A stretch of DNA of 64,000 nt. Source: Paenibacillus ferrarius. Its GTDB lineage: Bacteria > Bacillota > Bacilli > Paenibacillales > NBRC-103111. Each line of letters opens with the position of its first letter. Position 1 is the first letter of the stretch. The translations under genes and the position numbers were made by a program. The stretch is taken from assembly GCF_002027705.1 (NCBI RefSeq), contig NZ_MBTG01000001.1:186001-250000 (forward strand), read 5' to 3'. The notes under the pieces were generated by a model. The model did not search any database. It was given only the letters and a program-made list of their open reading frames with translations, and was not told the DNA's origin. Shown here piece by piece: positions 1-64,000 of the stretch.

Positions 1-117
1 ATTTATTGTCCAAAATGCGATGCAAGAAAAATGGTTTCTGAACTAGAAGGAAGACTCATTATTAAGGCACACGAAATAAAAACACAATACAAAAACCGCT
101 GTAATGAAATATATTGA
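1..117 (+). CDS. C-terminal end of a small protein with a CxxC motif (partial)
   Basis: An open frame runs from the first base to a TGA at 115-117 and gives the last 38 residues of a protein that starts outside the window. It contains a Cys-Pro-Lys-Cys pair near the visible start and one more cysteine near the end, which suggests a zinc ribbon. The rest is charged and probably helical. The function is unknown. It belongs to the element's run of short same-strand genes and is followed by a well-formed ribosome binding site for the next gene. Confidence 0.5.
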   Translation: MYCPKCDARKMVSELEGRLIIKAHEIKTQYKNRCNEIY

Positions 118-146
118 AAGATGCATTTTTGTGGGGAGGAATTACT

Positions 147-293
147 TTGGAATATGATAGATACGAAGTAGACAGGGAACTAACAAAAGAAAACTACTCT
201 ATTTTTGATACAAGCGAAGAGCGTTATATTGCTGAGAATCTAAAGAAGTTAGATGCTGAGTTGATTGCATTAGCATTAAACAAAAGCAATTGA
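147..293 (+). CDS. Small acidic element protein, 48 aa
   Basis: This short frame starts at a TTG with a strong Shine-Dalgarno (GGGGAGGA at 133-140, six bases before the start) and ends at TGA 291-293. The product is 48 residues, rich in Glu, Asp, Lys and Leu, and probably helical, with no cysteine or membrane segment. The family is not recognised. The good ribosome binding site and its place in a row of small + strand genes are the only support, so the call is tentative. Confidence 0.45.
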   Translation: MEYDRYEVDRELTKENYSIFDTSEERYIAENLKKLDAELIALALNKSN

Positions 294-325
294 AAGGCGA
301 CATTTATTGGGAAGGAGTGTGTTGA

Positions 326-514
326 ATGGAAATTATTAAGTGGGTTATAACAATTTATATGATGATGGGTTTTGTAACATTAAGATTCTACCTAGTAGAC
401 TTTAGGGATTCGAAAATGGATATTAGCAAATTCACTGTTTGCTTAATTGCACTATTCTTATTTCCGCTATTCTGGTTCCTAAGAAAACTCATAGCAGCTA
501 ATTTTAAATTATAG
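326..514 (+). CDS. Small membrane protein, 62 aa
   Basis: The product has two hydrophobic stretches, roughly residues 5-24 and 36-52, separated by a short charged loop (residues 25-33), and a basic C-terminal tail. This fits a two-helix inner membrane hairpin. The start ATG follows GGAAGGAG with suitable spacing. No family is recognised. Small membrane proteins of this kind are common in the accessory regions of Bacillus phages, but nothing in the sequence shows the role. Confidence 0.55.
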   Translation: MEIIKWVITIYMMMGFVTLRFYLVDFRDSKMDISKFTVCLIALFLFPLFWFLRKLIAANFKL

Positions 515-557
515 CAACACAATAAATGCTCCATTTTATCAAAAAGGAAGTGCTTAG

Positions 558-764
558 GTGGCATTTAGAACAGAAGAAATAATAACCTATAAGAGTATTG
601 TTATATGTGATGATTGCAAGAAAGAGACTGAATTATGTGAATCCGCATATCCTATTGGTTTTGATAATCGAATGAACAGAGCATTGGCAGCAGGCTATAC
701 ATTTAAAGATACAGGTAAACAGTTTAAGAATTACTGTAAGGACTGTCGGACGACACGTGAATGA
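558..764 (+). CDS. Zinc-ribbon protein of the element, 68 aa
   Basis: The frame starts at GTG with AGGAAG seven bases upstream. The product contains two CxxC pairs, Cys-Asp-Asp-Cys near residue 17 and Cys-Lys-Asp-Cys near residue 60, about 40 residues apart. Together they can form one zinc-binding ribbon. The segment between them is short and charged. The function is unknown. It is one of several small Cys-pair proteins in this element; a nucleic-acid or protein-binding role is only a guess. It converges with the minus-strand gene that ends at 786. Confidence 0.6.
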   Translation: MAFRTEEIITYKSIVICDDCKKETELCESAYPIGFDNRMNRALAAGYTFKDTGKQFKNYCKDCRTTRE

Positions 765-785
765 ATAAGAAATAATACATTAATT

Positions 786-1373
786 TCATCGGGAATTATT
801 CCAGACATTCCTGTCTTTAAAATCGCCAGCAACATAAAAGTTTCCAAACGTGTCCTGTGTTAAGTGTCCAATTGGATTTGCAGGGGAAACTGGTAGCTCA
901 TGTTGGCATCTATGACACCATGTCCTTATAGAACCTTCATAAACCCAATGGTTGCCTTTATTCCAACATGCATGGCATTTATAATGTAGTCTGTATAATT
1001 TTGTACCATCATCTCTAATTTTGATCCCAGTTCTTACGAAGTCAGGCTGATCATCAACTGTTTTATATGTATTCTCTAATTCAATCTTATCTTCAGTTAA
1101 ACCTTGTATTAACTGTTCTCTAATTTCATTTTTATCTATATCTGTTTTATGGATTACCTCGTGCTCAATTGGTTGCACATCATTAAAAAATGAACTATAT
1201 GCATCACCAATTTTAGAGTATGTATCAACCATTTCAAATACATCTGAGTCTATCCCAAATAGTCTGAACACTTTATCTATAATAACCAATTTACTTAAAT
1301 TATCTGCTTCAGATATTTCAATCTCTGCTTTCTTACCTTTACCATCATCAATTGAGATTTTGACATTTAGCAC
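786..1373 (-). CDS. Uncharacterised element protein with C-terminal zinc ribbon, 195 aa
   Basis: The first 110 residues are acidic and begin with a beta-strand pattern. The last third carries Cys-His-Ala-Cys followed about 20 residues later by Cys-His-Arg-Cys. These lie in an aromatic context (His-Trp-Val-Tyr, Arg-Thr-Trp-Cys) typical of a zinc ribbon. No family name can be given. It is read opposite to the small genes on its left, and its stop lies 21 bases from theirs. It forms a leftward group with the secreted peptide and the YjfB-like gene further right, each with its own ribosome binding site. Confidence 0.6.
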   Translation of the reverse strand: MLNVKISIDDGKGKKAEIEISEADNLSKLVIIDKVFRLFGIDSDVFEMVDTYSKIGDAYSSFFNDVQPIEHEVIHKTDIDKNEIREQLIQGLTEDKIELENTYKTVDDQPDFVRTGIKIRDDGTKLYRLHYKCHACWNKGNHWVYEGSIRTWCHRCQHELPVSPANPIGHLTQDTFGNFYVAGDFKDRNVWNNSR

Positions 1374-1474
1374 CGCGACACCATCCTTTGATAAATAATC
1401 ATATCGAAAAATGTATCAATTATCAATCGGGAGTTAAATAAAAAACCACTGCAAAGGATGCAGCGGCTTATGTA

Positions 1475-1696
1475 TTAGCTTGCTTTTTTAGTGCCTTTTT
1501 TACCAGTTTCGGGGTTTACGTTCCCTTTAGTGCTCCAGTTGTTCTTTTTGGTTGAATCTTTATCAGTACGATTGTGTGGAGCAACATGTGTACCATTTTT
1601 CTTAGTGTAGCCTTTTACAGATGTTTTTGCGAATGCAGAAGTCCCAAAACTTAATACGAGTGCCATTGTTAGTAATGTAATAACGAGTTTTTTCAA
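1475..1696 (-). CDS. Small secreted basic protein, 73 aa
   Basis: The TTG start at 1696 is chosen because AAGGAGGA sits just upstream on the minus strand and the protein then begins with a classical signal peptide: two lysines, a hydrophobic core and Ala-Phe-Ala at about residues 20-22. The mature part is only ~51 residues, rich in Lys, Thr, Asn and Gly. It carries motifs such as Gly-Tyr-Thr-Lys-Lys-Asn-Gly-Thr and Asn-Val-Asn-Pro-Glu-Thr-Gly-Lys. Similar short secreted proteins of unknown function occur in Bacilli and their phages. The upstream ATG at 1759 would place the signal peptide internally and is rejected. The role may be at the cell wall; this is inference. Confidence 0.65.
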   Translation of the reverse strand: MKKLVITLLTMALVLSFGTSAFAKTSVKGYTKKNGTHVAPHNRTDKDSTKKNNWSTKGNVNPETGKKGTKKAS

Positions 1697-1845
1697 AGTA
1701 TTTCCTCCTTCCAAATTTAATAGGAACATTTTACCATTATTATAGGTAATTTGTCTCATAAAAGTTTGTGAAGGATTAAATGAAATTTGAATTTTATTAG
1801 GACAGGGGGTGAAGGAGAAAGAAAATTCTCTTCTTCATAATAATA

Positions 1846-2022
1846 CTAGCCACTAATATCAAGATTTCCGCCTAAATGTGGTTGCACACTCTGTGCCATC
1901 ATTTGAATCATTTGTTGAGCTTGCTCTGTAGACTGATCCTTAGCCATTTTAAGAACACTTATTCCAACAGCTTGACTTAAATTGTTCTGAGCTAAGGACA
2001 TTGAATTAGCAGGGATGTCCAT
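1846..2022 (-). CDS. YjfB-family small protein, 58 aa
   Basis: This short minus-strand gene has a good ribosome binding site (AAGGAGAA, six bases before ATG at 2022). The product shows the YjfB pattern: an N-terminal Met-Asp-Ile start, a Gln-Ala-Val-Gly-Ile-Ser-Val-Leu-Lys core, a helical Gln/Met-rich middle and a C-terminal His-Leu-Gly-Gly-Asn-Leu-Asp-Ile end. In Bacilli the family is often annotated as a putative motility protein, but its biochemical role is not established. Finding it inside the integrated element rather than a chromosomal motility locus is notable. Assignment is by motif memory only. Confidence 0.65.
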   Translation of the reverse strand: MDIPANSMSLAQNNLSQAVGISVLKMAKDQSTEQAQQMIQMMAQSVQPHLGGNLDISG

Positions 2023-2156
2023 GAAACTTCTCCTTTATGAATGAATTATCTAACAAATTATTTATCGGAAAAAGCTAATAAAATTCTTAGCTTTCATTTT
2101 AAAGTATGGATGACACAGTAAAATTTTAGTTTTAATGGAAAAGGAGCGAATGCAAT

Positions 2157-2527
2157 ATGAGTTTTAAAGAAGGTCAATGGATGTTTAATTATACTAATGG
2201 AGATGTTTGGTATGGAGAGTATCATGATACAAAAGAGAAAGCGATTGAAGCTGCGAAGTCAGATGAAATTACGTAGGTCAAATTCAGAGTGCAAAGAATA
2301 ACTTATATGTATCTGCTGAAAGAATCCTCGAAGATGTTGCAGAGGGGGTTTGTGAAGATGTTGGTGTTGTTGCTGAGGAATATTTAAGACATGTAAAGCA
2401 AGAACATGTGGGTATTTTAGAAAATCGTATTCGCGAAGTTATTGAAGTTTGGATGAAAGAATTTGATCATGAACCATCATTTTTTAAAGTAGTAAATATT
2501 GAAAAACTGCTAGTCAATGAAAACTAG
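2157..2527 (+). pseudogene. Frameshifted element gene, ~120 codons
   Basis: An ATG at 2157, preceded by AAGGAG, opens a frame for 39 residues that stops at TAG 2274-2276. Coding then appears to continue in another frame from about 2273 (Val-Gly-Gln-Ile-Gln...) through an acidic helical segment to TAG 2525-2527. Neither half has a ribosome binding site at the junction, and the second half has no good start of its own. The pair therefore looks like one gene broken by a small indel. The alternatives are a sequencing error or, less likely, programmed frameshifting; no slippery heptamer was seen. No family is recognised. Confidence 0.55.
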
Positions 2528-2550
2528 ATTTTATAGGAACCTAAGAAAAT

Positions 2551-2575
2551 AAAAAAGAGTCTATAATTAGACTCT
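2551..2575 (-). terminator. Rho-independent terminator overlapping a stop codon
   Basis: Arms AGAGTCT (2556-2562) and AGACTCT (2569-2575) form a 7-bp stem with a 6-base loop. On the minus strand the stem is followed by a run of T. The TAA stop of the gene at 2567-2980 lies in the loop and inner stem, so coding sequence and terminator share bases. Confidence 0.75.
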
Positions 2576-2980
2576 CGACATTTTCTTGAAGTTGACTATA
2601 TCTTTTATTGTTGGATCTGTTAAGTGGATTATCAGACCACCATGCTCTTTCACAATTGAGTAGATATCTCCCATTTCTAAATTTTCTTTTGTTGGTGGAT
2701 TGCTATACGATAATACGAGTGGCTGTTTATCAATTAGAATTTGAATTACTTGTGGGTTCAATTCAAAACCTAATACTAAGTCAAACTTGGTAATAAGTTG
2801 GGCACCATCTCTGATTTTAAATTTTAATTCTATTGCTTTCTGGCTACCGTAGTAATTGACGATGCAATCGAAGTCATATTGAGTATTAGCGTCGAGATTT
2901 CTTAATTCTTCGATTCCCCAGACCATCACATGTTTTTCATTATTCTCTAAAGTTTCATTTGCTTGTATTCTTCTTGGCAT
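2567..2980 (-). CDS. Uncharacterised element protein, 137 aa
   Basis: This is a soluble, mixed-charge protein with alternating hydrophobic residues and no cysteine, signal peptide or membrane helix. The start ATG at 2980 follows a GGAGGAACAAATGCC-like context on the minus strand, which places a good ribosome binding site close by. The family is not recognised. It has its own terminator overlapping the stop codon, so it is probably a single-gene transcript, divergent from the nucleotidyltransferase gene to the right. Confidence 0.55.
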   Translation of the reverse strand: MPRRIQANETLENNEKHVMVWGIEELRNLDANTQYDFDCIVNYYGSQKAIELKFKIRDGAQLITKFDLVLGFELNPQVIQILIDKQPLVLSYSNPPTKENLEMGDIYSIVKEHGGLIIHLTDPTIKDIVNFKKMSRV

Positions 2981-3111
2981 TTGTTCCTCCGTTAGTAGAA
3001 AGTGGTAGTTATCAATATCAATTATAGCCTGAATTTGTAAATTTGTGTATTATATTTCGAACTATAAAAGTATCAATCCATGGGGAATTAAAACAAATTA
3101 GGAGGTATTAA

Positions 3112-3717
3112 ATGAATAAATATAATTTTAAAGAGTTCTTATCTAGATTTATGAACGATGTTGATGATCACGAGTTGTTTGCGGTTCTAAAGGGGTTGCC
3201 CGATTTCATCACTAATGAGATGTGGTTAGCTGGTGGAGCAATAAGAAGAACATTAATTGGTTCCGAACTATCTTCAGATTTCGATCTATTCTTTAAAAAC
3301 GAAGCAATTCTAAAGCAATATGCCAAGAGTTTAGAAGGTAAAAAAGCTAAAAAGACAGCAGAAACTGAGCATCACATTACATATTGTCTAGATATCAAAG
3401 GGAATACAAGAATCATCCAGTTAATTAAGATTGGTTATTATGAAAGTCCAGAAGCAGTAATTGACACTTTTGATTTTACAATTGCTCAATTTGCTTATGA
3501 TGGAACAGATCTATTTTGTGGAAGATATTCGCTTTGGGATCTATCAAGGAAGCGCCTAGCACTTCATAAATTAACCTATGGAGTAGCGACAATGCGTAGG
3601 TTAATCAAATACACCAAACAAGACTTCACTGCGTGTGCAGGTGTCATGCAATCCATTTTAGAGGCCGTAGTTAATGATCCTAAAGTTGTGCAGTCAAATA
3701 TTCAATACATTGATTAA
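3112..3717 (+). CDS. Stand-alone nucleotidyltransferase (poly(A)-polymerase/CCA-enzyme head type), 201 aa
   Basis: Residues ~37-62 contain Gly-Gly-Ala-Ile-Arg-Arg followed by Ser-Asp-Phe-Asp-Leu-Phe-Phe. This is the Gly-Gly...Asp-x-Asp signature of the polymerase-beta-like superfamily, closest to the head domain of CCA-adding enzymes and poly(A) polymerases. A further acidic position (Asp-Thr-Phe-Asp-Phe-Thr near residue 122) fits the third metal ligand. At 201 residues it lacks most of the neck, body and tail of true CCA enzymes. It may therefore modify tRNA ends, another RNA or a protein; the substrate is unknown. The start ATG follows TAGGAGG. The gene's 3' end overlaps the convergent gene at 3714-3974 by four bases. 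Confidence 0.7.
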   Translation: MNKYNFKEFLSRFMNDVDDHELFAVLKGLPDFITNEMWLAGGAIRRTLIGSELSSDFDLFFKNEAILKQYAKSLEGKKAKKTAETEHHITYCLDIKGNTRIIQLIKIGYYESPEAVIDTFDFTIAQFAYDGTDLFCGRYSLWDLSRKRLALHKLTYGVATMRRLIKYTKQDFTACAGVMQSILEAVVNDPKVVQSNIQYID

Positions 3718-3974
3718 CCCTCATAAGGATTTAGAAATTTTGCGAAAAAGTAAGCTCTCTTTTTTCTGAGATACCATTCAATTTTATCTTCATAATCATA
3801 AAACTTTAGGCAAAATGTTTTATGATTCAGCGGTTCAAGCGAAATCAAATCACCATTGATTTTATCAAGAACAACTAAAGCTGTATATTTATCCTTGTTT
3901 TTATAAGTGTAAACAAGTTCTGCTGAAATCCATGTGTCATTATCAATAATATATGAATTAATATATAAACTCAT
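3714..3974 (-). CDS. Uncharacterised element protein, 86 aa
   Basis: A small protein rich in Tyr, Lys and Asp, with a beta-strand-like N-terminal half and a basic aromatic C-terminal segment (Tyr-Leu-Arg-Lys-Lys-Arg-Ala-Tyr-Phe-Phe). The start ATG at 3974 follows GAGGTGG on the minus strand at good spacing. No family is recognised. It converges on the nucleotidyltransferase with a 4-base overlap. It is divergent from the polymerase gene; the ~200-base gap between them contains AT-rich sequence with short inverted repeats (for example GGCT/AGCC at ~4080-4094) but no convincing promoter. Confidence 0.45.
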   Translation of the reverse strand: MSLYINSYIIDNDTWISAELVYTYKNKDKYTALVVLDKINGDLISLEPLNHKTFCLKFYDYEDKIEWYLRKKRAYFFAKFLNPYEG

Positions 3975-4173
3975 TGATCCACCTCAAGAATAATTTTAAC
4001 ACTAAGAAAAATATCAAGCAATTAATTGAGTTAATAGCAATGGTCAAAAAAAACGTATTAAAAAAACATTGATATATAAGGCTTTTTTTGAGCCGAAAAG
4101 GCAATGAAAGGTAAGTTTTATTAGAAATATACTTAATAAAATAAAAATAATAATTTAAGAAGGTGTAAACCTA

Positions 4174-7100
4174 TTGTGTTTTATTAACTGTCATAATCAC
4201 TCAGATTACTCGAATGTGAGATTATTGGATTGCACAAACTCAGTTGAGGATTTAATCCGCACTGCAGGAGAATTAGGCTATAAAGGCCTTGCTCTGACTG
4301 ACCATGAATCTGTCTCAGCTCATGTGCAAGCCATTAAGAAGACTAGAGAATTAAAAGAGAAAGGTAAAATCCCATTAGACTTTAAGTTGATTTTAGGAAA
4401 TGAATTGTATTTGGTTGATGATATTGAAGACACCAGAGAGAACTATAAATCAGGAGTCACAAAATTCCCTCATTTTTTAATTATGAGTAAAGATTCTATT
4501 GGTCATGAACAAATGCGTTATTTGAGCAGTCAGGCTTGGGATAATTCTTTCTATTCTGGAACAATGCTTCGTGTTCCTTCTGATAAAAAAACTGTGGAAA
4601 GGGTAGTAAAGGAAAATCCAAACCATTTAATAGCCACTACAGCATGTTTGGGATCAGAGGTTTGTATTCATTTACTAGCAATTGAACTTGCAGAAGCACA
4701 AAATGATCGAGAGAAAGTAAGATATCATAACGAAAAGTTACATGAATTTATTAACTGGTGTATTAATGTGTTTGGTCAAGATAACTTCTTTATTGAGTTA
4801 CAGCCAGCATATTCTTCTGAGCAAATCTATTGCAATACTGAATTACTAAAACTTGCTGAACAGTATAATCTCAAATATATCATTTCTACGGATACTCACT
4901 ATCTCCGTCCAGAAGACCGAGTTGTCCATAAGGCTTTTTTGAACGCAAAAGATGGTGATAGAGAGATTGATAGTTTTTACGAAGCTACATTTCTTCAAAC
5001 TCCAGAAGAAATTTATGAGCGAATGAACTACATTGATAAAAATATTGTTGATATTGCTTTCCAGAATACATTACTTATTGGACAGATGATCGATGATTAC
5101 ACTATTGAGCACGAAACAGTAATTCCTAAAATCAAACTACCTGAATTCCAACTTAGACATTTTTTCAAACGAGTGTATAACCAATATACATATATCAATA
5201 ACATGGCTCATGCCCCTGATGAGCAGGATAGATACATATTAAAACTGATTGAGGATGGCTTTAAAGAACATATTCCTTACAATGCAATTACCAAAGAAAG
5301 ACTTCACGAAATAACAACAAGAATCGATGTTGAGCTGGGTGAGCTTTGGGAGATTAGTCAGCAGCTTAAGCAAACAATGTCATCATACTACATAACTACA
5401 GCGAAGATTGTAGATATCATTTGGCAAGATGATGAATGTGGAGGTAATAGCTTAGTTGGTTCAGGTCGTGGATCATCTGGTGGATTCTTAATTTGCTTTC
5501 TACTGGGTATTACACAAATTAATCCACTTGAGTATGGAATTGAAATGCCTCATTGGAGACACTTACATAGAAGTCGTCCTGATATTAGTGCATTAGATAT
5601 TGATATTGATACTGAATCAAGTAAACGTCCAAGAATTGTTCAGGCATTGAAGAACTACTTTGGTGGAGATAAAGTTTTACAAGTATGTACTTTCGGTACT
5701 GAAGGGTCTAAATCAGCCATACAGACTGCTTGTAGGGGGTTGGGATTAGATTCAGATGTGGGTTTGTTCATTAGTAGCTTGATTCCATTTGAACGCGGAG
5801 AAAACTGGACTATTTCAGATTGTTTGTTTGGAAATGAGGAAAAAGAAAGAGAACCAATTACTGAGTTTATTAACGAAATTGGCAAACATGAAAACTTAAG
5901 GGAAACAGCATTAAAAATTGAAGGAAAGATTAATAAACGAAGTATCCATGCAGGTGGAGTTGTCGTTTTTAATGAGCCTTATTATAAGTCTAATGCAATG
6001 ATGAAAGCTCCAAATGGTTTACCTATTACTCAATTTAACCTTGATGATAGTCAAGCAGTAGGTAATATCAAAATGGATCTTCTGACTATCGAGGCTTTAG
6101 ACAAGATAAGAACGACACTCGATTTACTTCTAGAATACAAAGAAATCAAATGGCAAGGCTCACTAAGAAAAACATTTAATTCTTATCTTCATCCAAATGT
6201 AATTGAAAAAGAAGACTCCAGAATTTACGAAATGTTAGGTGAGGGTACAGTCCCAGATTTATTTCAATTTTCGACTGCAATTGGATATCAATCAGCAATC
6301 AAAGTAAAGCCTAGAAACCTACTAGAAACCGCGTCAGCAAATTCACTTATGCGACTTATGAGTGGCGATGGCGAACAACCAATTGATACATTCGTGAGAT
6401 TCAAAAACGACATTCAACAATGGTATGAAGAGATGAAATCATTTAATCTCTCTGAAGATGAGATAAAAATTATGGAAAGATACCTTCTTAAGTTGAATGG
6501 GGTAGCAGATACACAAGAATCAGTAATGCTTATGTCAATGGATACGAAAGTATCAGGGTTTGATGTTAAAGATGCAAATAAATTAAGAAAGGCTATCGCA
6601 AAACGATCAAAAAAAGATTTAGATGAAATTCAAAAAACTTTCTATGAAAAAGGCACATCGTTAGGAACTAGTAAGAATCTACTTGACTATGTGTGGATGC
6701 ATATCAAACGAATGTTAGGATATGCCTTTTCTATCTTACACACCTTAGCTTACTCAGTTATTGCACTACAAGAGTTAAATCTAAATTACAGATTCGATCC
6801 ACTATATTGGAATACTGCAGTACTATCTGTAAATGCAGCTAGTAATGATGATGGTTCTGATTTAGATGAAGATGAAGAAAAGAAAAATAAATCAACTAAC
6901 TATGGTAAGGTTGCAGCAGCCATTGGGATGATGCATTCTCATGGAATCAAAATTGGTCTTCCAGAAATAAATAAAGCACACTTTGGATTCAAACCTGACT
7001 TTACAGATAGACAAATCATTTTCGGATTAAAGGGTTTAGTTGGAATTGGAGATGATGCAGTTCAATCAATCATAACAAACAGACCTTATGATTCCTTTGA

Positions 7101-8115
7101 TGATTTTTACGAACGTATGCATTTGACTGGACTAATAAAAAAAACACAAATGGCACAATTGATTAAAGCTGGCTGTTTTGAATCATTTGGGGATCGGTTA
7201 ACCATTATGAAAATGTTTATTGAGAAACTATGTACACCAAAGACTAAATTAAATATGCAAAATTTTAATGCAATACTCGAAAACAAATTACTGCCAGATG
7301 AACATCAAAGTTATGCAAAACTATATAGTTTTAGAAAATATGTTATTAAAAAAGTTTATAAAACTGAAGGGAAAGAGAAGTATTATTTGTTAGATGAAAG
7401 ATCCGCGGCATACTTCTATGACCAATTCTCTAATGATTCAATCTCAGAGTTTATTAAGGGGATGCCAGTTATTTCAGAAAAGCAATTTAAAAAAGAGTGT
7501 GACAACATTATGGATGGAATTCGAGAATGGGTATCAAGTGAAGCTGCCTTAAATCTTTTCAATCAGAAAATGTTTGAAAATGAATGGAATGATAACGCGG
7601 AAGGGAATGTCAGCAAGTGGGAGATGGATTCTCTCTCGTTTTATTATACTAGTCATGAACTTTTGAATGTGAATAACGAAAAATATGGGATCGTAAATTT
7701 TAATAATTTACCTGAAGAGCCAATCGTTGTTGGACAATATTTGAATAAAAATGGAAGCAGACCAAAATATAAATTGGTATGTATTGCAGGAACTGTTTTA
7801 GATAAAGACAAGAATAAACACACAGTTACACTTCTTACTGTTGATGGAGTTGTAACAGTAAAGTACTATGATGGAGCATTTGCACACTATTATAGACAAG
7901 TTTCTCAACCTAAAGCAGATGGTACAAAAGAAATACTTGAGAAAAGCTGGTTTACTCGAGGAAACAAACTGGTTCTCTGTGGCTATCGCAGAGGATCACA
8001 ATTTAGACCATCCAGATATAAAGATACACCAGTGCAACACACAACGATGTTAATTAATGAAATTTGTGAAGATGGCTCTATTAGGGTTACATTAGATCGA
8101 ATGAAAGCGAAATAA
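4174..8115 (+). CDS. DNA polymerase III alpha subunit, DnaE-type, element-encoded (YorL-like)
   Basis: This 1313-residue C-family polymerase probably replicates the element's own DNA. The N-terminal PHP domain has His-Asn-His at residues 7-9, Leu-Thr-Asp-His-Glu and Ser-Thr-Asp-Thr-His-Tyr metal-site motifs. The polymerase core shows the Gly-Ser-Gly-Arg-Gly-Ser-Ser-Gly motif (~430-437), the acidic cluster Asp475-Ile-Asp477-Ile-Asp479, and Lys-Met-Asp635, the expected third aspartate. A helix-hairpin-helix segment follows near residue 950, and the C-terminal part looks like an OB fold. All expected catalytic residues are present. Length and layout resemble the SPbeta prophage protein YorL. Translation starts at TTG 4174 behind AAGAAGGTG. 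The host replicase PolC begins at the other end of this window. Confidence 0.9.
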   Translation: MCFINCHNHSDYSNVRLLDCTNSVEDLIRTAGELGYKGLALTDHESVSAHVQAIKKTRELKEKGKIPLDFKLILGNELYLVDDIEDTRENYKSGVTKFPHFLIMSKDSIGHEQMRYLSSQAWDNSFYSGTMLRVPSDKKTVERVVKENPNHLIATTACLGSEVCIHLLAIELAEAQNDREKVRYHNEKLHEFINWCINVFGQDNFFIELQPAYSSEQIYCNTELLKLAEQYNLKYIISTDTHYLRPEDRVVHKAFLNAKDGDREIDSFYEATFLQTPEEIYERMNYIDKNIVDIAFQNTLLIGQMIDDYTIEHETVIPKIKLPEFQLRHFFKRVYNQYTYINNMAHAPDEQDRYILKLIEDGFKEHIPYNAITKERLHEITTRIDVELGELWEISQQLKQTMSSYYITTAKIVDIIWQDDECGGNSLVGSGRGSSGGFLICFLLGITQINPLEYGIEMPHWRHLHRSRPDISALDIDIDTESSKRPRIVQALKNYFGGDKVLQVCTFGTEGSKSAIQTACRGLGLDSDVGLFISSLIPFERGENWTISDCLFGNEEKEREPITEFINEIGKHENLRETALKIEGKINKRSIHAGGVVVFNEPYYKSNAMMKAPNGLPITQFNLDDSQAVGNIKMDLLTIEALDKIRTTLDLLLEYKEIKWQGSLRKTFNSYLHPNVIEKEDSRIYEMLGEGTVPDLFQFSTAIGYQSAIKVKPRNLLETASANSLMRLMSGDGEQPIDTFVRFKNDIQQWYEEMKSFNLSEDEIKIMERYLLKLNGVADTQESVMLMSMDTKVSGFDVKDANKLRKAIAKRSKKDLDEIQKTFYEKGTSLGTSKNLLDYVWMHIKRMLGYAFSILHTLAYSVIALQELNLNYRFDPLYWNTAVLSVNAASNDDGSDLDEDEEKKNKSTNYGKVAAAIGMMHSHGIKIGLPEINKAHFGFKPDFTDRQIIFGLKGLVGIGDDAVQSIITNRPYDSFDDFYERMHLTGLIKKTQMAQLIKAGCFESFGDRLTIMKMFIEKLCTPKTKLNMQNFNAILENKLLPDEHQSYAKLYSFRKYVIKKVYKTEGKEKYYLLDERSAAYFYDQFSNDSISEFIKGMPVISEKQFKKECDNIMDGIREWVSSEAALNLFNQKMFENEWNDNAEGNVSKWEMDSLSFYYTSHELLNVNNEKYGIVNFNNLPEEPIVVGQYLNKNGSRPKYKLVCIAGTVLDKDKNKHTVTLLTVDGVVTVKYYDGAFAHYYRQVSQPKADGTKEILEKSWFTRGNKLVLCGYRRGSQFRPSRYKDTPVQHTTMLINEICEDGSIRVTLDRMKAK

Positions 8116-8132
8116 AGGAGAGTAAAAATAAA

Positions 8133-8378
8133 ATGAATAAGTATTTCATTGAGTTAGAAGTCGCTTCTAATTTATATCCTATCACTCTTAGCACTAATTC
8201 AATTTTTGAAACGCTGGCACAATTACATAGCAATTATAAGTTTGACAAAATCAATTACATAGCTGATAAACACCTAAAGTATAGCAAGGATAAGGCGGTT
8301 AATTCAGCAGCAACTCCACATATTAGTAACTTCTTAGGTAATAAGACTAGTAAAACATATGCTGGCATGGAGGTATAG
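8133..8378 (+). CDS. Uncharacterised small element protein, 81 aa
   Basis: It begins 17 bases after the polymerase stop, with AAAGGAGAG upstream of the ATG, so it is very likely co-transcribed with the polymerase. The product is a mixed-charge soluble protein rich in Asn, Ser and Lys without cysteines or membrane segments. No family is recognised. Its position suggests a link to replication, but that is inference from context only. Confidence 0.5.
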   Translation: MNKYFIELEVASNLYPITLSTNSIFETLAQLHSNYKFDKINYIADKHLKYSKDKAVNSAATPHISNFLGNKTSKTYAGMEV

Positions 8379-8380
8379 CA

Positions 8381-8566
8381 TTGGATCGATTTCATGATAG
8401 AAATGATGAGGAACCCAAATTATTTTCTAACTGCTGCTCATGCGATTCAGAAATTCGTATAGGAGATTCATATATAGAATATTATGGGTCTGTGAGCTGT
8501 GACGAGTATAGGTGTGTATTGAAAATGGTAGATGCTCAGAGAAGGGTTGCTGAAGACGATGTGTAA
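8381..8566 (+). CDS. Small Cys-rich element protein, 61 aa
   Basis: A TTG start at 8381 has GGAGG at 8369-8373 inside the end of the preceding gene, seven bases away. Translation is therefore probably coupled. The protein has Cys-Cys-x-Cys near residue 18 and two more cysteines around residues 40-45, a pattern able to bind zinc. Acidic residues dominate both ends. The family is not recognised. The next small gene overlaps its 3' end by eight bases. Confidence 0.5.
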   Translation: MDRFHDRNDEEPKLFSNCCSCDSEIRIGDSYIEYYGSVSCDEYRCVLKMVDAQRRVAEDDV

Positions 8567-8684
8567 GAATGAGTGTAAGTTAGTAGATGAGTTGACGAAG
8601 GAAGTTGAGGATTTGAAGAGTCAGGTAAGAGAATTAGAGAATCAGTTAATTGTGCAAAAAACTATGAGTGATAGTAAATGTTGA
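8559..8684 (+). CDS. Small coiled-coil peptide, 41 aa
   Basis: An ATG at 8559 overlaps the end of the preceding gene and opens a 41-residue frame ending at TGA 8682-8684. Leucines, isoleucine and valines recur at heptad spacing through residues 8-32 (Leu-Val-Asp-Glu-Leu-Thr-Lys-Glu-Val...), with charged residues between. This predicts one coiled-coil helix with cysteines at both ends. Such peptides occur in phage replication regions, but no function can be assigned. The ribosome binding site is weak, so translation would rely on coupling. Confidence 0.4.
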   Translation: MCKNECKLVDELTKEVEDLKSQVRELENQLIVQKTMSDSKC

Positions 8685-8724
8685 ATTCACTTGTAAAGTA
8701 AAAATAATAAATAGGAGTGATTTA

Positions 8725-9252
8725 TTGAGTCATTTATATGGTTTAGATTTATCTATGGAACAAACAGGGGTTACCATTTTTGATTTAAATGCTTTGCAGC
8801 CTATACATATCGGGTCAATCACAACTAATCAAAAACAATCACATGGCAAACGCTTATACATAATTGCAACAGAAATACTTTCACTAATAGAAAAGTATCC
8901 TCCATCCATTGTAACAATTGAACGTGGATTTAGTCGATTCAATACCTCGACCCAAGTTATATATAGAGTACACGGACTTATTAACTATCTACTTAGAGAC
9001 TATGAGCAAATTTACTATCCACCCAAGACAGTTAAAGAAGCGATTATCCGCGGTGACGCAAGTAAGAAATTAGTCAAGGATATGATCGAGAGAAAGTTTC
9101 CAGATGTGGTTTTTGAGAACGAAGATGAATCAGATTCATTTGCAGTAGCACTTACATATCTTATTAAAAATAAATACATAGCTTGGGACAAAGACGGAAT
9201 CAAGATCGCGAAAAAAGAAAGAGAAGGAAGCATAGGACAATCACGTAGATGA
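8725..9252 (+). CDS. RuvC-like Holliday junction resolvase, 175 aa
   Basis: The fold and active site match the RuvC family of four-way-junction endonucleases. Residue 8 is Asp in Gly-Leu-Asp-Leu-Ser...Thr-Gly, residue 66 is Glu in Thr-Ile-Glu-Arg-Gly-Phe, and the C-terminal cluster Glu-Asp-Glu-Ser-Asp-Ser-Phe-Ala-Val-Ala holds Asp134, Glu135 and Asp137. E. coli RuvC uses Asp7, Glu66, Asp138 and Asp141, so the spacing agrees well. The TTG start at 8725 is chosen because TAGGAGTGA lies just upstream and the catalytic strand then begins the protein. A start 57 bases earlier would add a tail without family support. It probably resolves branched replication or recombination intermediates of the element. 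Confidence 0.85.
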   Translation: MSHLYGLDLSMEQTGVTIFDLNALQPIHIGSITTNQKQSHGKRLYIIATEILSLIEKYPPSIVTIERGFSRFNTSTQVIYRVHGLINYLLRDYEQIYYPPKTVKEAIIRGDASKKLVKDMIERKFPDVVFENEDESDSFAVALTYLIKNKYIAWDKDGIKIAKKEREGSIGQSRR

Positions 9253-9282
9253 GTATTGTTTTAGAGTGGGGTGATTATATAA

Positions 9283-9603
9283 ATGATTGATAAATTTATA
9301 GAAACAATTTGTGAAATTCATAATATTAGTAGAGACAAGATGCCCAATAAAGCCATTCCATATTTATACAACATGAAAGATATTGCTCTATTGAAAGAGA
9401 TTCTATCTGATAATAGTGAAATGGACTACAGTATGCTATCTGAAATTTATAAATTTAACAAAGAAAATATATACAGAGTTATTTCAAAACACAATATTAT
9501 TAATATCGAAGATAGAGTAATGTCAAGTTTATATTTAACTTTTGAAAACAAGGCTTTTTTTGACAGGTGTTTTCAAAAATTCAGGCTGTGCAATCATGCA
9601 TAG
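9283..9603 (+). CDS. Uncharacterised element protein next to the recombinase, 106 aa
   Basis: A small protein with an Ile/Asn-rich helical composition and two internal Asn-Ile-containing repeats (Ser-Glu-Ile-Tyr-Lys-Phe-Asn-Lys-Glu-Asn-Ile-Tyr near residues 52-63 could be part of a helix-turn-helix). The start ATG follows a GGGGTGAT Shine-Dalgarno. The stop codon lies within the terminator stem that ends the transcript. No family is recognised. Small genes beside large serine recombinases sometimes encode the excision factor, but nothing here proves that role. Confidence 0.5.
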   Translation: MIDKFIETICEIHNISRDKMPNKAIPYLYNMKDIALLKEILSDNSEMDYSMLSEIYKFNKENIYRVISKHNIINIEDRVMSSLYLTFENKAFFDRCFQKFRLCNHA

Positions 9604-9616
9604 CTTGTTTTGTTTT
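9585..9616 (+). terminator. Rho-independent terminator before the recombinase gene
   Basis: GCTGTGCA (9585-9592), loop ATCA and TGCATAGC (9597-9604) form an 8-bp stem with one G-T pair, followed by TTGTTTTGTTTT. The stop codon of the upstream gene (9601-9603) is in the right arm. It should end the polymerase-resolvase transcript. Confidence 0.7.
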
Positions 9617-9633
9617 AATACCTATTTTATAAT
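9605..9633 (+). promoter_or_regulatory. Sigma-A-type promoter for the recombinase
   Basis: TTGTTT at 9605-9610 and TATAAT at 9628-9633 are separated by 17 bases, close to consensus. The start codon lies 36 bases downstream. The -35 hexamer sits in the T-tract of the preceding terminator, so terminator and promoter are fused. This gives the recombinase its own transcription unit. Confidence 0.65.
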
Positions 9634-9669
9634 TGTATCAAATACTTATGTATGGGGTGGAGATAGCAT

Positions 9670-11361
9670 TTGAGAGCAGTATATTATGCCCGTGTGTCAA
9701 CTGATAGTGACGACCAAGTTAACTCACTTCATAATCAAATATCATTTTTTGCTGATTTTATAACAGAAAATAATTACTCAAAAGTTGATTGCGGCATATT
9801 AGCAAGAAAAAACAATGTATTTGAGTATTTGGAGGGTGGTTATGCTGATGAGGGTATCAGTGGTAAATCACTAAAAAAACGTGAAGCCTTTAAACAAATG
9901 ATAAAAGATGCTAAACAAAGAAAATTCGATATTATCATCACAAAGAGCGTAGCAAGGTTTGGACGCTCAGTAGAAGACACTTCGAAAACTGTGAAAGACC
10001 TTAAAGAGTTGGGAATTGGCGTATATTTTTTAGATTTAAAAGTTAATTCCTTGGATAACAGTAAAGAATTTATGATTAATCTATTTGCTTCATTAGCCCA
10101 AGAAGAATCGAACAACAAATCATATATCGTACAGTTTGGAATTAGAAAAGCTCAACAAATGGGTAAATTTACTGGACATGCTCCCTTTGGATATGATGTT
10201 ATAGATGGATATTTGCAAATCAATGAAAGCGAAAAAGTGATTGTAAAAAGAATATATGATCTATACTACAATCAGGCATTTGGGCATGGAAAGATTGCGC
10301 GGCTATTTAACAAGGAAAATATAAAAACAAAAAAAGGCGCACAATGGAGTCAAATTCAAATTTCACGAATTCTAGACAATCCAGTATATAAGGGATTGCA
10401 GATTCAACATATGACTCAAACGACTGATATCAATAGAGACATAAGAAAAGTAATACCAGAAGAAGAGTGGATTAAACATAATAAACCAGAACTTTTAATC
10501 ATAGAAAAAGACTTTTTTGATATGGTTCAAATAGAGAAGCAACGAAGACTAGAGGAATTTGGTCATATCTCATATATTAAAGATAAATATATAGATGAAG
10601 AGGGAAACATTAAAATCGTTCAAAAGAGGAGGATTGCAAGAGGCGAAAAGAGACATAGTAGCGCTCATATTTTTTCCAACCTTTTGTTCTGTCAAAATTG
10701 TGGTTCTGGAATGAAGAGGAAAAAAAGAAAAGCCTATGTTCGGAATGATGGGACAAGCAAAGATCTTGGTTACGAGTGGTCTTGTACAAGCAACGATATG
10801 TATGGAAAGGAGAAATGTGCATACAGAAATGCCTATATAGAGTTAGATTTAATCAATTTTGCGAGAGACGAAATAGTTAACTATCGAAACAGTTCGATTA
10901 TTTCAGACACTAACATCAATTTATATATTCAAAGGAATATGGATGCCAAAAATGATGAAGTAAGTATAGAAGATATTGAAGCAGAAATTGAGAAGATTAA
11001 TGCCAAAGTTGAATTAAATTTCGAACTCTTATCAGAAGGAACTATTAATAAGGATGAGTATAAAAAGAGAAATGAAAAACAGCAAAGCGCATTGAAGATT
11101 TTGGAGAGTAATTTGAATAAATTAAAGTACGTTGAAACTGAAGTTGATGAAATAAGATTGAGGTACAATAATTTCAAAAAAACATTAGAAAATTTCAATC
11201 AAGAAGAAATCACAAACGGAGCTTTAAGAAGAATATTGAAAAGGATTAACATTTTTACTGATATCAACAATAAGAAAATACCATCAATTGAATGGATATT
11301 CATGGATACTACAAAAGATGCCCTCATTAAGGATGTTATGCTTAGCGAGAAGCCAATGTGA
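9670..11361 (+). CDS. Large serine recombinase (integrase), 563 aa
   Basis: This enzyme should catalyse site-specific integration and excision of the element. The N-terminal resolvase domain starts with Ala-Arg-Val-Ser10-Thr-Asp, where Ser10 is the nucleophile. It also carries Lys-Ser-Val-Ala-Arg-Phe-Gly-Arg-Ser and the Glu-Glu-Ser region before helix E. A recombinase domain with Gly-x-Ala-Pro-Phe-Gly-Tyr follows (~170-175). A zinc ribbon comes next, with Cys341, Cys344, Cys372 and Cys383, and then a coiled-coil segment at about residues 425-515. Length and order fit the phiC31/Bxb1-type group; it is not a close match to SPbeta SprA as I recall it. The TTG start follows GGGTGGAG. Its last 20 bases overlap the 3' end of truncated comM on the other strand, which places it at the attachment site. 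Confidence 0.93.
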   Translation: MRAVYYARVSTDSDDQVNSLHNQISFFADFITENNYSKVDCGILARKNNVFEYLEGGYADEGISGKSLKKREAFKQMIKDAKQRKFDIIITKSVARFGRSVEDTSKTVKDLKELGIGVYFLDLKVNSLDNSKEFMINLFASLAQEESNNKSYIVQFGIRKAQQMGKFTGHAPFGYDVIDGYLQINESEKVIVKRIYDLYYNQAFGHGKIARLFNKENIKTKKGAQWSQIQISRILDNPVYKGLQIQHMTQTTDINRDIRKVIPEEEWIKHNKPELLIIEKDFFDMVQIEKQRRLEEFGHISYIKDKYIDEEGNIKIVQKRRIARGEKRHSSAHIFSNLLFCQNCGSGMKRKKRKAYVRNDGTSKDLGYEWSCTSNDMYGKEKCAYRNAYIELDLINFARDEIVNYRNSSIISDTNINLYIQRNMDAKNDEVSIEDIEAEIEKINAKVELNFELLSEGTINKDEYKKRNEKQQSALKILESNLNKLKYVETEVDEIRLRYNNFKKTLENFNQEEITNGALRRILKRINIFTDINNKKIPSIEWIFMDTTKDALIKDVMLSEKPM

Positions 11362-12253
11362 CTATATGTATAGACTCCCCTTTAATAACTTTCTCAGGCG
11401 AAATCGTATGATGAGGGGCTCGAAAGGGTCTTGTTCGTATAAGTGAGGAGCGATCAACAAGTTTGCCGGAGGCGCTATAGATTTTCGTAACCTCTAGAGC
11501 TTCTATATCTGACATAGGGGGGAGAATGGAGGGCATGCGTTTCACAAGCATCGTTTTTCCTGTTCCCGGGGGACCGATTAATAAGATGTTATGCATGCCT
11601 GCGGCAGCGATCATCATAGCACGCTTGACCTGGTGATGTCCGTTGACATCAGCGTAATCATCGACAAAATGTTGTATCTCTGTGGATTTTGTCGATAATT
11701 TATGATGTTTATTATTAATGTTATTAAATATATATAAATGTTCGGATTCCTTTGTCAAGCATTTGAAATCAGTGAGGTTGTTGATGGCGCACACCTCAAT
11801 ACCGGCAATAAGTGCAGCCTCCGCTGCATTGGCCTGTGGCACATAAACGCGTTTGATGCCTAGTCTTTTGGCGGCGTGGGCCATAGAAAGGACGCCTGGA
11901 ATAGGACGCAGTGAGCCATCCAAGGCTAGTTCACCGAGAAATAAAGTGTGCTGAAAGCAATCAAAGGGAATCTGACTGGTCGTTATGAGAATGGCTACCG
12001 CTATTGCCAAATCAAACGAGGAGCCTTCTTTGCGTAAATCGGCAGGTGCTAAATTTACGGTTATTCGGTCCATAGGGAAGCTGAAACCACCGTTTTTGAT
12101 AGAAGAACGAACTCGCTCGACAGATTCTCTCACTGCAGAATCAGGCAGTCCAACCAAGTTAATCTGAGGGAGCCCGCTTGATATATCGACTTCCACTTCA
12201 ATGATTTGTCCTTCAATCCCCTGGAGGCATGCGCTCATAACTTTGCCATACAT
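11342..12253 (-). pseudogene. comM: comM (yifB), N-terminal ~60% only, interrupted by the element
   Basis: ComM/YifB is an AAA+ Mg-chelatase-like protein; in Gram-negative bacteria ComM is a branch-migration helicase used in natural transformation. The visible protein starts at Met-Tyr-Gly-Lys-Val (ATG 12253, behind GAGGAAGGTG) and has the N-terminal ChlI-like domain. It keeps Walker A Gly-Pro-Pro-Gly-Thr-Gly-Lys-Thr at ~219-226. Family homology stops at His-His-Thr-Ile-Ser (residue ~285). An 18-residue tail encoded by the element follows, then a stop. Family members are about 500 residues, so Walker B, sensor motifs and the C-terminal domain are missing. The truncated product is almost certainly inactive unless the element excises. 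Confidence 0.9.
11390..11410. other. Probable attachment-site junction in comM
   Basis: Read on the minus strand, comM codes normally through Phe-Arg-Ala-Pro-His-His-Thr-Ile-Ser and then switches to unrelated residues. The crossover therefore lies near 11396-11401. Short arms CCCC (11377-11380) and GGGG (11415-11418) are symmetric about 11397.5, as expected for the imperfect dyad of a serine-integrase site, though four bases is weak support. The partner site is outside the window, so the shared core cannot be read. Confidence 0.55.
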
Positions 12254-12445
12254 ACCAAAAAACACCTTCCTCTCTAATAGACGCAATTGCTCATGCAGCT
12301 GCGAGTAGGATAAAAGGTGCTTCCTTATCGATCCATTCATTTGCTCTTATTGTATATGAAAATGGTAAAATTACGCAATTCCTAATTGTGTTAATTACGT
12401 TTTAAATACACCCTTCATGCACATACTGGAAGATGAGGTGATGAT

Positions 12446-12703
12446 ATGCAGGAGAAACCATATTTTTGTCCCAATTGTCGTTCCAATCGCATTAAATTCA
12501 GTGTGATTACAAGTTATCAGCAGTCTTTTCTGAAGGATGCTCTTTCAGGAAGCATCACGGAGTTCAAGGATCCCGATGCGATAGCTGAGGCTGAACCAAC
12601 CATTCAATGTTTAATCTGTCATTTCACAGGCAATGAGCTTAGGTTTATCAAACAAGCAGAGCGAGAGCCGCGGATGAATACACCAACAACGCCGCTTTAC
12701 TAA
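12446..12703 (+). CDS. Small zinc-ribbon protein, 85 aa
   Basis: Cys-Pro-Asn-Cys near residue 8 and Cys-Leu-Ile-Cys near residue 55 form a likely zinc ribbon; the intervening part is polar. The start ATG at 12446 follows GATGAGGTGATGAT. It is a host gene by position, divergent from comM and followed by a strong terminator, so it is probably monocistronic. The function is unknown; small single-ribbon proteins are often nucleic-acid binders, but no evidence for that is visible here. Confidence 0.65.
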   Translation: MQEKPYFCPNCRSNRIKFSVITSYQQSFLKDALSGSITEFKDPDAIAEAEPTIQCLICHFTGNELRFIKQAEREPRMNTPTTPLY

Positions 12704-12715
12704 AGGCAACTAAAG

Positions 12716-12756
12716 AAAGACGTATTTTTCAGATGATGGAAAATGCGTCTTTTTTA
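12716..12756 (+). terminator. Rho-independent terminator
   Basis: AAAGACG and CGTCTTT arms, extended by an A/T-rich imperfect stem (TATTTTTC with GGAAAATG), close a short loop and are followed by a T-run. It ends the small zinc-ribbon gene. Confidence 0.75.
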
Positions 12757-12777
12757 GTTGAGGTCCTATAGGCATGA

Positions 12778-12806
12778 TTGCGTTGTTTTTATCAATATTG
12801 TATAAG
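12778..12806 (+). promoter_or_regulatory. Candidate sigma-A promoter P1 of sucCD
   Basis: TTGCGT (12778-12783) and TATAAG (12801-12806) are 17 bases apart. Transcription from here would give a leader of about 260 bases before sucC. It is the best match in the 373-base gap between the zinc-ribbon gene and sucC. Confidence 0.5.
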
Positions 12807-12836
12807 CGTTATGGCATTAGAAGGTGTTTCGTTAGT

Positions 12837-12889
12837 AAACTTTGTGAGCTAGGTGATAGCTAAAGTTTTTCAGTGTGAAAGGAAACTTT
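12837..12889 (+). promoter_or_regulatory. Leader with alternative hairpins upstream of sucC
   Basis: AAACTTT at 12837-12843 pairs with AAAGTTT at 12862-12868 around an inner stem AGCTA/TAGCT (12847-12851 and 12857-12861). The right arm runs into five T. The same AAAGTTT can instead pair with a second AAACTTT at 12883-12889. The two folds exclude each other, as in attenuators. It lies between candidate promoters P1 and P2. No known riboswitch was recognised. Confidence 0.35.
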
Positions 12890-12931
12890 GAATGGATTAA
12901 CGAAAAAAATAAGGAAACTGTCGAAAATAAG

Positions 12932-12940
12932 TGATACAAT
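12932..12940 (+). promoter_or_regulatory. Candidate extended -10 promoter P2 of sucCD
   Basis: TGATACAAT is an extended -10 element (TG, one base, TACAAT). No good -35 is seen at 17 or 18 bases. If used, it would make a transcript that lacks the upstream alternative hairpins. Confidence 0.35.
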
Positions 12941-13076
12941 GGTTAGGGCTTGCGAAGAAGTGTGATACTAATTCCGGCAGCAAGATTTATTTCGTGCGCA
13001 AAGCAAAGCAGGAAGTTACACTCTTCCCCTGTATAGCACGTATAGAAAGTCCATACTGATAGGAGGATTTTAGGAA

Positions 13077-14237
13077 ATGAATATCCATGAGTACCAAGGC
13101 AAAGAAGTCCTGAGACAGTACGGAGTCAGCGTTCCTAACGGAAAAGTTGCATTTACCGTTGACGAAGCTGTTGAAGCAGCGAAAGAACTCGGAACATCCG
13201 TCGTCGTTGTAAAGGCGCAAATTCATGCCGGAGGTCGCGGTAAAGCGGGCGGCGTTAAGGTAGCTAAAAGCCTCGATGAAGTTCGTACATATGCTAGCGA
13301 AATTCTGGGTAAAGTGCTTGTCACACACCAAACAGGTCCAGAAGGCAAAGAAGTTAAACGTCTTTTGATCGAAGAAGGCTGTGACATTAAAAAAGAATAT
13401 TATGTTGGTGTTGTTGTTGACCGTGCAACTGGCAGCGTAGTTTTGATGGCGTCTGAAGAGGGCGGTACGGAAATTGAAGAAGTAGCAGAACACTCTCCTG
13501 AGAAAATTTTCAAAGAAGTAGTGGATCCTGCAATTGGTCTTCAAGCTTTCCAAGCACGCAGACTGGCTTATTCCATTAACATTCCTAACGAGCTGGTTAA
13601 CAAAGCAGTTAAATTCATGCTCGCTCTTTATAAAGCATTCGTTGAGAAAGACGCTTCCATTGCCGAAATCAACCCATTGGTTGTGACTGGTTCTGGGGAT
13701 GTTATGGCTCTTGATGCCAAATTGAACTTTGATTCCAACGCTCTGTTCCGTCACAAAGATATCGTTGAGCTTCGTGATCTTGAAGAGGAAGATGCGAAAG
13801 AAATTCAAGCTTCCAAATATGACCTGAGCTACATCGCTTTGGATGGCAACATCGGTTGTATGGTTAACGGCGCTGGACTTGCTATGGCCACTATGGACAT
13901 CATCAAGCACTACGGCGGAGACCCGGCTAACTTCCTAGACGTAGGGGGCGGTGCTACGAAAGAGAAAGTTACGGAAGCTTTCAAAATCATTTTGTCCGAT
14001 GAGCAAGTTAAAGGGATTTTTGTTAACATTTTCGGCGGCATCATGCGTTGTGACGTTATTGCGGACGGCGTTGTTGCTGCTGCAAGAGAGCTTGGACTTT
14101 CCCGTCCGCTCGTTGTTCGACTTGAAGGAACTAACGTTGAGCTTGGCAAAAAGATTCTTAACGAATCCGGTCTGAACATTGTTGCAGCTGACTCCATGGC
14201 TGACGGCGCACAAAAAATCGTTGCACTTGTGAAATAA
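13077..14237 (+). CDS. sucC: Succinyl-CoA synthetase (ADP-forming) beta subunit
   Basis: The 386-residue product, usual length for the family, is the beta chain of the TCA-cycle enzyme that converts succinyl-CoA to succinate with formation of ATP. It begins Met-Asn-Ile-His-Glu-Tyr-Gln-Gly-Lys, the standard N-terminus. It has the ATP-grasp region with Gly-Gly-Arg-Gly-Lys-Ala-Gly-Gly (residues ~53-60) and a C-terminal CoA-ligase part with Asn-Ile-Phe-Gly-Gly-Ile-Met-Arg-Cys. The start ATG has AGGAGGATTTTAGGA upstream. It is followed by sucD after 48 bases, and the two form an operon that ends at the terminator after sucD. Confidence 0.97.
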
Positions 14238-14285
14238 TTAAACCCGTGCGGTTTTAAATAATATAGGGGATGTGAACAAAAGATC

Positions 14286-15218
14286 ATGAGTATTTTGGTC
14301 AATAAACATACAAAAGTCATTACTCAAGGGATTACCGGCGCTACGGGTTTGTTTCATACCAAAGGCGGTCTGGAATACGGCACACAAATGGTTGGTGGCG
14401 TAACTCCAGGTAAAGGCGGTACAAAAGTAGATATCACTTTGGAAAACGGTGAGCTTGTTCAGCTTCCGGTTTTCAACACAGTTATCGACGCGAAAAATGC
14501 AACTGGTGCTACGGCATCCGTTATCTACGTTCCACCAGCTTTCGCTGCAGAGTCCATCATCGAAGCTATTGAAGCTGAGCTTGATTTGGTTATCTGTATT
14601 ACGGAAGGTATTCCTGTTCTTGATATGGTTAACGTGAAACGTTACCTAGAAGGCAAGAAAACCGTTCTAATCGGACCTAACTGTCCGGGCGTTATCACAC
14701 CAGGCGAGTGTAAAATCGGGATTATGCCGGGCTACATTCATACACCAGGTCACGTAGGTGTTGTTTCCCGTTCCGGAACATTAACTTACGAAGCGGTTCA
14801 CCAATTGACAACTCGTGGTATTGGACAATCTTCTGCTGTTGGTATCGGTGGAGATCCAGTCAAAGGTTCCGAGTTTATCGATATCCTCAAACGTTTCAAC
14901 GATGACCCTGACACTTATGCGGTTATCATGATCGGTGAGATCGGTGGTACAGCAGAAGAAGAAGCGGCTGAGTGGGTTGCTGCCAACATGACGAAGCCGG
15001 TTGTTGGCTTTATCGGCGGTAAAACAGCGCCTCCAGGAAAACGTATGGGCCATGCCGGTGCGATTATTTCCGGTGGTAAAGGTACAGCTGCTGAGAAAGT
15101 GGCTACAATGGAAAGATGCGGTATCCGCGTCGCAGCGACACCTTCCGAAATGGGTTCAACGCTTGTTAGCGTGCTCGAAGAAAAAGGTATGCTGGATAAA
15201 GTAATCACAAAAAAATAG
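14286..15218 (+). CDS. sucD: Succinyl-CoA synthetase alpha subunit
   Basis: The 310-residue alpha chain binds CoA and carries the phospho-histidine. The N-terminal Rossmann domain has Gly-Ile-Thr-Gly-Ala-Thr-Gly near residue 16. The C-terminal part has Gly-Pro-Asn-Cys-Pro-Gly and Gly-His-Ala-Gly-Ala-Ile (near 254-259), where the histidine is the phosphorylated residue. It pairs with SucC to form the heterodimer or heterotetramer. The gene is second in the sucCD operon and ends just before a strong terminator. Confidence 0.97.
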
Positions 15219-15240
15219 TCTTCTTTTCAAGAAGGTAAGC

Positions 15241-15280
15241 AACCTTCCATCTCCCTGTTTCAGGGATTTGGGAGGTTTTT
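15241..15280 (+). terminator. Rho-independent terminator of sucCD
   Basis: AACCTTCC...CCCTG pairs with CAGGG...GGGAGGTT around a TTT loop. The stem is followed directly by TTTTTTG. It is placed 22 bases after the sucD stop. Confidence 0.85.
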
Positions 15281-15333
15281 TGTTTTTCTAGATTTGCAAG
15301 CATTTGTCATTCGAGCGGGGAGTGTATATACTT

Positions 15334-16425
15334 ATGGATAATCGATTGATTATATTCGGTCTTCATGAGCTGGAAGGAATAGGCTGGAAAACAATGCATC
15401 AACTAATCAGCCGCTTCCCTGAGCTTCATCATTTGTTTGATTTGTCGTCCGCAGAAATTGTCGCCAAGGGCATTCGTGCCTCTGTCGCAGAACAAATTGC
15501 CACGCGGTTTACTCCGGCTTTCATAGAGCAAAAGCTTCATATATATATGAAGCAATCCATTCAAATTCTGACGCTTCTGGACGACGAATATCCAGCCATT
15601 CTGAAAGAAACAGCACAACCGCCTTGGGTTCTTTATGTAAAAGGAAATTTGTCTTTGCTAAGTGGACGGCTTCTGGGTATGGTTGGGACACGCACCCCAA
15701 CTCTTTATGGCAAACGGATTGCCGAAGAGTGGGCGGCAGCCCTTTCCAGAGCAGGTTTCGGCGTTGTAAGTGGTCTCGCTCGAGGCATTGACAGTAAAGC
15801 TCATTTGGGTGCTCTACAGGGGAAAGCGAAGACGGTTGCCGTGCTTGGCTGCGCCATTAATCAGATTTATCCGCGTGAAAACGCCTTATTATACCGCAAC
15901 ATTGAACAAGATGGGGTCATTATTTCCGAGTATCCGATTGGCACTGGAATGAGGCCGGGGATGTTTCCGCAGCGCAATCGCATTATAGCCGGATTGTCGC
16001 TTGGTGTTACGGTCGTAGAGGCCGCAGAGGATAGCGGGTCTCTGATTACAGTTGAATTTGCCCTCGATGAGTCGCGTGATGTTTTCGCTGTTCCAGGTTC
16101 CATTGATTCCAGACAGAGCAGCGGAGTACACAGGCTGCTCAAGGACGGCGCCAAATTAGTAACACAGGTCGAAGAGATTTTGGACGACTACAAACACATC
16201 ATAAGTCCGGAGGATCGAGCGGCGATCGCTAAGCCATTTCCCGTGTTTACACTCACGGAGGAGGAAGGCGAAATCCTTCGAAAGTTGTCGAATGAACCAA
16301 TCTCGATTGATAGCTTATTAGAGCAGTGTCAATTTACGTTTGGACATTTGCATGCAGTTCTGTTATCTTTACTAATGAAAAAGGCGATTAAACAGCTTCC
16401 AGGTTCTACTTACATCTTAGCATAG
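15334..16425 (+). CDS. dprA: DNA-processing protein DprA (Smf)
   Basis: DprA loads RecA onto single-stranded DNA taken up during transformation. The 363-residue protein has an N-terminal helix-hairpin-helix-like part. A Rossmann-like core follows with Gly-Met-Val-Gly-Thr-Arg, Ser-Gly-Leu-Ala-Arg-Gly-Ile-Asp and Phe-Pro-Gln-Arg-Asn-Arg-Ile-Ile. The C-terminal winged helix spans about 295-363. The ATG at 15334 gives the usual N-terminus; GGGGAG lies 11 bases upstream, a little far. It stands as a separate unit after the sucCD terminator and leads into topA. Its intactness contrasts with the broken comM nearby, the other transformation-related gene. Confidence 0.95.
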
Positions 16426-16495
16426 GCTAATCACGAAGTTTTGCTTCTCGCCAATAGACGTTACCTTGAAACCAAGAGGGGAGGAAGGACGATCC

Positions 16496-18598
16496 ATGGC
16501 GGATTCTTTAGTCATTGTGGAGTCACCAGCAAAAGCCAAAACCATCGGCAAATATTTAGGCAGCAAATTTATCGTAAAAGCCTCGATGGGTCATATTCGA
16601 GACCTTCCGAAGAGCCAAATTGGCGTAGAAGTGGATCGTAACTTTGAGCCTAAATACATTACTATACGCGGTAAAGGTTCTATCCTGAAAGAATTAAAAG
16701 ACGCGAGTAAAAAAGTTAAAAAAATATATCTGGCGGCGGATCCGGATCGTGAAGGTGAAGCGATTGCCTGGCACTTGGCTCATTATTTAGATGTTGGTGC
16801 AGACGAACTTTGTCGTGTTGTCTTTAATGAAATTACGAAAGATGCGGTTAAGGATGCTTTCAAAACGCCCCGCCGCATTAATCAAGATCTCGTTAACGCT
16901 CAGCAGGCCAGACGTATCCTGGACCGACTCGTTGGTTATAAAATCAGTCCTTTGCTATGGAAAAAAGTGAAAAAAGGGTTATCGGCAGGGCGCGTACAAT
17001 CCGTAGCGGTTAAGTTGATTCAAGATCGCGAGAATGAGATTAAAGCCTTTGAACCCGAAGAATACTGGTCGATCACGGTCGTTTTGGATGCGGGCAAAAC
17101 TGTATTTGAAGCTAAGTATCACAGTTTGAACGGCGAGAAAAAGGAACTACATTCACAAGAAGATGTTGATCTTATTTTAGCCGCAATGGGCAGTGAAGCG
17201 TTTACCGTGAAAGAAGTGAAAGAGAAGGAACGCGGGCGTAATCCTTCCCCTCCTTTCATTACAAGCTCCATGCAGCAAGAAGCAGCCAGGAAACTAAACT
17301 TCCGAGCGTCCAAGACGATGTCTGTTGCGCAACAGTTATATGAAGGAATTGACTTAGGCAAAGAGGGTACCGTTGGTTTAATTACCTATATGCGTACCGA
17401 CTCTACTCGGATTTCACCGATTGCCCAAGAAGAAGCCAAAGAGTTTATTATGATGAAATACGGCCCAGCTTTTTATCCAGAAACGCCGCGTCTTTACACC
17501 AAGAAGAATGCCAACGCACAAGATGCGCATGAAGGCATACGTCCAACTTCTGTACTGCGCGAACCGGATCAGATGAAACCGTTTCTCAGCAAAGATCAAT
17601 ATCGCTTGTATAAGCTCGTGTGGGAGCGTTTTGTTGCAAGCCAAATGTCTTCAGCGGTACTCGATACGATGACGATTGATTTAACAGCTGGCGATACCGT
17701 GTTCCGCGCAAATGGCTCCAAGATGAAGTTTGCTGGATTCATGAAGGTTTACGTCGAAAGCAATGATGATGGCACTACGGAAGAAGACAAATTGCTTCCT
17801 CCTTTGACAAAAGGAGACTCCTTAGAGAAACAGAGCATTGAACCGAAACAGCACTTTACTCAACCGCCTCCAAGATATACAGAAGCTCGTTTAGTAAGGG
17901 CGTTAGAGGAAATGGGGATAGGTCGCCCAAGTACGTACGCACCAACGCTGGAGACGATCCAGAAGCGTGGTTATGTGGCGATTGAAGAGAAGAAATTCGT
18001 TCCAACTGAGCTTGGTGAACTGGTAATTCAATTGATGCAGGAGTTTTTCCCTGAAATCTTGGATATCGAATTCACTGCGCATATGGAAGAAGAACTCGAT
18101 TTTGTAGAAGAAGGCAAAGAAGACTGGGTCCGTGTTCTGGATACGTTCTATACGTCCTTCGAGAAGCGGCTTGAGTTCGCTGAAGAGGAAATGAAAGAAA
18201 TTGAAATCCAAGATGAGGTTTCCGATGAGATTTGTGAGAAATGCGGAAAGCATCTTGTTTATAAAATGGGTCGTTTCGGCAAGTTCCTTGCCTGCTCAGG
18301 CTTCCCGGATTGCCGCAATACGAAACCGATCATTAAAGATATTGGCGTCACTTGCCCAACTTGCCATACAGGGAAAATTGTCGAACGCAGAAGCAAAAAG
18401 GGCCGTGTTTTCTATGGCTGCGATCAATATCCTACTTGTGACTTTGTCTCATGGGATAAACCAGTCAGTAAACCATGTCCTGTATGCAGCTCGATGATGA
18501 TTGAGAAAAGAAGCAAGAACGGCGTAAGCATTCAATGTACGCAGTGTGATCACAAAGAAGAAGTTAGTGAAGATAATTCAGACGATATGAAAGATTAG
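16496..18598 (+). CDS. topA: DNA topoisomerase I
   Basis: This type IA topoisomerase relaxes negative supercoils by passing one strand through a transient break. The 700-residue protein starts [13 protein letters not shown] (ATG 16496, behind GGAGGAAGG). It has the Toprim motif Asp-Pro-Asp-Arg-Glu-Gly-Glu-Ala near residue 85 and the active-site tyrosine in Thr-Tyr-Met-Arg-Thr-Asp-Ser (~299). Three C-terminal four-cysteine zinc ribbons follow. An earlier ATG would add ten residues without family support. It is followed by trmFO after 12 bases. Confidence 0.97.
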
Positions 18599-18610
18599 AG
18601 GTGTCCGATT

Positions 18611-19927
18611 TTGCCAGATTATCCAAGAGTAACAGTCATCGGCGCAGGATTGGCTGGAAGTGAAGCTGCCTGGCAGATTGCCCGTCAAGGCGTGCCTGTT
18701 ACTTTATATGAAATGCGTAATGTTCGCAAAACGCCTGCACATATTACGGATCAATTCGCTGAGTTAGTGTGCAGCAACTCGCTTCGCTCCAATGGTCTAA
18801 TGAATGCTGTAGGTGTGTTGAAAGAAGAAATGAGACGAATGGATTCACTGATTCTCTCATGTGCTGATGAGCATGCTGTGCCTGCCGGTGGTGCTTTAGC
18901 GGTTGATCGCGACGGTTTTTCGCAAGCCGTAACTTCTACGCTAAGGAATCACCCGCTCATTGAGGTCCGCAATGAAGAAGTTCAAACCCTGCCTGAAGGC
19001 ATTACGATTGTAGCTTCAGGTCCGTTGACTTCTCCAGCGCTTTCAGCTGATCTCAAAACATTAATGGGCGAAGAATATTTATATTTCTATGATGCAGCAG
19101 CGCCGATTGTTGAGAAAGACTCGATTGATATGAACAAGGTTTATCTGGCTTCCCGTTATGACAAAGGAGAAGCGGCCTATCTGAACTGTCCGATGACGGA
19201 AGAAGAGTTCAATATTTTCTATGAGGCTTTAATCACGGCTGAAGTTGCAGAGCTTAAAGAGTTTGAGAAAGAGATTTATTTTGAAGGTTGTATGCCTTTG
19301 GAAGTTATGGCTAAGCGCGGCAAGCAGACGGTACTTTTTGGACCGATGAAACCTGTAGGTTTAATAAATCCGCATACAGGGAAAATGCCGCATGCCGTTG
19401 TGCAGCTTCGACAAGATAATGCCGCGGGAACGCTGTATAACTTAGTTGGCTTTCAAACCCATTTAAAATGGGGCGAGCAAAAAAGAGTGTTGTCTCTCAT
19501 CCCTGGATTAGAGCAGGCGGAATTTGTTCGCTATGGTGTAATGCACCGAAACACATTTATCAACTCGCCGAAGCTGCTTGAGCCCACATATCAATACAAG
19601 CATCGTGAGGATCTGTTTTTCGCAGGACAAATGACGGGCGTTGAAGGTTATGTGGAATCTGCGGCGTCCGGTTTGATTGCTGGTTTGAATGCAGGACGAT
19701 TAGCCAAAGGTCAACCTTGTGTAACGCTTCCGGCGGAAACAACGTTAGGCAGTATGGCGAATTATATTACGACAGCTGAGGCCAAACATTTCCAGCCGAT
19801 GAATGCAAACTTCGGATTGCTTCCACAGCTGCCTGAGCGAATTCGGAACAAAAAGGAAAAATATGAGAAGTTGGCTAACCGCGCGTTGGAGAGTATTCAG
19901 AATTTTTCGAAAACACAAGTCGAATAA
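18611..19927 (+). CDS. trmFO: tRNA (uracil-5-)-methyltransferase TrmFO, folate/FAD-dependent
   Basis: TrmFO makes 5-methyluridine at position 54 of tRNA using methylene-tetrahydrofolate and FAD. The N-terminus has the dinucleotide-binding motif [11 protein letters not shown]. The conserved Cys-Met-Pro-Leu-Glu-Val-Met-Ala motif lies near residue 228. The protein has 438 residues, typical of the family. The TTG start has GAGGTG upstream, and the gene follows topA by 12 bases, as in many Bacilli. In B. subtilis the next gene is codV (xerC); here there is a 193-base gap without a gene before hslV. Confidence 0.96.
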
Positions 19928-20001
19928 GTTGTAATCTCGGTATTCACTGTGGTACTATAATTATGTTTTGTGGCATTTTTCATTCGTTTCCTCATACATT
20001 T

Positions 20002-20054
20002 ACCTCTAGATGCGGTCTTTTTTCGATTTGACCTCGCTAGAGGTTTATCTCTTT
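20002..20054 (+). terminator. Inverted repeat between trmFO and hslV, possible terminator
   Basis: ACCTCTAG (20002-20009) and CTAGAGGT (20037-20044) form a perfect 8-bp stem, with inner GGTC/GACC pairing possible. It is followed by TTATCTCTTTT. The stretch of T is short and interrupted, so termination may be partial. A TATAAT at 19956-19961 lies upstream without a recognisable -35. Confidence 0.4.
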
Positions 20055-20120
20055 TAGGAGACCCTTACGGACACAAGGACTTACTTCATGGTTATGATTC
20101 CATTTGAGAGGTGAGATAAG

Positions 20121-20675
20121 ATGGATTCCAGTCAAGCAACGTTTCATGCGACAACCATTTTTGCAATTCGTCATCAAGGTAAAGGTGCGATTGCCGGAGA
20201 TGGTCAGGTGACATTCGGAAACAGTATGATTATGAAAAGCAGTGCCAAAAAAGTACGGCGTTTACATAGAGGCAAAGTTATCGCGGGATTTGCCGGTTCT
20301 GTTGCGGATGCAATTACACTTTTCGAGAAATTTGAAGGCAAGCTTGAGGAACACCATGGCAACTTGCAGCGCGCAGCGGTAGAGCTTACGAAGGATTGGC
20401 GTCAGGATCGCGTATTGAGACGACTTGAAGCAATGATGATCGTCATGGACGCTTCTGGTTTGTTGCTGCTTTCCGGCAATGGGGAAATCATTGAACCGGA
20501 TGATGGCATTTTGGCGATAGGTTCCGGTGGAAGCTTTGCTTTGGCTGCCGGTAGAGCGCTGTATCGTCATGCACCAACACTCAGTGCCAAAGAAATCGCA
20601 CATGCGGCTTTAACAACCGCTGCTGAGATCTGTGTGTTCACGAATCATAATATTATTGTCGAAGAGATCGAGTAA
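20121..20675 (+). CDS. hslV: ATP-dependent protease subunit HslV (ClpQ)
   Basis: HslV is the proteolytic ring of the HslVU protease and uses an N-terminal Ser or Thr as nucleophile. Residues 11-28 (Thr-Thr-Ile-Phe-Ala-Ile...Gly-Asp-Gly-Gln-Val-Thr) match the start of the mature enzyme, and Gly-Ser-Gly-Gly-Ser is present near residue 137. Length is 184. The B. subtilis protein as I recall it begins Met-Ser-Ser-Phe-His-Ala and uses Ser2. Here the start is [10 protein letters not shown], so the residue after Met is Asp. The ATG follows GAGAGGTGAGA; an upstream GTG runs into a stop. hslU follows after 80 bases. Confidence 0.93.
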
Positions 20676-20716
20676 TTTCGTTGTTGGTAGTTTTCATTTG
20701 AAATACTTACGATATT

Positions 20717-20737
20717 AGTTTTGCTCAAGGCAAAACT
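20717..20737 (+). promoter_or_regulatory. Hairpin just upstream of the hslU ribosome binding site
   Basis: AGTTTTGC (20717-20724) and GCAAAACT (20730-20737) form a perfect 8-bp stem with a 5-base loop. It is followed by TTTTAGGAGGG. It could act as a weak terminator or set the ratio of hslV to hslU. Confidence 0.4.
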
Positions 20738-20755
20738 TTTAGGAGGGTATCCTAC

Positions 20756-22153
20756 ATGGCAAACAGCTCCCTTACACCAAAACAAATTGTCCAAGAACTG
20801 GATCGATACATTGTAGGTCAGAAGAAAGCGAAGAAATCAGTGGCGATCGCGTTGCGCAATCGTTATCGGAGAAATCTTGTTGATGAATCCATGAGGGATG
20901 AAATTGTTCCTAAGAACATCCTGATGATTGGTCCTACTGGTGTTGGCAAGACCGAAATTGCCCGCAGACTTGCGAAATTGGTTGGCGCGCCATTCATTAA
21001 GGTTGAGGCTACGAAATTTACGGAAGTTGGCTACGTTGGACGGGATGTCGAGTCTATGGTCCGCGATTTAACGGAGACGTCTGTCCGTATGGTGAAAGCT
21101 GAACGCATGGAGAAGGTGAAAGACAGAGCTGAGAAATTAGCGAATGAACGTCTAGTCACTTTGTTGGTGCCCAGCGCCACCCGTTCCAAGACGCAGCGTA
21201 ATCCCTTCGAGATGCTGTTTGGTGGGCAGAATCAACCAGAGCAGGAAGAAAGCGCTCCTGACCCTTCTATCGCTTCTAAACGGGCAGAAATCGCAGAACA
21301 ATTGACACATGGTAAATTAGAGAATGAGCTTGTGGAAATTGAAGTGGAAGATTCTTCTCCTTCGATGATGGATATGCTCGCAGGTCAAGGCAATGAGCAA
21401 GCTGGCATGAACATGCAAGAAATGTTCGGCAACCTGCTGCCCAAAAAAATGAAAAAGCGCAAATTGCCGGTCAAAGAAGCAAGGAAAGTGCTCACGCAAG
21501 AAGAGGCTCAGCGATTAATCGATATGGATGAGGTTATTCAAGAGTCGATTCATCGTGCTGAACAATCCGGCATTATTTTTATTGACGAAATCGATAAGAT
21601 TGCAAGCAGCAGCCGCGGTGGCAGTGGACCTGATATTTCTCGGGAAGGCGTGCAGCGTGATATTCTGCCAATCGTTGAAGGCTCGACGATTGTGACGAAA
21701 TATGGCCCTGTGAAGACGGATTACGTGCTTTTCATCGGTGCAGGGGCATTTCACATTGCCAAACCTTCTGACCTTATTCCGGAGCTTCAAGGCCGGTTTC
21801 CCATTCGCGTTGAATTAAGCGATTTAACTTTGGAAGACTTTGTTTCTATTTTGAAAGAACCCAAAAATGCTTTAACTAAGCAATACACCGCCTTATTGCA
21901 AACAGAGGGGATAACGGTTGACTTCGCGGAAGAAGCAATTTATGAAATTGCTCGTATCGCGGTCGAAGTGAATCAGAATACAGAGAATATCGGGGCTAGA
22001 CGTTTGCATACGATTCTGGAGAAGCTGCTAGAGGACTTGTCCTTCGAGGCGCCTGAAATTACGCTGGAATCCATCGTAATTAACCCTGAATATGTGCGTG
22101 ATAAGCTTGGCGATATTGTACAAAATCGAGATTTGAGTCAATACATTCTATAA
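20756..22153 (+). CDS. hslU: ATP-dependent protease ATPase subunit HslU (ClpY)
   Basis: This AAA+ unfoldase feeds substrates into HslV. The 465-residue protein carries Walker A Gly-Pro-Thr-Gly-Val-Gly-Lys-Thr-Glu (~62-70) and a family-specific inserted I domain rich in charged residues (about 130-240). Walker B Ile-Ile-Phe-Ile-Asp-Glu-Ile-Asp-Lys and the sensor-2 region with Gly-Ala-Arg-Arg-Leu near the C-terminus are also present. AGGAGGG precedes the ATG. It is followed after 38 bases by codY, the order also seen in B. subtilis. Confidence 0.97.
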
Positions 22154-22191
22154 TGATTGAGTGCATGGTGACGTAAGTAGGAGGCAGTTAC

Positions 22192-22977
22192 ATGAGTTTA
22201 CTAAACAAAACAAGAAGGCTTAATCGCTTGCTGCAAAAAGAAGCAGGCAATGCGGTTAGCTTTATGGATATGGCTGAAGTATTAAGGGATATTGTCATTG
22301 CCAACATCTATGTTGTCAGTCGTAAAGGCAAAATCCTCGGCTATGCAACAACGAATGATCCTGTCTCATTAGAGATGAATCAATCGATTCTGATTGAGCG
22401 CAGGTTTCCGATTGAATCCAATAATCTTCTGTTGAAGATTGAAGAGACATCGGCAATTGCTGAGCCTGACAGTCCGTACTTCTATTACACGGAGCAAATG
22501 AAAGATATGTTTCCATATATCCATACGACTTTAGTACCAATTATTGGTGGGGGAAGTCGCTTGGGGACGCTGATTCTAAGTCGCAACGAAGGTACTTTTA
22601 TTGATGACGACTTAGTCCTGGCCGAATACGGTTCAACAGTTATTGCAATGGAAATTCTAAGAGAACGTGCGGAAGAAATCGAAGAAGAGGCAAGAAGCAA
22701 GGCCGTTGTTCAAGTGGCGATAGGCTCCTTATCTTTTAGCGAGATGGAAGCTGTGGAACATATTTTCGAGGAATTAGACGGCAAAGAAGGACTCTTGGTA
22801 GCCAGTAAAATTGCCGATCGAGTCGGCATCACGCGTTCCGTTATTGTAAATGCACTTCGCAAGTTAGAGAGTGCGGGAGTTATCGAGACGCGTTCACTTG
22901 GCATGAAGGGCACTTATATCCGTATTCTAAATGAACAATTAATGCAAAGCATTGAACAAATCAAGACCAAACTTTAA
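22192..22977 (+). CDS. codY: Global transcriptional regulator CodY
   Basis: CodY represses many nitrogen, amino acid, competence and motility genes when GTP and branched-chain amino acids are plentiful. The 261-residue protein has an N-terminal GAF-type ligand domain. A C-terminal winged helix-turn-helix follows, with [16 protein letters not shown] (~208-223), the DNA-recognition region. It ends the topA-to-codY group and is followed by a strong terminator, so it is separated from the flagellar operon that begins 230 bases on. CodY regulates the fla/che operon in B. subtilis; a similar link here is inference. Confidence 0.97.
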
Positions 22978-22989
22978 GTAAACATATCG

Positions 22990-23026
22990 AAAAGCCCTAT
23001 CTGTTAAAAAGATAGGGCTTTTTTCT
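22990..23026 (+). terminator. Rho-independent terminator after codY
   Basis: AAAAGCCCTATC and GATAGGGCTTTT pair perfectly around a TGTTAAAAA loop and run into TTTTTTC. It separates codY from the fla/che operon. Confidence 0.9.
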
Positions 23027-23076
23027 TATTGTAAGTTAGCCTAATATCTTAGATGATAAGAAATGTAACAAAAGGT

Positions 23077-23105
23077 TTTACATATTTCTACAATATGGAA
23101 CTAAT
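23077..23105 (+). promoter_or_regulatory. Candidate promoter of the fla/che operon
   Basis: TTTACA (23077-23082) and ACTAAT (23100-23105) are 17 bases apart. The match is moderate. No sigma-D type promoter (TAAA, then GCCGATAT) was found in the gap. Confidence 0.35.
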
Positions 23106-23135
23106 TCGAATTATTTTTATAAAAATAATGTCGAA
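23105..23135 (+). promoter_or_regulatory. Near-perfect palindrome upstream of flgB, possible operator
   Basis: A perfect 20-base palindrome of A and T (23110-23129) is flanked by TTCGA and TCGAA with one unpaired G (23130). It overlaps the -10 and expected start of the candidate promoter. It could be an operator for a dimeric repressor or an RNA hairpin in the leader. It is not a good match to the CodY box. Confidence 0.45.
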
Positions 23136-23207
23136 ATAAGAAGGATTACTCAATTCCAATGTTGAAATATAAAATTTAAATACGCTATAGAAAGGAGGGT
23201 AACTACT

Positions 23208-23615
23208 ATGTCTTTGTTAGACAAGCCAAGTTGGAACTTAATGGAGCGTTCACTCGACGCATCAACCTTGAGACAAAAGGTGGTAGCGAACAACGTAGCT
23301 AATGTTGATACACCCTACTTTAAGCGCTCGGATGTACTGTTTGAAGATCTTCTGCAAGGTCAGATGAGTTCATCAACACCCTCTATAGAAGGTTATCGGA
23401 CAGACAGTAGGCATTTCTTTATAGGGAAATCAACAAATTTGCCAAATACAGAAATAAAAACCGATGAATCGACTGCGATTAATAACAACATGAATAATGT
23501 TGATATGGATTACGAAATGTCTTTGATGGCTAAGAACCAGCTTAAATACAATACAATGATTCAACAGATGAACAGCGAATTCAAAAAAATGCGCACGGTG
23601 CTAGGAGGGAAATAA
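23208..23615 (+). CDS. flgB: Flagellar basal-body rod protein FlgB
   Basis: FlgB forms part of the proximal rod. The 135-residue product has the conserved N-terminal rod motif Ala-Asn-Asn-Val-Ala-Asn-Val-Asp-Thr-Pro-Tyr-Phe-Lys (~27-39) and a helical C-terminus with Met-Ala-Lys-Asn-Gln-Leu-Lys-Tyr. A strong ribosome binding site AAGGAGGGT precedes the ATG. It is the first gene of the fla/che operon and is followed by flgC after six bases. Confidence 0.96.
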   Translation: MSLLDKPSWNLMERSLDASTLRQKVVANNVANVDTPYFKRSDVLFEDLLQGQMSSSTPSIEGYRTDSRHFFIGKSTNLPNTEIKTDESTAINNNMNNVDMDYEMSLMAKNQLKYNTMIQQMNSEFKKMRTVLGGK

Positions 23616-23621
23616 TATCCA

Positions 23622-24071
23622 ATGAGACTTACGAATGGATTTGATATCAGTTCATCTGCACTCACGGCTCAACGATTAAGGATGGATGTAGTCTCCTCTA
23701 ACATCGCGAATGCGGATACAACACGAGCGAAGTTTGTTGATGGCAAATGGGTTCCATACACAAGAAAACTAGTTTCATTTGAAACAAAAGCTCAACCAAC
23801 TTTTGCGCAGTCCCTTAAGTCTGCAATGGCGGATGGCACTGGAGAAGGCGTGAGAGTGAATAAGATCTTCGAGGATTCCTCACCGATGAAGCAGGTGTAC
23901 AACCCTACACATCCAGATGCGGACGGTAATGGATTCGTTTATATGCCCAATGTCGACATTCTTAAAGAGATGGTTGATATGATGTCAGCAACAAGGTCGT
24001 ATGAAGCGAACGTTACAGCACTGAATGCCAGCAAATCGATGATTACGAAGGCTTTGGAAATTGGTAGATAA
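23622..24071 (+). CDS. flgC: Flagellar basal-body rod protein FlgC
   Basis: FlgC is a second proximal rod protein. The 149-residue product has the N-terminal motif Ser-Ser-Asn-Ile-Ala-Asn-Ala-Asp-Thr-Thr and the family's central Pro-Asn-Val-Asp-Ile motif near residue 108. A C-terminal helix with Met-Met-Ser-Ala-Thr-Arg-Ser-Tyr-Glu-Ala-Asn follows. It lies six bases after flgB and 20 before fliE, so the three are translated from one transcript. Confidence 0.96.
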   Translation: MRLTNGFDISSSALTAQRLRMDVVSSNIANADTTRAKFVDGKWVPYTRKLVSFETKAQPTFAQSLKSAMADGTGEGVRVNKIFEDSSPMKQVYNPTHPDADGNGFVYMPNVDILKEMVDMMSATRSYEANVTALNASKSMITKALEIGR

Positions 24072-24091
24072 CCATAACAGGAGGTTGCATC

Positions 24092-24400
24092 ATGATTGAC
24101 AAAATCAGTTATAGTCCACTTAATATCATGAGCTCAGTCCAACCGAAGGATAATTCGGGTGAAGGGGCTGCTGACCTCGGGAAAAGATTTGGTTCGTTTT
24201 TGAACGACGCAATAACGAATTTAAACACACAACAACAGCAAGTTGACCAGTTGAATCAGAGTTTCATTAAAGGTGAGCTTTCCGATGTACATCAACTGAC
24301 AATTGCCTCCGAGAAAGCATCATTAGGTCTGGAGTTGACTGTGCAAGTCAGAAATAAAGTCCTAGAAGCTTACCAAGAAATGATGAGGATGCAGCTGTGA
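24092..24400 (+). CDS. fliE: Flagellar hook-basal body protein FliE
   Basis: FliE links the MS ring to the rod. It has 102 residues, normal for the family, with a C-terminal helical segment (Glu-Leu-Thr-Val-Gln-Val-Arg-Asn-Lys-Val-Leu-Glu-Ala-Tyr-Gln-Glu-Met) that defines FliE. ATG follows AGGAGG. It sits between flgC and fliF in the standard order. Confidence 0.95.
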   Translation: MIDKISYSPLNIMSSVQPKDNSGEGAADLGKRFGSFLNDAITNLNTQQQQVDQLNQSFIKGELSDVHQLTIASEKASLGLELTVQVRNKVLEAYQEMMRMQL

Positions 24401-24443
24401 TTTCACAAGATGCTGCTAAACTTTGGTTCGATGAGGTGACAGA

Positions 24444-26027
24444 GTGAACGAGAACCTGCTCCAGTACTGGGAAAAGGTGAAGCAATATTGGAATCGATAT
24501 AGTAAAACGACAAAGATCACTTTTGTTGCAACTGTGTTCTTATTGATTCTAACTGCCGCAATAATAAGTATTAATTTATCCAAGACAGACTATTCATTAG
24601 CATTCACTGAATTGCAGCCTAGTGACGCATCTGCCATCAAGGGTTATCTGGATACTGCTAAGATTCCATATAAACTTAGTGCTGATGGTAAAAGTATCGA
24701 AGTTCCTACGAATGAAGTAGCAAATGTAAAGCTAGGGGTAGAATCACAAGGCTTAAACAAGAATGGTTCCTTAGGTTTCGGTGCTTTTAGCAGCAGCAGC
24801 TCCTTTGGTATTACAGATAACGAATTTAAAGTGAAATATTTGAACGCAATTCAAGGGGAATTGCAGCAGTTGATTAATTCGAATCAAGCAATTGCAAGTT
24901 CAAAGGTGTTAATTTCACTCCCAGAAGAAGGTCCGTTCTTACAACAGCAACAAGAAAAAGCAACAGCATCCGTTGTTCTGCAAATGAAGCAAGGTTATAC
25001 GCTGGACCAAGGCAAGATCGATACGATCTATAACTTAGTATCACACAGTGTGAAGAATCTTCCTGTAGAAAATATTACGATCTCCAATCAATACGGAGAG
25101 AGTCTGGTTTCTTCCAAAGCTGGCGGCACTTCTTCATCAAGTCTTGTCTCGAACCAATCCGATATTAATAACCAATTCCGAAATGATTTGCAAAAAAACA
25201 TCAACAACATGTTAGGCACGATGTTTGGCCGGGATAAAGTTAATGTCAGTGTCTTCTCCACGATGAATTTTGATCAAAAGAAAAGTAAAGAACAATTGGT
25301 AAGCGCGCCAAACCAAGTCGATCAAAAAGGTTTGGAAATTTCTTTGCAGGAAGCTACGGAGTCTTACGTAAACAAGGGAGCAGATGCGACAAGCGGCGTT
25401 CCGGGAACTGGCGCTACCGATGTTCCAGGTTATCCGGGCTCAAGCGCATCAGGCAACTCTAACTCCGAAAAAAATAGCAAGACAGTGAATTATGAAGTTA
25501 ACCGAATTACGAATGACATTATCTCTACACCATATGTCGTTAAAGATTTAAGTATTAATGTCGGTATCGAGCCGCCGGTTGCAGATGATCCCAATTCTTT
25601 GACGGCAGAAACCAAGGCTGCGGTTCAAAGTGCATTAGTGAACATTGTGAGAACGGCACTAGCTGACAATAAAGTTACTTATACAGACGAAGAATTGCAG
25701 AAAAAAGTTACAGTATTCGCTCATTCTTTTGTAAAACCTAAAGATACGCTTGCTTCCTCAACAACTAAGTATTTAATGTATGGCGGTCTAGCACTAGCAG
25801 CGCTTGCTATTGGACTTATTGCTGGTTTGGCAATTCGCAAACGCAGAAAAGCTGCACAGCAATTAGACCAAGATATGAACATCGCTGCAAGCAAAGCGGA
25901 ACTACCAACCATTGATATTGAAAATGTAACAAATGACAATCAAGTGCGTAAGCAACTGGAAACTCTTGCGAAAAAACGTCCAGAAGATTTCGTGAATCTG
26001 CTTCGTACTTGGTTAGTAGACGAATAG
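24444..26027 (+). CDS. fliF: Flagellar MS-ring protein FliF
   Basis: FliF builds the membrane-embedded MS ring, the platform of the motor. The 527-residue protein has a transmembrane helix near residues 25-45, ring-building domains, and a Ser/Gly-rich loop around 320-345. A second membrane helix lies near 443-465, followed by a cytoplasmic tail that binds FliG. The tail ends Asn-Leu-Leu-Arg-Thr-Trp-Leu-Val-Asp-Glu, the usual FliG-binding motif. The GTG start has GAGGTGA close upstream. fliG follows after 12 bases. Confidence 0.96.
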   Translation: MNENLLQYWEKVKQYWNRYSKTTKITFVATVFLLILTAAIISINLSKTDYSLAFTELQPSDASAIKGYLDTAKIPYKLSADGKSIEVPTNEVANVKLGVESQGLNKNGSLGFGAFSSSSSFGITDNEFKVKYLNAIQGELQQLINSNQAIASSKVLISLPEEGPFLQQQQEKATASVVLQMKQGYTLDQGKIDTIYNLVSHSVKNLPVENITISNQYGESLVSSKAGGTSSSSLVSNQSDINNQFRNDLQKNINNMLGTMFGRDKVNVSVFSTMNFDQKKSKEQLVSAPNQVDQKGLEISLQEATESYVNKGADATSGVPGTGATDVPGYPGSSASGNSNSEKNSKTVNYEVNRITNDIISTPYVVKDLSINVGIEPPVADDPNSLTAETKAAVQSALVNIVRTALADNKVTYTDEELQKKVTVFAHSFVKPKDTLASSTTKYLMYGGLALAALAIGLIAGLAIRKRRKAAQQLDQDMNIAASKAELPTIDIENVTNDNQVRKQLETLAKKRPEDFVNLLRTWLVDE

Positions 26028-26039
26028 AGGTGCACTTGT

Positions 26040-27056
26040 ATGGCCAAAGCTGCTTTGCAAGGGTTAACCGGACGACAAAAGGCAGCCATTCTTTTGATCA
26101 GTTTAGGCCCTGAGGTGTCTGCTCAAATTTTCAAACACCTGCGTGAAGAAGAAATTGAACAGCTTACTCTTGAGATTGCAAACGTCCGAAAAGTTGATTC
26201 TTTTGAGAAAGAATCCATCTTATCTGAGTTTCATCAAATATGCTTAGCTCAAGAGTTTATTTCTCAAGGCGGTATAGCATACGCTAAGGATATTTTGGAA
26301 AAAGCGCTCGGAACTCAAAAAGCCTTCGATATTATCAATCGTTTGACGGCTACATTGCAAGTTAGACCTTTTGATTTTGCGAGAAAAGCGGATCCAGCCC
26401 AAATTTTAAACTTTATCCAAAATGAGAACTCTCAAACGATCGCTTTGGTATTGTCTTATTTGCAGGCTGAACAAGCTTCGATTATTTTGTCTTCATTGCC
26501 GCAAGAGAAGCAAGCAGATGTTGCTAAACGTATCGCGCTTATGGACAGTACTTCACCTGAAGTTATTAGCCAAGTAGAACGAGTTTTGGAGCAAAAGCTT
26601 TCTTCGACTGTTACGCAGGATTACACAAATGCTGGTGGTATTGCTTCTATCGTACAAATTCTGAATGGCGTCGATCGCGGTACAGAGCGTACGATTCTAG
26701 ACTCGCTAGAAATTCAGGATCCGGAATTGGCTGAAGAAATCAAGAAACGTATGTTCGTCTTCGAGGATATCGTCAATATCGACAATCGTTCTATTCAACG
26801 GATTATTCGCGATATCGAAAATGCTGATCTGCAGCTTGCGCTCAAAGTGGCAAGCGAAGAAGTGCGCGATGTCTTGTTCAAAAATATGTCCAAGCGTATG
26901 GCGGAGACGTTCAAAGAAGAAATGGAATTTATGGGTCCCGTTCGTTTGCGTGACGTGGAGGAAGCTCAAACCAGAATCGTTGCCACTATTCGCCGCTTAG
27001 AGGAATCAGGCGAAATTATCATCGCGCGTGGTGGAGGAGACGATATTATTGTCTAA
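26040..27056 (+). CDS. fliG: Flagellar motor switch protein FliG
   Basis: FliG transmits torque from the stator to the rotor. The 338-residue protein has the N-terminal FliF-binding part (Leu-Thr-Gly-Arg-Gln-Lys-Ala-Ala-Ile-Leu-Leu). The middle domain follows. The C-terminal torque domain carries Met-Phe-Val-Phe-Glu-Asp-Ile and alternating charged residues (Asp-Arg-Ser...Arg-Asp...Glu) that face the stator. It overlaps the start of fliH by eight bases. Confidence 0.97.
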   Translation: MAKAALQGLTGRQKAAILLISLGPEVSAQIFKHLREEEIEQLTLEIANVRKVDSFEKESILSEFHQICLAQEFISQGGIAYAKDILEKALGTQKAFDIINRLTATLQVRPFDFARKADPAQILNFIQNENSQTIALVLSYLQAEQASIILSSLPQEKQADVAKRIALMDSTSPEVISQVERVLEQKLSSTVTQDYTNAGGIASIVQILNGVDRGTERTILDSLEIQDPELAEEIKKRMFVFEDIVNIDNRSIQRIIRDIENADLQLALKVASEEVRDVLFKNMSKRMAETFKEEMEFMGPVRLRDVEEAQTRIVATIRRLEESGEIIIARGGGDDIIV

Positions 27057-27864
27057 TATCATTAAATCATTTGCATACTTTCCTTTAGATGATAAGAAAT
27101 TAGTCGAGACTATCTTGCCGCTGCAGTTCATGCAGAACGAAGGATTGAATGAGCTAACAGCCGAGCAGCAACAGGAAATAACGGAAGCCACGTCGATGAA
27201 GGATCAGATCCTTCAAGACGCTGAGGCTTTTGCTAATGAACAAATTCACCAAGCTATGCAGGAAACTACTGCGCTTCGTGAACAAACAAATGAAGAAATT
27301 AACCATTGGTGGGAAGCACGCCGCGCTCAAGATGAAGAGCACATTGCTTTATCCAAACAAGCGGGCTTTGAAGAAGGCTATCAGCAAGGTATGGCGCAAG
27401 CGGAAGAAGTGCTGAGACAAGAGTATGGAGAAATGTTGGCTGAGGCTAAGGCAATTTTGGAGCAATCCTATAAGCTTAAGCAACAAATCATTCAAGAATC
27501 AGAACCTTTTCTCATAGAGCTTAGCACGTCAATTGCTGAGAAGGTGATTGGCCGCCAATTGACGCTGAACCCTGAATGGGTGATTGATTTAATTCAAACG
27601 GTTCTCTCACGTAGACGCGAGAAGGGAATTATCGCACTATGTGTTGCACCATCGCAGTTCGCCTACATACAAGATGCGCGTGAGGAATTACTTACTTCCA
27701 TTGATTCGCAAGCAGAGCTGCAAATTATTCCGGATTCTACCGTGCAAGATCGTGGATGTGTGATTCGTTCGTCATTTGGTAGCATTGATGCCAGAATTGA
27801 TACTCAGTTGAAAGAGATCAAATCAGCATTACAACAATTGGCCACTCAAAGCGAGGGAATCTGA
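27049..27864 (+). CDS. fliH: Flagellar export apparatus protein FliH
   Basis: FliH binds and regulates the export ATPase FliI. The 271-residue product is Glu/Gln-rich and helical in the N-terminal half, with a Gly-Phe-Glu-Glu-Gly-Tyr-Gln-Gln-Gly-like repeat. The conserved FliH/V-ATPase-E-like domain is at the C-terminus. A TTG start at 27049 is preferred because GGAGGAG lies nine bases upstream and the protein then begins Leu-Ser-Asn-Ile-Ile-Lys like B. subtilis FliH. It overlaps fliG by eight bases, and its stop codon overlaps the fliI start. Confidence 0.93.
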   Translation: MSNIIKSFAYFPLDDKKLVETILPLQFMQNEGLNELTAEQQQEITEATSMKDQILQDAEAFANEQIHQAMQETTALREQTNEEINHWWEARRAQDEEHIALSKQAGFEEGYQQGMAQAEEVLRQEYGEMLAEAKAILEQSYKLKQQIIQESEPFLIELSTSIAEKVIGRQLTLNPEWVIDLIQTVLSRRREKGIIALCVAPSQFAYIQDAREELLTSIDSQAELQIIPDSTVQDRGCVIRSSFGSIDARIDTQLKEIKSALQQLATQSEGI

Positions 27865-29189
27865 TGGAAAATACGCTACCCAAAGCAGACAAGTACAAAG
27901 AGCATTTGAACTCGATTGATCCGATTCGCGTCAACGGCAAAGTGACGCAGGTCATTGGTTTGACGGTTGAATCGGAGGGGCCGGATGTCAGTATCGGAGA
28001 TCTCTGCTATATTTATCCGCACAAATCGAACAAGCCGCTAAAAGCAGAGGTAGTAGGTTTCCGAAGCAACAAAGTCGTGTTGATGCCACTTGGTGATTTG
28101 GATGCAATTGGTCCCGGTTGTGATGTTGTTGGAACGGGGAAACCACTTACGGTTCAAGTCGGTCATGAGCTGCTTGGTAAAGTATTGGACGGTTTGGGAC
28201 AGCCATTAGACGGGTCATTTCTCCCTTCCAGAATGGCACAATACTCGACCAATAATACACCAGGCAATCCGCTTACGCGTCCCCGTGTTCTTCATCCAAT
28301 TTCGGTTGGCGTGCGCTGTATTGATGGGCTGCTAACAATTGGCAAAGGGCAGCGTGTTGGTATTTTCGCGGGTTCCGGTGTTGGTAAAAGTACGCTGATG
28401 GGCATGATTGCCCGGAATACTTCAGCTGATGTTAACGTGATTGCTCTAATTGGAGAGCGTGGTCGAGAAGTTCTTGACTTCATCGAAAGAGATTTAGGCC
28501 CTGAAGGACTGGCTAGATCTGTTGTGATTGTAGCTACATCAGACCAACCTGCATTAATACGGATTAAAGGTGCAATGATTGCGACAAGCATTGCTGAGTA
28601 TTTCCGAGATCGTGGCTTGAATGTCATGATGATGATGGATTCCGTTACCCGTTTTGCAATGGCGCAGCGTGAAGTTGGCCTTGCTGTTGGTGAACCTCCT
28701 GCTACACGGGGGTATACGCCTTCGGTTTTTGCCATGCTGCCGCGATTGCTGGAACGATCAGGAACAGGTCCTAAAGGATCTATAACAGCCTTTTATACGG
28801 TGCTCGTTGATGGAGATGACATGAATGAGCCCATTGCTGATGCGGTGCGAGGTATTTTGGACGGGCACATTGTTCTTAATCGAAGCATTGCGAATAAAGG
28901 GCATTATCCAGCAATTGATGTATTATCCAGTGTCAGCCGCGTCATGAAAGAAATTGTTCCTACTGAACATATGGAAGCTGCTGATCAATTAAAGCGACTT
29001 CTCTCTATATATAAAGATTCGGAAGATCTTATCAATATCGGGGCGTATCAAAAAGGTTCCAACTCAAATATTGATATTGCTATGGATAATATTGAGGCCA
29101 TATGGGATTTCACGAAGCAAAAGACAAGTGAAAAGTTGACGTACGAAGAAGCTCAAGAACGTTTGATTCATGAATTTTATAAGGGATGA
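27864..29189 (+). CDS. fliI: Flagellum-specific export ATPase FliI
   Basis: FliI is the F1-beta-like ATPase of the flagellar type III export system. The 441-residue protein has Walker A Gly-Ser-Gly-Val-Gly-Lys-Ser-Thr (~170-177), Gly-Glu-Arg-Gly-Arg-Glu, Walker B Met-Met-Met-Met-Asp-Ser-Val-Thr-Arg and the C-terminal helical domain. The start ATG overlaps the fliH stop by one base (TGATG arrangement), which suggests coupled translation with its regulator. Confidence 0.97.
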   Translation: MENTLPKADKYKEHLNSIDPIRVNGKVTQVIGLTVESEGPDVSIGDLCYIYPHKSNKPLKAEVVGFRSNKVVLMPLGDLDAIGPGCDVVGTGKPLTVQVGHELLGKVLDGLGQPLDGSFLPSRMAQYSTNNTPGNPLTRPRVLHPISVGVRCIDGLLTIGKGQRVGIFAGSGVGKSTLMGMIARNTSADVNVIALIGERGREVLDFIERDLGPEGLARSVVIVATSDQPALIRIKGAMIATSIAEYFRDRGLNVMMMMDSVTRFAMAQREVGLAVGEPPATRGYTPSVFAMLPRLLERSGTGPKGSITAFYTVLVDGDDMNEPIADAVRGILDGHIVLNRSIANKGHYPAIDVLSSVSRVMKEIVPTEHMEAADQLKRLLSIYKDSEDLINIGAYQKGSNSNIDIAMDNIEAIWDFTKQKTSEKLTYEEAQERLIHEFYKG

Positions 29190-29198
29190 GGGTCCTGA

Positions 29199-29642
29199 AT
29201 GAACTTTCGTTATTCTTTCCAACAAATTGTCAATTTAAAAAACAATGAAAGAACACAAGCAGAGTGGGTATTGTCTGAGGCAATGGGGCAATTACGGACG
29301 GAAGAAACGAATCTATACGGTTTATTCGAGCAAAAAGAATCTTTGCAAAACGAAATGACTCATGTGACCAGCAAGTCTGTTTCGATTTCTCAAATGCTTA
29401 CGATGCAAAGCTATATGAATCATGTTGATCAACAAATTGCCCGTAAGCATCAAGATGTGAAGCAAGCTCAACACGTTGTACTGAAAAAGCAAGAACATCT
29501 CTCTGAAAGAATGATTGATGAAAAAGTGTGGTCCAAGGCGAGGGAGAAGGCATTCAACCAATTTCAATCGTTTGTCGCCAAAAAAGAGCAGGATGCGCTG
29601 GATGAAATGGCCACAAACCGTTTCAAGCGATTAACGTATTGA
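29199..29642 (+). CDS. fliJ: Flagellar export chaperone FliJ
   Basis: FliJ is a coiled-coil stalk that sits in the FliI hexamer and escorts export chaperones. The product has 147 residues, almost entirely helical and rich in Gln, Glu, Lys and Met, beginning Met-Asn-Phe-Arg-Tyr-Ser-Phe-Gln-Gln-Ile-Val-Asn-Leu-Lys as is common in Bacilli. Sequence conservation in the family is low, so length, composition and position after fliI carry the call. Confidence 0.9.
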   Translation: MNFRYSFQQIVNLKNNERTQAEWVLSEAMGQLRTEETNLYGLFEQKESLQNEMTHVTSKSVSISQMLTMQSYMNHVDQQIARKHQDVKQAQHVVLKKQEHLSERMIDEKVWSKAREKAFNQFQSFVAKKEQDALDEMATNRFKRLTY

Positions 29643-29665
29643 GGAAGTAAAGGGGGGAAGAGGAG

Positions 29666-30586
29666 ATGGCTGATTCAAACATAGAGGGTACATCTTATAG
29701 TGCACTGGAGAGATTTCTGATATGGTTTGTCATCCCCTTTGTGTTTACGGCGGTTTTGCTCTTCGTGCTGTTATCAATTTTTGATTATGATATCAAGAGC
29801 AGTATTCAGAAGGCACTACATAATATACCGGTCGTAGGGACAATCGTTCCTGCTCCCAAGGAGAAAAGCGTAGTAAGCAGTTCTGGGAAAACACAAACTG
29901 CTGAGCAAAATGTTAAATCTAAAGATGACGAAATTACGAAACTAAATGCACGAGTTGCCGAATTACAAGCGGCTTTGCAAAAAGCAGAATCGACTTCAGG
30001 ACAGAAGGATGAATCGATTAAAGATGCACAATCGAAGCTGGCTGAGCTTGAAGACAAGCTGAAGACGAAGACGCAAACCGAAGAAGAATACAACGCTCAA
30101 ATTACGCAGTTAGCCAATATGTACGCCAAAATGACACCTAGCAAAGCAGCGCCAATCATCGAAGCATTAACACCAAAAGAAATGGTCCTCATTTTCTCGA
30201 TGATGAAATCTGACAGCCGTGGAGCTATTCTCGAAAAAATGGATGCAGCCAAAGCGGCGGTAGCTTCCATAGGACTCAAAGATGTTGTTCCGGTCCGTGA
30301 CAAAGAAATTGCAGCCTTACAGGAACGTTTAGCAACGAATGGTACTAAAGATACTGCGAAGGCTGCAACAACGACAGTCAGCAAAACAGATCTTGGTCAA
30401 ACCTTTGCCAATATGACACCCAAAAGCGCTTCAGCGGTCTTGCTTGAAATGAATAAATCAAATCCTGATAAGGTTTTGGCTATTCTAAGTGGAATGGACA
30501 ATGCCTCCCGATCCAAGCTTATGTCATCGCTCTCTGACGCGAATAAGGAAGTTGCAGCTTCCATATCAGCTAAACTTGTTCAATAG
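29666..30586 (+). CDS. ylxF: YlxF/MotE-like membrane protein with two MgtE-N-like repeats
   Basis: The position between fliJ and fliK matches B. subtilis ylxF. The 306-residue protein has one transmembrane helix at about 20-42, a coiled coil at 80-140, and a C-terminal half with two copies of an MgtE N-domain-like motif. The copies begin Met-Tyr-Ala-Lys-Met-Thr-Pro-Ser-Lys-Ala (~151) and Thr-Phe-Ala-Asn-Met-Thr-Pro-Lys-Ser-Ala (~246). Related proteins (MotE) act as chaperones for motility components in other bacteria; the exact role in Bacilli is not established. GGGGGGAAGAGG precedes the ATG. Confidence 0.85.
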   Translation: MADSNIEGTSYSALERFLIWFVIPFVFTAVLLFVLLSIFDYDIKSSIQKALHNIPVVGTIVPAPKEKSVVSSSGKTQTAEQNVKSKDDEITKLNARVAELQAALQKAESTSGQKDESIKDAQSKLAELEDKLKTKTQTEEEYNAQITQLANMYAKMTPSKAAPIIEALTPKEMVLIFSMMKSDSRGAILEKMDAAKAAVASIGLKDVVPVRDKEIAALQERLATNGTKDTAKAATTTVSKTDLGQTFANMTPKSASAVLLEMNKSNPDKVLAILSGMDNASRSKLMSSLSDANKEVAASISAKLVQ

Positions 30587-30610
30587 TGGATGTTGATTCC
30601 ATGAAGGGAG

Positions 30611-32083
30611 GTGAATAAAATGGATGTTCAAGTAGCTACAGTACCAACAGCGAACAAAGCTGTCGCAGCACAGAACAAAACAGCAGCAACTCCGAATGGT
30701 AAAACAGCGGCAACAGGAACAGGAAGTACTTCCACAGATACGTTTAATCAAGTATTGGGTGGGCAGGTTGCAGCGCAGGATTCACCTTCAGAAGATGTGA
30801 ATGCATCAGATCCAGCGGTTTCACTTGATATGCTGCTGCAGATGCTGCAAAGCCTAGTTATGCCGCTTCAAGGAGCTGTTCCACAGCCTAAACAAGGAAC
30901 AGAAGAGCAGCCGCTTCCTGAAATGCTGCTGGAGGCAATGAATAGCAATCCAGCGCTTGCGCAGCAATTGCTGCAAGACCCAAAAGTTAGCAAATGGTTC
31001 GCAGACGCAAAGCAGTTGTTGCAAACGCTTGGAGACAATACAACAGGCGGAGCATTAAGCTTGCCCAATGCATTGAATTTACAAACTGCGGATTCGTTGA
31101 ACCTGGATGCTCAGAATACATTGTTGACGCTAGCTTCCTTTACGAAACAACAGCCCGAAAACCCTATTGTGAAGTTTCTGAATCAAGATCTGCAGAATAC
31201 GATTCAGCCCTTGCTTCCTGAACTTATGACGTCCTTAAGTGGTCCAACATCTAATGCGAAAAGTGTGAAAACGACGACGGATGCCGCTGCAGGTTTGATT
31301 GATGGCAACAAAGATGAAGTTGTTCCTATCGACCGATCTAATCATCACAAACGTGCAAGCAATCTTCCAGTTACGCCGAAAATGGTGGAAGATGCCTTCA
31401 CACTTGTTCAAGCGCCAAAATCTAAATTAGAGCAGCTTGCTGTAAAGAATGTTCTTCTCGCGTCGACAATAGCAGCAAATACGGATTCAAAGGAAGCTTT
31501 AATTGACCTTGTGGATCTGCCAATCGAATCGGATGTATCATCGAACACGATTGTGACGATTGCTGATCTGCAGAAAGCGCAGATCGCGAATACAGCAGTT
31601 GCCAAAGCGCCTGTAACCATTAATGCTGCCAATTTTGCAGAAGAAATGACAGACCACGTTTTGAAGAACATGAAGATTACAGTGGCTGGAGGCTTTTCTG
31701 AAGCGAAGCTTTCCTTGTTTCCCAAAAACTTAGGTCAAGTTGATGTAAGAATTTCGATGCATGACGGTCAATTAATCGCCCAATTTGCTGCGGATTCCTT
31801 AGCTGGCAAACAAATGCTGGAAAGTCAACTGCCTTCTTTGAGACAAGCTCTTCTCATTCAAGGATTACAAGTCGAAAAGCTTGAAGTAACGCAAAATCAG
31901 AACATGCAATCCAGTATGTTCCAAGATCAGCGACAACAGCAAGCATTTGGTCAATCTCAACAACAGAATAAAAACCGTTCCGGCAATTTTCAAGAGGATC
32001 TGCTTGATTTTAATCAAGAAATTGAAAGTGTCGCACAAGCACGAACGGCAGTCAATGGAAATTCCTTCGATGTTATTGCCTAA
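30611..32083 (+). CDS. fliK: Flagellar hook-length control protein FliK
   Basis: FliK sets hook length and triggers the export switch through FlhB. The 490-residue protein has a long Ala/Gln/Thr-rich, low-complexity N-terminal part. A conserved C-terminal hook domain spans about 350-440 (Lys-Leu-Ser-Leu-Phe-Pro-Lys-Asn-Leu-Gly-Gln-Val-Asp-Val-Arg), followed by a Gln-rich tail. The ATG follows GGGAGGTGAATAAA. It lies just before flgD and the hook gene, its functional partners. Confidence 0.92.
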   Translation: MNKMDVQVATVPTANKAVAAQNKTAATPNGKTAATGTGSTSTDTFNQVLGGQVAAQDSPSEDVNASDPAVSLDMLLQMLQSLVMPLQGAVPQPKQGTEEQPLPEMLLEAMNSNPALAQQLLQDPKVSKWFADAKQLLQTLGDNTTGGALSLPNALNLQTADSLNLDAQNTLLTLASFTKQQPENPIVKFLNQDLQNTIQPLLPELMTSLSGPTSNAKSVKTTTDAAAGLIDGNKDEVVPIDRSNHHKRASNLPVTPKMVEDAFTLVQAPKSKLEQLAVKNVLLASTIAANTDSKEALIDLVDLPIESDVSSNTIVTIADLQKAQIANTAVAKAPVTINAANFAEEMTDHVLKNMKITVAGGFSEAKLSLFPKNLGQVDVRISMHDGQLIAQFAADSLAGKQMLESQLPSLRQALLIQGLQVEKLEVTQNQNMQSSMFQDQRQQQAFGQSQQQNKNRSGNFQEDLLDFNQEIESVAQARTAVNGNSFDVIA

Positions 32084-32117
32084 TCTAGCATGTATATGAA
32101 GCAGCGGAGGTGAAAGA

Positions 32118-32561
32118 GTGGCTACAACCCCGATTGTTGGTAATGTTACAGATTTAATCAATGCAGGTAACAATGCCAAAAACAAGGAAAAAGACAAGAC
32201 GACGTTGGGCAAAGATGATTTCCTTAAGATTTTGATTACACAGCTTCAAAATCAAGATCCGACGCAGCCTTTGCAAGATAAAGAGTTTATTGCCCAGATG
32301 GCGCAATTTACTTCTGTTGAGCAATTGACGAATATGGCTGGCGAAATGAAGCTAATGCGTCAATCCCTAGGTTTTGTTTCAGGGTTAATTGGCAAATCCA
32401 TTACTTGGACAGACATAGACTCATCTGGAGCTTCTGAAGAAAAGTCTGGTATCGTTGATTCCATCACATTTAAAGACGGTAATCAATACGCCAATGTGAA
32501 GGGAGTGGAAATTCCTCTTGACAAGCTCAAGAAAATTGAGAATGTCGGAGAAAGCAAATGA
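32118..32561 (+). CDS. flgD: Flagellar hook assembly protein FlgD
   Basis: FlgD caps the growing hook and is discarded later. The 147-residue product has the conserved N-terminal block Leu-Gly-Lys-Asp-Asp-Phe-Leu-Lys-Ile-Leu-Ile-Thr-Gln-Leu-Gln-Asn-Gln-Asp-Pro (~30-48). It is short compared with proteobacterial FlgD, as is common in Bacilli. GTG start behind GGAGGTGAAAGA. The stop overlaps the next start (ATGA). Confidence 0.95.
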   Translation: MATTPIVGNVTDLINAGNNAKNKEKDKTTLGKDDFLKILITQLQNQDPTQPLQDKEFIAQMAQFTSVEQLTNMAGEMKLMRQSLGFVSGLIGKSITWTDIDSSGASEEKSGIVDSITFKDGNQYANVKGVEIPLDKLKKIENVGESK

Positions 32562-32944
32562 CAGAGAGAATTTCCATAGGGCAGCTTTATCCTAATGCGG
32601 TTTCTCCTGCGACTACTAGACGAACACCTGTACAGCAGCCGGCATCAACACCCGGAATTCCTAATTTCCAACAACTTCTTCAGGATCAATTTGTTCGTTT
32701 CAGTCATCATGCAGAGGTTAGACTCCAAGAGAGAGGCATTCAATTAAAGCCTGAGCAATTGGACAAGCTTAGCCAAGCGATCGATAAGGTAGCTGCTAAA
32801 GGCGCCAAAGATGCGCTCATGATTCTAGGCGGGAATGCTTTAATCGTGAATGTTCCTAACCGAACTGTAGTGACTGCGCTTGACGGAAACTCTATGAATG
32901 AACATGTATTTACTCAAATCGATAGTGCAATTGTTATTGCTTAA
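32558..32944 (+). CDS. Flagellar operon protein of the TIGR02530 type, 128 aa
   Basis: This small protein is conserved in Firmicute flagellar operons between flgD and flgE. Its core Phe-Ser-His-His-Ala-Glu-Val-Arg-Leu-Gln-Glu-Arg-Gly-Ile is followed by a helical part. The C-terminal strands include Gly-Gly-Asn-Ala-Leu-Ile-Val-Asn-Val-Pro-Asn-Arg-Thr-Val-Val-Thr-Ala. Its function is unknown. It overlaps flgD by four bases (ATGA), so it is translationally coupled to the hook cap gene. An 87-base gap precedes flgE. Confidence 0.85.
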   Translation: MTERISIGQLYPNAVSPATTRRTPVQQPASTPGIPNFQQLLQDQFVRFSHHAEVRLQERGIQLKPEQLDKLSQAIDKVAAKGAKDALMILGGNALIVNVPNRTVVTALDGNSMNEHVFTQIDSAIVIA

Positions 32945-33031
32945 TGAACAGGCTCGACCGTGCAGGAAGCCTGGGGCTGTGGAACGAATGAAGCAGCTCA
33001 TGATGTTTATAAACCGATTGGAGGCCCATAG

Positions 33032-33853
33032 ATGTTAAGATCTTTATATTCAGGCGTTTCAGGTATGCGTGGTTTTCAAACAAAGTTAGACGTAATCGGT
33101 AATAATATTGCGAACGTAAACACAATTGGCTTCAAAGGCTCCCGTGTTATGTTCAAAGATATTCTCAGCCAAACAGTTTCAGGCGCAAGTGCTGCCGATG
33201 ACAACCGTGGCGGCGTGAATGCACAGCAAGTTGGTTTAGGTGTTAGCTTGGCAGCCATTGATACGGTTCATACGCCAGGAAGCGCGATGACAACCAATGT
33301 AACGACTGATTTGCGTGTGAATGGAGATGGCTTCTTCGCTGTAGGTACTACAGCGCAAGTAGATGCTCCCTACTTAACAAGGTCTGGTAATTTCACATTG
33401 GATGCAAGCAGAAACCTTGTTAATGCGGAAGGCCTTCATGTTATGGGTGCTGAAGGTGCAGGTCCGATCGTAATTCCCGATGACATTGTCTCATTCTCTA
33501 TCTCACAAAATGGAGACATTATGGGGGTTGACGCCACAGGTGCAACGGTAGCAACAGGTCAAAAAATTGGCGTTGTTAAAGTCGTTAATCCATCAGGTCT
33601 TGAGAAAATTGGCGGCAATTTGTATCGCATGACTGCCAATGCCAATCCAGATGGCGCTCTTACAGTTGGCGCTCCAGGCAATCCTGAAACAGGCACAGGC
33701 ACTCTAATTTCAGGCCAATTGGAAATGTCCAACGTGGATTTGACTGGTGAGTTTACTGAAATGATTATTGCACAACGTGGTTTCCAAGCGAATTCACGGA
33801 TTATTACAACTTCCGATGAAGTATTGCAAGAAGTCGTTAATCTTAAACGTTAA
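33032..33853 (+). CDS. flgE: Flagellar hook protein FlgE (FlgG-like short form)
   Basis: This protein forms the hook between rod and filament. It has 273 residues, close to the short FlgE/FlgG of B. subtilis and shorter than enteric FlgE. The N-terminal motif Met-Leu-Arg-Ser-Leu-Tyr-Ser-Gly-Val-Ser-Gly-Met, Asn-Asn-Ile-Ala-Asn-Val-Asn-Thr-Ile-Gly-Phe-Lys and the C-terminal Met-Ile-Ile-Ala-Gln-Arg-Gly-Phe-Gln-Ala-Asn are all present. The central D1-like domain is glycine-rich. A label of FlgG cannot be fully excluded from sequence alone; the position after flgD favours FlgE. Confidence 0.9.
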   Translation: MLRSLYSGVSGMRGFQTKLDVIGNNIANVNTIGFKGSRVMFKDILSQTVSGASAADDNRGGVNAQQVGLGVSLAAIDTVHTPGSAMTTNVTTDLRVNGDGFFAVGTTAQVDAPYLTRSGNFTLDASRNLVNAEGLHVMGAEGAGPIVIPDDIVSFSISQNGDIMGVDATGATVATGQKIGVVKVVNPSGLEKIGGNLYRMTANANPDGALTVGAPGNPETGTGTLISGQLEMSNVDLTGEFTEMIIAQRGFQANSRIITTSDEVLQEVVNLKR

Positions 33854-33870
33854 TTTTCAGTAATGTGAAG

Positions 33871-33891
33871 TAGGGGAGCTAGCCTCCCCTA
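33871..33891 (+). promoter_or_regulatory. Intra-operon hairpin between flgE and swrD
   Basis: TAGGGGAG (33871-33878) and CTCCCCTA (33884-33891) form a perfect 8-bp GC-rich stem without a T-tract. CCTCC at 33883-33887 could instead pair with GGAGG of the swrD ribosome binding site (33903-33907). A role in RNA processing or translation control is possible. Confidence 0.45.
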
Positions 33892-33913
33892 ATCCTGATG
33901 AAGGAGGGGAAAC

Positions 33914-34135
33914 ATGATTTCTCTCACACGTTTAAACGGCAAGCCCATTTTCTTGAATGCCATTTTGATCGAACAGATTGAAGAGACGCCAGACACCATG
34001 ATCAGTTTGACAACGGGAAAGAAAATCACAGTTCTCGAAAAGGCAGAGGTTGTGGTAAGCTTAGTGCGGACCTACATGCAGGAGATTGGCTCAGTTCGAG
34101 CGACAATAAAGTCCATGGATGCGGAGGGTTCGTAA
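33914..34135 (+). CDS. swrD: SwrD/FlbD-family flagellar protein, 73 aa
   Basis: The family (FlbD, also YlzI/SwrD in B. subtilis) is a small protein of flagellar operons; SwrD increases motor power and is needed for swarming in B. subtilis. The product starts Met-Ile-Ser-Leu-Thr-Arg-Leu-Asn-Gly and has Phe-Leu-Asn-Ala-Ile-Leu-Ile-Glu-Gln-Ile-Glu-Glu-Thr-Pro-Asp, the family core. AAGGAGGGGA lies before the ATG. The fliL GTG directly abuts its stop. Confidence 0.92.
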   Translation: MISLTRLNGKPIFLNAILIEQIEETPDTMISLTTGKKITVLEKAEVVVSLVRTYMQEIGSVRATIKSMDAEGS

Positions 34136-34621
34136 GTGTTTAAGAACAAAATTTTCATACTCATTGTATCTATTTTAATTGCGATTACACTGATTTTGAC
34201 AGCTGCTTTTGTATTGTGGAACTTTATGGAGAAAAACAATGAATCCAAGGATCCTGCAGTAAAAGCACAAGACGCAGTTGCCAGTGTAAAGCCAACGAAA
34301 GCCCCTTCCGCAGAAGCAGTCAAAGCCAACACGGCAATCATCAAAGATATTTTGACGAATTTATCCGGAAGTCAGAACTTCATTAAAATCAGCTTCGCTT
34401 TTGAATTGGAAAATGCCAAAGGCAAAGCAGAGTTTGACAGCTTGTTGGATTCCGCAGTTAAAGGAACAATTGTACAAGCACTAGGCGATTTAACCAAAGA
34501 CCAGATTGAAGGCAGTAAAGGTTCCGATTCTTTAACTTCTACGTTAATGAACAAACTAAACCCATTATTACATGAGGGTAAAATCAAGCAAATTTGGATA
34601 ACCGATAAAGTACTTCAATAA
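34136..34621 (+). CDS. fliL: Flagellar basal body-associated protein FliL
   Basis: FliL is a single-pass membrane protein near the stator that supports torque and swarming. The 161-residue product has a membrane helix at about residues 6-28. An Ala/Lys-rich linker follows, then the extracellular FliL domain with the terminal motif Ile-Lys-Gln-Ile-Trp-Ile-Thr-Asp. The GTG start abuts the swrD stop, with GGAGG nine bases upstream. Position between swrD and fliM is standard. Confidence 0.93.
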   Translation: MFKNKIFILIVSILIAITLILTAAFVLWNFMEKNNESKDPAVKAQDAVASVKPTKAPSAEAVKANTAIIKDILTNLSGSQNFIKISFAFELENAKGKAEFDSLLDSAVKGTIVQALGDLTKDQIEGSKGSDSLTSTLMNKLNPLLHEGKIKQIWITDKVLQ

Positions 34622-34656
34622 CTCGCTTTTGATTTTGCTTAAAGGAGGTGACTCGA

Positions 34657-35655
34657 ATGGTTGATGTTCTGTCGCAAAATGAGATCGATGCCTTGCTAGC
34701 TGCTTTGTCCTCAGGTGAAATGGATGCGGATGAACTTAAGAAAGAGGATACGCAGAAGAAGGTAAGGGCTTATGACTTCAAAAGAGCGGTACGCTTCTCT
34801 AAGGATCATATTCGAAGCTTAACCCGGATTCACGAGAACTTTGCGCGATTTTTAACAACGTATTTTTCTGCACAACTTCGTACCTTCGTACAAATTAGTG
34901 TTGTCCAGGTGGAACAGCTGCCTTACGACGAATTTATTCGTTCGATCCCGAAAATGACCATTTTGAACATCTTTGAAGCGGAGCCTTTAGAGGGTCGAAT
35001 GGTGCTTGAGGTTCATCCCAATGTTGCTTTTGCTATGTTGGACCGCTTGTTGGGCGGTACGGGGACTACCCCAACCAAAATTAATGCTTTAACCGAGATT
35101 GAAACCATTGTTATGGAACGTATCTTTAGCAGAGCCTTCGATAGTTTGCAAGAAGCATGGAAGACAGTTATTGATATTCAGCCTCGATTGGAGGCACTTG
35201 AAACCAACCCGCAGTTTATGCAAATTGTTTCACCCAATGAAACGATTGCACTCATTTCACTCAGCACCAAAATCGGTGATACAACAGGGATGATTAACCT
35301 ATGTATTCCTCATGTAGTCATCGAACCCATTATGCCTCGTCTCTCTGTCCATCACTGGTTTGTTTCCCAGAAAAAGACGAGAGCACCTGAAGAAGTGGAA
35401 GCACTTCAATCGCGCTTGGAAAAAACCAAGTTGCCTCTCATTGCAGAATTGGGTACATCTGAAATTACAATACGTGATTTTCTTGGCTTAACCGCTGGTG
35501 ATGTTATTCCACTGCATAAATCCGTCGAAGATTCGCTTCAAGTCAAAGTGGGCGAGAAGCTGAAATATCTCGGAAGCCCTGGTACCTTAAAAGGGAAGAT
35601 GGCTGTACAGATTACAGAAATCGTAAATGAAGGAGAAGAAGATTATGACGAATAA
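34657..35655 (+). CDS. fliM: Flagellar motor switch protein FliM
   Basis: FliM is the C-ring subunit that binds phosphorylated CheY. The 332-residue protein starts Met-Val-Asp-Val-Leu-Ser-Gln-Asn-Glu-Ile-Asp-Ala-Leu-Leu, the CheY-binding peptide. It has the CheC-like middle domain with Gly-Gly-Thr-Gly and ends with a SpoA domain. The ATG at 34657 is chosen because AAAGGAGGTGA lies five bases upstream. It overlaps fliY by 11 bases. Confidence 0.96.
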   Translation: MVDVLSQNEIDALLAALSSGEMDADELKKEDTQKKVRAYDFKRAVRFSKDHIRSLTRIHENFARFLTTYFSAQLRTFVQISVVQVEQLPYDEFIRSIPKMTILNIFEAEPLEGRMVLEVHPNVAFAMLDRLLGGTGTTPTKINALTEIETIVMERIFSRAFDSLQEAWKTVIDIQPRLEALETNPQFMQIVSPNETIALISLSTKIGDTTGMINLCIPHVVIEPIMPRLSVHHWFVSQKKTRAPEEVEALQSRLEKTKLPLIAELGTSEITIRDFLGLTAGDVIPLHKSVEDSLQVKVGEKLKYLGSPGTLKGKMAVQITEIVNEGEEDYDE

Positions 35656-36907
35656 CAGAGATTATTTGTCCCAAGAAGAGATCGATGCTTTATTGAGACA
35701 TTCATCGGACGATAGTTCAGCCTCTTCTTATCACGGGCCTCCAAGAGTTGAAGATTATTTATCTTCGTTAGAGCAGGATGCACTTGGTGAAATTGGAAAT
35801 ATCACTTTCGGCAGTGCAGCTACAGCTCTTTCGACCTTGCTTGGCAAGAAAGTTGACATTACGACACCGAAAGTATCGGTGATCGGCAAAGAGGAATTGC
35901 AAGAACAGTTTCCTAAACCGCATGTAGCCGTACATGTTAATTATGTGGATGGTTTCGATGGCATTAATCTGCTTGTCATCAAAACTAGCGATGCCCAAGT
36001 TATTGCGGATCTAATGATGGGTGGAGACGGTACGGGCGGGGATGAACATCTCAGTGAGATTCATATCAGTGCCGTGCAAGAAGCGATGAATCAGATGATG
36101 GGTTCGTCAGCAACATCTATGTCTACGATCTTTAATCGATTTGTCAATATCTCACCTCCGGGAATCGACATATTAAATTTGTCGAAAGGAGAAGGAAAAT
36201 TGCCTGATGAGGACGTATTTATTAAGATATCGTTCCGACTCATCATTGGCGATCTTATCGATTCTGTCATCATGCAATTACTTCCTGTTCCTTTTGCCAA
36301 AGAAATGGTTTCGATCCTAATGGGTGGAGATGGTTCAGATTCTGCGGTGGAAGCTGCACCAGCTGTACAAGCACCTGCTCCTTCCGCGCCGATGCAAGAG
36401 GTTCATACACCGCATCCTGCGTCTGCTCAGCCCGTTTATGAGCAGCCTATGTATCAACAACAGCAGCAGCCGATGTATGAACAACCAATGTATCAGCAAC
36501 CGCCTATGGGACAGCCGATGTATCCACCTCAGCAGCCTATGTATCAGCAGCCTCCGGCAGCATACGGTGGGATGCCGAATCGTAATGTAAATGTCCAACC
36601 GGTTCAATTCGGGAATTTACAATCCGGTTCGATGTCACATGCAGAGGATACAAACCTTAATTTACTGCTGGATATACCGCTGAAGGTAACAGTAGAATTA
36701 GGCAGAACTCACAAGGTGATCAAAGATATTTTGGAGTTGTCACAAGGGTCTATTATTGAATTGGATAAGCTGGCAGGTGAGCCTGTTGATATCTTAGTGA
36801 ATAATAAGTTAATTGCCAAAGGCGAAGTCGTAGTCATCGATGAAAACTTTGGGGTTCGTGTTACGGACATTGTGAATCAATGGGAACGAATTCAAAAGTT
36901 ACAATAA
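35645..36907 (+). CDS. fliY: Flagellar switch protein and CheY-P phosphatase FliY
   Basis: FliY is the Gram-positive switch subunit that also dephosphorylates CheY. The 420-residue protein has an N-terminal FliM-like peptide (Tyr-Leu-Ser-Gln-Glu-Glu-Ile-Asp-Ala-Leu-Leu). Two CheC-type phosphatase sites follow (Asp-Ala-Leu-Gly-Glu-Ile-Gly-Asn-Ile near 45-53, and Ala-Val-Gln-Glu-Ala-Met-Asn near 145). A Pro/Gln/Met/Tyr-rich linker with repeated Gln-Pro-Met-Tyr units spans ~265-315, and a C-terminal SpoA (FliN-like) domain ends the protein. The start ATG at 35645 is inside the end of fliM. Confidence 0.95.
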   Translation: MTNNRDYLSQEEIDALLRHSSDDSSASSYHGPPRVEDYLSSLEQDALGEIGNITFGSAATALSTLLGKKVDITTPKVSVIGKEELQEQFPKPHVAVHVNYVDGFDGINLLVIKTSDAQVIADLMMGGDGTGGDEHLSEIHISAVQEAMNQMMGSSATSMSTIFNRFVNISPPGIDILNLSKGEGKLPDEDVFIKISFRLIIGDLIDSVIMQLLPVPFAKEMVSILMGGDGSDSAVEAAPAVQAPAPSAPMQEVHTPHPASAQPVYEQPMYQQQQQPMYEQPMYQQPPMGQPMYPPQQPMYQQPPAAYGGMPNRNVNVQPVQFGNLQSGSMSHAEDTNLNLLLDIPLKVTVELGRTHKVIKDILELSQGSIIELDKLAGEPVDILVNNKLIAKGEVVVIDENFGVRVTDIVNQWERIQKLQ

Positions 36908-36931
36908 TTTAATTCTAGGGGGACTTTATTC

Positions 36932-37294
36932 ATGGCTAACCGTATTCTTATTGTTGATGATGCAGCGTTTATGAGAATGATGATTCGTGATATTTTATCC
37001 AAAAATGGTTATGAGGTTTGTGGTGAGGCAAATGATGGAGCACAAGCGATTGAGAAATACAAAGAGTTAAAACCAGACCTGATTACTATGGATATCACAA
37101 TGCCGGAGATGGATGGTATTCAAGCATTGAAAGAAATTAAGAAGATTGAACCTAATGCTAAAGTCATCATGTGTTCTGCAATGGGGCAGCAAGCTATGGT
37201 TATTGATGCCATTCAAGCTGGCGCTAAAGACTTTATCGTAAAGCCGTTCCAAGCAGACCGTGTTATCGAAGCTATCAAAAAGACTCTAGGTTAA
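36932..37294 (+). CDS. cheY: Chemotaxis response regulator CheY
   Basis: A single receiver domain of 120 residues. Asp9-Asp10 bind magnesium, Asp54 in Thr-Met-Asp-Ile-Thr-Met-Pro is the phosphorylation site, and Cys-Ser-Ala plus Val-Lys-Pro-Phe provide the conserved Ser and Lys. Phosphorylated by CheA, it binds FliM and FliY to change rotation bias. CTAGGGGGAC lies upstream of the ATG. Its place inside the switch-gene cluster is typical of Bacilli. Confidence 0.97.
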   Translation: MANRILIVDDAAFMRMMIRDILSKNGYEVCGEANDGAQAIEKYKELKPDLITMDITMPEMDGIQALKEIKKIEPNAKVIMCSAMGQQAMVIDAIQAGAKDFIVKPFQADRVIEAIKKTLG

Positions 37295-37341
37295 ACCGTT
37301 AGGTTCGATTGAGTCTTACATAAACCGAAAGGGATGTGATT

Positions 37342-37971
37342 ATGAGAAGACTCCAATCGAAACAACTGTCAATGATGTTACTCAGTGTAGCCGCGATGTT
37401 GTCTACTGCGTCACCGAGCTTTGCCGAAACAGAGCCGGGACAAGGTCTCCCAGCATCAGATTTTCCGACTACCGACTCTTTTGATTCTTTTGGAATGATT
37501 GTCAAGGTCATTTTCTTTCTCGTATTGATCATTCTTTTGTTCTTCGTACTTATCAGATATGTTGCAAAGAGAAATAAAGGCACCATGTTTGGGAACTCGA
37601 TTCGCTCTTTAGGAGGAGTTCCCCTTGGGCAAAATAAGTCGATTCAAATTGTTGAAATTGGACATTCGCTCTTCGTGGTTGGCGTCGGTGAGAACATTCA
37701 GCTGCTGGATAAGATCAATGACGCCGATGAAGTAGCCTACATTTCGGAATTGCTGACTTCCTCACAGGATGATCGCGTGGGGTTTGGGACACTGAGCCAA
37801 TGGCTCAATAAGCTGTCAAACAGAAAGAAGGACATTGAAGAGGAAGTGGAGATCACTTCTTCGTTTCAACAAGTATTTCACGACAAGCTTCAACGTGTGA
37901 CAAACCGAAATAAAGATGCCCACGAATGGCTTTCTGATCAAAAACAAACAGATCGGTTGAATGATGAATGA
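37342..37971 (+). CDS. fliO: Flagellar export protein FliO (FliZ)
   Basis: FliO helps assemble the FliP ring of the export gate. The 209-residue product begins with a signal peptide (Arg-Arg-Leu-Gln..., cleavage near Ser-Phe-Ala-Glu at ~28). A transmembrane helix follows at about 53-75. The cytoplasmic domain has Leu-Gly-Gly-Val-Pro-Leu-Gly-Gln-Asn-Lys-Ser. The ATG at 37342 is preferred over a GTG six bases earlier because it gives a clean signal peptide. It overlaps fliP by four bases. Confidence 0.9.
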   Translation: MRRLQSKQLSMMLLSVAAMLSTASPSFAETEPGQGLPASDFPTTDSFDSFGMIVKVIFFLVLIILLFFVLIRYVAKRNKGTMFGNSIRSLGGVPLGQNKSIQIVEIGHSLFVVGVGENIQLLDKINDADEVAYISELLTSSQDDRVGFGTLSQWLNKLSNRKKDIEEEVEITSSFQQVFHDKLQRVTNRNKDAHEWLSDQKQTDRLNDE

Positions 37972-38741
37972 AGAGAAAAAAATTAGTACTTACCTTAATG
38001 ATTGTGTTGATCTCTGTGTTTCTTTTATCTCTAACAGCTTCCGCTGCTGATACGGACCCTAATAATCCTATTCCAGGATTAAATGTAAATATTGGTACTG
38101 GAGGCACTGCCGCGGGCTCTTCAAATACGGTAACATTGTTATTATTGTTAACCGTTTTGAGCCTTGCACCTTCTTTTCTTATTTTAATGACGAGCTTCAC
38201 ACGTATTGTGATTGTGCTTGGTTTCGTGCGTACGTCACTGGGAACTCAGCAGATGCCACCCAATCAGGTTCTAATCGGACTCGCTCTGTTTTTAACCTTT
38301 TTTATTATGTCTCCAACTTTGGGTGAAGTTAATCAGACAGCTCTTCAACCGTACTTGAAGGGGGAAATTAATCAAACCCAGGCTTTTGAGAAGGCATCAC
38401 TGCCCATGAAGAAGTTTATGTTCAAACATACGAGGCAGAAGGATTTAAAGCTGTTCTTGGATTACACCAAAGCCAAAGCACCTACAGGTGTTGAAGATAT
38501 TCCTATCACTACGTTAGTTCCGGCTTATGCGATTAGTGAACTGAAATCAGCTTTCCAGATGGGATTTATGATTTTTATTCCGTTCCTAGTCATTGATATG
38601 GTTGTTTCCAGTACGCTAATGGCCATGGGGATGATGATGTTGCCGCCTGTTATGATTTCATTGCCTTTCAAGATTCTGCTGTTCATTCTAGTGGATGGGT
38701 GGTACCTTGTTGTGAAATCATTACTCCTAAGCTATGGTTGA
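37968..38741 (+). CDS. fliP: Flagellar export gate protein FliP
   Basis: FliP forms the core of the export gate in the membrane. The 257-residue protein has a cleavable signal peptide (ends near Thr-Ala-Ser-Ala-Ala). Four membrane helices follow. The conserved Phe-Thr-Arg-Ile-Val-Ile-Val-Leu-Gly-Phe-Val-Arg and Phe-Gln-Met-Gly-Phe-Met-Ile-Phe-Ile-Pro-Phe segments are present. ATGA overlap with fliO indicates coupling. Confidence 0.96.
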   Translation: MKRKKLVLTLMIVLISVFLLSLTASAADTDPNNPIPGLNVNIGTGGTAAGSSNTVTLLLLLTVLSLAPSFLILMTSFTRIVIVLGFVRTSLGTQQMPPNQVLIGLALFLTFFIMSPTLGEVNQTALQPYLKGEINQTQAFEKASLPMKKFMFKHTRQKDLKLFLDYTKAKAPTGVEDIPITTLVPAYAISELKSAFQMGFMIFIPFLVIDMVVSSTLMAMGMMMLPPVMISLPFKILLFILVDGWYLVVKSLLLSYG

Positions 38742-38767
38742 GGATCAAGATATCGGAGGTTTACTTA

Positions 38768-39037
38768 ATGGGTTCGGAATTTGTTATTCGAATTGCCGGT
38801 GAAGCAGTATATACCGTACTGAAAGCCAGTGCGCCAATGCTTGTCATTGGACTTGTTGTGGGTCTAATGGTAAGTGTTTTTCAAGCAACAACACAAATTC
38901 AAGAGCAAACCTTGGCTTTTGTTCCTAAAATTGTTGCAGTTCTGCTGTCCATTTTAATCTTTGGGCCGTGGATCATGAATACACTGGTTGATTTTACGTT
39001 TAACTTACTCAACAACCTTTACAAATTCGTTGGATAG
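38768..39037 (+). CDS. fliQ: Flagellar export gate protein FliQ
   Basis: FliQ is a small two-helix component of the export gate. It has 89 residues starting Met-Gly-Ser-Glu-Phe-Val, with membrane segments at about 16-40 and 52-75 and the family motif Gln-Ala-Thr-Thr-Gln-Ile-Gln-Glu-Gln-Thr-Leu between them. ATG 38768 follows TCGGAGGTTTACTTA. A longer frame begins inside fliP but lacks family support upstream of this methionine. Confidence 0.95.
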   Translation: MGSEFVIRIAGEAVYTVLKASAPMLVIGLVVGLMVSVFQATTQIQEQTLAFVPKIVAVLLSILIFGPWIMNTLVDFTFNLLNNLYKFVG

Positions 39038-39040
39038 GTT

Positions 39041-39850
39041 GTGAGCGATATGACGACCATGTTTTTCCAGGTTATTCCTATTTTTTTACTTATTTTTTGT
39101 CGAATTACATCATTCTTTGTCGTGGTTCCCGTGTTATCTTCCAAAAATGTGCCGATGATGTTCAAAATCGGTCTTTCTGTATTCATCTCTTTTATTATTT
39201 TTGCGAGCATGGGGTTGGATAAGCCGATACCCATGGACGGTGAATACGTTCTGTTGATCATTCGTGAAATGCTTATAGGCGTTTTACTTGGTTTTCTGGC
39301 CTATATTTTCTTTACAGCCGTGCAAGCAGCTGGTGCCTTCATGGACATGCAGATCGGCTTTAGCATGGCGAGTGTCATCGACCCTTTAACAGGCGTTTCA
39401 TCTCCGATGCTGGGCAATCTCAAGTACATGATTGCGATCTTGCTTTTTCTGTCTTTTGATGGACACCATTTCTTGATTAGAGCTATTATTGAAAGTTACC
39501 GTTGGGTGCCGCTGGACAACCAATTGTTCGCTCATCTCTATAACGGTGAAATATCGGATTTTCTGTTGAAATCGTTGTCCAAAATGTTTTATCTTTCATT
39601 CCAACTTGCTGCTCCTATTATAGCAGCCCTTTTTTTGACAGATTTAGGTTTAGGGCTGTTAACCAGGGTGGCTCCGCAATTCAATATTTTTGTTATCGGC
39701 GCGCCTTTAAAAATGATTTTGGGTTTTTTCCTGCTAGTCTTGCTGTTTCCAGAATTAATTTCCCAATTTCAAAATTTATTTGCAACGATTTTTGATCACA
39801 TGGAGAAGTTGCTCCAACTCATTAGTGGTACACAGCAACCATCTCCCTAA
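39041..39850 (+). CDS. fliR: Flagellar export gate protein FliR
   Basis: FliR completes the FliPQR gate. The 269-residue product is very hydrophobic, with about six membrane segments and the family motif Gln-Ala-Ala-Gly-Ala-Phe-Met-Asp-Met-Gln-Ile-Gly-Phe-Ser-Met-Ala. The start may be GTG 39041 or ATG 39050; the ribosome binding site (AGGTT) is weak for both. fliQ ends three bases upstream. Confidence 0.93.
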   Translation: MSDMTTMFFQVIPIFLLIFCRITSFFVVVPVLSSKNVPMMFKIGLSVFISFIIFASMGLDKPIPMDGEYVLLIIREMLIGVLLGFLAYIFFTAVQAAGAFMDMQIGFSMASVIDPLTGVSSPMLGNLKYMIAILLFLSFDGHHFLIRAIIESYRWVPLDNQLFAHLYNGEISDFLLKSLSKMFYLSFQLAAPIIAALFLTDLGLGLLTRVAPQFNIFVIGAPLKMILGFFLLVLLFPELISQFQNLFATIFDHMEKLLQLISGTQQPSP

Positions 39851-39864
39851 ATAGGAGGATAGCC

Positions 39865-40959
39865 GTGTCCCAGACGTATCGCTTGCAGCTCGATTTACAA
39901 TGGTTTGCTGGGGAGAAGACGGAACCTGCCACAGCCAAGAAAAGGCAAGATGCTCGTAAAAAGGGTCAAGTCGCGAAAAGTATGGAATTGCCTGCGGCAG
40001 CCATCTTACTTTTTTCCTTTTTATCATTTCTCGTGTTCGGTAGTTATATGAAGGTGAGGCTGATCAGCATTTTTCAAAATGTTTATCAGAATCAACTGAA
40101 CATGGATATTACCATGGGGAATGTTCAAGTATTATTCCTGAACTTAGTTTCGCAAAGTATAGTTATACTGGCACCTATCTTCATACTTGTTGTGGTTATC
40201 GCCTTTATTGGAAACTATGCTCAAATTGGTTTTTTGTTCATCGGCGAACCATTGATGATGAAATTCAACAAGATTAATCCAATTGAAGGTTTTAAGCGGA
40301 TTTTTTCCATGCGAACAATTATGGATTTCGTCAAATCTATGTTGAAAATGTCAATCATTGGCGTTGTCGTTTATACGACTTTGATGGGGGAAAAGGTTAA
40401 GCTGTTAGGACTTGGCCATACACCTCTTGAGAATACGTTCACTTTTATCGCATCGCTCACCCTAAAACTGGGGATTAAGATTGGCGCGATTCTCATCGTA
40501 TTAGCCGTATTTGATTTTATTTATCAAAGGTATGAGCACGAGAAGAGTCTCAGGATGTCCAAACAGGACATTAAAGATGAATATAAGAAAAGTGAAGGAG
40601 ATCCGTTGATTAAAGGAAAGATTCGTGCAAAGCAGCGACAGATGGCGATGCAGCGCATGATGCAGGAAGTTCCTAAGGCGGATGTTATTATTACCAATCC
40701 AACCCACTTTGCAGTAGCCCTGAAATATGATTCCAAAAACATGCAGGCTCCGACCGTTATTGCGAAAGGAGCCGATTATGTAGCTCTCAAGATTAAAGAT
40801 GTTGCTAAGAAAAATGGCGTTATGACGATGGAAAATAAACCACTAGCTCGAGCGATTTTTGCTCAGGTGGAAATCGGGGAGTCCATTCCAGCTGATTTAT
40901 TCCAAGCAGTCGCAGAAGTACTGGCTTATGTATATAAGATGAAGGGCAAAACGAATTAA
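39865..40959 (+). CDS. flhB: Flagellar export protein and specificity switch FlhB
   Basis: FlhB controls the switch from rod/hook to filament export by self-cleavage. The 364-residue protein has four membrane helices and a cytoplasmic domain with the autocleavage motif Asn-Pro-Thr-His (in Ile-Ile-Thr-Asn-Pro-Thr-His-Phe-Ala-Val-Ala, near 277-287). The GTG start follows TAGGAGGATAGCC. It is the partner of FliK encoded earlier in the operon. Confidence 0.96.
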   Translation: MSQTYRLQLDLQWFAGEKTEPATAKKRQDARKKGQVAKSMELPAAAILLFSFLSFLVFGSYMKVRLISIFQNVYQNQLNMDITMGNVQVLFLNLVSQSIVILAPIFILVVVIAFIGNYAQIGFLFIGEPLMMKFNKINPIEGFKRIFSMRTIMDFVKSMLKMSIIGVVVYTTLMGEKVKLLGLGHTPLENTFTFIASLTLKLGIKIGAILIVLAVFDFIYQRYEHEKSLRMSKQDIKDEYKKSEGDPLIKGKIRAKQRQMAMQRMMQEVPKADVIITNPTHFAVALKYDSKNMQAPTVIAKGADYVALKIKDVAKKNGVMTMENKPLARAIFAQVEIGESIPADLFQAVAEVLAYVYKMKGKTN

Positions 40960-40980
40960 TGAGAAGGGAGGTACAATCTG

Positions 40981-43014
40981 ATGAAAATCAAGGATCTTGT
41001 GGTTTTAGTAGGTATTATCTGTATTGTCTTAATGATGATTGTACCGGTGCCAATCCCTTTATTGGACTTTCTGCTTATTATTAATATATCGGTAGCGTTA
41101 ATGATTATATTAGTAGCTATGAATACCAAAGAGGCACTTCAGTTCTCGATTTTTCCTTCCTTGCTTTTGATAACGACATTGTTCCGGTTGGCTCTTAACG
41201 TATCCACGACGCGGAACATTTTGTCACATGCTGAAGCAGGCGACGTGGTCAGAACTTTTGGATCTTTCGTTGCACAAGGCAATATCGTCGTGGGATTCGT
41301 TGTGTTTCTCATCCTTGTCTTGGTCCAATTCATTGTAATTACCAAAGGTTCTGAGCGCGTTGCCGAAGTAGCAGCAAGATTCACACTCGATGCGATGCCA
41401 GGGAAACAAATGAGCATTGACGCTGATTTGAACGCTGGGCTAATTAATGAAGTACAAGCACGAGAACGCAGAAAGAAAATCGAAAATGAAGCTGACTTCT
41501 ATGGAGCGATGGATGGAGCGAGCAAATTCGTAAAAGGGGATGCCATTGCAGGTATTATCATCCTCGTCATCAATTTGATTGGCGGCTTTATTATCGGAAT
41601 GACGATGAAAGGGATGTCTTTCAGTAAAGCTCTTGAAACGTTCTCGATTCTAACCATTGGGGATGGCCTCGTCAGTCAGATTCCAGCTTTATTAATTTCA
41701 ACGGCTGCTGGTATTATTGTCACTCGTGCTTCCTCCGAAGGAAATTTGGGTCAAGATGTTACCCGACAGTTAACGGCACAGCCCAAACTGCTGTACATTG
41801 TTGCGGGAACATTAGTTGTACTTGGATTATTTACTCCAATTCACTGGTTTACTACGTTCCCGATTGCTGGGTTGTTAGTTTATGCAGCCTTTAAAATGCA
41901 AAAGAATTTGGAACGCGAAGCGATCAAAGAAGAGCAAATGGTTGAAGAGAAGCAAATTGAGGAAGTAAGAAGTCCTGAAAGTGTCATTTCGTTGCTGCAA
42001 GTTGATCCTATTGAATTTGAGTTTGGATATGGTCTTATTCCATTGGCTGACACACAGCAAGGTGGAGATTTACTGGATCGTATCATCTTGATTCGTAGAC
42101 AATGTGCGCTTGAACTCGGGGTCGTCGTACCTGTGATCCGGATCCGTGACAACATTCAACTGCGTCCGAATGAGTATATCATCAAAATTAAAGGCAATAC
42201 GGTTGCGCGCGGAGAACTACTACTTAATCACTACTTGGCAATGAGCCCAGGTATTGATGATGATTCCATTACAGGAATTGAAACAACGGAGCCTGCGTTT
42301 GGATTACCAGCAATGTGGATTGATGAGGTAACCAAGGAACGCGCCGAGCTTTCTGGCTATACCGTTGTAGATCCACCATCCGTAGTTGCTACACATTTGA
42401 CAGAAATTATTAAGAAACACACGCATGAGCTGCTTGGCCGACAAGAAACAAAGGCGCTTATCGACAATGTGCGCGAAACGTATCCTGCGCTTGTTGATGA
42501 TCTTATTCCTTCCGTGCTATCCATTGGTGATATTCAGAAAGTATTGGCTAAATTATTGCGCGAGAAAATATCCGTGCGCGACTTGGTTACCATTATGGAG
42601 ACACTTGCTGATTATGGCACGTATACGAAGGACCCTGAGATTCTAACCGAATATGTTAGGCAGTCTTTATCCAGACAGATCACGCAACAATTCACCTCTT
42701 TAGGGGATTCTCTCAAAGTAATTACTGTAGGTCCTTCCGTGGAGAAGAAAATTGCAGATTCTGTTCAGCAATCCGATCAAGGAAGTTATCTAGCGCTAGA
42801 CCCGTCTTCTTCTCAAATTATCTATCATCGTGTTAGCGAGCAAGTTTCCAAATTAATTCAGTCTGGTCAACAACCTGTCATCTTAACTTCACCTACGATT
42901 CGCATGTATTTAAGACAGCTGCTAGAGAGAACGCTGCATGATATTCCGGTTCTTTCTTACAGTGAATTAGAGCCTAGTGTAGAAATTCAGAGCATGGGGG
43001 TAGTCAATCTATGA
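40981..43014 (+). CDS. flhA: Flagellar export protein FlhA
   Basis: FlhA is the large export-gate protein with eight membrane helices and a cytoplasmic ring that docks substrates. The 677-residue product has the conserved loop Asp-Ala-Met-Pro-Gly-Lys-Gln-Met-Ser-Ile-Asp-Ala-Asp-Leu-Asn-Ala-Gly (~139-155), and its C-terminal domain is complete. GAAGGGAGGT precedes the ATG. It overlaps flhF by four bases. Confidence 0.97.
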   Translation: MKIKDLVVLVGIICIVLMMIVPVPIPLLDFLLIINISVALMIILVAMNTKEALQFSIFPSLLLITTLFRLALNVSTTRNILSHAEAGDVVRTFGSFVAQGNIVVGFVVFLILVLVQFIVITKGSERVAEVAARFTLDAMPGKQMSIDADLNAGLINEVQARERRKKIENEADFYGAMDGASKFVKGDAIAGIIILVINLIGGFIIGMTMKGMSFSKALETFSILTIGDGLVSQIPALLISTAAGIIVTRASSEGNLGQDVTRQLTAQPKLLYIVAGTLVVLGLFTPIHWFTTFPIAGLLVYAAFKMQKNLEREAIKEEQMVEEKQIEEVRSPESVISLLQVDPIEFEFGYGLIPLADTQQGGDLLDRIILIRRQCALELGVVVPVIRIRDNIQLRPNEYIIKIKGNTVARGELLLNHYLAMSPGIDDDSITGIETTEPAFGLPAMWIDEVTKERAELSGYTVVDPPSVVATHLTEIIKKHTHELLGRQETKALIDNVRETYPALVDDLIPSVLSIGDIQKVLAKLLREKISVRDLVTIMETLADYGTYTKDPEILTEYVRQSLSRQITQQFTSLGDSLKVITVGPSVEKKIADSVQQSDQGSYLALDPSSSQIIYHRVSEQVSKLIQSGQQPVILTSPTIRMYLRQLLERTLHDIPVLSYSELEPSVEIQSMGVVNL

Positions 43015-44330
43015 GAGTAAAAAGATACGTTGTCGACTCCATGCCTGATGCTCTGCAAAAAATTAGAACTGATTTAGGCAAGGATGCTGTCATTTTGAAC
43101 ACCAAAGAAATTCGCACGGGCGGATTTCTTGGTTTATTTGGCAAGAAGAAGATTGAAGTTATTGCAGCCATGGATGCTACCAATTCTAATTCGGGTACAG
43201 GCGCGCAGCAGCGAGTTGCACCCACACAACTGCAGCCCCAAAGAGTCCAGCCGGCAATAAATCAGATACAGCCGAATACATCTCAAGCACATATGTCGGA
43301 TTTTCCGGATGTGCCGGATGTGTTTGCTTCGGTTGTCGCTGCCAAAGAGCCCGCTGTTGCCAAAGTGGCTATCGAAACTCCAGCAATGCCGGCCTATGCA
43401 CCTCAGCAATCATATTCACCTGTATCCGTCAATGCACCAAATAGGGCTATTCAGAAAGATGATCATTTGATTGAAGAGCTTAAGCAAATGAAGGAAATGA
43501 TGCGGAAGCTGACACAAGCAGCCGATGCAACTAAACTTCCGGAGCCTTTGCAGAAGATTGAGCAGCGATTGTACGATCAAGAGGTTGATCCTTTGCTCGT
43601 TCGTCAAATTATTGATGAAACTTTAGCCGATTTTGAACTTGCAGATGAATCTGTTACTGATGAGTCCGCGCGGCAGTTGGTTAAAGCCAAATTGGGTCAA
43701 GTGTTTAACTCAGCTGCAAATAAACAAATTTCACCTGACACGCGGGTTGTTCATTTCGTTGGTCCCACGGGTGTCGGAAAAACGACAACGATAGCTAAAT
43801 TAGCCGCTGAACAAGTATTGAAGTTCCAACGTAAGGTTGGTTTTATTACATCAGATACATATCGTATTGCGGCTATTGAACAGTTAAAAACGTATGCGAC
43901 TATTTTGAACGTCCCGCTTGAAGTTGTTTTTTCTCCACAGGATTTATCCAAGGCTTTTCATCAATTAGAGGACTGCGACGTTATTTTCATGGATACGGCA
44001 GGGCGCAACTTTAGGAATGAGATGTATGTATCTGAACTGAACTCTCTTCTCAAGACACAAGGAAACAGTGAAACGATCCTAGTACTTAGCTTAACGACGA
44101 AATACAGAGATATGAAGGCGATTACGAATAATTTCAATAGGTTCAAGCTGGACAAAGTGATTTTCACGAAAATGGATGAAACAGATTCTTACGGTGCAAT
44201 TGTGAACGTGGTTCATGAGTTCTCTCTTCAGCTTTCCTATGTAACGAATGGTCAAAGCGTACCGGATGATATAACGGAGTTGAATGAATGGCAAATCATA
44301 GATTTGTTATTGGAGGAACCTAGTGCATGA
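43011..44330 (+). CDS. flhF: Flagellar biosynthesis GTPase FlhF
   Basis: FlhF is an SRP-type GTPase that fixes the site and number of flagella. The 439-residue protein has a Gln/Pro/Ala-rich basic N-terminal part and an N domain. The G domain has [13 protein letters not shown] (~251-263), Asp-Thr-Ala-Gly-Arg and Thr-Lys-Met-Asp-Glu. The ATGA overlaps at both ends tie it to flhA and flhG. Confidence 0.96.
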   Translation: MRVKRYVVDSMPDALQKIRTDLGKDAVILNTKEIRTGGFLGLFGKKKIEVIAAMDATNSNSGTGAQQRVAPTQLQPQRVQPAINQIQPNTSQAHMSDFPDVPDVFASVVAAKEPAVAKVAIETPAMPAYAPQQSYSPVSVNAPNRAIQKDDHLIEELKQMKEMMRKLTQAADATKLPEPLQKIEQRLYDQEVDPLLVRQIIDETLADFELADESVTDESARQLVKAKLGQVFNSAANKQISPDTRVVHFVGPTGVGKTTTIAKLAAEQVLKFQRKVGFITSDTYRIAAIEQLKTYATILNVPLEVVFSPQDLSKAFHQLEDCDVIFMDTAGRNFRNEMYVSELNSLLKTQGNSETILVLSLTTKYRDMKAITNNFNRFKLDKVIFTKMDETDSYGAIVNVVHEFSLQLSYVTNGQSVPDDITELNEWQIIDLLLEEPSA

Positions 44331-45196
44331 AGGATCAAGCAGAAGGGTTGCGGAACCTGGTCCAGATTCAGAATGATAAAGGCACAAAGGCAACCAGGAT
44401 CATTACCGTGACTAGCGGAAAGGGAGGCGTAGGGAAATCCAACTTTACGCTGAACTTTGCATTAACGCTTAAGTCCCAAGGTTATAAGGTTCTTGTCTTC
44501 GACGCTGATATCGGACTTGCCAATATTGATGTGCTTATGGGGGTTTCCTCCAAGTACAACTTGTATCATCTTCTCAAAAAGGAAAAATCAATCTGGGAAA
44601 TCATTCAGAAAGGCTACAATGATTTAGATTTTATTGCAGGTGGATCCGGATTCAACGATTTGCTCCGCTTAACAGAGGAAGAGTTGGATTACTTTGCTGA
44701 GCAGGTTATGCAGCTTAACGGATATGTGGATTTCATCATTTTTGATACGGGTGCTGGGTTGTCCAAAGAAACCCTCAAGTTCATTCTTGCTGCCGAAGAA
44801 ACTTTTGTTGTTACAACACCTGAACCTACTTCAATAACAGACGCTTACGCGATTATCAAAATGGTGAATTCAATGGGACATGATGTTTCGTTTAAATTAA
44901 TCATCAATCGTGTGACGGACATGAAGGAAGGCAAGCAAACCGCCGATAAAATTTCATTGGTAGCCAAACAATTTTTGAACATCCATATCCCTTCTCTTGG
45001 GTTTGTGGATGATGATGTATCTGTATCCAAAGCAGTAAAAAAACAGGTGCCTTTCACAGTTGCTTTTCCTAATTCAGCAGCATCCAGAAGTTTGAACATA
45101 TTAGTAGAAAATTACATCAAAGGTTATCGCGTCATTGATACCCCAACTTCTGGGGTAAAAGGGTTTTTAAATAAAATGATGAGACTTTTGAAATAG
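44327..45196 (+). CDS. flhG: MinD-like ATPase FlhG (YlxH)
   Basis: FlhG stimulates the FlhF GTPase and sets flagellar number and pattern. The 289-residue product has the deviant Walker A motif Ser-Gly-Lys-Gly-Gly-Val-Gly-Lys-Ser-Asn near residues 30-39 and Phe-Asp-Ala-Asp-Ile-Gly-Leu-Ala-Asn. It carries a basic C-terminal amphipathic segment (Asn-Lys-Met-Met-Arg-Leu-Leu-Lys) for membrane binding. It overlaps flhF by four bases. Confidence 0.95.
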   Translation: MKDQAEGLRNLVQIQNDKGTKATRIITVTSGKGGVGKSNFTLNFALTLKSQGYKVLVFDADIGLANIDVLMGVSSKYNLYHLLKKEKSIWEIIQKGYNDLDFIAGGSGFNDLLRLTEEELDYFAEQVMQLNGYVDFIIFDTGAGLSKETLKFILAAEETFVVTTPEPTSITDAYAIIKMVNSMGHDVSFKLIINRVTDMKEGKQTADKISLVAKQFLNIHIPSLGFVDDDVSVSKAVKKQVPFTVAFPNSAASRSLNILVENYIKGYRVIDTPTSGVKGFLNKMMRLLK

Positions 45197-45244
45197 GATT
45201 TTTGAAAATCATGTCGAATAAGCACATAAAGGGAGGCGAACATC

Positions 45245-46360
45245 ATGGCACCTTATAACATTCTTGTCGTAGACGACTCTGTCTTTATGCGAAAAATTAT
45301 TAGCGATCTGATAACTGAAAATCCGCAATACAAAATTATTGGTACTGCAAAAAATGGCCAGGAAGCGATTGAGCAAGTCAAGCTTTTGCGACCAGATGCC
45401 GTTACAATGGACGTTGAAATGCCAGTAATGAATGGTTTGGATGCTCTTCAACGTATTATGGCTGAGCAGCCCACTCCCATTATTATGCTTAGTTCCTTAA
45501 CGGAAGAAGGCGCTTCTGAAACCATTAAAGCACTGGAGTGGGGGGCTGTCGACTTTATTCGAAAGCCTTCAGGTTCGATATCCCTTGATCTATATAAAGT
45601 GAAGCAATTGCTTCATGAGAAACTGCAAATGGCAGTTCGCACGAAGATGAGAACCTTTCAACCTCTGCAGGAGAAGCCTCTGCCATCTCGGCCAATTGCT
45701 TCACAAGTGCTGGAGAGAAGCAAGGTTGGAGTGCTTAAACCACCGGAGCCAAGGGCAACCACAGCTGCGGGTTCTACACATTTTGATCATCTTGTCGCCA
45801 TTGGGACATCTACTGGAGGTCCTAGGGCTTTGCATCAAGTAATTTCTAATATTCCTGCAGGATTTCCTGCCCCAATTCTTATTGTTCAACATATGCCGCC
45901 TAATTTCACCAAATCACTTGCGCAGCGGTTGAATGACATTTCCCAGATTCGCGTCGTAGAGGCATCTGAAGGAGATGTGCTCCAAGCGGCAACTGCTTAC
46001 GTTGCTCCTGGTGGTTGGCATATGATCGCATACAAAGATTCCAACAAGACTTACAAAATTCGATTAACCAAAGAAGAGCCTCGTTCTGGCCACCGTCCTT
46101 CGGTGGACGTCATGTTTGAGTCCTTGCTTGGTATGAGTGAGTTGAAGCGGCACATCGTACTGATGACAGGGATGGGAAGCGATGGAGCCAAAGGCATGCT
46201 TTCGCTTAAGCAGGCCGGTGTAGCGACTACCATTGCTGAGTCCGAAGAAACATGCGTCGTTTACGGCATGCCAAGGGCTGCCGTAGAGCTCCAGGCTGCG
46301 ATGCATGTGCTGCCACAACAAGATATAGCTGCTCGACTAGCTCAATGCGTACTTAATTAG
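45245..46360 (+). CDS. cheB: Chemotaxis methylesterase CheB
   Basis: CheB removes methyl groups from chemoreceptors for adaptation. The 371-residue protein has an N-terminal receiver with Asp-Asp-Ser and the phospho-acceptor Asp in Thr-Met-Asp-Val-Glu-Met-Pro. A linker follows. The methylesterase domain carries Ser in Gly-Thr-Ser-Thr-Gly-Gly-Pro, His in Gln-His-Met-Pro-Pro and Asp in Met-Gly-Ser-Asp-Gly. GGGAGGCGAACATC precedes the ATG. No cheR lies in this window. Confidence 0.96.
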   Translation: MAPYNILVVDDSVFMRKIISDLITENPQYKIIGTAKNGQEAIEQVKLLRPDAVTMDVEMPVMNGLDALQRIMAEQPTPIIMLSSLTEEGASETIKALEWGAVDFIRKPSGSISLDLYKVKQLLHEKLQMAVRTKMRTFQPLQEKPLPSRPIASQVLERSKVGVLKPPEPRATTAAGSTHFDHLVAIGTSTGGPRALHQVISNIPAGFPAPILIVQHMPPNFTKSLAQRLNDISQIRVVEASEGDVLQAATAYVAPGGWHMIAYKDSNKTYKIRLTKEEPRSGHRPSVDVMFESLLGMSELKRHIVLMTGMGSDGAKGMLSLKQAGVATTIAESEETCVVYGMPRAAVELQAAMHVLPQQDIAARLAQCVLN

Positions 46361-46411
46361 ATCAACAATAGCAAGCAAGTTGAATGATGATTCTATTGGA
46401 GGTGTGTGGTT

Positions 46412-48487
46412 TTGGAACTTAGTCAATATTTATCCATGTTTATCGATGAGTCGAAAGAGCATTTGCAATCCTTGAATGAGAACTTACTAAGTTTAGAAAG
46501 CAGCCCTCAAGATATTAGTATCGTACATAATATTTTTCGATCCGCCCATACGTTGAAAGGGATGTCCGCGACGATGGGCTTTGAAGACATTGCAGCCCTT
46601 ACACATGAGATGGAGAATGTACTGGATCTTGTTCGTAACAGCAAAATTGAAATGAACCCATTTATTTTTGACTGTATTTTCAAAAGCTTGGATTCCTTGG
46701 AGTCGATGGTTGAAGATATTATCCAAGGTGGGACCGGAAAAGCAGATGTTTCCCCGATTGTTGTTTCACTTCGTTCCATTGTGACGGGTGAGTACATAAC
46801 GGAGCAAGCTCCAGTAGCGGCTGCAGCAGTTAAAGAACAAACAAAAGGAATTGAAGTGGATGAATTTCAATATTCCATTTTGCAGCAATCGATTGATTCT
46901 GGATTTCTAGTTTTTTATGTAGAAGTAACCGTGAATGACAACTGCGTGCTGAAAGCAGCTCGTGCTTACATGGTGTTCGATGCTTTAGAGAGAATGGGAG
47001 AAATCGTAAAAGCGACGCCATCTGTTCAAGAAATTGAGCAGGAGAAATTCGATCGTTCGTTCTCCTTGTATTTCATTTCTAAGGTTGATCAAGGAACTCT
47101 TGAAAAAGAGATCCTGAATGTTTCTGAGATACACTCTGCTGTGATCATCACTGTAGATACGGAATCATTAGCCGAACTATCCCGTCCCAGAACAGAAGTA
47201 GAGGCGGCCAGACAAGAAATTGCAGCTGCTGTTGCAGCTGTAGTTGCAACAGCTCCAGTAGTTGCAACTGAGAGTGCTCCTAAGGCTGAACCGGCGGCAC
47301 CTGTAGCAAAACCAGCAGCAGGCGGGGCTCCGGTAGCTAGTCGAACAATCCGGGTTGATATTGAACGTCTCGATGCGCTTATGAATTTGTTCAGCGAGCT
47401 TCTGATTGACCGTGTGCGTCTTGAGCAATTAGCGTCTGAAGTTAAACGGAATGATCTAACGGAAACCGTTGAGCACATGTCTAGAGTTAGCAGTGATTTG
47501 CAGAATATTGTTTTGAAGCTCCGAATGGTGCCTGTGGATTCTGTCTTTAATCGTTTCCCTCGGATGATCAGAGACTTAGCCAAATCATTGGATAAGAAAG
47601 TAGATTTAATCATTACAGGGGCGGAAACGGAATTAGATCGTACCGTCATTGATGAAATTGGAGACCCGCTTGTCCATTTGCTTCGCAACGCGGTCGATCA
47701 TGGCATTGAATCCATTAGTGATCGTCTAGCAGCTGGAAAAAGTGAGCAGGGGACGATCCAGCTTCGTGCATTCCATAGTGGAAACCATGTCTTTATTGAA
47801 ATTGAAGAAGACGGCAAGGGTATTTATCGAGATAAAGTTCTAAAAACAGCGCTTAAGAACGGTCTTGTCACGGCGGAGCAAGCTGCGAAATTGAGCGATA
47901 TGGAAGTTTACAATTTACTATTCGCTTCCGGTTTCAGCACGGCGGAGAAAATTTCAGATATTTCAGGCCGTGGTGTTGGACTTGATGTCGTGAAGACGAA
48001 AATCCAAATGCTAGGCGGACATGTCCAAGTAGACTCCAAACCAGGCTTGGGCAGTAAGTTTTCTGTTCAGTTGCCGTTGACACTGTCCATTATTTCGGCG
48101 ATGTTGGTGCGTTTGGGCAGTGAGAAATACGCCATCCCATTATCATCTATCGTAGAAACATCTGCGATTCAAAAACAACAAATCCGCAACATTCATGGCA
48201 ACAAAATGGTGGATTATCGCAATTCGGTTATCCCGCTCGTTTCACTTAGCACCTTGTTCAATGTGCCTGACTTCAATGAAGATCTGGAAGAAGAAACCGA
48301 AATCGTTGTTGTGCGCAAAGGCGATAAACAAGTTGCCTTAATGGTCGATGAATTTATTGGCCAGCAAGAAATTGTTCTCAAAACACTTGGTAAATACTTA
48401 TCCGGACTTTTTGCCATATCTGGCGCTACGATTTTAGGGGATGGACAAGTAGCTTTGATTATTGACCCTAATGCATTGATTAAATAA
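46412..48487 (+). CDS. cheA: Chemotaxis histidine kinase CheA
   Basis: CheA passes receptor signals to CheY and CheB. The 691-residue protein has an HPt domain with the phospho-histidine His46 in Arg-Ser-Ala-His-Thr-Leu-Lys-Gly. A CheY-binding P2 domain and an Ala/Pro/Val-rich linker near 270-310 follow. The dimerisation helices come next. The kinase domain has Asn-box Leu-Leu-Arg-Asn-Ala-Val-Asp-His-Gly, Glu-Asp-Gly-Lys-Gly-Ile and Gly-Arg-Gly-Val-Gly-Leu-Asp-Val. A CheW-like domain ends it. TTG 46412 is preferred because GGAGGTG lies seven bases upstream; a GTG six bases earlier would sit too close. Confidence 0.96.
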   Translation: MELSQYLSMFIDESKEHLQSLNENLLSLESSPQDISIVHNIFRSAHTLKGMSATMGFEDIAALTHEMENVLDLVRNSKIEMNPFIFDCIFKSLDSLESMVEDIIQGGTGKADVSPIVVSLRSIVTGEYITEQAPVAAAAVKEQTKGIEVDEFQYSILQQSIDSGFLVFYVEVTVNDNCVLKAARAYMVFDALERMGEIVKATPSVQEIEQEKFDRSFSLYFISKVDQGTLEKEILNVSEIHSAVIITVDTESLAELSRPRTEVEAARQEIAAAVAAVVATAPVVATESAPKAEPAAPVAKPAAGGAPVASRTIRVDIERLDALMNLFSELLIDRVRLEQLASEVKRNDLTETVEHMSRVSSDLQNIVLKLRMVPVDSVFNRFPRMIRDLAKSLDKKVDLIITGAETELDRTVIDEIGDPLVHLLRNAVDHGIESISDRLAAGKSEQGTIQLRAFHSGNHVFIEIEEDGKGIYRDKVLKTALKNGLVTAEQAAKLSDMEVYNLLFASGFSTAEKISDISGRGVGLDVVKTKIQMLGGHVQVDSKPGLGSKFSVQLPLTLSIISAMLVRLGSEKYAIPLSSIVETSAIQKQQIRNIHGNKMVDYRNSVIPLVSLSTLFNVPDFNEDLEEETEIVVVRKGDKQVALMVDEFIGQQEIVLKTLGKYLSGLFAISGATILGDGQVALIIDPNALIK

Positions 48488-48514
48488 TCATTTAAATCTA
48501 AGGAGGCATTCACA

Positions 48515-48976
48515 ATGGGAGAAGAGAAAAAGGTTATTGTCTTTGCACTTGGCACGGAAGAATACGGCGTGGAAGTCGAGAAAGTAAGAACAATCGAAAG
48601 AATGCAGCCTATGACACGTGTACCGAAAGCACCTGAGTTCATTAAAGGTGTTATCAATCTGCGCGGTGTCGTAATTCCTATTATTGATCTTCGTTCCAGA
48701 TTTGGGCTTAGCGAGCTGCCGACGACAGATGCTACACGGATTATCATTGTTTCGGCTGGTGATTTCGAGGTTGGTTTAATTGTAGATTCCGCAAATGATG
48801 TTATTGATTTGGATACTGACAATATTGATAACCCACCAGAGATCGTTGGCGGCATTAAAGCCAAATATTTGGATGGGATTGCCCGTGTAGGCGAACAAAG
48901 ATTGTTAGTTCTACTTAATTTAGAGCAGGTTCTGGATCGTAATGAACTTCAACAGCTGGAAAGAATAGAGGAATAG
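48515..48976 (+). CDS. cheW: Chemotaxis coupling protein CheW
   Basis: CheW couples receptors to CheA. The 153-residue protein is a single SH3-like double barrel with Phe-Ala-Leu-Gly-Thr-Glu-Glu-Tyr-Gly-Val and Phe-Ile-Lys-Gly-Val-Ile-Asn-Leu-Arg-Gly-Val-Val-Ile-Pro-Ile-Ile-Asp-Leu-Arg core strands. TAAGGAGGC precedes the ATG. It lies 27 bases after cheA and 3 before cheC. Confidence 0.96.
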   Translation: MGEEKKVIVFALGTEEYGVEVEKVRTIERMQPMTRVPKAPEFIKGVINLRGVVIPIIDLRSRFGLSELPTTDATRIIIVSAGDFEVGLIVDSANDVIDLDTDNIDNPPEIVGGIKAKYLDGIARVGEQRLLVLLNLEQVLDRNELQQLERIEE

Positions 48977-48979
48977 GTT

Positions 48980-49600
48980 GTGGATGTATTTAGTCATTTA
49001 GCCGATTTTCAAATGGACGTTCTTAAGGAAGTAGGCAACATAGGTGCGGGTCATGCAGCGACCGCCCTATCTACTTTATTGGATAAGCCAATTGATATGC
49101 TGGTGCCCAAGGTGCGAATGCTTCCATTCGAAGAGATATGTGAAAGTGTCGGCGGTGCGGAAACGGTTGTTTTAGCTATATTCTTGCGCGTGGATGGCGA
49201 TGCTCCTGGGAACATGTTTTTTATTCTTGATTTGGATGCTGCCAAAAATATGCTAAGGGATCTGATTGGTCTAAATATTCAGGATCAGGAAGAGTACTCA
49301 GAGCTTGAGTTATCGGCCTTGAATGAAATTGGGAACATTCTTGCTGGTTCCTATTTATCTTCATTGGCTGATTTTACGAACCTGAATATGCAGCCGACGG
49401 TCCCAGCGTTAGCGATTGATATGGCAGGTGCAATATTAAGTTATGGCTTGTTGCAATTTGGTCAAATGGGAGATCAAGCTTTGCTCATTGATACCAAGTT
49501 TATGGAGGGGGATAATGAAGTACAAGGACATTTCTTCCTAATTCCTGATCCGGAATCGTTTGGCAAAATATTTTCCGCATTAGGGGTAGAGTCTTCATGA
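48980..49600 (+). CDS. cheC: CheY-P phosphatase CheC
   Basis: CheC dephosphorylates CheY and works with CheD in adaptation. The 206-residue protein keeps both phosphatase helices: Val-Leu-Lys-Glu-Val-Gly-Asn-Ile-Gly-Ala-Gly near residue 15 and Ala-Leu-Asn-Glu-Ile-Gly-Asn-Ile-Leu-Ala-Gly near 113, each with the Glu and Asn that act in catalysis. The GTG start is three bases after cheW; the ribosome binding site is inside cheW. It overlaps cheD by four bases. Confidence 0.95.
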   Translation: MDVFSHLADFQMDVLKEVGNIGAGHAATALSTLLDKPIDMLVPKVRMLPFEEICESVGGAETVVLAIFLRVDGDAPGNMFFILDLDAAKNMLRDLIGLNIQDQEEYSELELSALNEIGNILAGSYLSSLADFTNLNMQPTVPALAIDMAGAILSYGLLQFGQMGDQALLIDTKFMEGDNEVQGHFFLIPDPESFGKIFSALGVESS

Positions 49601-50091
49601 TTCAGGATAATCTGATTAAAGTAGGAATGGCTGACCTGAATGTTGCACACCAATCGGGTGTGCTGAAGACAACAGGGCTGGGTTCGTGTGTAGGTGTCAC
49701 TTTGTATGATAGCCGCGTAAAAGTGGCAGGTATGGCACATGTCATGCTGCCTTCATCTGAAATTGCCCGTGAAGGATCGCTGAACATTGCTAAATACGCA
49801 GATACAGCTATTCCTGAGTTAATCTCACGTATGGAAAAGCTCGGTGCCATGGTAAGCAGACTAGAGGCGAAATTAGCTGGTGGAGCGCAGATGTTTGCAT
49901 TTGCTGGAAATAATGATACGATGAGAATTGGCCCGAGAAATGTAGAATCCTGTAAAGATATGTTGAATAAATACAAAATTCCGATTCTTGCTGAGGATAC
50001 AGGGGCCAATTACGGTCGTACGATAGAGTTCCTTAGTGAGACTGGCATACTGGTTATTCGAAGTGTCCAATTAGGAGTGAAGGAAATTTAA
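49597..50091 (+). CDS. cheD: Chemoreceptor glutamine deamidase CheD
   Basis: CheD deamidates receptor glutamines and is controlled by CheC. The 164-residue product has the catalytic Cys in Leu-Gly-Ser-Cys-Val-Gly-Val and the His in Gly-Met-Ala-His-Val-Met-Leu-Pro. Gly-Gly-Ala-Gln-Met-Phe follows further on. The ATGA overlap with cheC couples the interacting pair. Confidence 0.95.
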   Translation: MIQDNLIKVGMADLNVAHQSGVLKTTGLGSCVGVTLYDSRVKVAGMAHVMLPSSEIAREGSLNIAKYADTAIPELISRMEKLGAMVSRLEAKLAGGAQMFAFAGNNDTMRIGPRNVESCKDMLNKYKIPILAEDTGANYGRTIEFLSETGILVIRSVQLGVKEI

Positions 50092-50092
50092 T

Positions 50093-50524
50093 ATGATTGG
50101 AACCATGCGCATTAATCTCATTGTAGCAACCGTAGCAGGGTTATTTACATTTGCTTTATCCATTGGCAATAACTTATTCCTGTCCACCTGTCTCAAAAGT
50201 GTTTATAGCTTTCTTATTTTATTCGTATTGAGTTTTGGTTTTCGGTGGGTATTAGGGCTCATGATTGGAGCTGAGCATGCTGCAGTCAGCACGGCCCCAA
50301 GTTTACCTGCTGAGGATTCGCCTGTTGGTCAATCGCTTGATCTGACAACACCTGATTTAGACGATGAAACACGCCAGATGATGAAAGCCAATCTTGGCGA
50401 CAACAACGTTTCAACTGCTGCTGATATGCAATTTTCACCACTGAATCCACCAAAGCTAGTCACCAAGAATAATTTAGACCCTGAACAACTGGCTGGTGCT
50501 TTAAGGCGAATGTCTGAAGATTAA
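50093..50524 (+). CDS. Uncharacterised membrane protein between cheD and sigD, 143 aa
   Basis: It begins one base after the cheD stop, with AGGAGTGAAGG at the end of cheD as ribosome binding site. The N-terminal third has two membrane helices (about 6-26 and 36-56). The rest is a soluble acidic tail with a C-terminal motif Asn-Leu-Asp-Pro-Glu-Gln-Leu-Ala-Gly-Ala-Leu-Arg-Arg-Met. B. subtilis has no gene here between cheD and sigD. The position suggests a motility role, but the function is unknown. Confidence 0.8.
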   Translation: MIGTMRINLIVATVAGLFTFALSIGNNLFLSTCLKSVYSFLILFVLSFGFRWVLGLMIGAEHAAVSTAPSLPAEDSPVGQSLDLTTPDLDDETRQMMKANLGDNNVSTAADMQFSPLNPPKLVTKNNLDPEQLAGALRRMSED

Positions 50525-50542
50525 GGATGGTGAAACAACAAA

Positions 50543-51334
50543 ATGATGATTGAACAAAAGCAGTCGCAATTAGCTAATCTTGAGCTATGGAAGCAGTGGA
50601 AGGAAGAAGGCTGGGTGCCAGCTAAGCAGTCACTTATTGAAAGTTACTTGCCTTTAGTTGATTATGTTTCAAGCCGGCTTGCAATTGGACTTCCCAAAAG
50701 TGTTTCGAAAGAGGATCTGTCCAGCTTTGGTGTGATGGGACTTATTGATGCCGTTGAGAAATTTGATTATGCTCGTGGTTTACAATTCGAAACGTATGCT
50801 TCATGGAGAATCCGAGGGTCTATTATTGATGGATTGCGTCAAGGTGATTGGGTTCCGCGTTCAGTAAGAGAAAAGGCCAAAAAAGTCGAGGATGCTTATC
50901 AGAAGCTTGAGCAGCAGTATCTTCGTTCGGTAACAGATGCGGAAATCAGCGCTTATTTGCAAGTCAGCGAGACCGACTTTCAACAAATGCTTCAAGATAT
51001 TTCGATTACAACGGTTTGTTCAATTGACGATCCTATTCGCGAAGAAGACTCAGAAACACGTCTTTCCTTGCTGGTTGATGAAAAGGCTAAAAACCCTGAA
51101 TTTCAAGTCAATGAGTTTTATCTAAAGGATTCTTTGGCCAAAGCGATTGAGCGTTTGACAGAGAAAGAAAGAACAGTTGTTTCCTTATTTTATTTTGAAG
51201 AGCTTTCATTAAGTGAAATTGCAGAAGTGATGTGTTTGTCTCCTTCGCGTATTTCGCAATTACATTCCAAAGCGATACTTCGTCTAAAAGGAGTATTGGG
51301 AAGATTTAAAAATCAACTTTTTCAGGATTCATAA
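50543..51334 (+). CDS. sigD: RNA polymerase sigma factor SigD (FliA/WhiG type)
   Basis: SigD directs transcription of late flagellar, chemotaxis and autolysin genes. The 263-residue protein has regions 2 (Asp-Leu-Ser-Ser-Phe-Gly-Val-Met-Gly-Leu-Ile-Asp-Ala-Val-Glu-Lys-Phe), 3 and 4. Region 4 carries the helix-turn-helix Leu-Ser-Leu-Ser-Glu-Ile-Ala-Glu-Val-Met-Cys-Leu-Ser-Pro-Ser-Arg-Ile-Ser-Gln. The last position in a long operon means it is made late, which times downstream gene expression. No flgM lies in the window. Confidence 0.96.
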   Translation: MMIEQKQSQLANLELWKQWKEEGWVPAKQSLIESYLPLVDYVSSRLAIGLPKSVSKEDLSSFGVMGLIDAVEKFDYARGLQFETYASWRIRGSIIDGLRQGDWVPRSVREKAKKVEDAYQKLEQQYLRSVTDAEISAYLQVSETDFQQMLQDISITTVCSIDDPIREEDSETRLSLLVDEKAKNPEFQVNEFYLKDSLAKAIERLTEKERTVVSLFYFEELSLSEIAEVMCLSPSRISQLHSKAILRLKGVLGRFKNQLFQDS

Positions 51335-51363
51335 CCAAATTTGTTGGAGAAAGGTGGTATTCC

Positions 51364-52773
51364 ATGCTTGAGAGGAACATGCCTTTAGATTACTATATCA
51401 GTATTTCCGTCTCGGACGACAAGTTGTCTGCTCAATTGCTGATTAGCAATATAGATGACACTTTCAAATTAACTGTAGGTCAATTGGAAGACCTTATTCA
51501 AAAAAATCGTATCGTGTATGGCTTGGATAAGCAGCTTATTGCTCAAATTGCAGCAGATCCAAAACCGTTTTATCACCAAAAAGTAGTGATAGCAGCGGGT
51601 ACGAAGCCACAAGAAGGACAAAACGGCGCTATTAAATATATTTTTGCGTTTGATCAAGATGAAAAAAAACCGCTTGAGCTGGAAGACGGCAGGGTCAATT
51701 ATAAAGAAGTTGTAACACTACATAATGTAAGAAAAGGTCAACTGATCGGGCAGCGCCTTTTGGCGACGGAAGGTGTGCCTGGACGAGCAGTGACTGGTGA
51801 AACGCTGTTTACCAAAGCGGGCAAGGAAGCCAGATTTAAATTAGGTAAGAACGTTATTGTAGATGCGGAGCAAATGAGCCTCTATTCCGCTATTGACGGC
51901 ATGGTTGTGAGAACCGATCGTGATAAGATCAACGTTTTCCCTGTGTATGAAGTCAATGGCGATGTTGATTATAGCATCGGGAATATTGATTTTGTAGGTA
52001 CGGTTGTTATCCGCGGCAACGTGTTGCCGGGCTTCAAAATTCGTGCAGCTGGCGATATCCGTGTTACAGGTGGCGTTGAAGCGGCAGAGCTCGAAGCGGA
52101 TGGTTCAGTTGAAATTAATGCTGGTATTGTGGGGCAAAATAAAGCCCATATCAAAGCTGGTAAAAATGTCAAAAGCTCTTTCATACAAGACGCAACCATT
52201 GAAGTAGCGGGAGAATTATTAGTGTCTCAAAGTATCATGCACTCAACGGTCAGAGCTGGCAAGGCTGTCATATGCAGTGGGTCCAAGGGGCTCATCGTCG
52301 GCGGCACCATTCAAGCCGGAGAGCGCGTAACTGCGCGTACGATTGGGAATACGATGTCTACGGCAACCGTTGTTGAGGTAGGTGTTCTTCCTGAGCTTCG
52401 CAATGAGATGATCACTTTGCGCAATCAACATCGCGTCTATATGGAAAACATGGATAAAACCGATAAAGCGCTTACCCTGTTGGATGCTTTAGCGGCTGCG
52501 GGGCAATTAACGCCTGATAAAGTAGCCATGCGGATTAAACTTAATCATACGAAAAAGCAAGCTTTGGAAGAACAAAACACGATCAAGGAACGAATCCTTG
52601 AGATTGAGAAATCCTTGGAAGATTCCGACAAGGCCAAAGTTGAAGTTTTATCAACTGTCTATGGCGGAACGAAGATCGTGATTGGCCGTTATACGAAATT
52701 TATTAAAGATCCAACGAATCGGATGACGTTCCGATTAAGCGATGGCGATATTACAATGAGTACCTACGTGTAA
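51364..52773 (+). CDS. FapA-family protein (DUF342), 469 aa
   Basis: The family is a polymer-like beta-helix protein often encoded near sigD in Gram-positive flagellar operons; its exact role is not established. The central part has the repeating pattern Gly-x-Val-x-Ile-x-Gly-x-Val-x-x-Gly characteristic of DUF342 (~195-310), followed by a long coiled coil (340-425). The ATG follows AAAGGTGG. It lies 29 bases after sigD and 16 before the next gene, so it is in the same transcript. Confidence 0.85.
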   Translation: MLERNMPLDYYISISVSDDKLSAQLLISNIDDTFKLTVGQLEDLIQKNRIVYGLDKQLIAQIAADPKPFYHQKVVIAAGTKPQEGQNGAIKYIFAFDQDEKKPLELEDGRVNYKEVVTLHNVRKGQLIGQRLLATEGVPGRAVTGETLFTKAGKEARFKLGKNVIVDAEQMSLYSAIDGMVVRTDRDKINVFPVYEVNGDVDYSIGNIDFVGTVVIRGNVLPGFKIRAAGDIRVTGGVEAAELEADGSVEINAGIVGQNKAHIKAGKNVKSSFIQDATIEVAGELLVSQSIMHSTVRAGKAVICSGSKGLIVGGTIQAGERVTARTIGNTMSTATVVEVGVLPELRNEMITLRNQHRVYMENMDKTDKALTLLDALAAAGQLTPDKVAMRIKLNHTKKQALEEQNTIKERILEIEKSLEDSDKAKVEVLSTVYGGTKIVIGRYTKFIKDPTNRMTFRLSDGDITMSTYV

Positions 52774-52789
52774 ATGAAGGAGTGGGTAA

Positions 52790-53116
52790 GTGATGAGCTT
52801 TAAAGCCATTGATTTACAACTCGCTGTACACAAAAACGATGAAGCCGGTATTCGGCAAAACCAGCTCATGCAAAAGCCTAGGCAGGATGAAGCCATTTTA
52901 GAGCATCAATCTCTGATGAATACGGAGAAAGATCGTCATCGCAGCAGCAAACTTGAAAAGAGCGATCGCGCAGATATCAAAGATCAAGGCAGAGACAAGC
53001 AGCAGGCTTCCAAGCGGAAGTTCAAGAATAAGAATAATCTTGAAACCGTCAGCACCGAGTCTCACCATTCGCCGGATCACCCTTATAAAGGCCATCATAT
53101 CGATTTATCTCTGTAA
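52790..53116 (+). CDS. Uncharacterised charged protein, ~108 aa
   Basis: A short, very hydrophilic protein rich in Lys, Asp, Gln and His, with a middle segment of alternating charges (Glu-Lys-Asp-Arg-His-Arg-Ser-Ser-Lys-Leu-Glu-Lys) and a His-rich end. It is probably disordered. The start could be GTG 52790 or ATG 52793; GGAG lies seven bases before the GTG. No family is recognised. It is in the flagellar operon tail between fapA and swrB-like genes. Confidence 0.65.
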   Translation: MMSFKAIDLQLAVHKNDEAGIRQNQLMQKPRQDEAILEHQSLMNTEKDRHRSSKLEKSDRADIKDQGRDKQQASKRKFKNKNNLETVSTESHHSPDHPYKGHHIDLSL

Positions 53117-53150
53117 CGCGCTATTTTACTAATAGAAAAAGGTGAACCCT

Positions 53151-53732
53151 ATGGCTATGCAGCCGTGGATGTATGTCGTTCTTCTAGGTTTAGTCATCAT
53201 TGTATACGCCCGTTTTCTCCCCAAGGAGCAAACGGCATTGTCGAACAAAACCAATGTCGTTCAAGAAATTGAGGAGACGATCGAGCACTTCGCTGCTGAA
53301 ATGGATGAGCAAAATCAGTCTCTGCTTAATCTTTTTTCCAAAACAAAGCAAGATTATGAAGTTGAGCTTGCCAAGCTGGCTGGCAGATTGGAATCATTGG
53401 AGAAGCAAAAGCATGAGCTTTCTCAAGAACTGACGAAAGTACATGTAAATCAGCAAGTTAGTCAACAATTAATCAATTCTGATCTGCCCACTGCCGCTTC
53501 GTCTATACAGTCAGAACAAGTGGAAGCTTCTTTCTTGCCTGTACCCGCGGAGGAAATCGTGGAAGAGCCCATCTATATGGGATTAAGCATGAAAAGCAGG
53601 TATACGGAATTATTTGCTTTACATGACCGAGGGAAAAGTGTAGAAGCCATCGCCAAGCAACTAGGAATGAATAAAGGCGAGGTTAGTTTGATCCTTCAAC
53701 TTGCGAAACAGGAGGAGAGGGCTCGTGTTTAA
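53151..53732 (+). CDS. swrB: SwrB-like membrane protein with coiled coil and helix-turn-helix end
   Basis: The place after sigD and before rpsB matches B. subtilis swrB (ylxL), a membrane protein that promotes flagellar assembly. The 193-residue product has an N-terminal membrane helix (~5-22) and a coiled coil (~40-105). The C-terminal segment Ser-Val-Glu-Ala-Ile-Ala-Lys-Gln-Leu-Gly-Met-Asn-Lys-Gly-Glu-Val-Ser-Leu-Ile-Leu reads as a helix-turn-helix. ATG 53151 follows AAGGTGA. Identity to SwrB is by layout and context; sequence similarity was not tested. Confidence 0.7.
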   Translation: MAMQPWMYVVLLGLVIIVYARFLPKEQTALSNKTNVVQEIEETIEHFAAEMDEQNQSLLNLFSKTKQDYEVELAKLAGRLESLEKQKHELSQELTKVHVNQQVSQQLINSDLPTAASSIQSEQVEASFLPVPAEEIVEEPIYMGLSMKSRYTELFALHDRGKSVEAIAKQLGMNKGEVSLILQLAKQEERARV

Positions 53733-54240
53733 GAATCGTTCTATTATATTGGGCATAGGGATTGGCATTATTATAGGGGCTTTGCTTCTACAAGTGATGT
53801 CTGTTCGCGCAAGTGCTCCAGGCCAGGCTAAATTGGCGATGGAGGAGATGGATCCTCAGAAATTGAAGGATGAAACCTCGAAATACTATCAAGTATTTGA
53901 TAAAAGTGCCAAAATGTACACCCAAGCGGAATTGGATGCGGTCGTTCAGCAGAAATTGAAGGATGAGGCGGAACGAATAGCAGCAGCTAAGCCCAAAGAT
54001 CAACCCAAAACGACTGCCCCTGAAGGCAGCCCCAAAATCATTCTTTATGTGCAGCCTAATTTGGATGCAACTGCGGTTAGTGATTTATTAATGAAATCAG
54101 GCATAATAACGGATCGCAAAGCCTTCGTCACCGAATTGGAGAAGCAAGGCGGCAATACGAAGCTTCAAATCGGCTTTCACTCTTTTGAGGGCGTTATGGA
54201 TATGTCCAAAATCGTTACAAATTTAATTACAGCTCAATAG
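53725..54240 (+). CDS. Membrane protein with MltG/YceG-like C-terminal module, 171 aa
   Basis: A GTG start at 53725, five bases after AGGAGAGG, overlaps the swrB-like gene by eight bases. The product has one membrane helix near residues 7-25 and a helical region. The C-terminal part resembles the LysM-like N-terminal domain of the lytic transglycosylase MltG (Ala-Val-Ser-Asp-Leu-Leu-Met-Lys-Ser-Gly-Ile-Ile-Thr-Asp... followed by Leu-Gln-Ile-Gly-Phe-His-Ser-Phe). The catalytic MltG domain is absent, so it is not a full transglycosylase. It is the last gene of the operon; a role at the cell wall near flagella is inference. Confidence 0.65.
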   Translation: MFKNRSIILGIGIGIIIGALLLQVMSVRASAPGQAKLAMEEMDPQKLKDETSKYYQVFDKSAKMYTQAELDAVVQQKLKDEAERIAAAKPKDQPKTTAPEGSPKIILYVQPNLDATAVSDLLMKSGIITDRKAFVTELEKQGGNTKLQIGFHSFEGVMDMSKIVTNLITAQ

Positions 54241-54254
54241 CATGCTTACAAATG

Positions 54255-54282
54255 GATCTTCTTCTTTTAGAGGTCTTTTTTG
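54255..54282 (+). terminator. Probable terminator of the fla/che operon
   Basis: GATCTT (54255-54260) and GGAGGTC-like arm AGAGGTC (54269-54275) pair over six positions with two G-T pairs. They are followed by TTTTTTG. It is modest but correctly placed 15 bases after the last gene. Confidence 0.5.
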
Positions 54283-54340
54283 TTCGTTCACGTACTTGAA
54301 TGCCGCTTCAGTTGTGAGAAAATCCGTTCATGACAAAAGG

Positions 54341-54369
54341 TTGCATAGGGATTTGAGTTGTGGTATATT
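54341..54369 (+). promoter_or_regulatory. Sigma-A-type promoter of rpsB
   Basis: TTGCAT (54341-54346) and TATATT (54364-54369) are separated by 17 bases. The resulting leader before rpsB is about 115 bases. Confidence 0.65.
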
Positions 54370-54402
54370 TATTCACGGTGTTAAAAACTCACGCCCGTCA
54401 AT

Positions 54403-54439
54403 TTGCATAATGGTGCTTACTTAGGTAAGTTTTATGCAA
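54403..54439 (+). promoter_or_regulatory. Structured leader of rpsB, possible autoregulatory site
   Basis: An outer stem TTGCATAA/TTATGCAA (54403-54410 and 54432-54439) encloses an inner CTTAC/GTAAG hairpin with a TTAG loop. It is in the 5' untranslated region, with no terminator features. Ribosomal protein genes are often controlled by such leaders; binding of S2 here is inference. Confidence 0.5.
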
Positions 54440-54492
54440 AGATGCGATAGGCGGCGGATACCAAATAAACCATTTTAGAGGAGGGATTGGGG

Positions 54493-55191
54493 ATGGCAGT
54501 TATCTCCATGAAACAGCTTTTAGAAGCTGGCGTACATTTCGGTCACCAAACACGTCGTTGGAATCCGAAAATGGACAAGTATATCTTTACAGAAAGAAAC
54601 GGTATTTACATTATCGATTTGCAAAAAACGGTTAAAAAAGTTGAAGAAGCTTACAACTTTGTTAAATCCGTTTCTGAAGATAATGGTACGATTCTTTTCG
54701 TAGGAACGAAAAAACAAGCACAAGATTCCGTTGCGGAAGAAGCAGAACGTTGCGGCATGTACTTCATCAACCAACGTTGGTTGGGTGGTACATTAACAAA
54801 CTTCCAAACGATTCAAAAGCGTATTGACCGTTTGAAAACTCTTGAAAGATGGGAAGAGGACGGCACTTTCGAAGTTCTTCCTAAGAAAGAAGTTATCATT
54901 CTCCGCAAAGAGAAAGAGCGTCTTGAGAAATTCTTGGGCGGTATCAAGAACATGAAAGGTCTGCCTAGCGCACTTTTCATTATCGATCCACGTAAAGAGC
55001 GTATTGCTGTTGCAGAAGCTCGTAAATTGGGTATCCCAATCGTTGGTATCGTTGATACAAACTGTGATCCGGACGAAATCGATTACGTGATCCCAGGTAA
55101 CGATGATGCGATTCGTGCCGTTAAATTGCTGACAGCGAAAATTGCTGACGCAGTGATCGAAGCACACCAAGGCGAACAAACAACAGCTTAA
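54493..55191 (+). CDS. rpsB: 30S ribosomal protein S2
   Basis: S2 is a late-assembling 30S protein that helps bind S1 and mRNA. The 232-residue product starts [18 protein letters not shown], the family signature. ATG 54493 is chosen over a TTG two codons earlier because GAGGAGGG is correctly spaced. It stands in a separate unit between its own promoter and terminator, then tsf. Confidence 0.98.
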
Positions 55192-55205
55192 TCTATAGGA
55201 ACGTG

Positions 55206-55253
55206 AAAAGGGTGGTTGGAAGGTGTAACAGCCTGTCACCACCCTTTTTTTAA
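55206..55253 (+). terminator. Rho-independent terminator between rpsB and tsf
   Basis: AAAAGGGTGGT (55206-55216) pairs perfectly with ACCACCCTTTT (55238-55248) and runs into more T. It may reduce read-through into tsf, so that S2 is made in excess over EF-Ts from the shared promoter. Confidence 0.9.
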
Positions 55254-55310
55254 AGAGTCAATGTGTGCTACATAGCATCATAAATAACAACTAACGGGAG
55301 GTTTCTTTCA

Positions 55311-55961
55311 ATGGCAGTTACAGCAGCACAAGTGAAAGAATTACGTGAAAAAACAGGCGCAGGTATGTTGGATTGTAAGAAAGCACTAGAAGAAGCTAAC
55401 GGCGATATCACAAAAGCCGGCGAATTGCTTCGCGAAAAAGGTCTTTCCGCAGCAGCTAACAAAGCTGGACGTATTGCTACAGAAGGCGCTGTTGAATCTT
55501 ACATTCACGCTGGCGGTAAAGTAGGCGTACTTGTAGAAATCAACTGTGAAACTGACTTCGTTGGTAAAACAGATCAATTCAGAACTTTCTGTAAAGATAT
55601 CGCTATGCACATTGCTGCAGCGAACCCAACTTATGTACGTCGTGAAGAAGTGCCAACCGAAGCTTTGGAGAAAGAGAAAGAAATTCTTCGCAACCAAGCG
55701 CTTAACGAAGGCAAACCAGAGAAAATCATCGACAAAATGGTTGAAGGCCGTATCGGGAAATACTACGAAGAGTTCTGCTTGATGGAACAACAATTCGTTA
55801 AAGATCCAGACAAAACCATTGACCAATTGCTGAACGAGAAAATCGCTGCAATCGGTGAGAACATCTCCATTCGTCGTTTCGTTCGTTTCGGTCTGGGTGA
55901 AGGCCTTGAGAAAAAACAAGAGAACTTTGCGGAAGAAGTTATGTCCCAAGTTAACCTATAA
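55311..55961 (+). CDS. tsf: Translation elongation factor Ts
   Basis: EF-Ts exchanges GDP for GTP on EF-Tu. The 216-residue protein has the N-terminal UBA-like part ([18 protein letters not shown]) and the core motif [10 protein letters not shown]. It is the short form usual in Bacilli (about 215 rather than 280 residues). GGGAGG lies upstream of the ATG; a strong terminator follows. Confidence 0.97.
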
Positions 55962-55978
55962 TAGATTTTTAAAAAGTT

Positions 55979-56004
55979 GGAACACTTGGTGTTCCTTCTT
56001 TTTT
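55979..56004 (+). terminator. Rho-independent terminator after tsf
   Basis: GGAACAC (55979-55985), loop TTG and GTGTTCC (55989-55995) form a perfect stem followed by TTCTTTTTT. Confidence 0.88.
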
Positions 56005-56013
56005 AGCCAATAA

Positions 56014-56778
<765 letters not shown>

Positions 56779-56781
56779 ATC

Positions 56782-57336
56782 ATGCCACAAGCAGTGAAAA
56801 AGAATGCAGAAGATCGGATGGACAAAGCCATTGGTGCTCTTAAAAGAGACCTGACTTCGCTTCGTGCGGGTCGTGCGACACCATCGTTACTTGACCGTAT
56901 CCAAGTAGAATATTACGGAGCGATGACGCCTGTAAATCAACTTGCGAATTTAACAACGCCAGATTCACGCACTTTGCTTATTCAACCGTGGGATAAAAGC
57001 TCCATGACTTCAATTGAAAAAGCAATTATGAAGTCAGATCTTGGACTAACGCCATCCAATGATGGGTTGGTTATTCGTATTGTGATTCCTGCTCTTACAG
57101 AAGAGCGTCGTGCTGATCTCGTGAAAATGACGAAGAAATTCGGCGAAGAAGCGAAGATCGCGATTCGCAACATTCGTCGTGATGCAAACGATGATATTAA
57201 AAAGCTTGAAAAAGCGGGGATTTCAGAAGACGAGTCCCGCAAACATCAAGAAGATATCCAGAAGTTTACGGATAAATTTGTAGCTGAGGTTGAAAAAGTT
57301 TTGGCTGCTAAAGAAAAAGAAATCATGGAAGTATAA
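56782..57336 (+). CDS. frr: Ribosome recycling factor
   Basis: RRF splits post-termination ribosomes with EF-G. The 184-residue product has the three-helix-bundle pattern with Leu-Arg-Ala-Gly-Arg-Ala near residue 29 and the C-terminal [13 protein letters not shown]. It follows pyrH by three bases, so they form one unit. A terminator lies just after the stop. Confidence 0.97.
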
Positions 57337-57346
57337 GATAGATATG

Positions 57347-57373
57347 CCCCCGGGTATTCGCTGGGGGTTTTTC
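57347..57373 (+). terminator. Rho-independent terminator after frr
   Basis: CCCCC (57347-57351) pairs with GGGGG (57363-57367) around an 11-base loop, then TTTTTC follows. Short but GC-rich; likely separates pyrH-frr from uppS. Confidence 0.75.
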
Positions 57374-57400
57374 ATCTTTCCCTAGTTGGGAGGAACAACG

Positions 57401-58171
57401 GTGTTCAAGCTAGTTAAGGAATGGTTAGGTGGAAATAAGCAGGCTTCTGCTGGATTAAAGGACATTGAATTAGACAAAGTACCTGCGCATGTAGCGATTA
57501 TTATGGATGGCAATGGGCGTTGGGCAAAGCAACGAGGATTGCCTCGCGTAGCAGGTCATCATTCAGGAATGAAGAACGTTAAGAAAATCACAATGGCGGC
57601 GAATGAGATCGGTGTCAAAGTGTTGACGATGTATGCTTTTTCGACTGAAAATTGGAAGAGGCCCAAGGATGAAGTGGATTTTTTGATGAAGCTTCCCCAA
57701 GAATTTTTTCCACTTGAAATCGAAGAGTTGATCGAAAATAATGTTCGTATTCAGATGACCGGTTGGAAAGAAGGTTTGCCTGATTTTACGCTTAAAGCAA
57801 TCGAGGGAGCCATCGAACGAACGAAGAATAATACAGGACTCATTCTGAACTTTGCCTTAAATTACGGTGGCCGCAAAGAAATGATTGCTGGTGTACAGGA
57901 TATCATTCGTGACGTTCAAAGTGGAAAGTTGCGAGCGGAGGATTTGGATGAATCCAAATTTTCTTCTTACATGCTGACAGCTGATTTGCCGGATCCGGAT
58001 TTATTGATTCGCACTAGCGGAGAATTGAGACTTAGCAACTTTTTGCTGTGGCAGCTAGCCTATTCGGAGCTTTGGTTCACGGATGCTTACTGGCCGGAAT
58101 TCACAGAGTCGTTATTTTTACAAGCCATTGCTGAATATCAGCGCCGCGGGAGACGATTTGGTGGCATTTAA
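57401..58171 (+). CDS. uppS: Undecaprenyl diphosphate synthase
   Basis: UppS makes the C55 lipid carrier used for cell wall synthesis by adding isopentenyl units to farnesyl diphosphate. The 256-residue protein has Ile-Ile-Met-Asp-Gly-Asn-Gly-Arg-Trp-Ala, where Asp is catalytic, and the C-terminal Leu-Ile-Arg-Thr-Ser-Gly-Glu-Leu-Arg-Leu-Ser-Asn. GTG 57401 is preferred since GGGAGG lies seven bases upstream. It opens the uppS-cdsA-dxr group of lipid and isoprenoid genes. Confidence 0.97.
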   Translation: MFKLVKEWLGGNKQASAGLKDIELDKVPAHVAIIMDGNGRWAKQRGLPRVAGHHSGMKNVKKITMAANEIGVKVLTMYAFSTENWKRPKDEVDFLMKLPQEFFPLEIEELIENNVRIQMTGWKEGLPDFTLKAIEGAIERTKNNTGLILNFALNYGGRKEMIAGVQDIIRDVQSGKLRAEDLDESKFSSYMLTADLPDPDLLIRTSGELRLSNFLLWQLAYSELWFTDAYWPEFTESLFLQAIAEYQRRGRRFGGI

Positions 58172-58259
58172 GGATGTAATCATACCAAGCTTCCTCCCGT
58201 CCAAGGCTAGATGTTGAGCTGGTTTAGCGATTGAGGTTGTTCATCTAGGGGGATTCAGC

Positions 58260-59054
58260 TTGAAACAAAGAATAGTTACTGGAGTCATTGCTGGCTTCTT
58301 ATTTATAACATTATTGGTTTTGGGTGGCTATTGGTATGCTGGATTGATCGTATTGCTTTCGATTCTAGGCTATCGCGAATATATGCAGATGAATGGATTC
58401 ACCAAGCATAAATTAACAGGTGCAGTAGGACTGCTTGCTTTGTTATATATAACGATTCCCTGGGAATTAACTGGTGTTTCTTTGCCTCTTTCATCGTCAG
58501 CCGTTGTTTGGCTGGGTATGTTCCTGCTGCTTTTCATTACAGTCGCATCCAAAAATAAAATAACGATTGATCAAGTATCGGTGATTTTATTGGGTGTTGT
58601 TTATATCGGCTTCGGCTTTTATTACATGATTGCCGCCCGTTTGGGTGAGCATGGCTTGTTCTGGACTATTCTTGTGTTTGTTTGTATTTGGGCATCGGAC
58701 TCTGGCGCTTATTTCGTCGGTTCGAAACTCGGGAAACATCTGTTATGGCCTCAAATTAGCCCCAAGAAATCTATTGAAGGTGCTGTAGGCGGCGTTGTGA
58801 TTTCGATGATTGTCGCTTTCGGGTTTGCTTGGTTTGCTTCTGATTTGCTCGGATTCGGACAAGCTTTGTTTCTCGGATTCGTCATTGCCGTTGTAGGACA
58901 AGTGGGTGACTTGATTCAGTCTGCCTATAAGCGAGTGAAAGGTATTAAAGATACGGGAACATTACTGCCCGGTCACGGTGGCGTACTCGATCGAATGGAT
59001 AGCTGGTTGATCGTATTTCCATTTATCTATTTTCTCGGAATGATTCCCCACTAA
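58260..59054 (+). CDS. cdsA: Phosphatidate cytidylyltransferase
   Basis: CdsA makes CDP-diacylglycerol, the precursor of phospholipids, in the membrane. The 264-residue protein has about eight membrane helices and the C-terminal signature [13 protein letters not shown]...[12 protein letters not shown]. The TTG start follows CTAGGGGGATT. dxr follows 23 bases downstream. Confidence 0.96.
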
Positions 59055-59077
59055 ATGCAGCTGTGAGGTGGAACACG

Positions 59078-60223
59078 ATGAAACGGATTGCCATTTTGGG
59101 TTCTACAGGATCTATCGGTACACAAACGCTAGATATTGTGGCGCATGCCCCAGAGCAATTTCAAATAGAAGCCTTATCAGGTGGATATAATAGTCAATTA
59201 TTAATTGAACAAATTCACAAATTTCATCCGAAGGTCGTTTCTGTAGCGACGAAGGAATTGGCTGAGAAAGTTTCTAGCCAAGTAAGCTCCGCGACCAAGG
59301 TCTTGTATGGTCAAGAGGGGTTGCTGGAAGTAGCTGCTTCTACAGATGCTGATTTCGTTGTGACAGCAGTGGTTGGAAGCCAAGGATTAAAGCCGACAAT
59401 GGCTGCTATCGAGGCTGGCAAGCATATCGGGCTTGCTAATAAAGAGACTTTAGTTAGTGCAGGACATATCGTAACAGATGCAGCACGTAGAAGAGGGGTT
59501 GCTTTGCTGCCCATCGACAGTGAGCATTCCGCGATTTTTCAGTGTTTGAATGGCGAGAACCGTAAGCAAATCGCACAAATAACACTCACCGCCTCCGGAG
59601 GTTCTTTCCGGGATCGCTCACGTGCAGATTTGGAAGGCGTGACGGTTGAGCAAGCTTTGCAGCATCCGAATTGGTCTATGGGGGCCAAAATTACCATTGA
59701 TTCCGCCACTATGGTTAATAAGGGGCTTGAAGTGATTGAAGCCCATTGGTTGTTCGGTCTTTCGTATGACCAGATTAATGTCCTTATTCATCCTGAAAGT
59801 GTGATCCATTCTTACGTTGAATTTGTGGATAACAGCGTCATCGCGCAGTTGGGTAATCCTGATATGCGTGTCCCGATACAATATGCTTTAACATATCCGG
59901 ATCGATATCCGACGCCAACGAAGAAATTAGATTTGGCTGCGATCGGCAAGCTTCATTTTCGGGAAATGGACTTTGAACGCTTTCCTTGTTTGCGAATGGC
60001 TTTTGAGAGCGGCAAACAAGGCGGAACGACACCAACGGTGTACAATGCGGCGAATGAAATCGCTGTTGCTCGTTTCCTGAACGGTGAAATTACGTTTTTG
60101 CAAATTGAACAGATCATTGAGACTGTTTTGCAGAAGCATGATTCGATTCCAACTCCTTCATTAGATGCCATACACGAACAAGATTTATGGTCAAGAGATT
60201 GTGCGGCATCCATTCAATTCTAG
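59078..60223 (+). CDS. dxr: 1-deoxy-D-xylulose 5-phosphate reductoisomerase
   Basis: Dxr makes 2-C-methyl-erythritol 4-phosphate in the non-mevalonate isoprenoid pathway and so feeds UppS. The 381-residue protein has Gly-Ser-Thr-Gly-Ser-Ile-Gly (NADPH site), Asn-Lys-Glu-Thr-Leu-Val and Asp-Ser-Glu-His-Ser-Ala-Ile-Phe (metal and substrate site). ATG 59078 follows GAGGTGG; an earlier GTG in frame would hide the Shine-Dalgarno. Confidence 0.97.
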
Positions 60224-60242
60224 GTCACTTGAGAGCTAAAGT

Positions 60243-60270
60243 CAGCGAGTTTGGCTCTGCTCTTTTTTTA
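60243..60270 (+). terminator. Probable terminator after dxr
   Basis: AGCGAG (60244-60249) pairs with CTC-T-GCT (60255-60261) with one bulge. It is followed by CTTTTTTT. Confidence 0.65.
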
Positions 60271-60454
60271 ATCAGCGATCTGGATACATAGGAACGTAAA
60301 GTCTAATTCAAACTTCTTGCTCGTATACTGTGCTAAATGGGCATAGCTTGTATTCAGCCGTTCAATAATGGTAATCTAAGAACATGCTGTCCATAAGTGG
60401 ATGCTTAGAAGGCAGGTTTCCAATGAAAACATTATGCTTTATGCATACATAGGT

Positions 60455-60474
60455 AAGTTTTCTGGTGAAAACTT
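60455..60474 (+). promoter_or_regulatory. Hairpin just upstream of the rseP ribosome binding site
   Basis: AAGTTTTC (60455-60462), loop TGGT and GAAAACTT (60467-60474) form a perfect 8-bp stem ending two bases before AAGGAGG. The gap between dxr and rseP (268 bases) holds this, the dxr terminator and no gene. Confidence 0.45.
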
Positions 60475-60491
60475 GAAGGAGGAATTACGAC

Positions 60492-61751
60492 TTGTCAACC
60501 ATAGAAGTTGGATTGAAGGTTATTTTGTTGTTTTTCGTTCTTGTCACGATTCATGAGTGGGGTCATTTTTACTTCGCCAAACGTGCAGGTATCTTGGTGA
60601 GAGAATTTGCCATCGGCTTTGGGCCCAAGATTTTCTCATATAAAAAAGGGGAAACCCGCTATACACTGCGGATTCTGCCGATAGGTGGGTTCGTTCGGAT
60701 GGCCGGCGAAGATCCAGAAATCGTCCAAGTCAATCCTGGCCAGACGGTTGCCATTAAATTAAATAAACAAAACCAAGTGACATCGCTTTATCTCGATCAA
60801 CTTGACCGTCGTTCGAATGTAATCCTTGGCGTCGTGGAGCAAATTGATTTGGAGCGAGCGCTCCAAGTTACTTTGGATGTCGATGGGGAAAAAGTCACAT
60901 ATCCGATTGAGCCGCAAGCTATGATGGTCACGAAAGGGACAGAAACGCAAATTGCTCCCTATGATCGCCAATTCGGCTCCAAAACAGTGGGCCAACGAGC
61001 AATCGCCATTGTTATGGGTCCAGTGATGAACTTTTTTTTAGCGATTGTTTTATTCTTTATCGTTGTGATTATGTCTGGGGTTTTCACGAATGTGAAGCTT
61101 GATTCAGTCGTTGCTGGGAAAGCAGGAGAGAAGGCAGGTCTGCAAAAAGGTGATATTATCATGTCCATTGATAATCATCCGATTGGAACCGATCGTGAGA
61201 AGCTGGTTACCTCTATTCAAGCTTCTGCTGGCAAGCCGATGACTTGGATCATCGATCGTGCAGGCAACCCATTAACGGTTCAAGTTACGCCTGAGATGGA
61301 TGCAGGTTCCGGTAAGTTAGGTGTTGTAATTTCGGGTGATCGCAGGAGCGCAAGCTTCAGTGAAGTCTTAACGGGCACTTACGATCAGGTCGTTGGTACG
61401 ACAATTGGAATCGTAACAGGGCTGCAAAAGCTCGTCACGCTTCAATTTAAGCTCGATGATTTGGGCGGTCCCGTAAGAACTGCTCAAGTATCTGCCCAAT
61501 TTGCTCAAATGGGAATAACGGTTTTCCTCTCTTGGACAGCCACGTTGAGTTTATACCTAGGGATATTTAACCTTCTGCCGATCCCAGCTTTGGATGGAAG
61601 CAGACTTCTATTTATGGGATTGGAAGCACTGCGCGGCAAGCCCATTGATCCGAACCGAGAAAGCATGGTTCACTTTGTTGGATTTGCACTGCTCATGCTG
61701 TTGATGGTGGCTGTAACGTATAATGATATTTTACGCTTGATTAAGGGATAG
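60492..61751 (+). CDS. rseP: Site-2 metalloprotease RseP (RasP)
   Basis: RseP cleaves anti-sigma factors and other membrane substrates inside the membrane. The 419-residue protein has His-Glu-Trp-Gly-His in the first helix (~22), where His, Glu and His are the active site. A PDZ domain spans about 195-275 (Gly-Leu-Gln-Lys-Gly-Asp-Ile-Ile-Met-Ser-Ile). Asn-Leu-Leu-Pro-Ile-Pro-Ala-Leu-Asp-Gly lies near the C-terminus and supplies the third zinc ligand. TTG start with AAGGAGGAATTACGAC upstream. proS follows after 22 bases. Confidence 0.96.
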   Translation: MSTIEVGLKVILLFFVLVTIHEWGHFYFAKRAGILVREFAIGFGPKIFSYKKGETRYTLRILPIGGFVRMAGEDPEIVQVNPGQTVAIKLNKQNQVTSLYLDQLDRRSNVILGVVEQIDLERALQVTLDVDGEKVTYPIEPQAMMVTKGTETQIAPYDRQFGSKTVGQRAIAIVMGPVMNFFLAIVLFFIVVIMSGVFTNVKLDSVVAGKAGEKAGLQKGDIIMSIDNHPIGTDREKLVTSIQASAGKPMTWIIDRAGNPLTVQVTPEMDAGSGKLGVVISGDRRSASFSEVLTGTYDQVVGTTIGIVTGLQKLVTLQFKLDDLGGPVRTAQVSAQFAQMGITVFLSWTATLSLYLGIFNLLPIPALDGSRLLFMGLEALRGKPIDPNRESMVHFVGFALLMLLMVAVTYNDILRLIKG

Positions 61752-61773
61752 TTCTAATGATCTGGGAGGGTTT

Positions 61774-63222
61774 ATGTCAAACGATAAACAGTTTGTGAAA
61801 GAGATTACACCACAAGGGGAAGATTTCTCCCGTTGGTATATAGACGTCATTAAGAAAGCTGATTTAATGAGCTATTCCCCGGTTCGGGGCTGTATCGTGT
61901 TCAAACCGGATGGTTATGAAATTTGGGAGAACATTCAACGCGAGCTGGACAGCAAATTCAAAGAAACGGGTCACCGCAACGCCTATTTCCCTCTTTTTAT
62001 TCCAGAAAGCTTTTTTCAGAAGGAAAAAGAGCACGTAGAAGGCTTTAATCCTGAACTTCCATGGGTTACGGAAGCCGGTGGGGAGAAGCTCGAAGAGCGT
62101 TTAGCTATTCGTCCAACTTCCGAAACGATGATTGGACACATGTATTCGGAGTGGATCAACTCCTACCGTGATTTGCCGCTTTTGATCAACCAATGGGCGA
62201 ACGTAGTTCGTTGGGAGAAACGTACATTGCCGTTCCTGCGTACAACCGAATTCTTGTGGCAGGAAGGTCATACGGCTCATGAAGATGAGCAGGATGCGCG
62301 CCGCGAAACGATGCAGATGTTAGAGGTTTACCGCCAGTTCGCCGAGGAGTTCCTAGCGATTCCAGTTATCGTTGGACAGAAAACACCTTCTGAGAAATTT
62401 GCTGGTGCAATCGATACATTCTCAATCGAAGCGATGATGAAGGATGGCAAAGCGGTACAAGCCGGGACTTCCCATTACCTCGGCACCAACTTCGCAGTTG
62501 CTTTCGATATTAAGTTTCTGGATCGTGAGAATCAGCATCAATTCGCACATACTACTTCATGGGGAGTAAGTACGCGATTAATCGGTGCTCTGATTATGGT
62601 TCATGGCGATGATCGCGGCTTGGCTTTGCCGCCTAAAGTTGCGCCAACTCAGGTTATTATGATTCCGATTGGGCCTCCAAAAACGAGGGAGCAAGTCATC
62701 GGCCGAGTGGATGAGTTGTATGCTGAGCTCAAGAAAGCTGGCGTTCGAGTTAAAGTAGACGATCGTGCGGATCAAAGCCCAGGCTGGAAGTTCAATGAAT
62801 ATGAAATGCGCGGCGTACCGATTCGTGTTGAATTAGGACCTCGCGACATGGAAAATGGGCAAGTCGTTTTGGTTTCTCGTGTAAGCGGAGAGAAGAAAAT
62901 TGTGCAGCAAGCTGATTTTGTGCAAGAAGTTCAAAATTTACTTGCTGAGATTCACCAGCAGATGTATGATAAAGCGAAGCAGTTCCGTGATGAGCATTAT
63001 ATCGCTGTCGACTCTATTGAAGAGTTCAAGACGTTCTTGGAGACGAAACGCGGATTTGCGCTGGCTGGCTGGTGTGGTTCCAATGCGTGCGAAGAGCACG
63101 TGAAGCAAGAAACAGGTGCGACAAGCCGCAATATTCCTTTCACACCTTCAGAAACGAAATCAACATGTCTCGTTTGCGGCGAAGCTGCTAAACATACGGT
63201 CGTTTTTGGCCGAAGCTATTAA
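61774..63222 (+). CDS. proS: Prolyl-tRNA synthetase, archaeal/eukaryal type
   Basis: It charges tRNA-Pro. The 482-residue enzyme is shorter than the ~565-residue bacterial type found in B. subtilis at this place and lacks the inserted editing domain. It has Phe-Arg/Leu-Arg-Thr-Thr-Glu-Phe-Leu-Trp-Gln-Glu-Gly-His-Thr (~149-160, motif 2) and class II core motifs. The C-terminal zinc-like cysteines (Cys-Gly-Ser-Asn-Ala-Cys and Cys-Leu-Val-Cys) and a terminal Tyr are typical of the archaeal/eukaryal type. GGGAGG precedes the ATG. Confidence 0.95.
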   Translation: MSNDKQFVKEITPQGEDFSRWYIDVIKKADLMSYSPVRGCIVFKPDGYEIWENIQRELDSKFKETGHRNAYFPLFIPESFFQKEKEHVEGFNPELPWVTEAGGEKLEERLAIRPTSETMIGHMYSEWINSYRDLPLLINQWANVVRWEKRTLPFLRTTEFLWQEGHTAHEDEQDARRETMQMLEVYRQFAEEFLAIPVIVGQKTPSEKFAGAIDTFSIEAMMKDGKAVQAGTSHYLGTNFAVAFDIKFLDRENQHQFAHTTSWGVSTRLIGALIMVHGDDRGLALPPKVAPTQVIMIPIGPPKTREQVIGRVDELYAELKKAGVRVKVDDRADQSPGWKFNEYEMRGVPIRVELGPRDMENGQVVLVSRVSGEKKIVQQADFVQEVQNLLAEIHQQMYDKAKQFRDEHYIAVDSIEEFKTFLETKRGFALAGWCGSNACEEHVKQETGATSRNIPFTPSETKSTCLVCGEAAKHTVVFGRSY

Positions 63223-63231
63223 TTACAATCC

Positions 63232-63276
63232 TAAGGGCAAATGGAGGCAATAATTCCATTGCCCTTCGTATTTTTA
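63232..63276 (+). terminator. Rho-independent terminator after proS
   Basis: AAGGGCAAATGGA (63233-63245) pairs with TCCATTGCCCTT (63255-63266), with one unpaired A. It is followed by CGTATTTTTA. It overlaps the region just before the polC ribosome binding site. Confidence 0.75.
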
Positions 63277-63290
63277 TGGGGAGGCTGTTC

Positions 63291-64000
63291 ATGAGTATTT
63301 TGGCTGATAAACGGAATCGCTTTGAGCTTTTGATGCAGCAAGCCGAGATTCCAGCCGATGTGGTGCGCTCATTTTTTGCAGAAGGCTATATTGACCAAGT
63401 GGAGATCAGTCGCAAGAATCGCGATTGGACCTTTTATTTGGTGAAAAATGAAATGGTGCCTTTGAACACATACCGCTCTTTTTGTAAAATGATTCAAGAA
63501 AAGTTCGCTCAAATCGCGAAGATTCGCTTTATTTGGAAGTTTGAGCAAGCAGAACCGGCAGATTTGGTAGAAGAATACTGGAGTTTATTTTTGGAATGGC
63601 TGCAGCGTGAGGTTGCCTCGATTAATGGGTGGATGACCAAAGCAAAAGTCGATGTACAAGGGCATTCCTTAACGCTCGTGATGCTCGATCAAATTGGGCT
63701 TGAACTGGCGAAGAAAAAAAATATGGATATGTTTATCCGGAATTTCTTTCATAATTTCTTCCAAACTGAGCTGACTGTCAAGTATGCCATAAGCGACTCA
63801 ACGGAAATTGAAGCCGAGTATGAGAAATTTGCTAAGCAGCGCGAGCAGGGCGAGAAGACGATTACGCAGGAAATTATGATGTCCATTGATATGGAAGAAG
63901 AAGTAGAATCTTCCTTGCCGGATGACTTGAAGCTCGTGATGGGCTATGAAATTAAAGAGGTGCCGACACCGCTTAAGAATATCCAAGAGGAAGAGAAGAA
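63291..64000 (+). CDS. polC: DNA polymerase III PolC, N-terminal part (runs off the window)
   Basis: PolC is the main replicative polymerase of low-GC Gram-positive bacteria. Only 236 codons are present, beginning Met-Ser-Ile-Leu-Ala-Asp-Lys-Arg-Asn-Arg-Phe-Glu-Leu-Leu and covering the N-terminal PolC-specific domain. The OB, PHP and exonuclease parts would follow. GGGGAGG lies before the ATG. Identification rests on the N-terminal sequence and on the rseP-proS-polC order conserved in Bacilli. No stop codon occurs before the window ends. Confidence 0.92.
   Translation, partial: MSILADKRNRFELLMQQAEIPADVVRSFFAEGYIDQVEISRKNRDWTFYLVKNEMVPLNTYRSFCKMIQEKFAQIAKIRFIWKFEQAEPADLVEEYWSLFLEWLQREVASINGWMTKAKVDVQGHSLTLVMLDQIGLELAKKKNMDMFIRNFFHNFFQTELTVKYAISDSTEIEAEYEKFAKQREQGEKTITQEIMMSIDMEEEVESSLPDDLKLVMGYEIKEVPTPLKNIQEEEK

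Follow-up and report, generated by a model that had tools for sequence, protein, structure and literature searches.

The comM gene of the source genome is split, and the DNA separating its two parts, some 163 kb long, is very likely a temperate prophage, a distant relative of SPβ, whose own large serine recombinase integrated it at an attB site inside comM. The window analysed here comprises 64,000 nucleotides starting at position 186001 of a 501,930-bp contig (C1), in an assembly of 9.18 Mb and 73 contigs. It holds the right-hand end of the putative SPβ-like prophage of 163,263 bp (1..11407; whole element C1:34145-197407), the remainder lying to the left of the window. Coordinates without a contig prefix are those of the window.

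Split comM gene and att sites

The 5' part of comM (11395..12253, reverse strand) comprises codons 1–287 and encodes the Lon-like ChlI domain and Walker A. In a profile search the ORF that contains it, 11342-12340 on the reverse strand, matches ChlI (PF13541) and positions 1–95 of the 207 in Mg_chelatase (PF01078). The gene proper begins at 12253, and the break falls at codons 283–287, close to codon 285 where the initial annotation had placed it. The ORF continues past the att core into the element as far as 11342, and it is because the truncated frame reads on in this way that it overlaps the convergent recombinase ORF by 20 bp. When the assembly was searched with the PF01078 profile, the distal half of comM was located at C1:33419-34144 on the reverse strand, where positions 81–203 of Mg_chelatase are accompanied by Mg_chelatase_C; the window starts at C1:186001, so this half lies outside it, on the same contig and 163 kb from the first. 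The initial annotation had suggested looking leftwards for a distal half and a matching att core, and both are there.

The core is the 13-bp sequence CAGGCGAAATCGT, common to both junctions (C1:34132-34144 at attL; C1:197395-197407, or 11395..11407 of the window, at attR). It was found as the longest word shared between 4.0 kb and 5.5 kb around the two junctions, and it occurs just twice in the 175 kb examined; the next-longest word common to the junction regions is an A/T-rich one of 12 bp located elsewhere. About 0.001 matches of 13 bp are expected between two random stretches of 300 bp, and the core lies in exact codon register in both comM halves. When attP is rebuilt from the inner sides of the junctions, it contains perfect 16-bp inverted arms, ACTCCCCTTTAATAAC and GTTATTAAAGGGGAGT, spaced by 16 bp; the right arm (11374..11389) repeats the left one, at attL, perfectly in inverted orientation. 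None of 500 base shuffles of attP reached an arm of 16 bp, the longest being 11 bp. The serine recombinase that the initial annotation had located at the junction indeed ends there, its stop codon lying 33 bases before the core. The element therefore has the marks of integration by a large serine recombinase: an identical short core at its ends, a recombinase at one end and inverted attP arms.

Joining the flanks at the core in silico yields a single open frame of 554 codons, or 523 when counted from MYGK, and the predicted excised circle is 163,263 bp. The rebuilt ComM is 96.2% identical to the intact ComM of one relative (G003) over 523 residues without a gap, and 77–87% identical to 19 further intact ComM proteins; precise excision is thus predicted to restore comM exactly and in frame. 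In the comparison with G003, dN is low and dS ordinary in both halves (0.020 and 0.253 for the N-terminal part, 0.013 and 0.239 for the C-terminal part), although dN/dS carries little information for an undated insertion. The neighbours beyond the C-terminal half are conserved, with ORFs of 215, 620, 105, and 125 aa matching counterparts of 215, 638, 105, and 125 aa in the relative G009.

On the other side of the insertion, sucC and sucD (13077..15218, forward strand, named from their translations) lie between comM and dprA, in what we take, from the translations, to be the gene order sucC-sucD-dprA-topA, which points to a host within the Bacilli; a SucC-like ORF is also found near comM in G019. 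The dprA gene (15304..16425, forward strand) encodes PF02481 and the DprA winged helix (PF17782) and is intact, as the initial annotation had noted. The host has matches for comEC, radA, and dprA, so that a route of DNA uptake is possible.

Integrase and neighbouring genes

The ORF at 9670..11361 (forward strand) encodes a large serine recombinase of 563 aa, with Resolvase (PF00239, 3.8e-27), Recombinase (PF07508, 1.4e-17), and Zn_ribbon_recom (PF13408, 4.1e-07) domains. Its best relative within the genus is 38% identical; it matches 403 of 50,697 phage records, each at less than 60% identity, and it has a single match in genome_contigs, to Acidocella at 26%, and no relatives found in viral_contigs. 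The genus, the phage records, genome_contigs, and viral_contigs thus yielded no other host carrying this integrase.

Directly 5' of the integrase gene is an ORF of 106 aa (9283..9603, forward strand), a candidate directionality factor by its position. It sits between the integrase gene and a gene for a RuvC-like Holliday junction resolvase (8668..9252, forward strand, phrog_159), an arrangement comparable to that in SPBc2, where yotM, a gene for a Holliday junction resolvase, is followed by sprB at the margin of the prophage. The 106-aa ORF has no match in Pfam or, by BLAST, to SprB of SPBc2; BLAST likewise finds no similarity between the two resolvases or the two small proteins, and no relative of SprB among the element ORFs compared with SPBc2. 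The 106-aa ORF weakly matches the end of the integrase of G068 (E 0.03, 33% over 73 aa), a match that is not relied upon.

An ORF of 114 aa with a zinc ribbon, just inside attL, was also considered as directionality factor, and nothing was found for that role. It matches PF13408 and, among 30 genomes of the genus, is present here and weakly in G001; the source genome also has a GIY-YIG ORF related to it, and it has a weak match in both records of Geobacillus virus E3.

Element content and kinship to SPβ

The G+C content of the element is 31–37% per 10 kb, compared with 43% for the 10-kb segment made up largely of left flank. A greedy list contains 246 ORFs of at least 60 aa inside the element, 26 of which match SPBc2 by BLAST, 24 of these at 20–45% identity. 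The phage DNA polymerase III alpha (4174..8115, forward strand) is 57% identical to YorL of SPBc2 over nearly its full length, and SPβ-group Bacillus phages account for all 20 of its top-scoring phage records. Nineteen element proteins were scanned against PHROGs; the matches comprise proteins of the tail (tape measure, minor tail, tail fibre, and spike), the large subunit of terminase, exonuclease V, a primase-like protein, a DnaB-like helicase, a RecJ-like exonuclease, and ribonucleotide reductase, in addition to the DNA polymerase, the RuvC-like resolvase, and the integrase. Several of the 19 fall in families for which no function is known, and one has no match.

Relative to SPBc2, the order of the late block is kept (yomF-G-H-I, yomM, yonF-G, yonJ-K-N). 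The matches to yorJ, yorK, and yorL follow one another as in SPBc2 but are dispersed over 30 kb, those to yopQ and yopR are adjacent, the yopP match is 30 kb away from them, and some other SPBc2 matches are out of order. The core genes given for SPβ-like phages in the available text of one study are mrpR, yopQ, yopP, aimR, and yokI (PMC10516654). Three of the five are matched in the element: yopQ, yopP, and mrpR, both of whose domains (PF22822 and PF22823) lie at C1:127623-128627. No match to aimR or yokI was found among the 246 element ORFs compared with SPBc2. The element is probably an SPβ-like phage in a broad sense, and its kinship to SPBc2 appears distant because only 26 of its 246 ORFs match, some of these out of order and none to aimR or yokI; on the same ORF count and the mostly 20–45% identities it would fall outside the genus Spbetavirus. 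Among the 103 other family genomes, two (G050 and G071) have polymerases this near (61–63%), that of G071 being in two pieces with stops, and in both the comM match is full length. We infer that the comM site may travel with the integrase module and not with the SPβ backbone.

Other split comM genes in the family

The family survey covered 104 genomes of 22 genera, the source genome (G000) included, and comM is present, whole or in part, in all of them. In the genus the comM ATPase domain is uninterrupted in 25 of 30 genomes, one of them at a contig end, so that the intact alleles for which the initial annotation had proposed a search do exist in relatives. Of the remaining five, three have a split gene (the source genome, G019, and G021), the frame is broken in G008, and the C-terminal half is missing from G009. 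Among the 103 other genomes, none was seen in which comM is interrupted at this position and no element is present; with the distal half present and the core shared, none of the refuting outcomes named in the initial annotation was found.

Across the family, eight of the 104 genomes carry both parts of a split comM on the same contig and a large serine recombinase within 2 kb of a junction. Three distinct sites are used: site A in G019 (40 kb), G021 (17 kb), and G068 (42 kb); site B in the source genome (163 kb); and site C in G075 (68 kb), G087 (44 kb), G103 (38 kb), and G093 (10 kb), the recombinase of the last being in two ORFs and possibly broken. The recombinase ORF touches the comM part or lies at most 0.3 kb from it in seven of the eight cases and is 1.75 kb away in G021. 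An open in-frame ComM join exists in all eight, although its openness is partly built in, the join being defined as the best-scoring open one that exceeds 440 codons and in which the two sides share 2 bases or more. Cores are 22 bp long in G068, 13 in the source genome, 10 in G019, 8 in G075, and 7 in G087; those of G021, G093, and G103 are 2–3 bp and alone not significant. Gene content was characterised for the element of the source genome alone among the eight.

The sites fall in conserved motifs of ComM, namely AGMHNILLIGPPG just before Walker A at site A, APHHTIS.AG at site B, and MNPCPCG at site C; the first two are kept, with small changes, in 20 intact ComM proteins. In the reference ComM, GPPGTGKT, which we take to be Walker A, is at position 227, site B starts at 279, LFLDEL, presumably Walker B, is at 309, and site C starts at 355, placing all three sites inside the ATPase core. 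The recombinases at site A are 39–47% identical among themselves; at site C two are 64% identical, and those of G093 and G103 are about 20–34% identical to anything compared. The recombinase of the source genome is 24–28% identical to all the others. Several recombinase lineages thus seem to have reached comM independently.

Two further genomes stand apart from the eight. In G064 comM is split over two contigs at the position used in the source genome, with an in-frame join and the core TCAGCTG, so that site B is probably used there as well; a recombinase-like match of 65 residues lies about 4.5 kb from the junction, and this genome was excluded from the count. G047, considered as a further split (60 kb), proved to be a remnant that lacks comM codons ~227–282 (about 56), and no ORF of at least 150 aa matching the recombinases was found in its region. 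Five genomes (G008, G031, G048, G052, and G078) have comM in two or three near-contiguous pieces and no element, and some of these frame breaks may be sequencing errors. In four others comM is truncated or at a contig end (G009, where ComM is truncated at residue ~210 and the C half lost, G029, G036, and G065). The other 85 read as full length or nearly so in the survey table, and a few of them (e.g., G073, G077, and G056) have a stop inside the comM match.

Explanations for the insertion

The proposed attB lies in comM between Walker A and Walker B. A lysogen would make no working ComM because the insertion leaves Walker A in the N-terminal part, whereas Walker B and the C-terminal domain are in the C-terminal part. 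As is known for this family, integrase alone would integrate the phage, and integrase together with a directionality factor would excise it; upon induction and production of that factor the phage would leave and comM would be rebuilt. The likeliest reason for the choice of comM would be that its coding sequence is strongly conserved while the gene itself is dispensable under most conditions. A possible bonus is that, in cells lacking ComM, transformation with element-free DNA may delete the element less readily.

What the insertion means for host and phage admits several readings. One that we entertain tentatively, with somewhat less than even confidence, is that comM is simply a safe landing site, conserved and dispensable, to whose codons the recombinases have adapted, inactivation being a side effect that benefits neither party. 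The position of all three sites in conserved ComM motifs and the five genomes in which comM is fragmented with no element present are consistent with this reading, but many genes are conserved and dispensable, and yet 12.4% of predicted site-specific large serine recombinases are assigned to this one (PMC10083194, available text).

It is also possible, with almost the same confidence, that the element profits from a broken comM, because ComM promotes recombination across long heterologies and would thereby help transformation to delete it; no switch is needed in that case. Such a conflict is argued for comM of Acinetobacter in the available text of PMC11472951, and competence genes are enriched among large-serine-recombinase targets in that of PMC10083194. 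The arrival of several dissimilar recombinases at three sites of one gene, all in the ATPase core, points the same way. Against such a conflict, the helicase of transformation is said to be ComM in Gram-negative bacteria but RadA in Firmicutes (PMC11612176, available text), and radA is present here; moreover, targets are not enriched in or near anti-phage defence genes (PMC10083194, available text), so that host defence does not by itself explain which targets are chosen.

Regulated gene integrity, in which a host programme such as competence, sporulation, or stress would excise the prophage and turn ComM back on, seems unlikely. Excision is predicted to restore comM exactly, SPβ does so in spsM during sporulation according to the available text of two studies (PMC4191935, PMC8270828), the host carries comEC, radA, and dprA matches, and all eight same-contig splits have an open join, albeit one chosen by an open-frame search. 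Open halves are, however, expected equally from recent insertions, and permanent loss of part of comM also occurs (the C half in G009, about 56 codons in G047); no host-controlled directionality factor was identified. The reversible switch proposed in the initial annotation stands in part: reversibility is suggested by the structure, with exact in-frame restoration in silico, whereas a switch with regulated excision and a role in transformation would be drawn by analogy. A broader version of that proposal, to which we give little credence, holds that ComM works beside RadA in transformation and that elements with dissimilar recombinases, an SPβ-like giant phage among them, have converged on three codon-exact sites as a reversible lock, by which recombination across long heterologies would be off in the lysogen and restored by regulated excision. 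If so, the very recombination that would delete the prophage would be blocked in the lysogen.

That the element is a decayed, immobile prophage and comM a mere pseudogene is very unlikely: although at 163 kb it is larger than B. subtilis phages of the SPβ group, for which 128–140 kb is stated (PMC8270828, available text), and cargo may have built up, the phage genes checked have open reading frames (integrase, polymerase, helicase, terminase-like, tape measure, and tail), as do the two halves of comM, and neither the att arms nor the core show any mismatch. The preferred reading remains a temperate prophage, distantly related to SPβ, that entered comM by means of its own integrase.

Comparison with known systems

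Prophage insertion in a competence gene recalls the comK prophage of Listeria, for which excision-dependent activation has reportedly been shown; comK encodes a regulator and comM a recombination helicase, and for comM restoration upon excision is a prediction. The yifB gene is said to be among the candidates for regulated gene integrity, interrupted and restorable, in the work of Mageeney et al. that appeared in NAR in 2020. ComM itself has been described as notably absent from Firmicutes (PMC11612176, available text); the source family is an exception, and comM is both present and repeatedly hit in this Gram-positive family.

The closest precedent for the target is the survey of Durrant (2022), from which the 12.4% figure is taken and whose magnesium-chelatase gene is, judging by the annotation wording, very probably the comM/yifB family (PMC10083194). 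There as here, many distantly related recombinases very probably enter the same gene family, but that report is a bulk one, and no hosts, codons, or SPβ-like elements are named in its available text. Whether such an insertion had been described before was left open in the initial annotation; this survey constitutes an earlier report for large serine recombinases in the gene family, but an SPβ-like phage in comM was not found in the open-licence literature, searched by titles and abstract openings. Term searches found neither "chelatase" nor "yifB" in the accessible text of three papers on P. larvae phages (PMC11860570, PMC6070908, PMC4168068), neither "Paenibacillus" nor "chelatase" in that of PMC10516654, and no yifB, comM, or chelatase in that of PMC8138268. 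Insertions of this kind in the comM family were thus already known, and the specific addition, of modest novelty, is an SPβ-like phage in comM.

In Acinetobacter, AbaR and other elements frequently disrupt comM, and transformation is then lower (PMC11472951, available text); there as here, a mobile element inactivates comM in the Mg-chelatase domain. AbaR is, however, Tn7-like in the same source, unlike the phage with a serine-recombinase att site found here, and the comparison originally drawn with Gram-negative tyrosine-recombinase islands in comM was to that extent inexact. The family studied here contains species whose comM is intact and others in which it is split, which form natural pairs, as well as three distinct att sites and a number of dissimilar recombinases, and therefore the choice of comM by mobile elements can be tested outside Gram-negative bacteria; new integrase/att pairs, as predicted here, are supplied as well.

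The closest parallels for the phage are SPβ in spsM of Bacillus subtilis and φ3T in kamA, which are likewise large SPβ-group prophages in a coding gene, with inverted repeats around a short core and restoration upon excision (PMC4191935, PMC8270828, available text); in SPβ the inverted repeats and the core are each 16 bp (PMC4191935, available text). In the present case the target is comM, the size is 163 kb, and the integrase, only 23% identical to SprA, adjoins the polymerase and resolvase genes, whereas sprA and sprB of SPBc2 are at opposite margins. For phages related to SPβ, the available text of PMC8270828 describes frequent integration in spsM or kamA and lists these two coding genes as the landing sites of the group; comM joins them.

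Open reading frames of the prophage

An orphan ORF of 114 aa with a recombinase-type zinc ribbon (PF13408) lies left of the window, on the forward strand of the P. ferrarius contig C1 (C1:34236-34580; L005:1737-2081, L005, L010 and L011 being stretches of this contig), immediately inside attL of the prophage that splits comM, and is rare in the genus (30 genomes searched). Once the element is excised as a circle, the orphan would stand immediately downstream of the integrase gene, on the other side of attP and with the same orientation. A zinc ribbon of the same kind is found in the C-terminal part of a GIY-YIG endonuclease ORF on the reverse strand (C1:34872-35777; L005:2373-3278), which shares 33% identity with the orphan over 87 residues. 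Further along, a 286-aa ORF on the forward strand (C1:96520-97380; L010:11520-12380) combines GIY-YIG and tyrosine-recombinase (Phage_integrase) matches in a single frame, and adjoins a 354-aa tyrosine-recombinase ORF similar to YopP of SPβ. Because the prophage carries a relative of MrpR besides a repressor ORF with HTH and S24 peptidase domain matches (C1:121367-122530, forward strand; L011:16367-17530), it perhaps has two repressor systems.

comM in related genomes

Of the three places at which elements enter comM, site A lies just before the Walker A motif and site B begins at residue 279 of the reference ComM. In genome G047 (G047:C1:428267-489953) the N part of comM stops at site A and the C part starts near site B; the two are 60 kb apart and codons ~227-282 are missing, an arrangement that resembles a scar left by elements that were lost or recombined. 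The comM of G009 (L083, on G009:C15) stops at residue ~210, its C half lost; 3' of the remnant stands an ORF that we take to be S66-peptidase-like, followed by the usual neighbours. An element splits the comM of G068 as well, and this genome has a second comM fragment (residues 221-290; L080, on G068:C37, 2016-2252; 52% identity to the reference) that starts near site A and ends just beyond site B.

Whole or in part, comM was found in all 104 genomes of the family, whereas PMC11612176 describes Firmicutes as notably lacking ComM.
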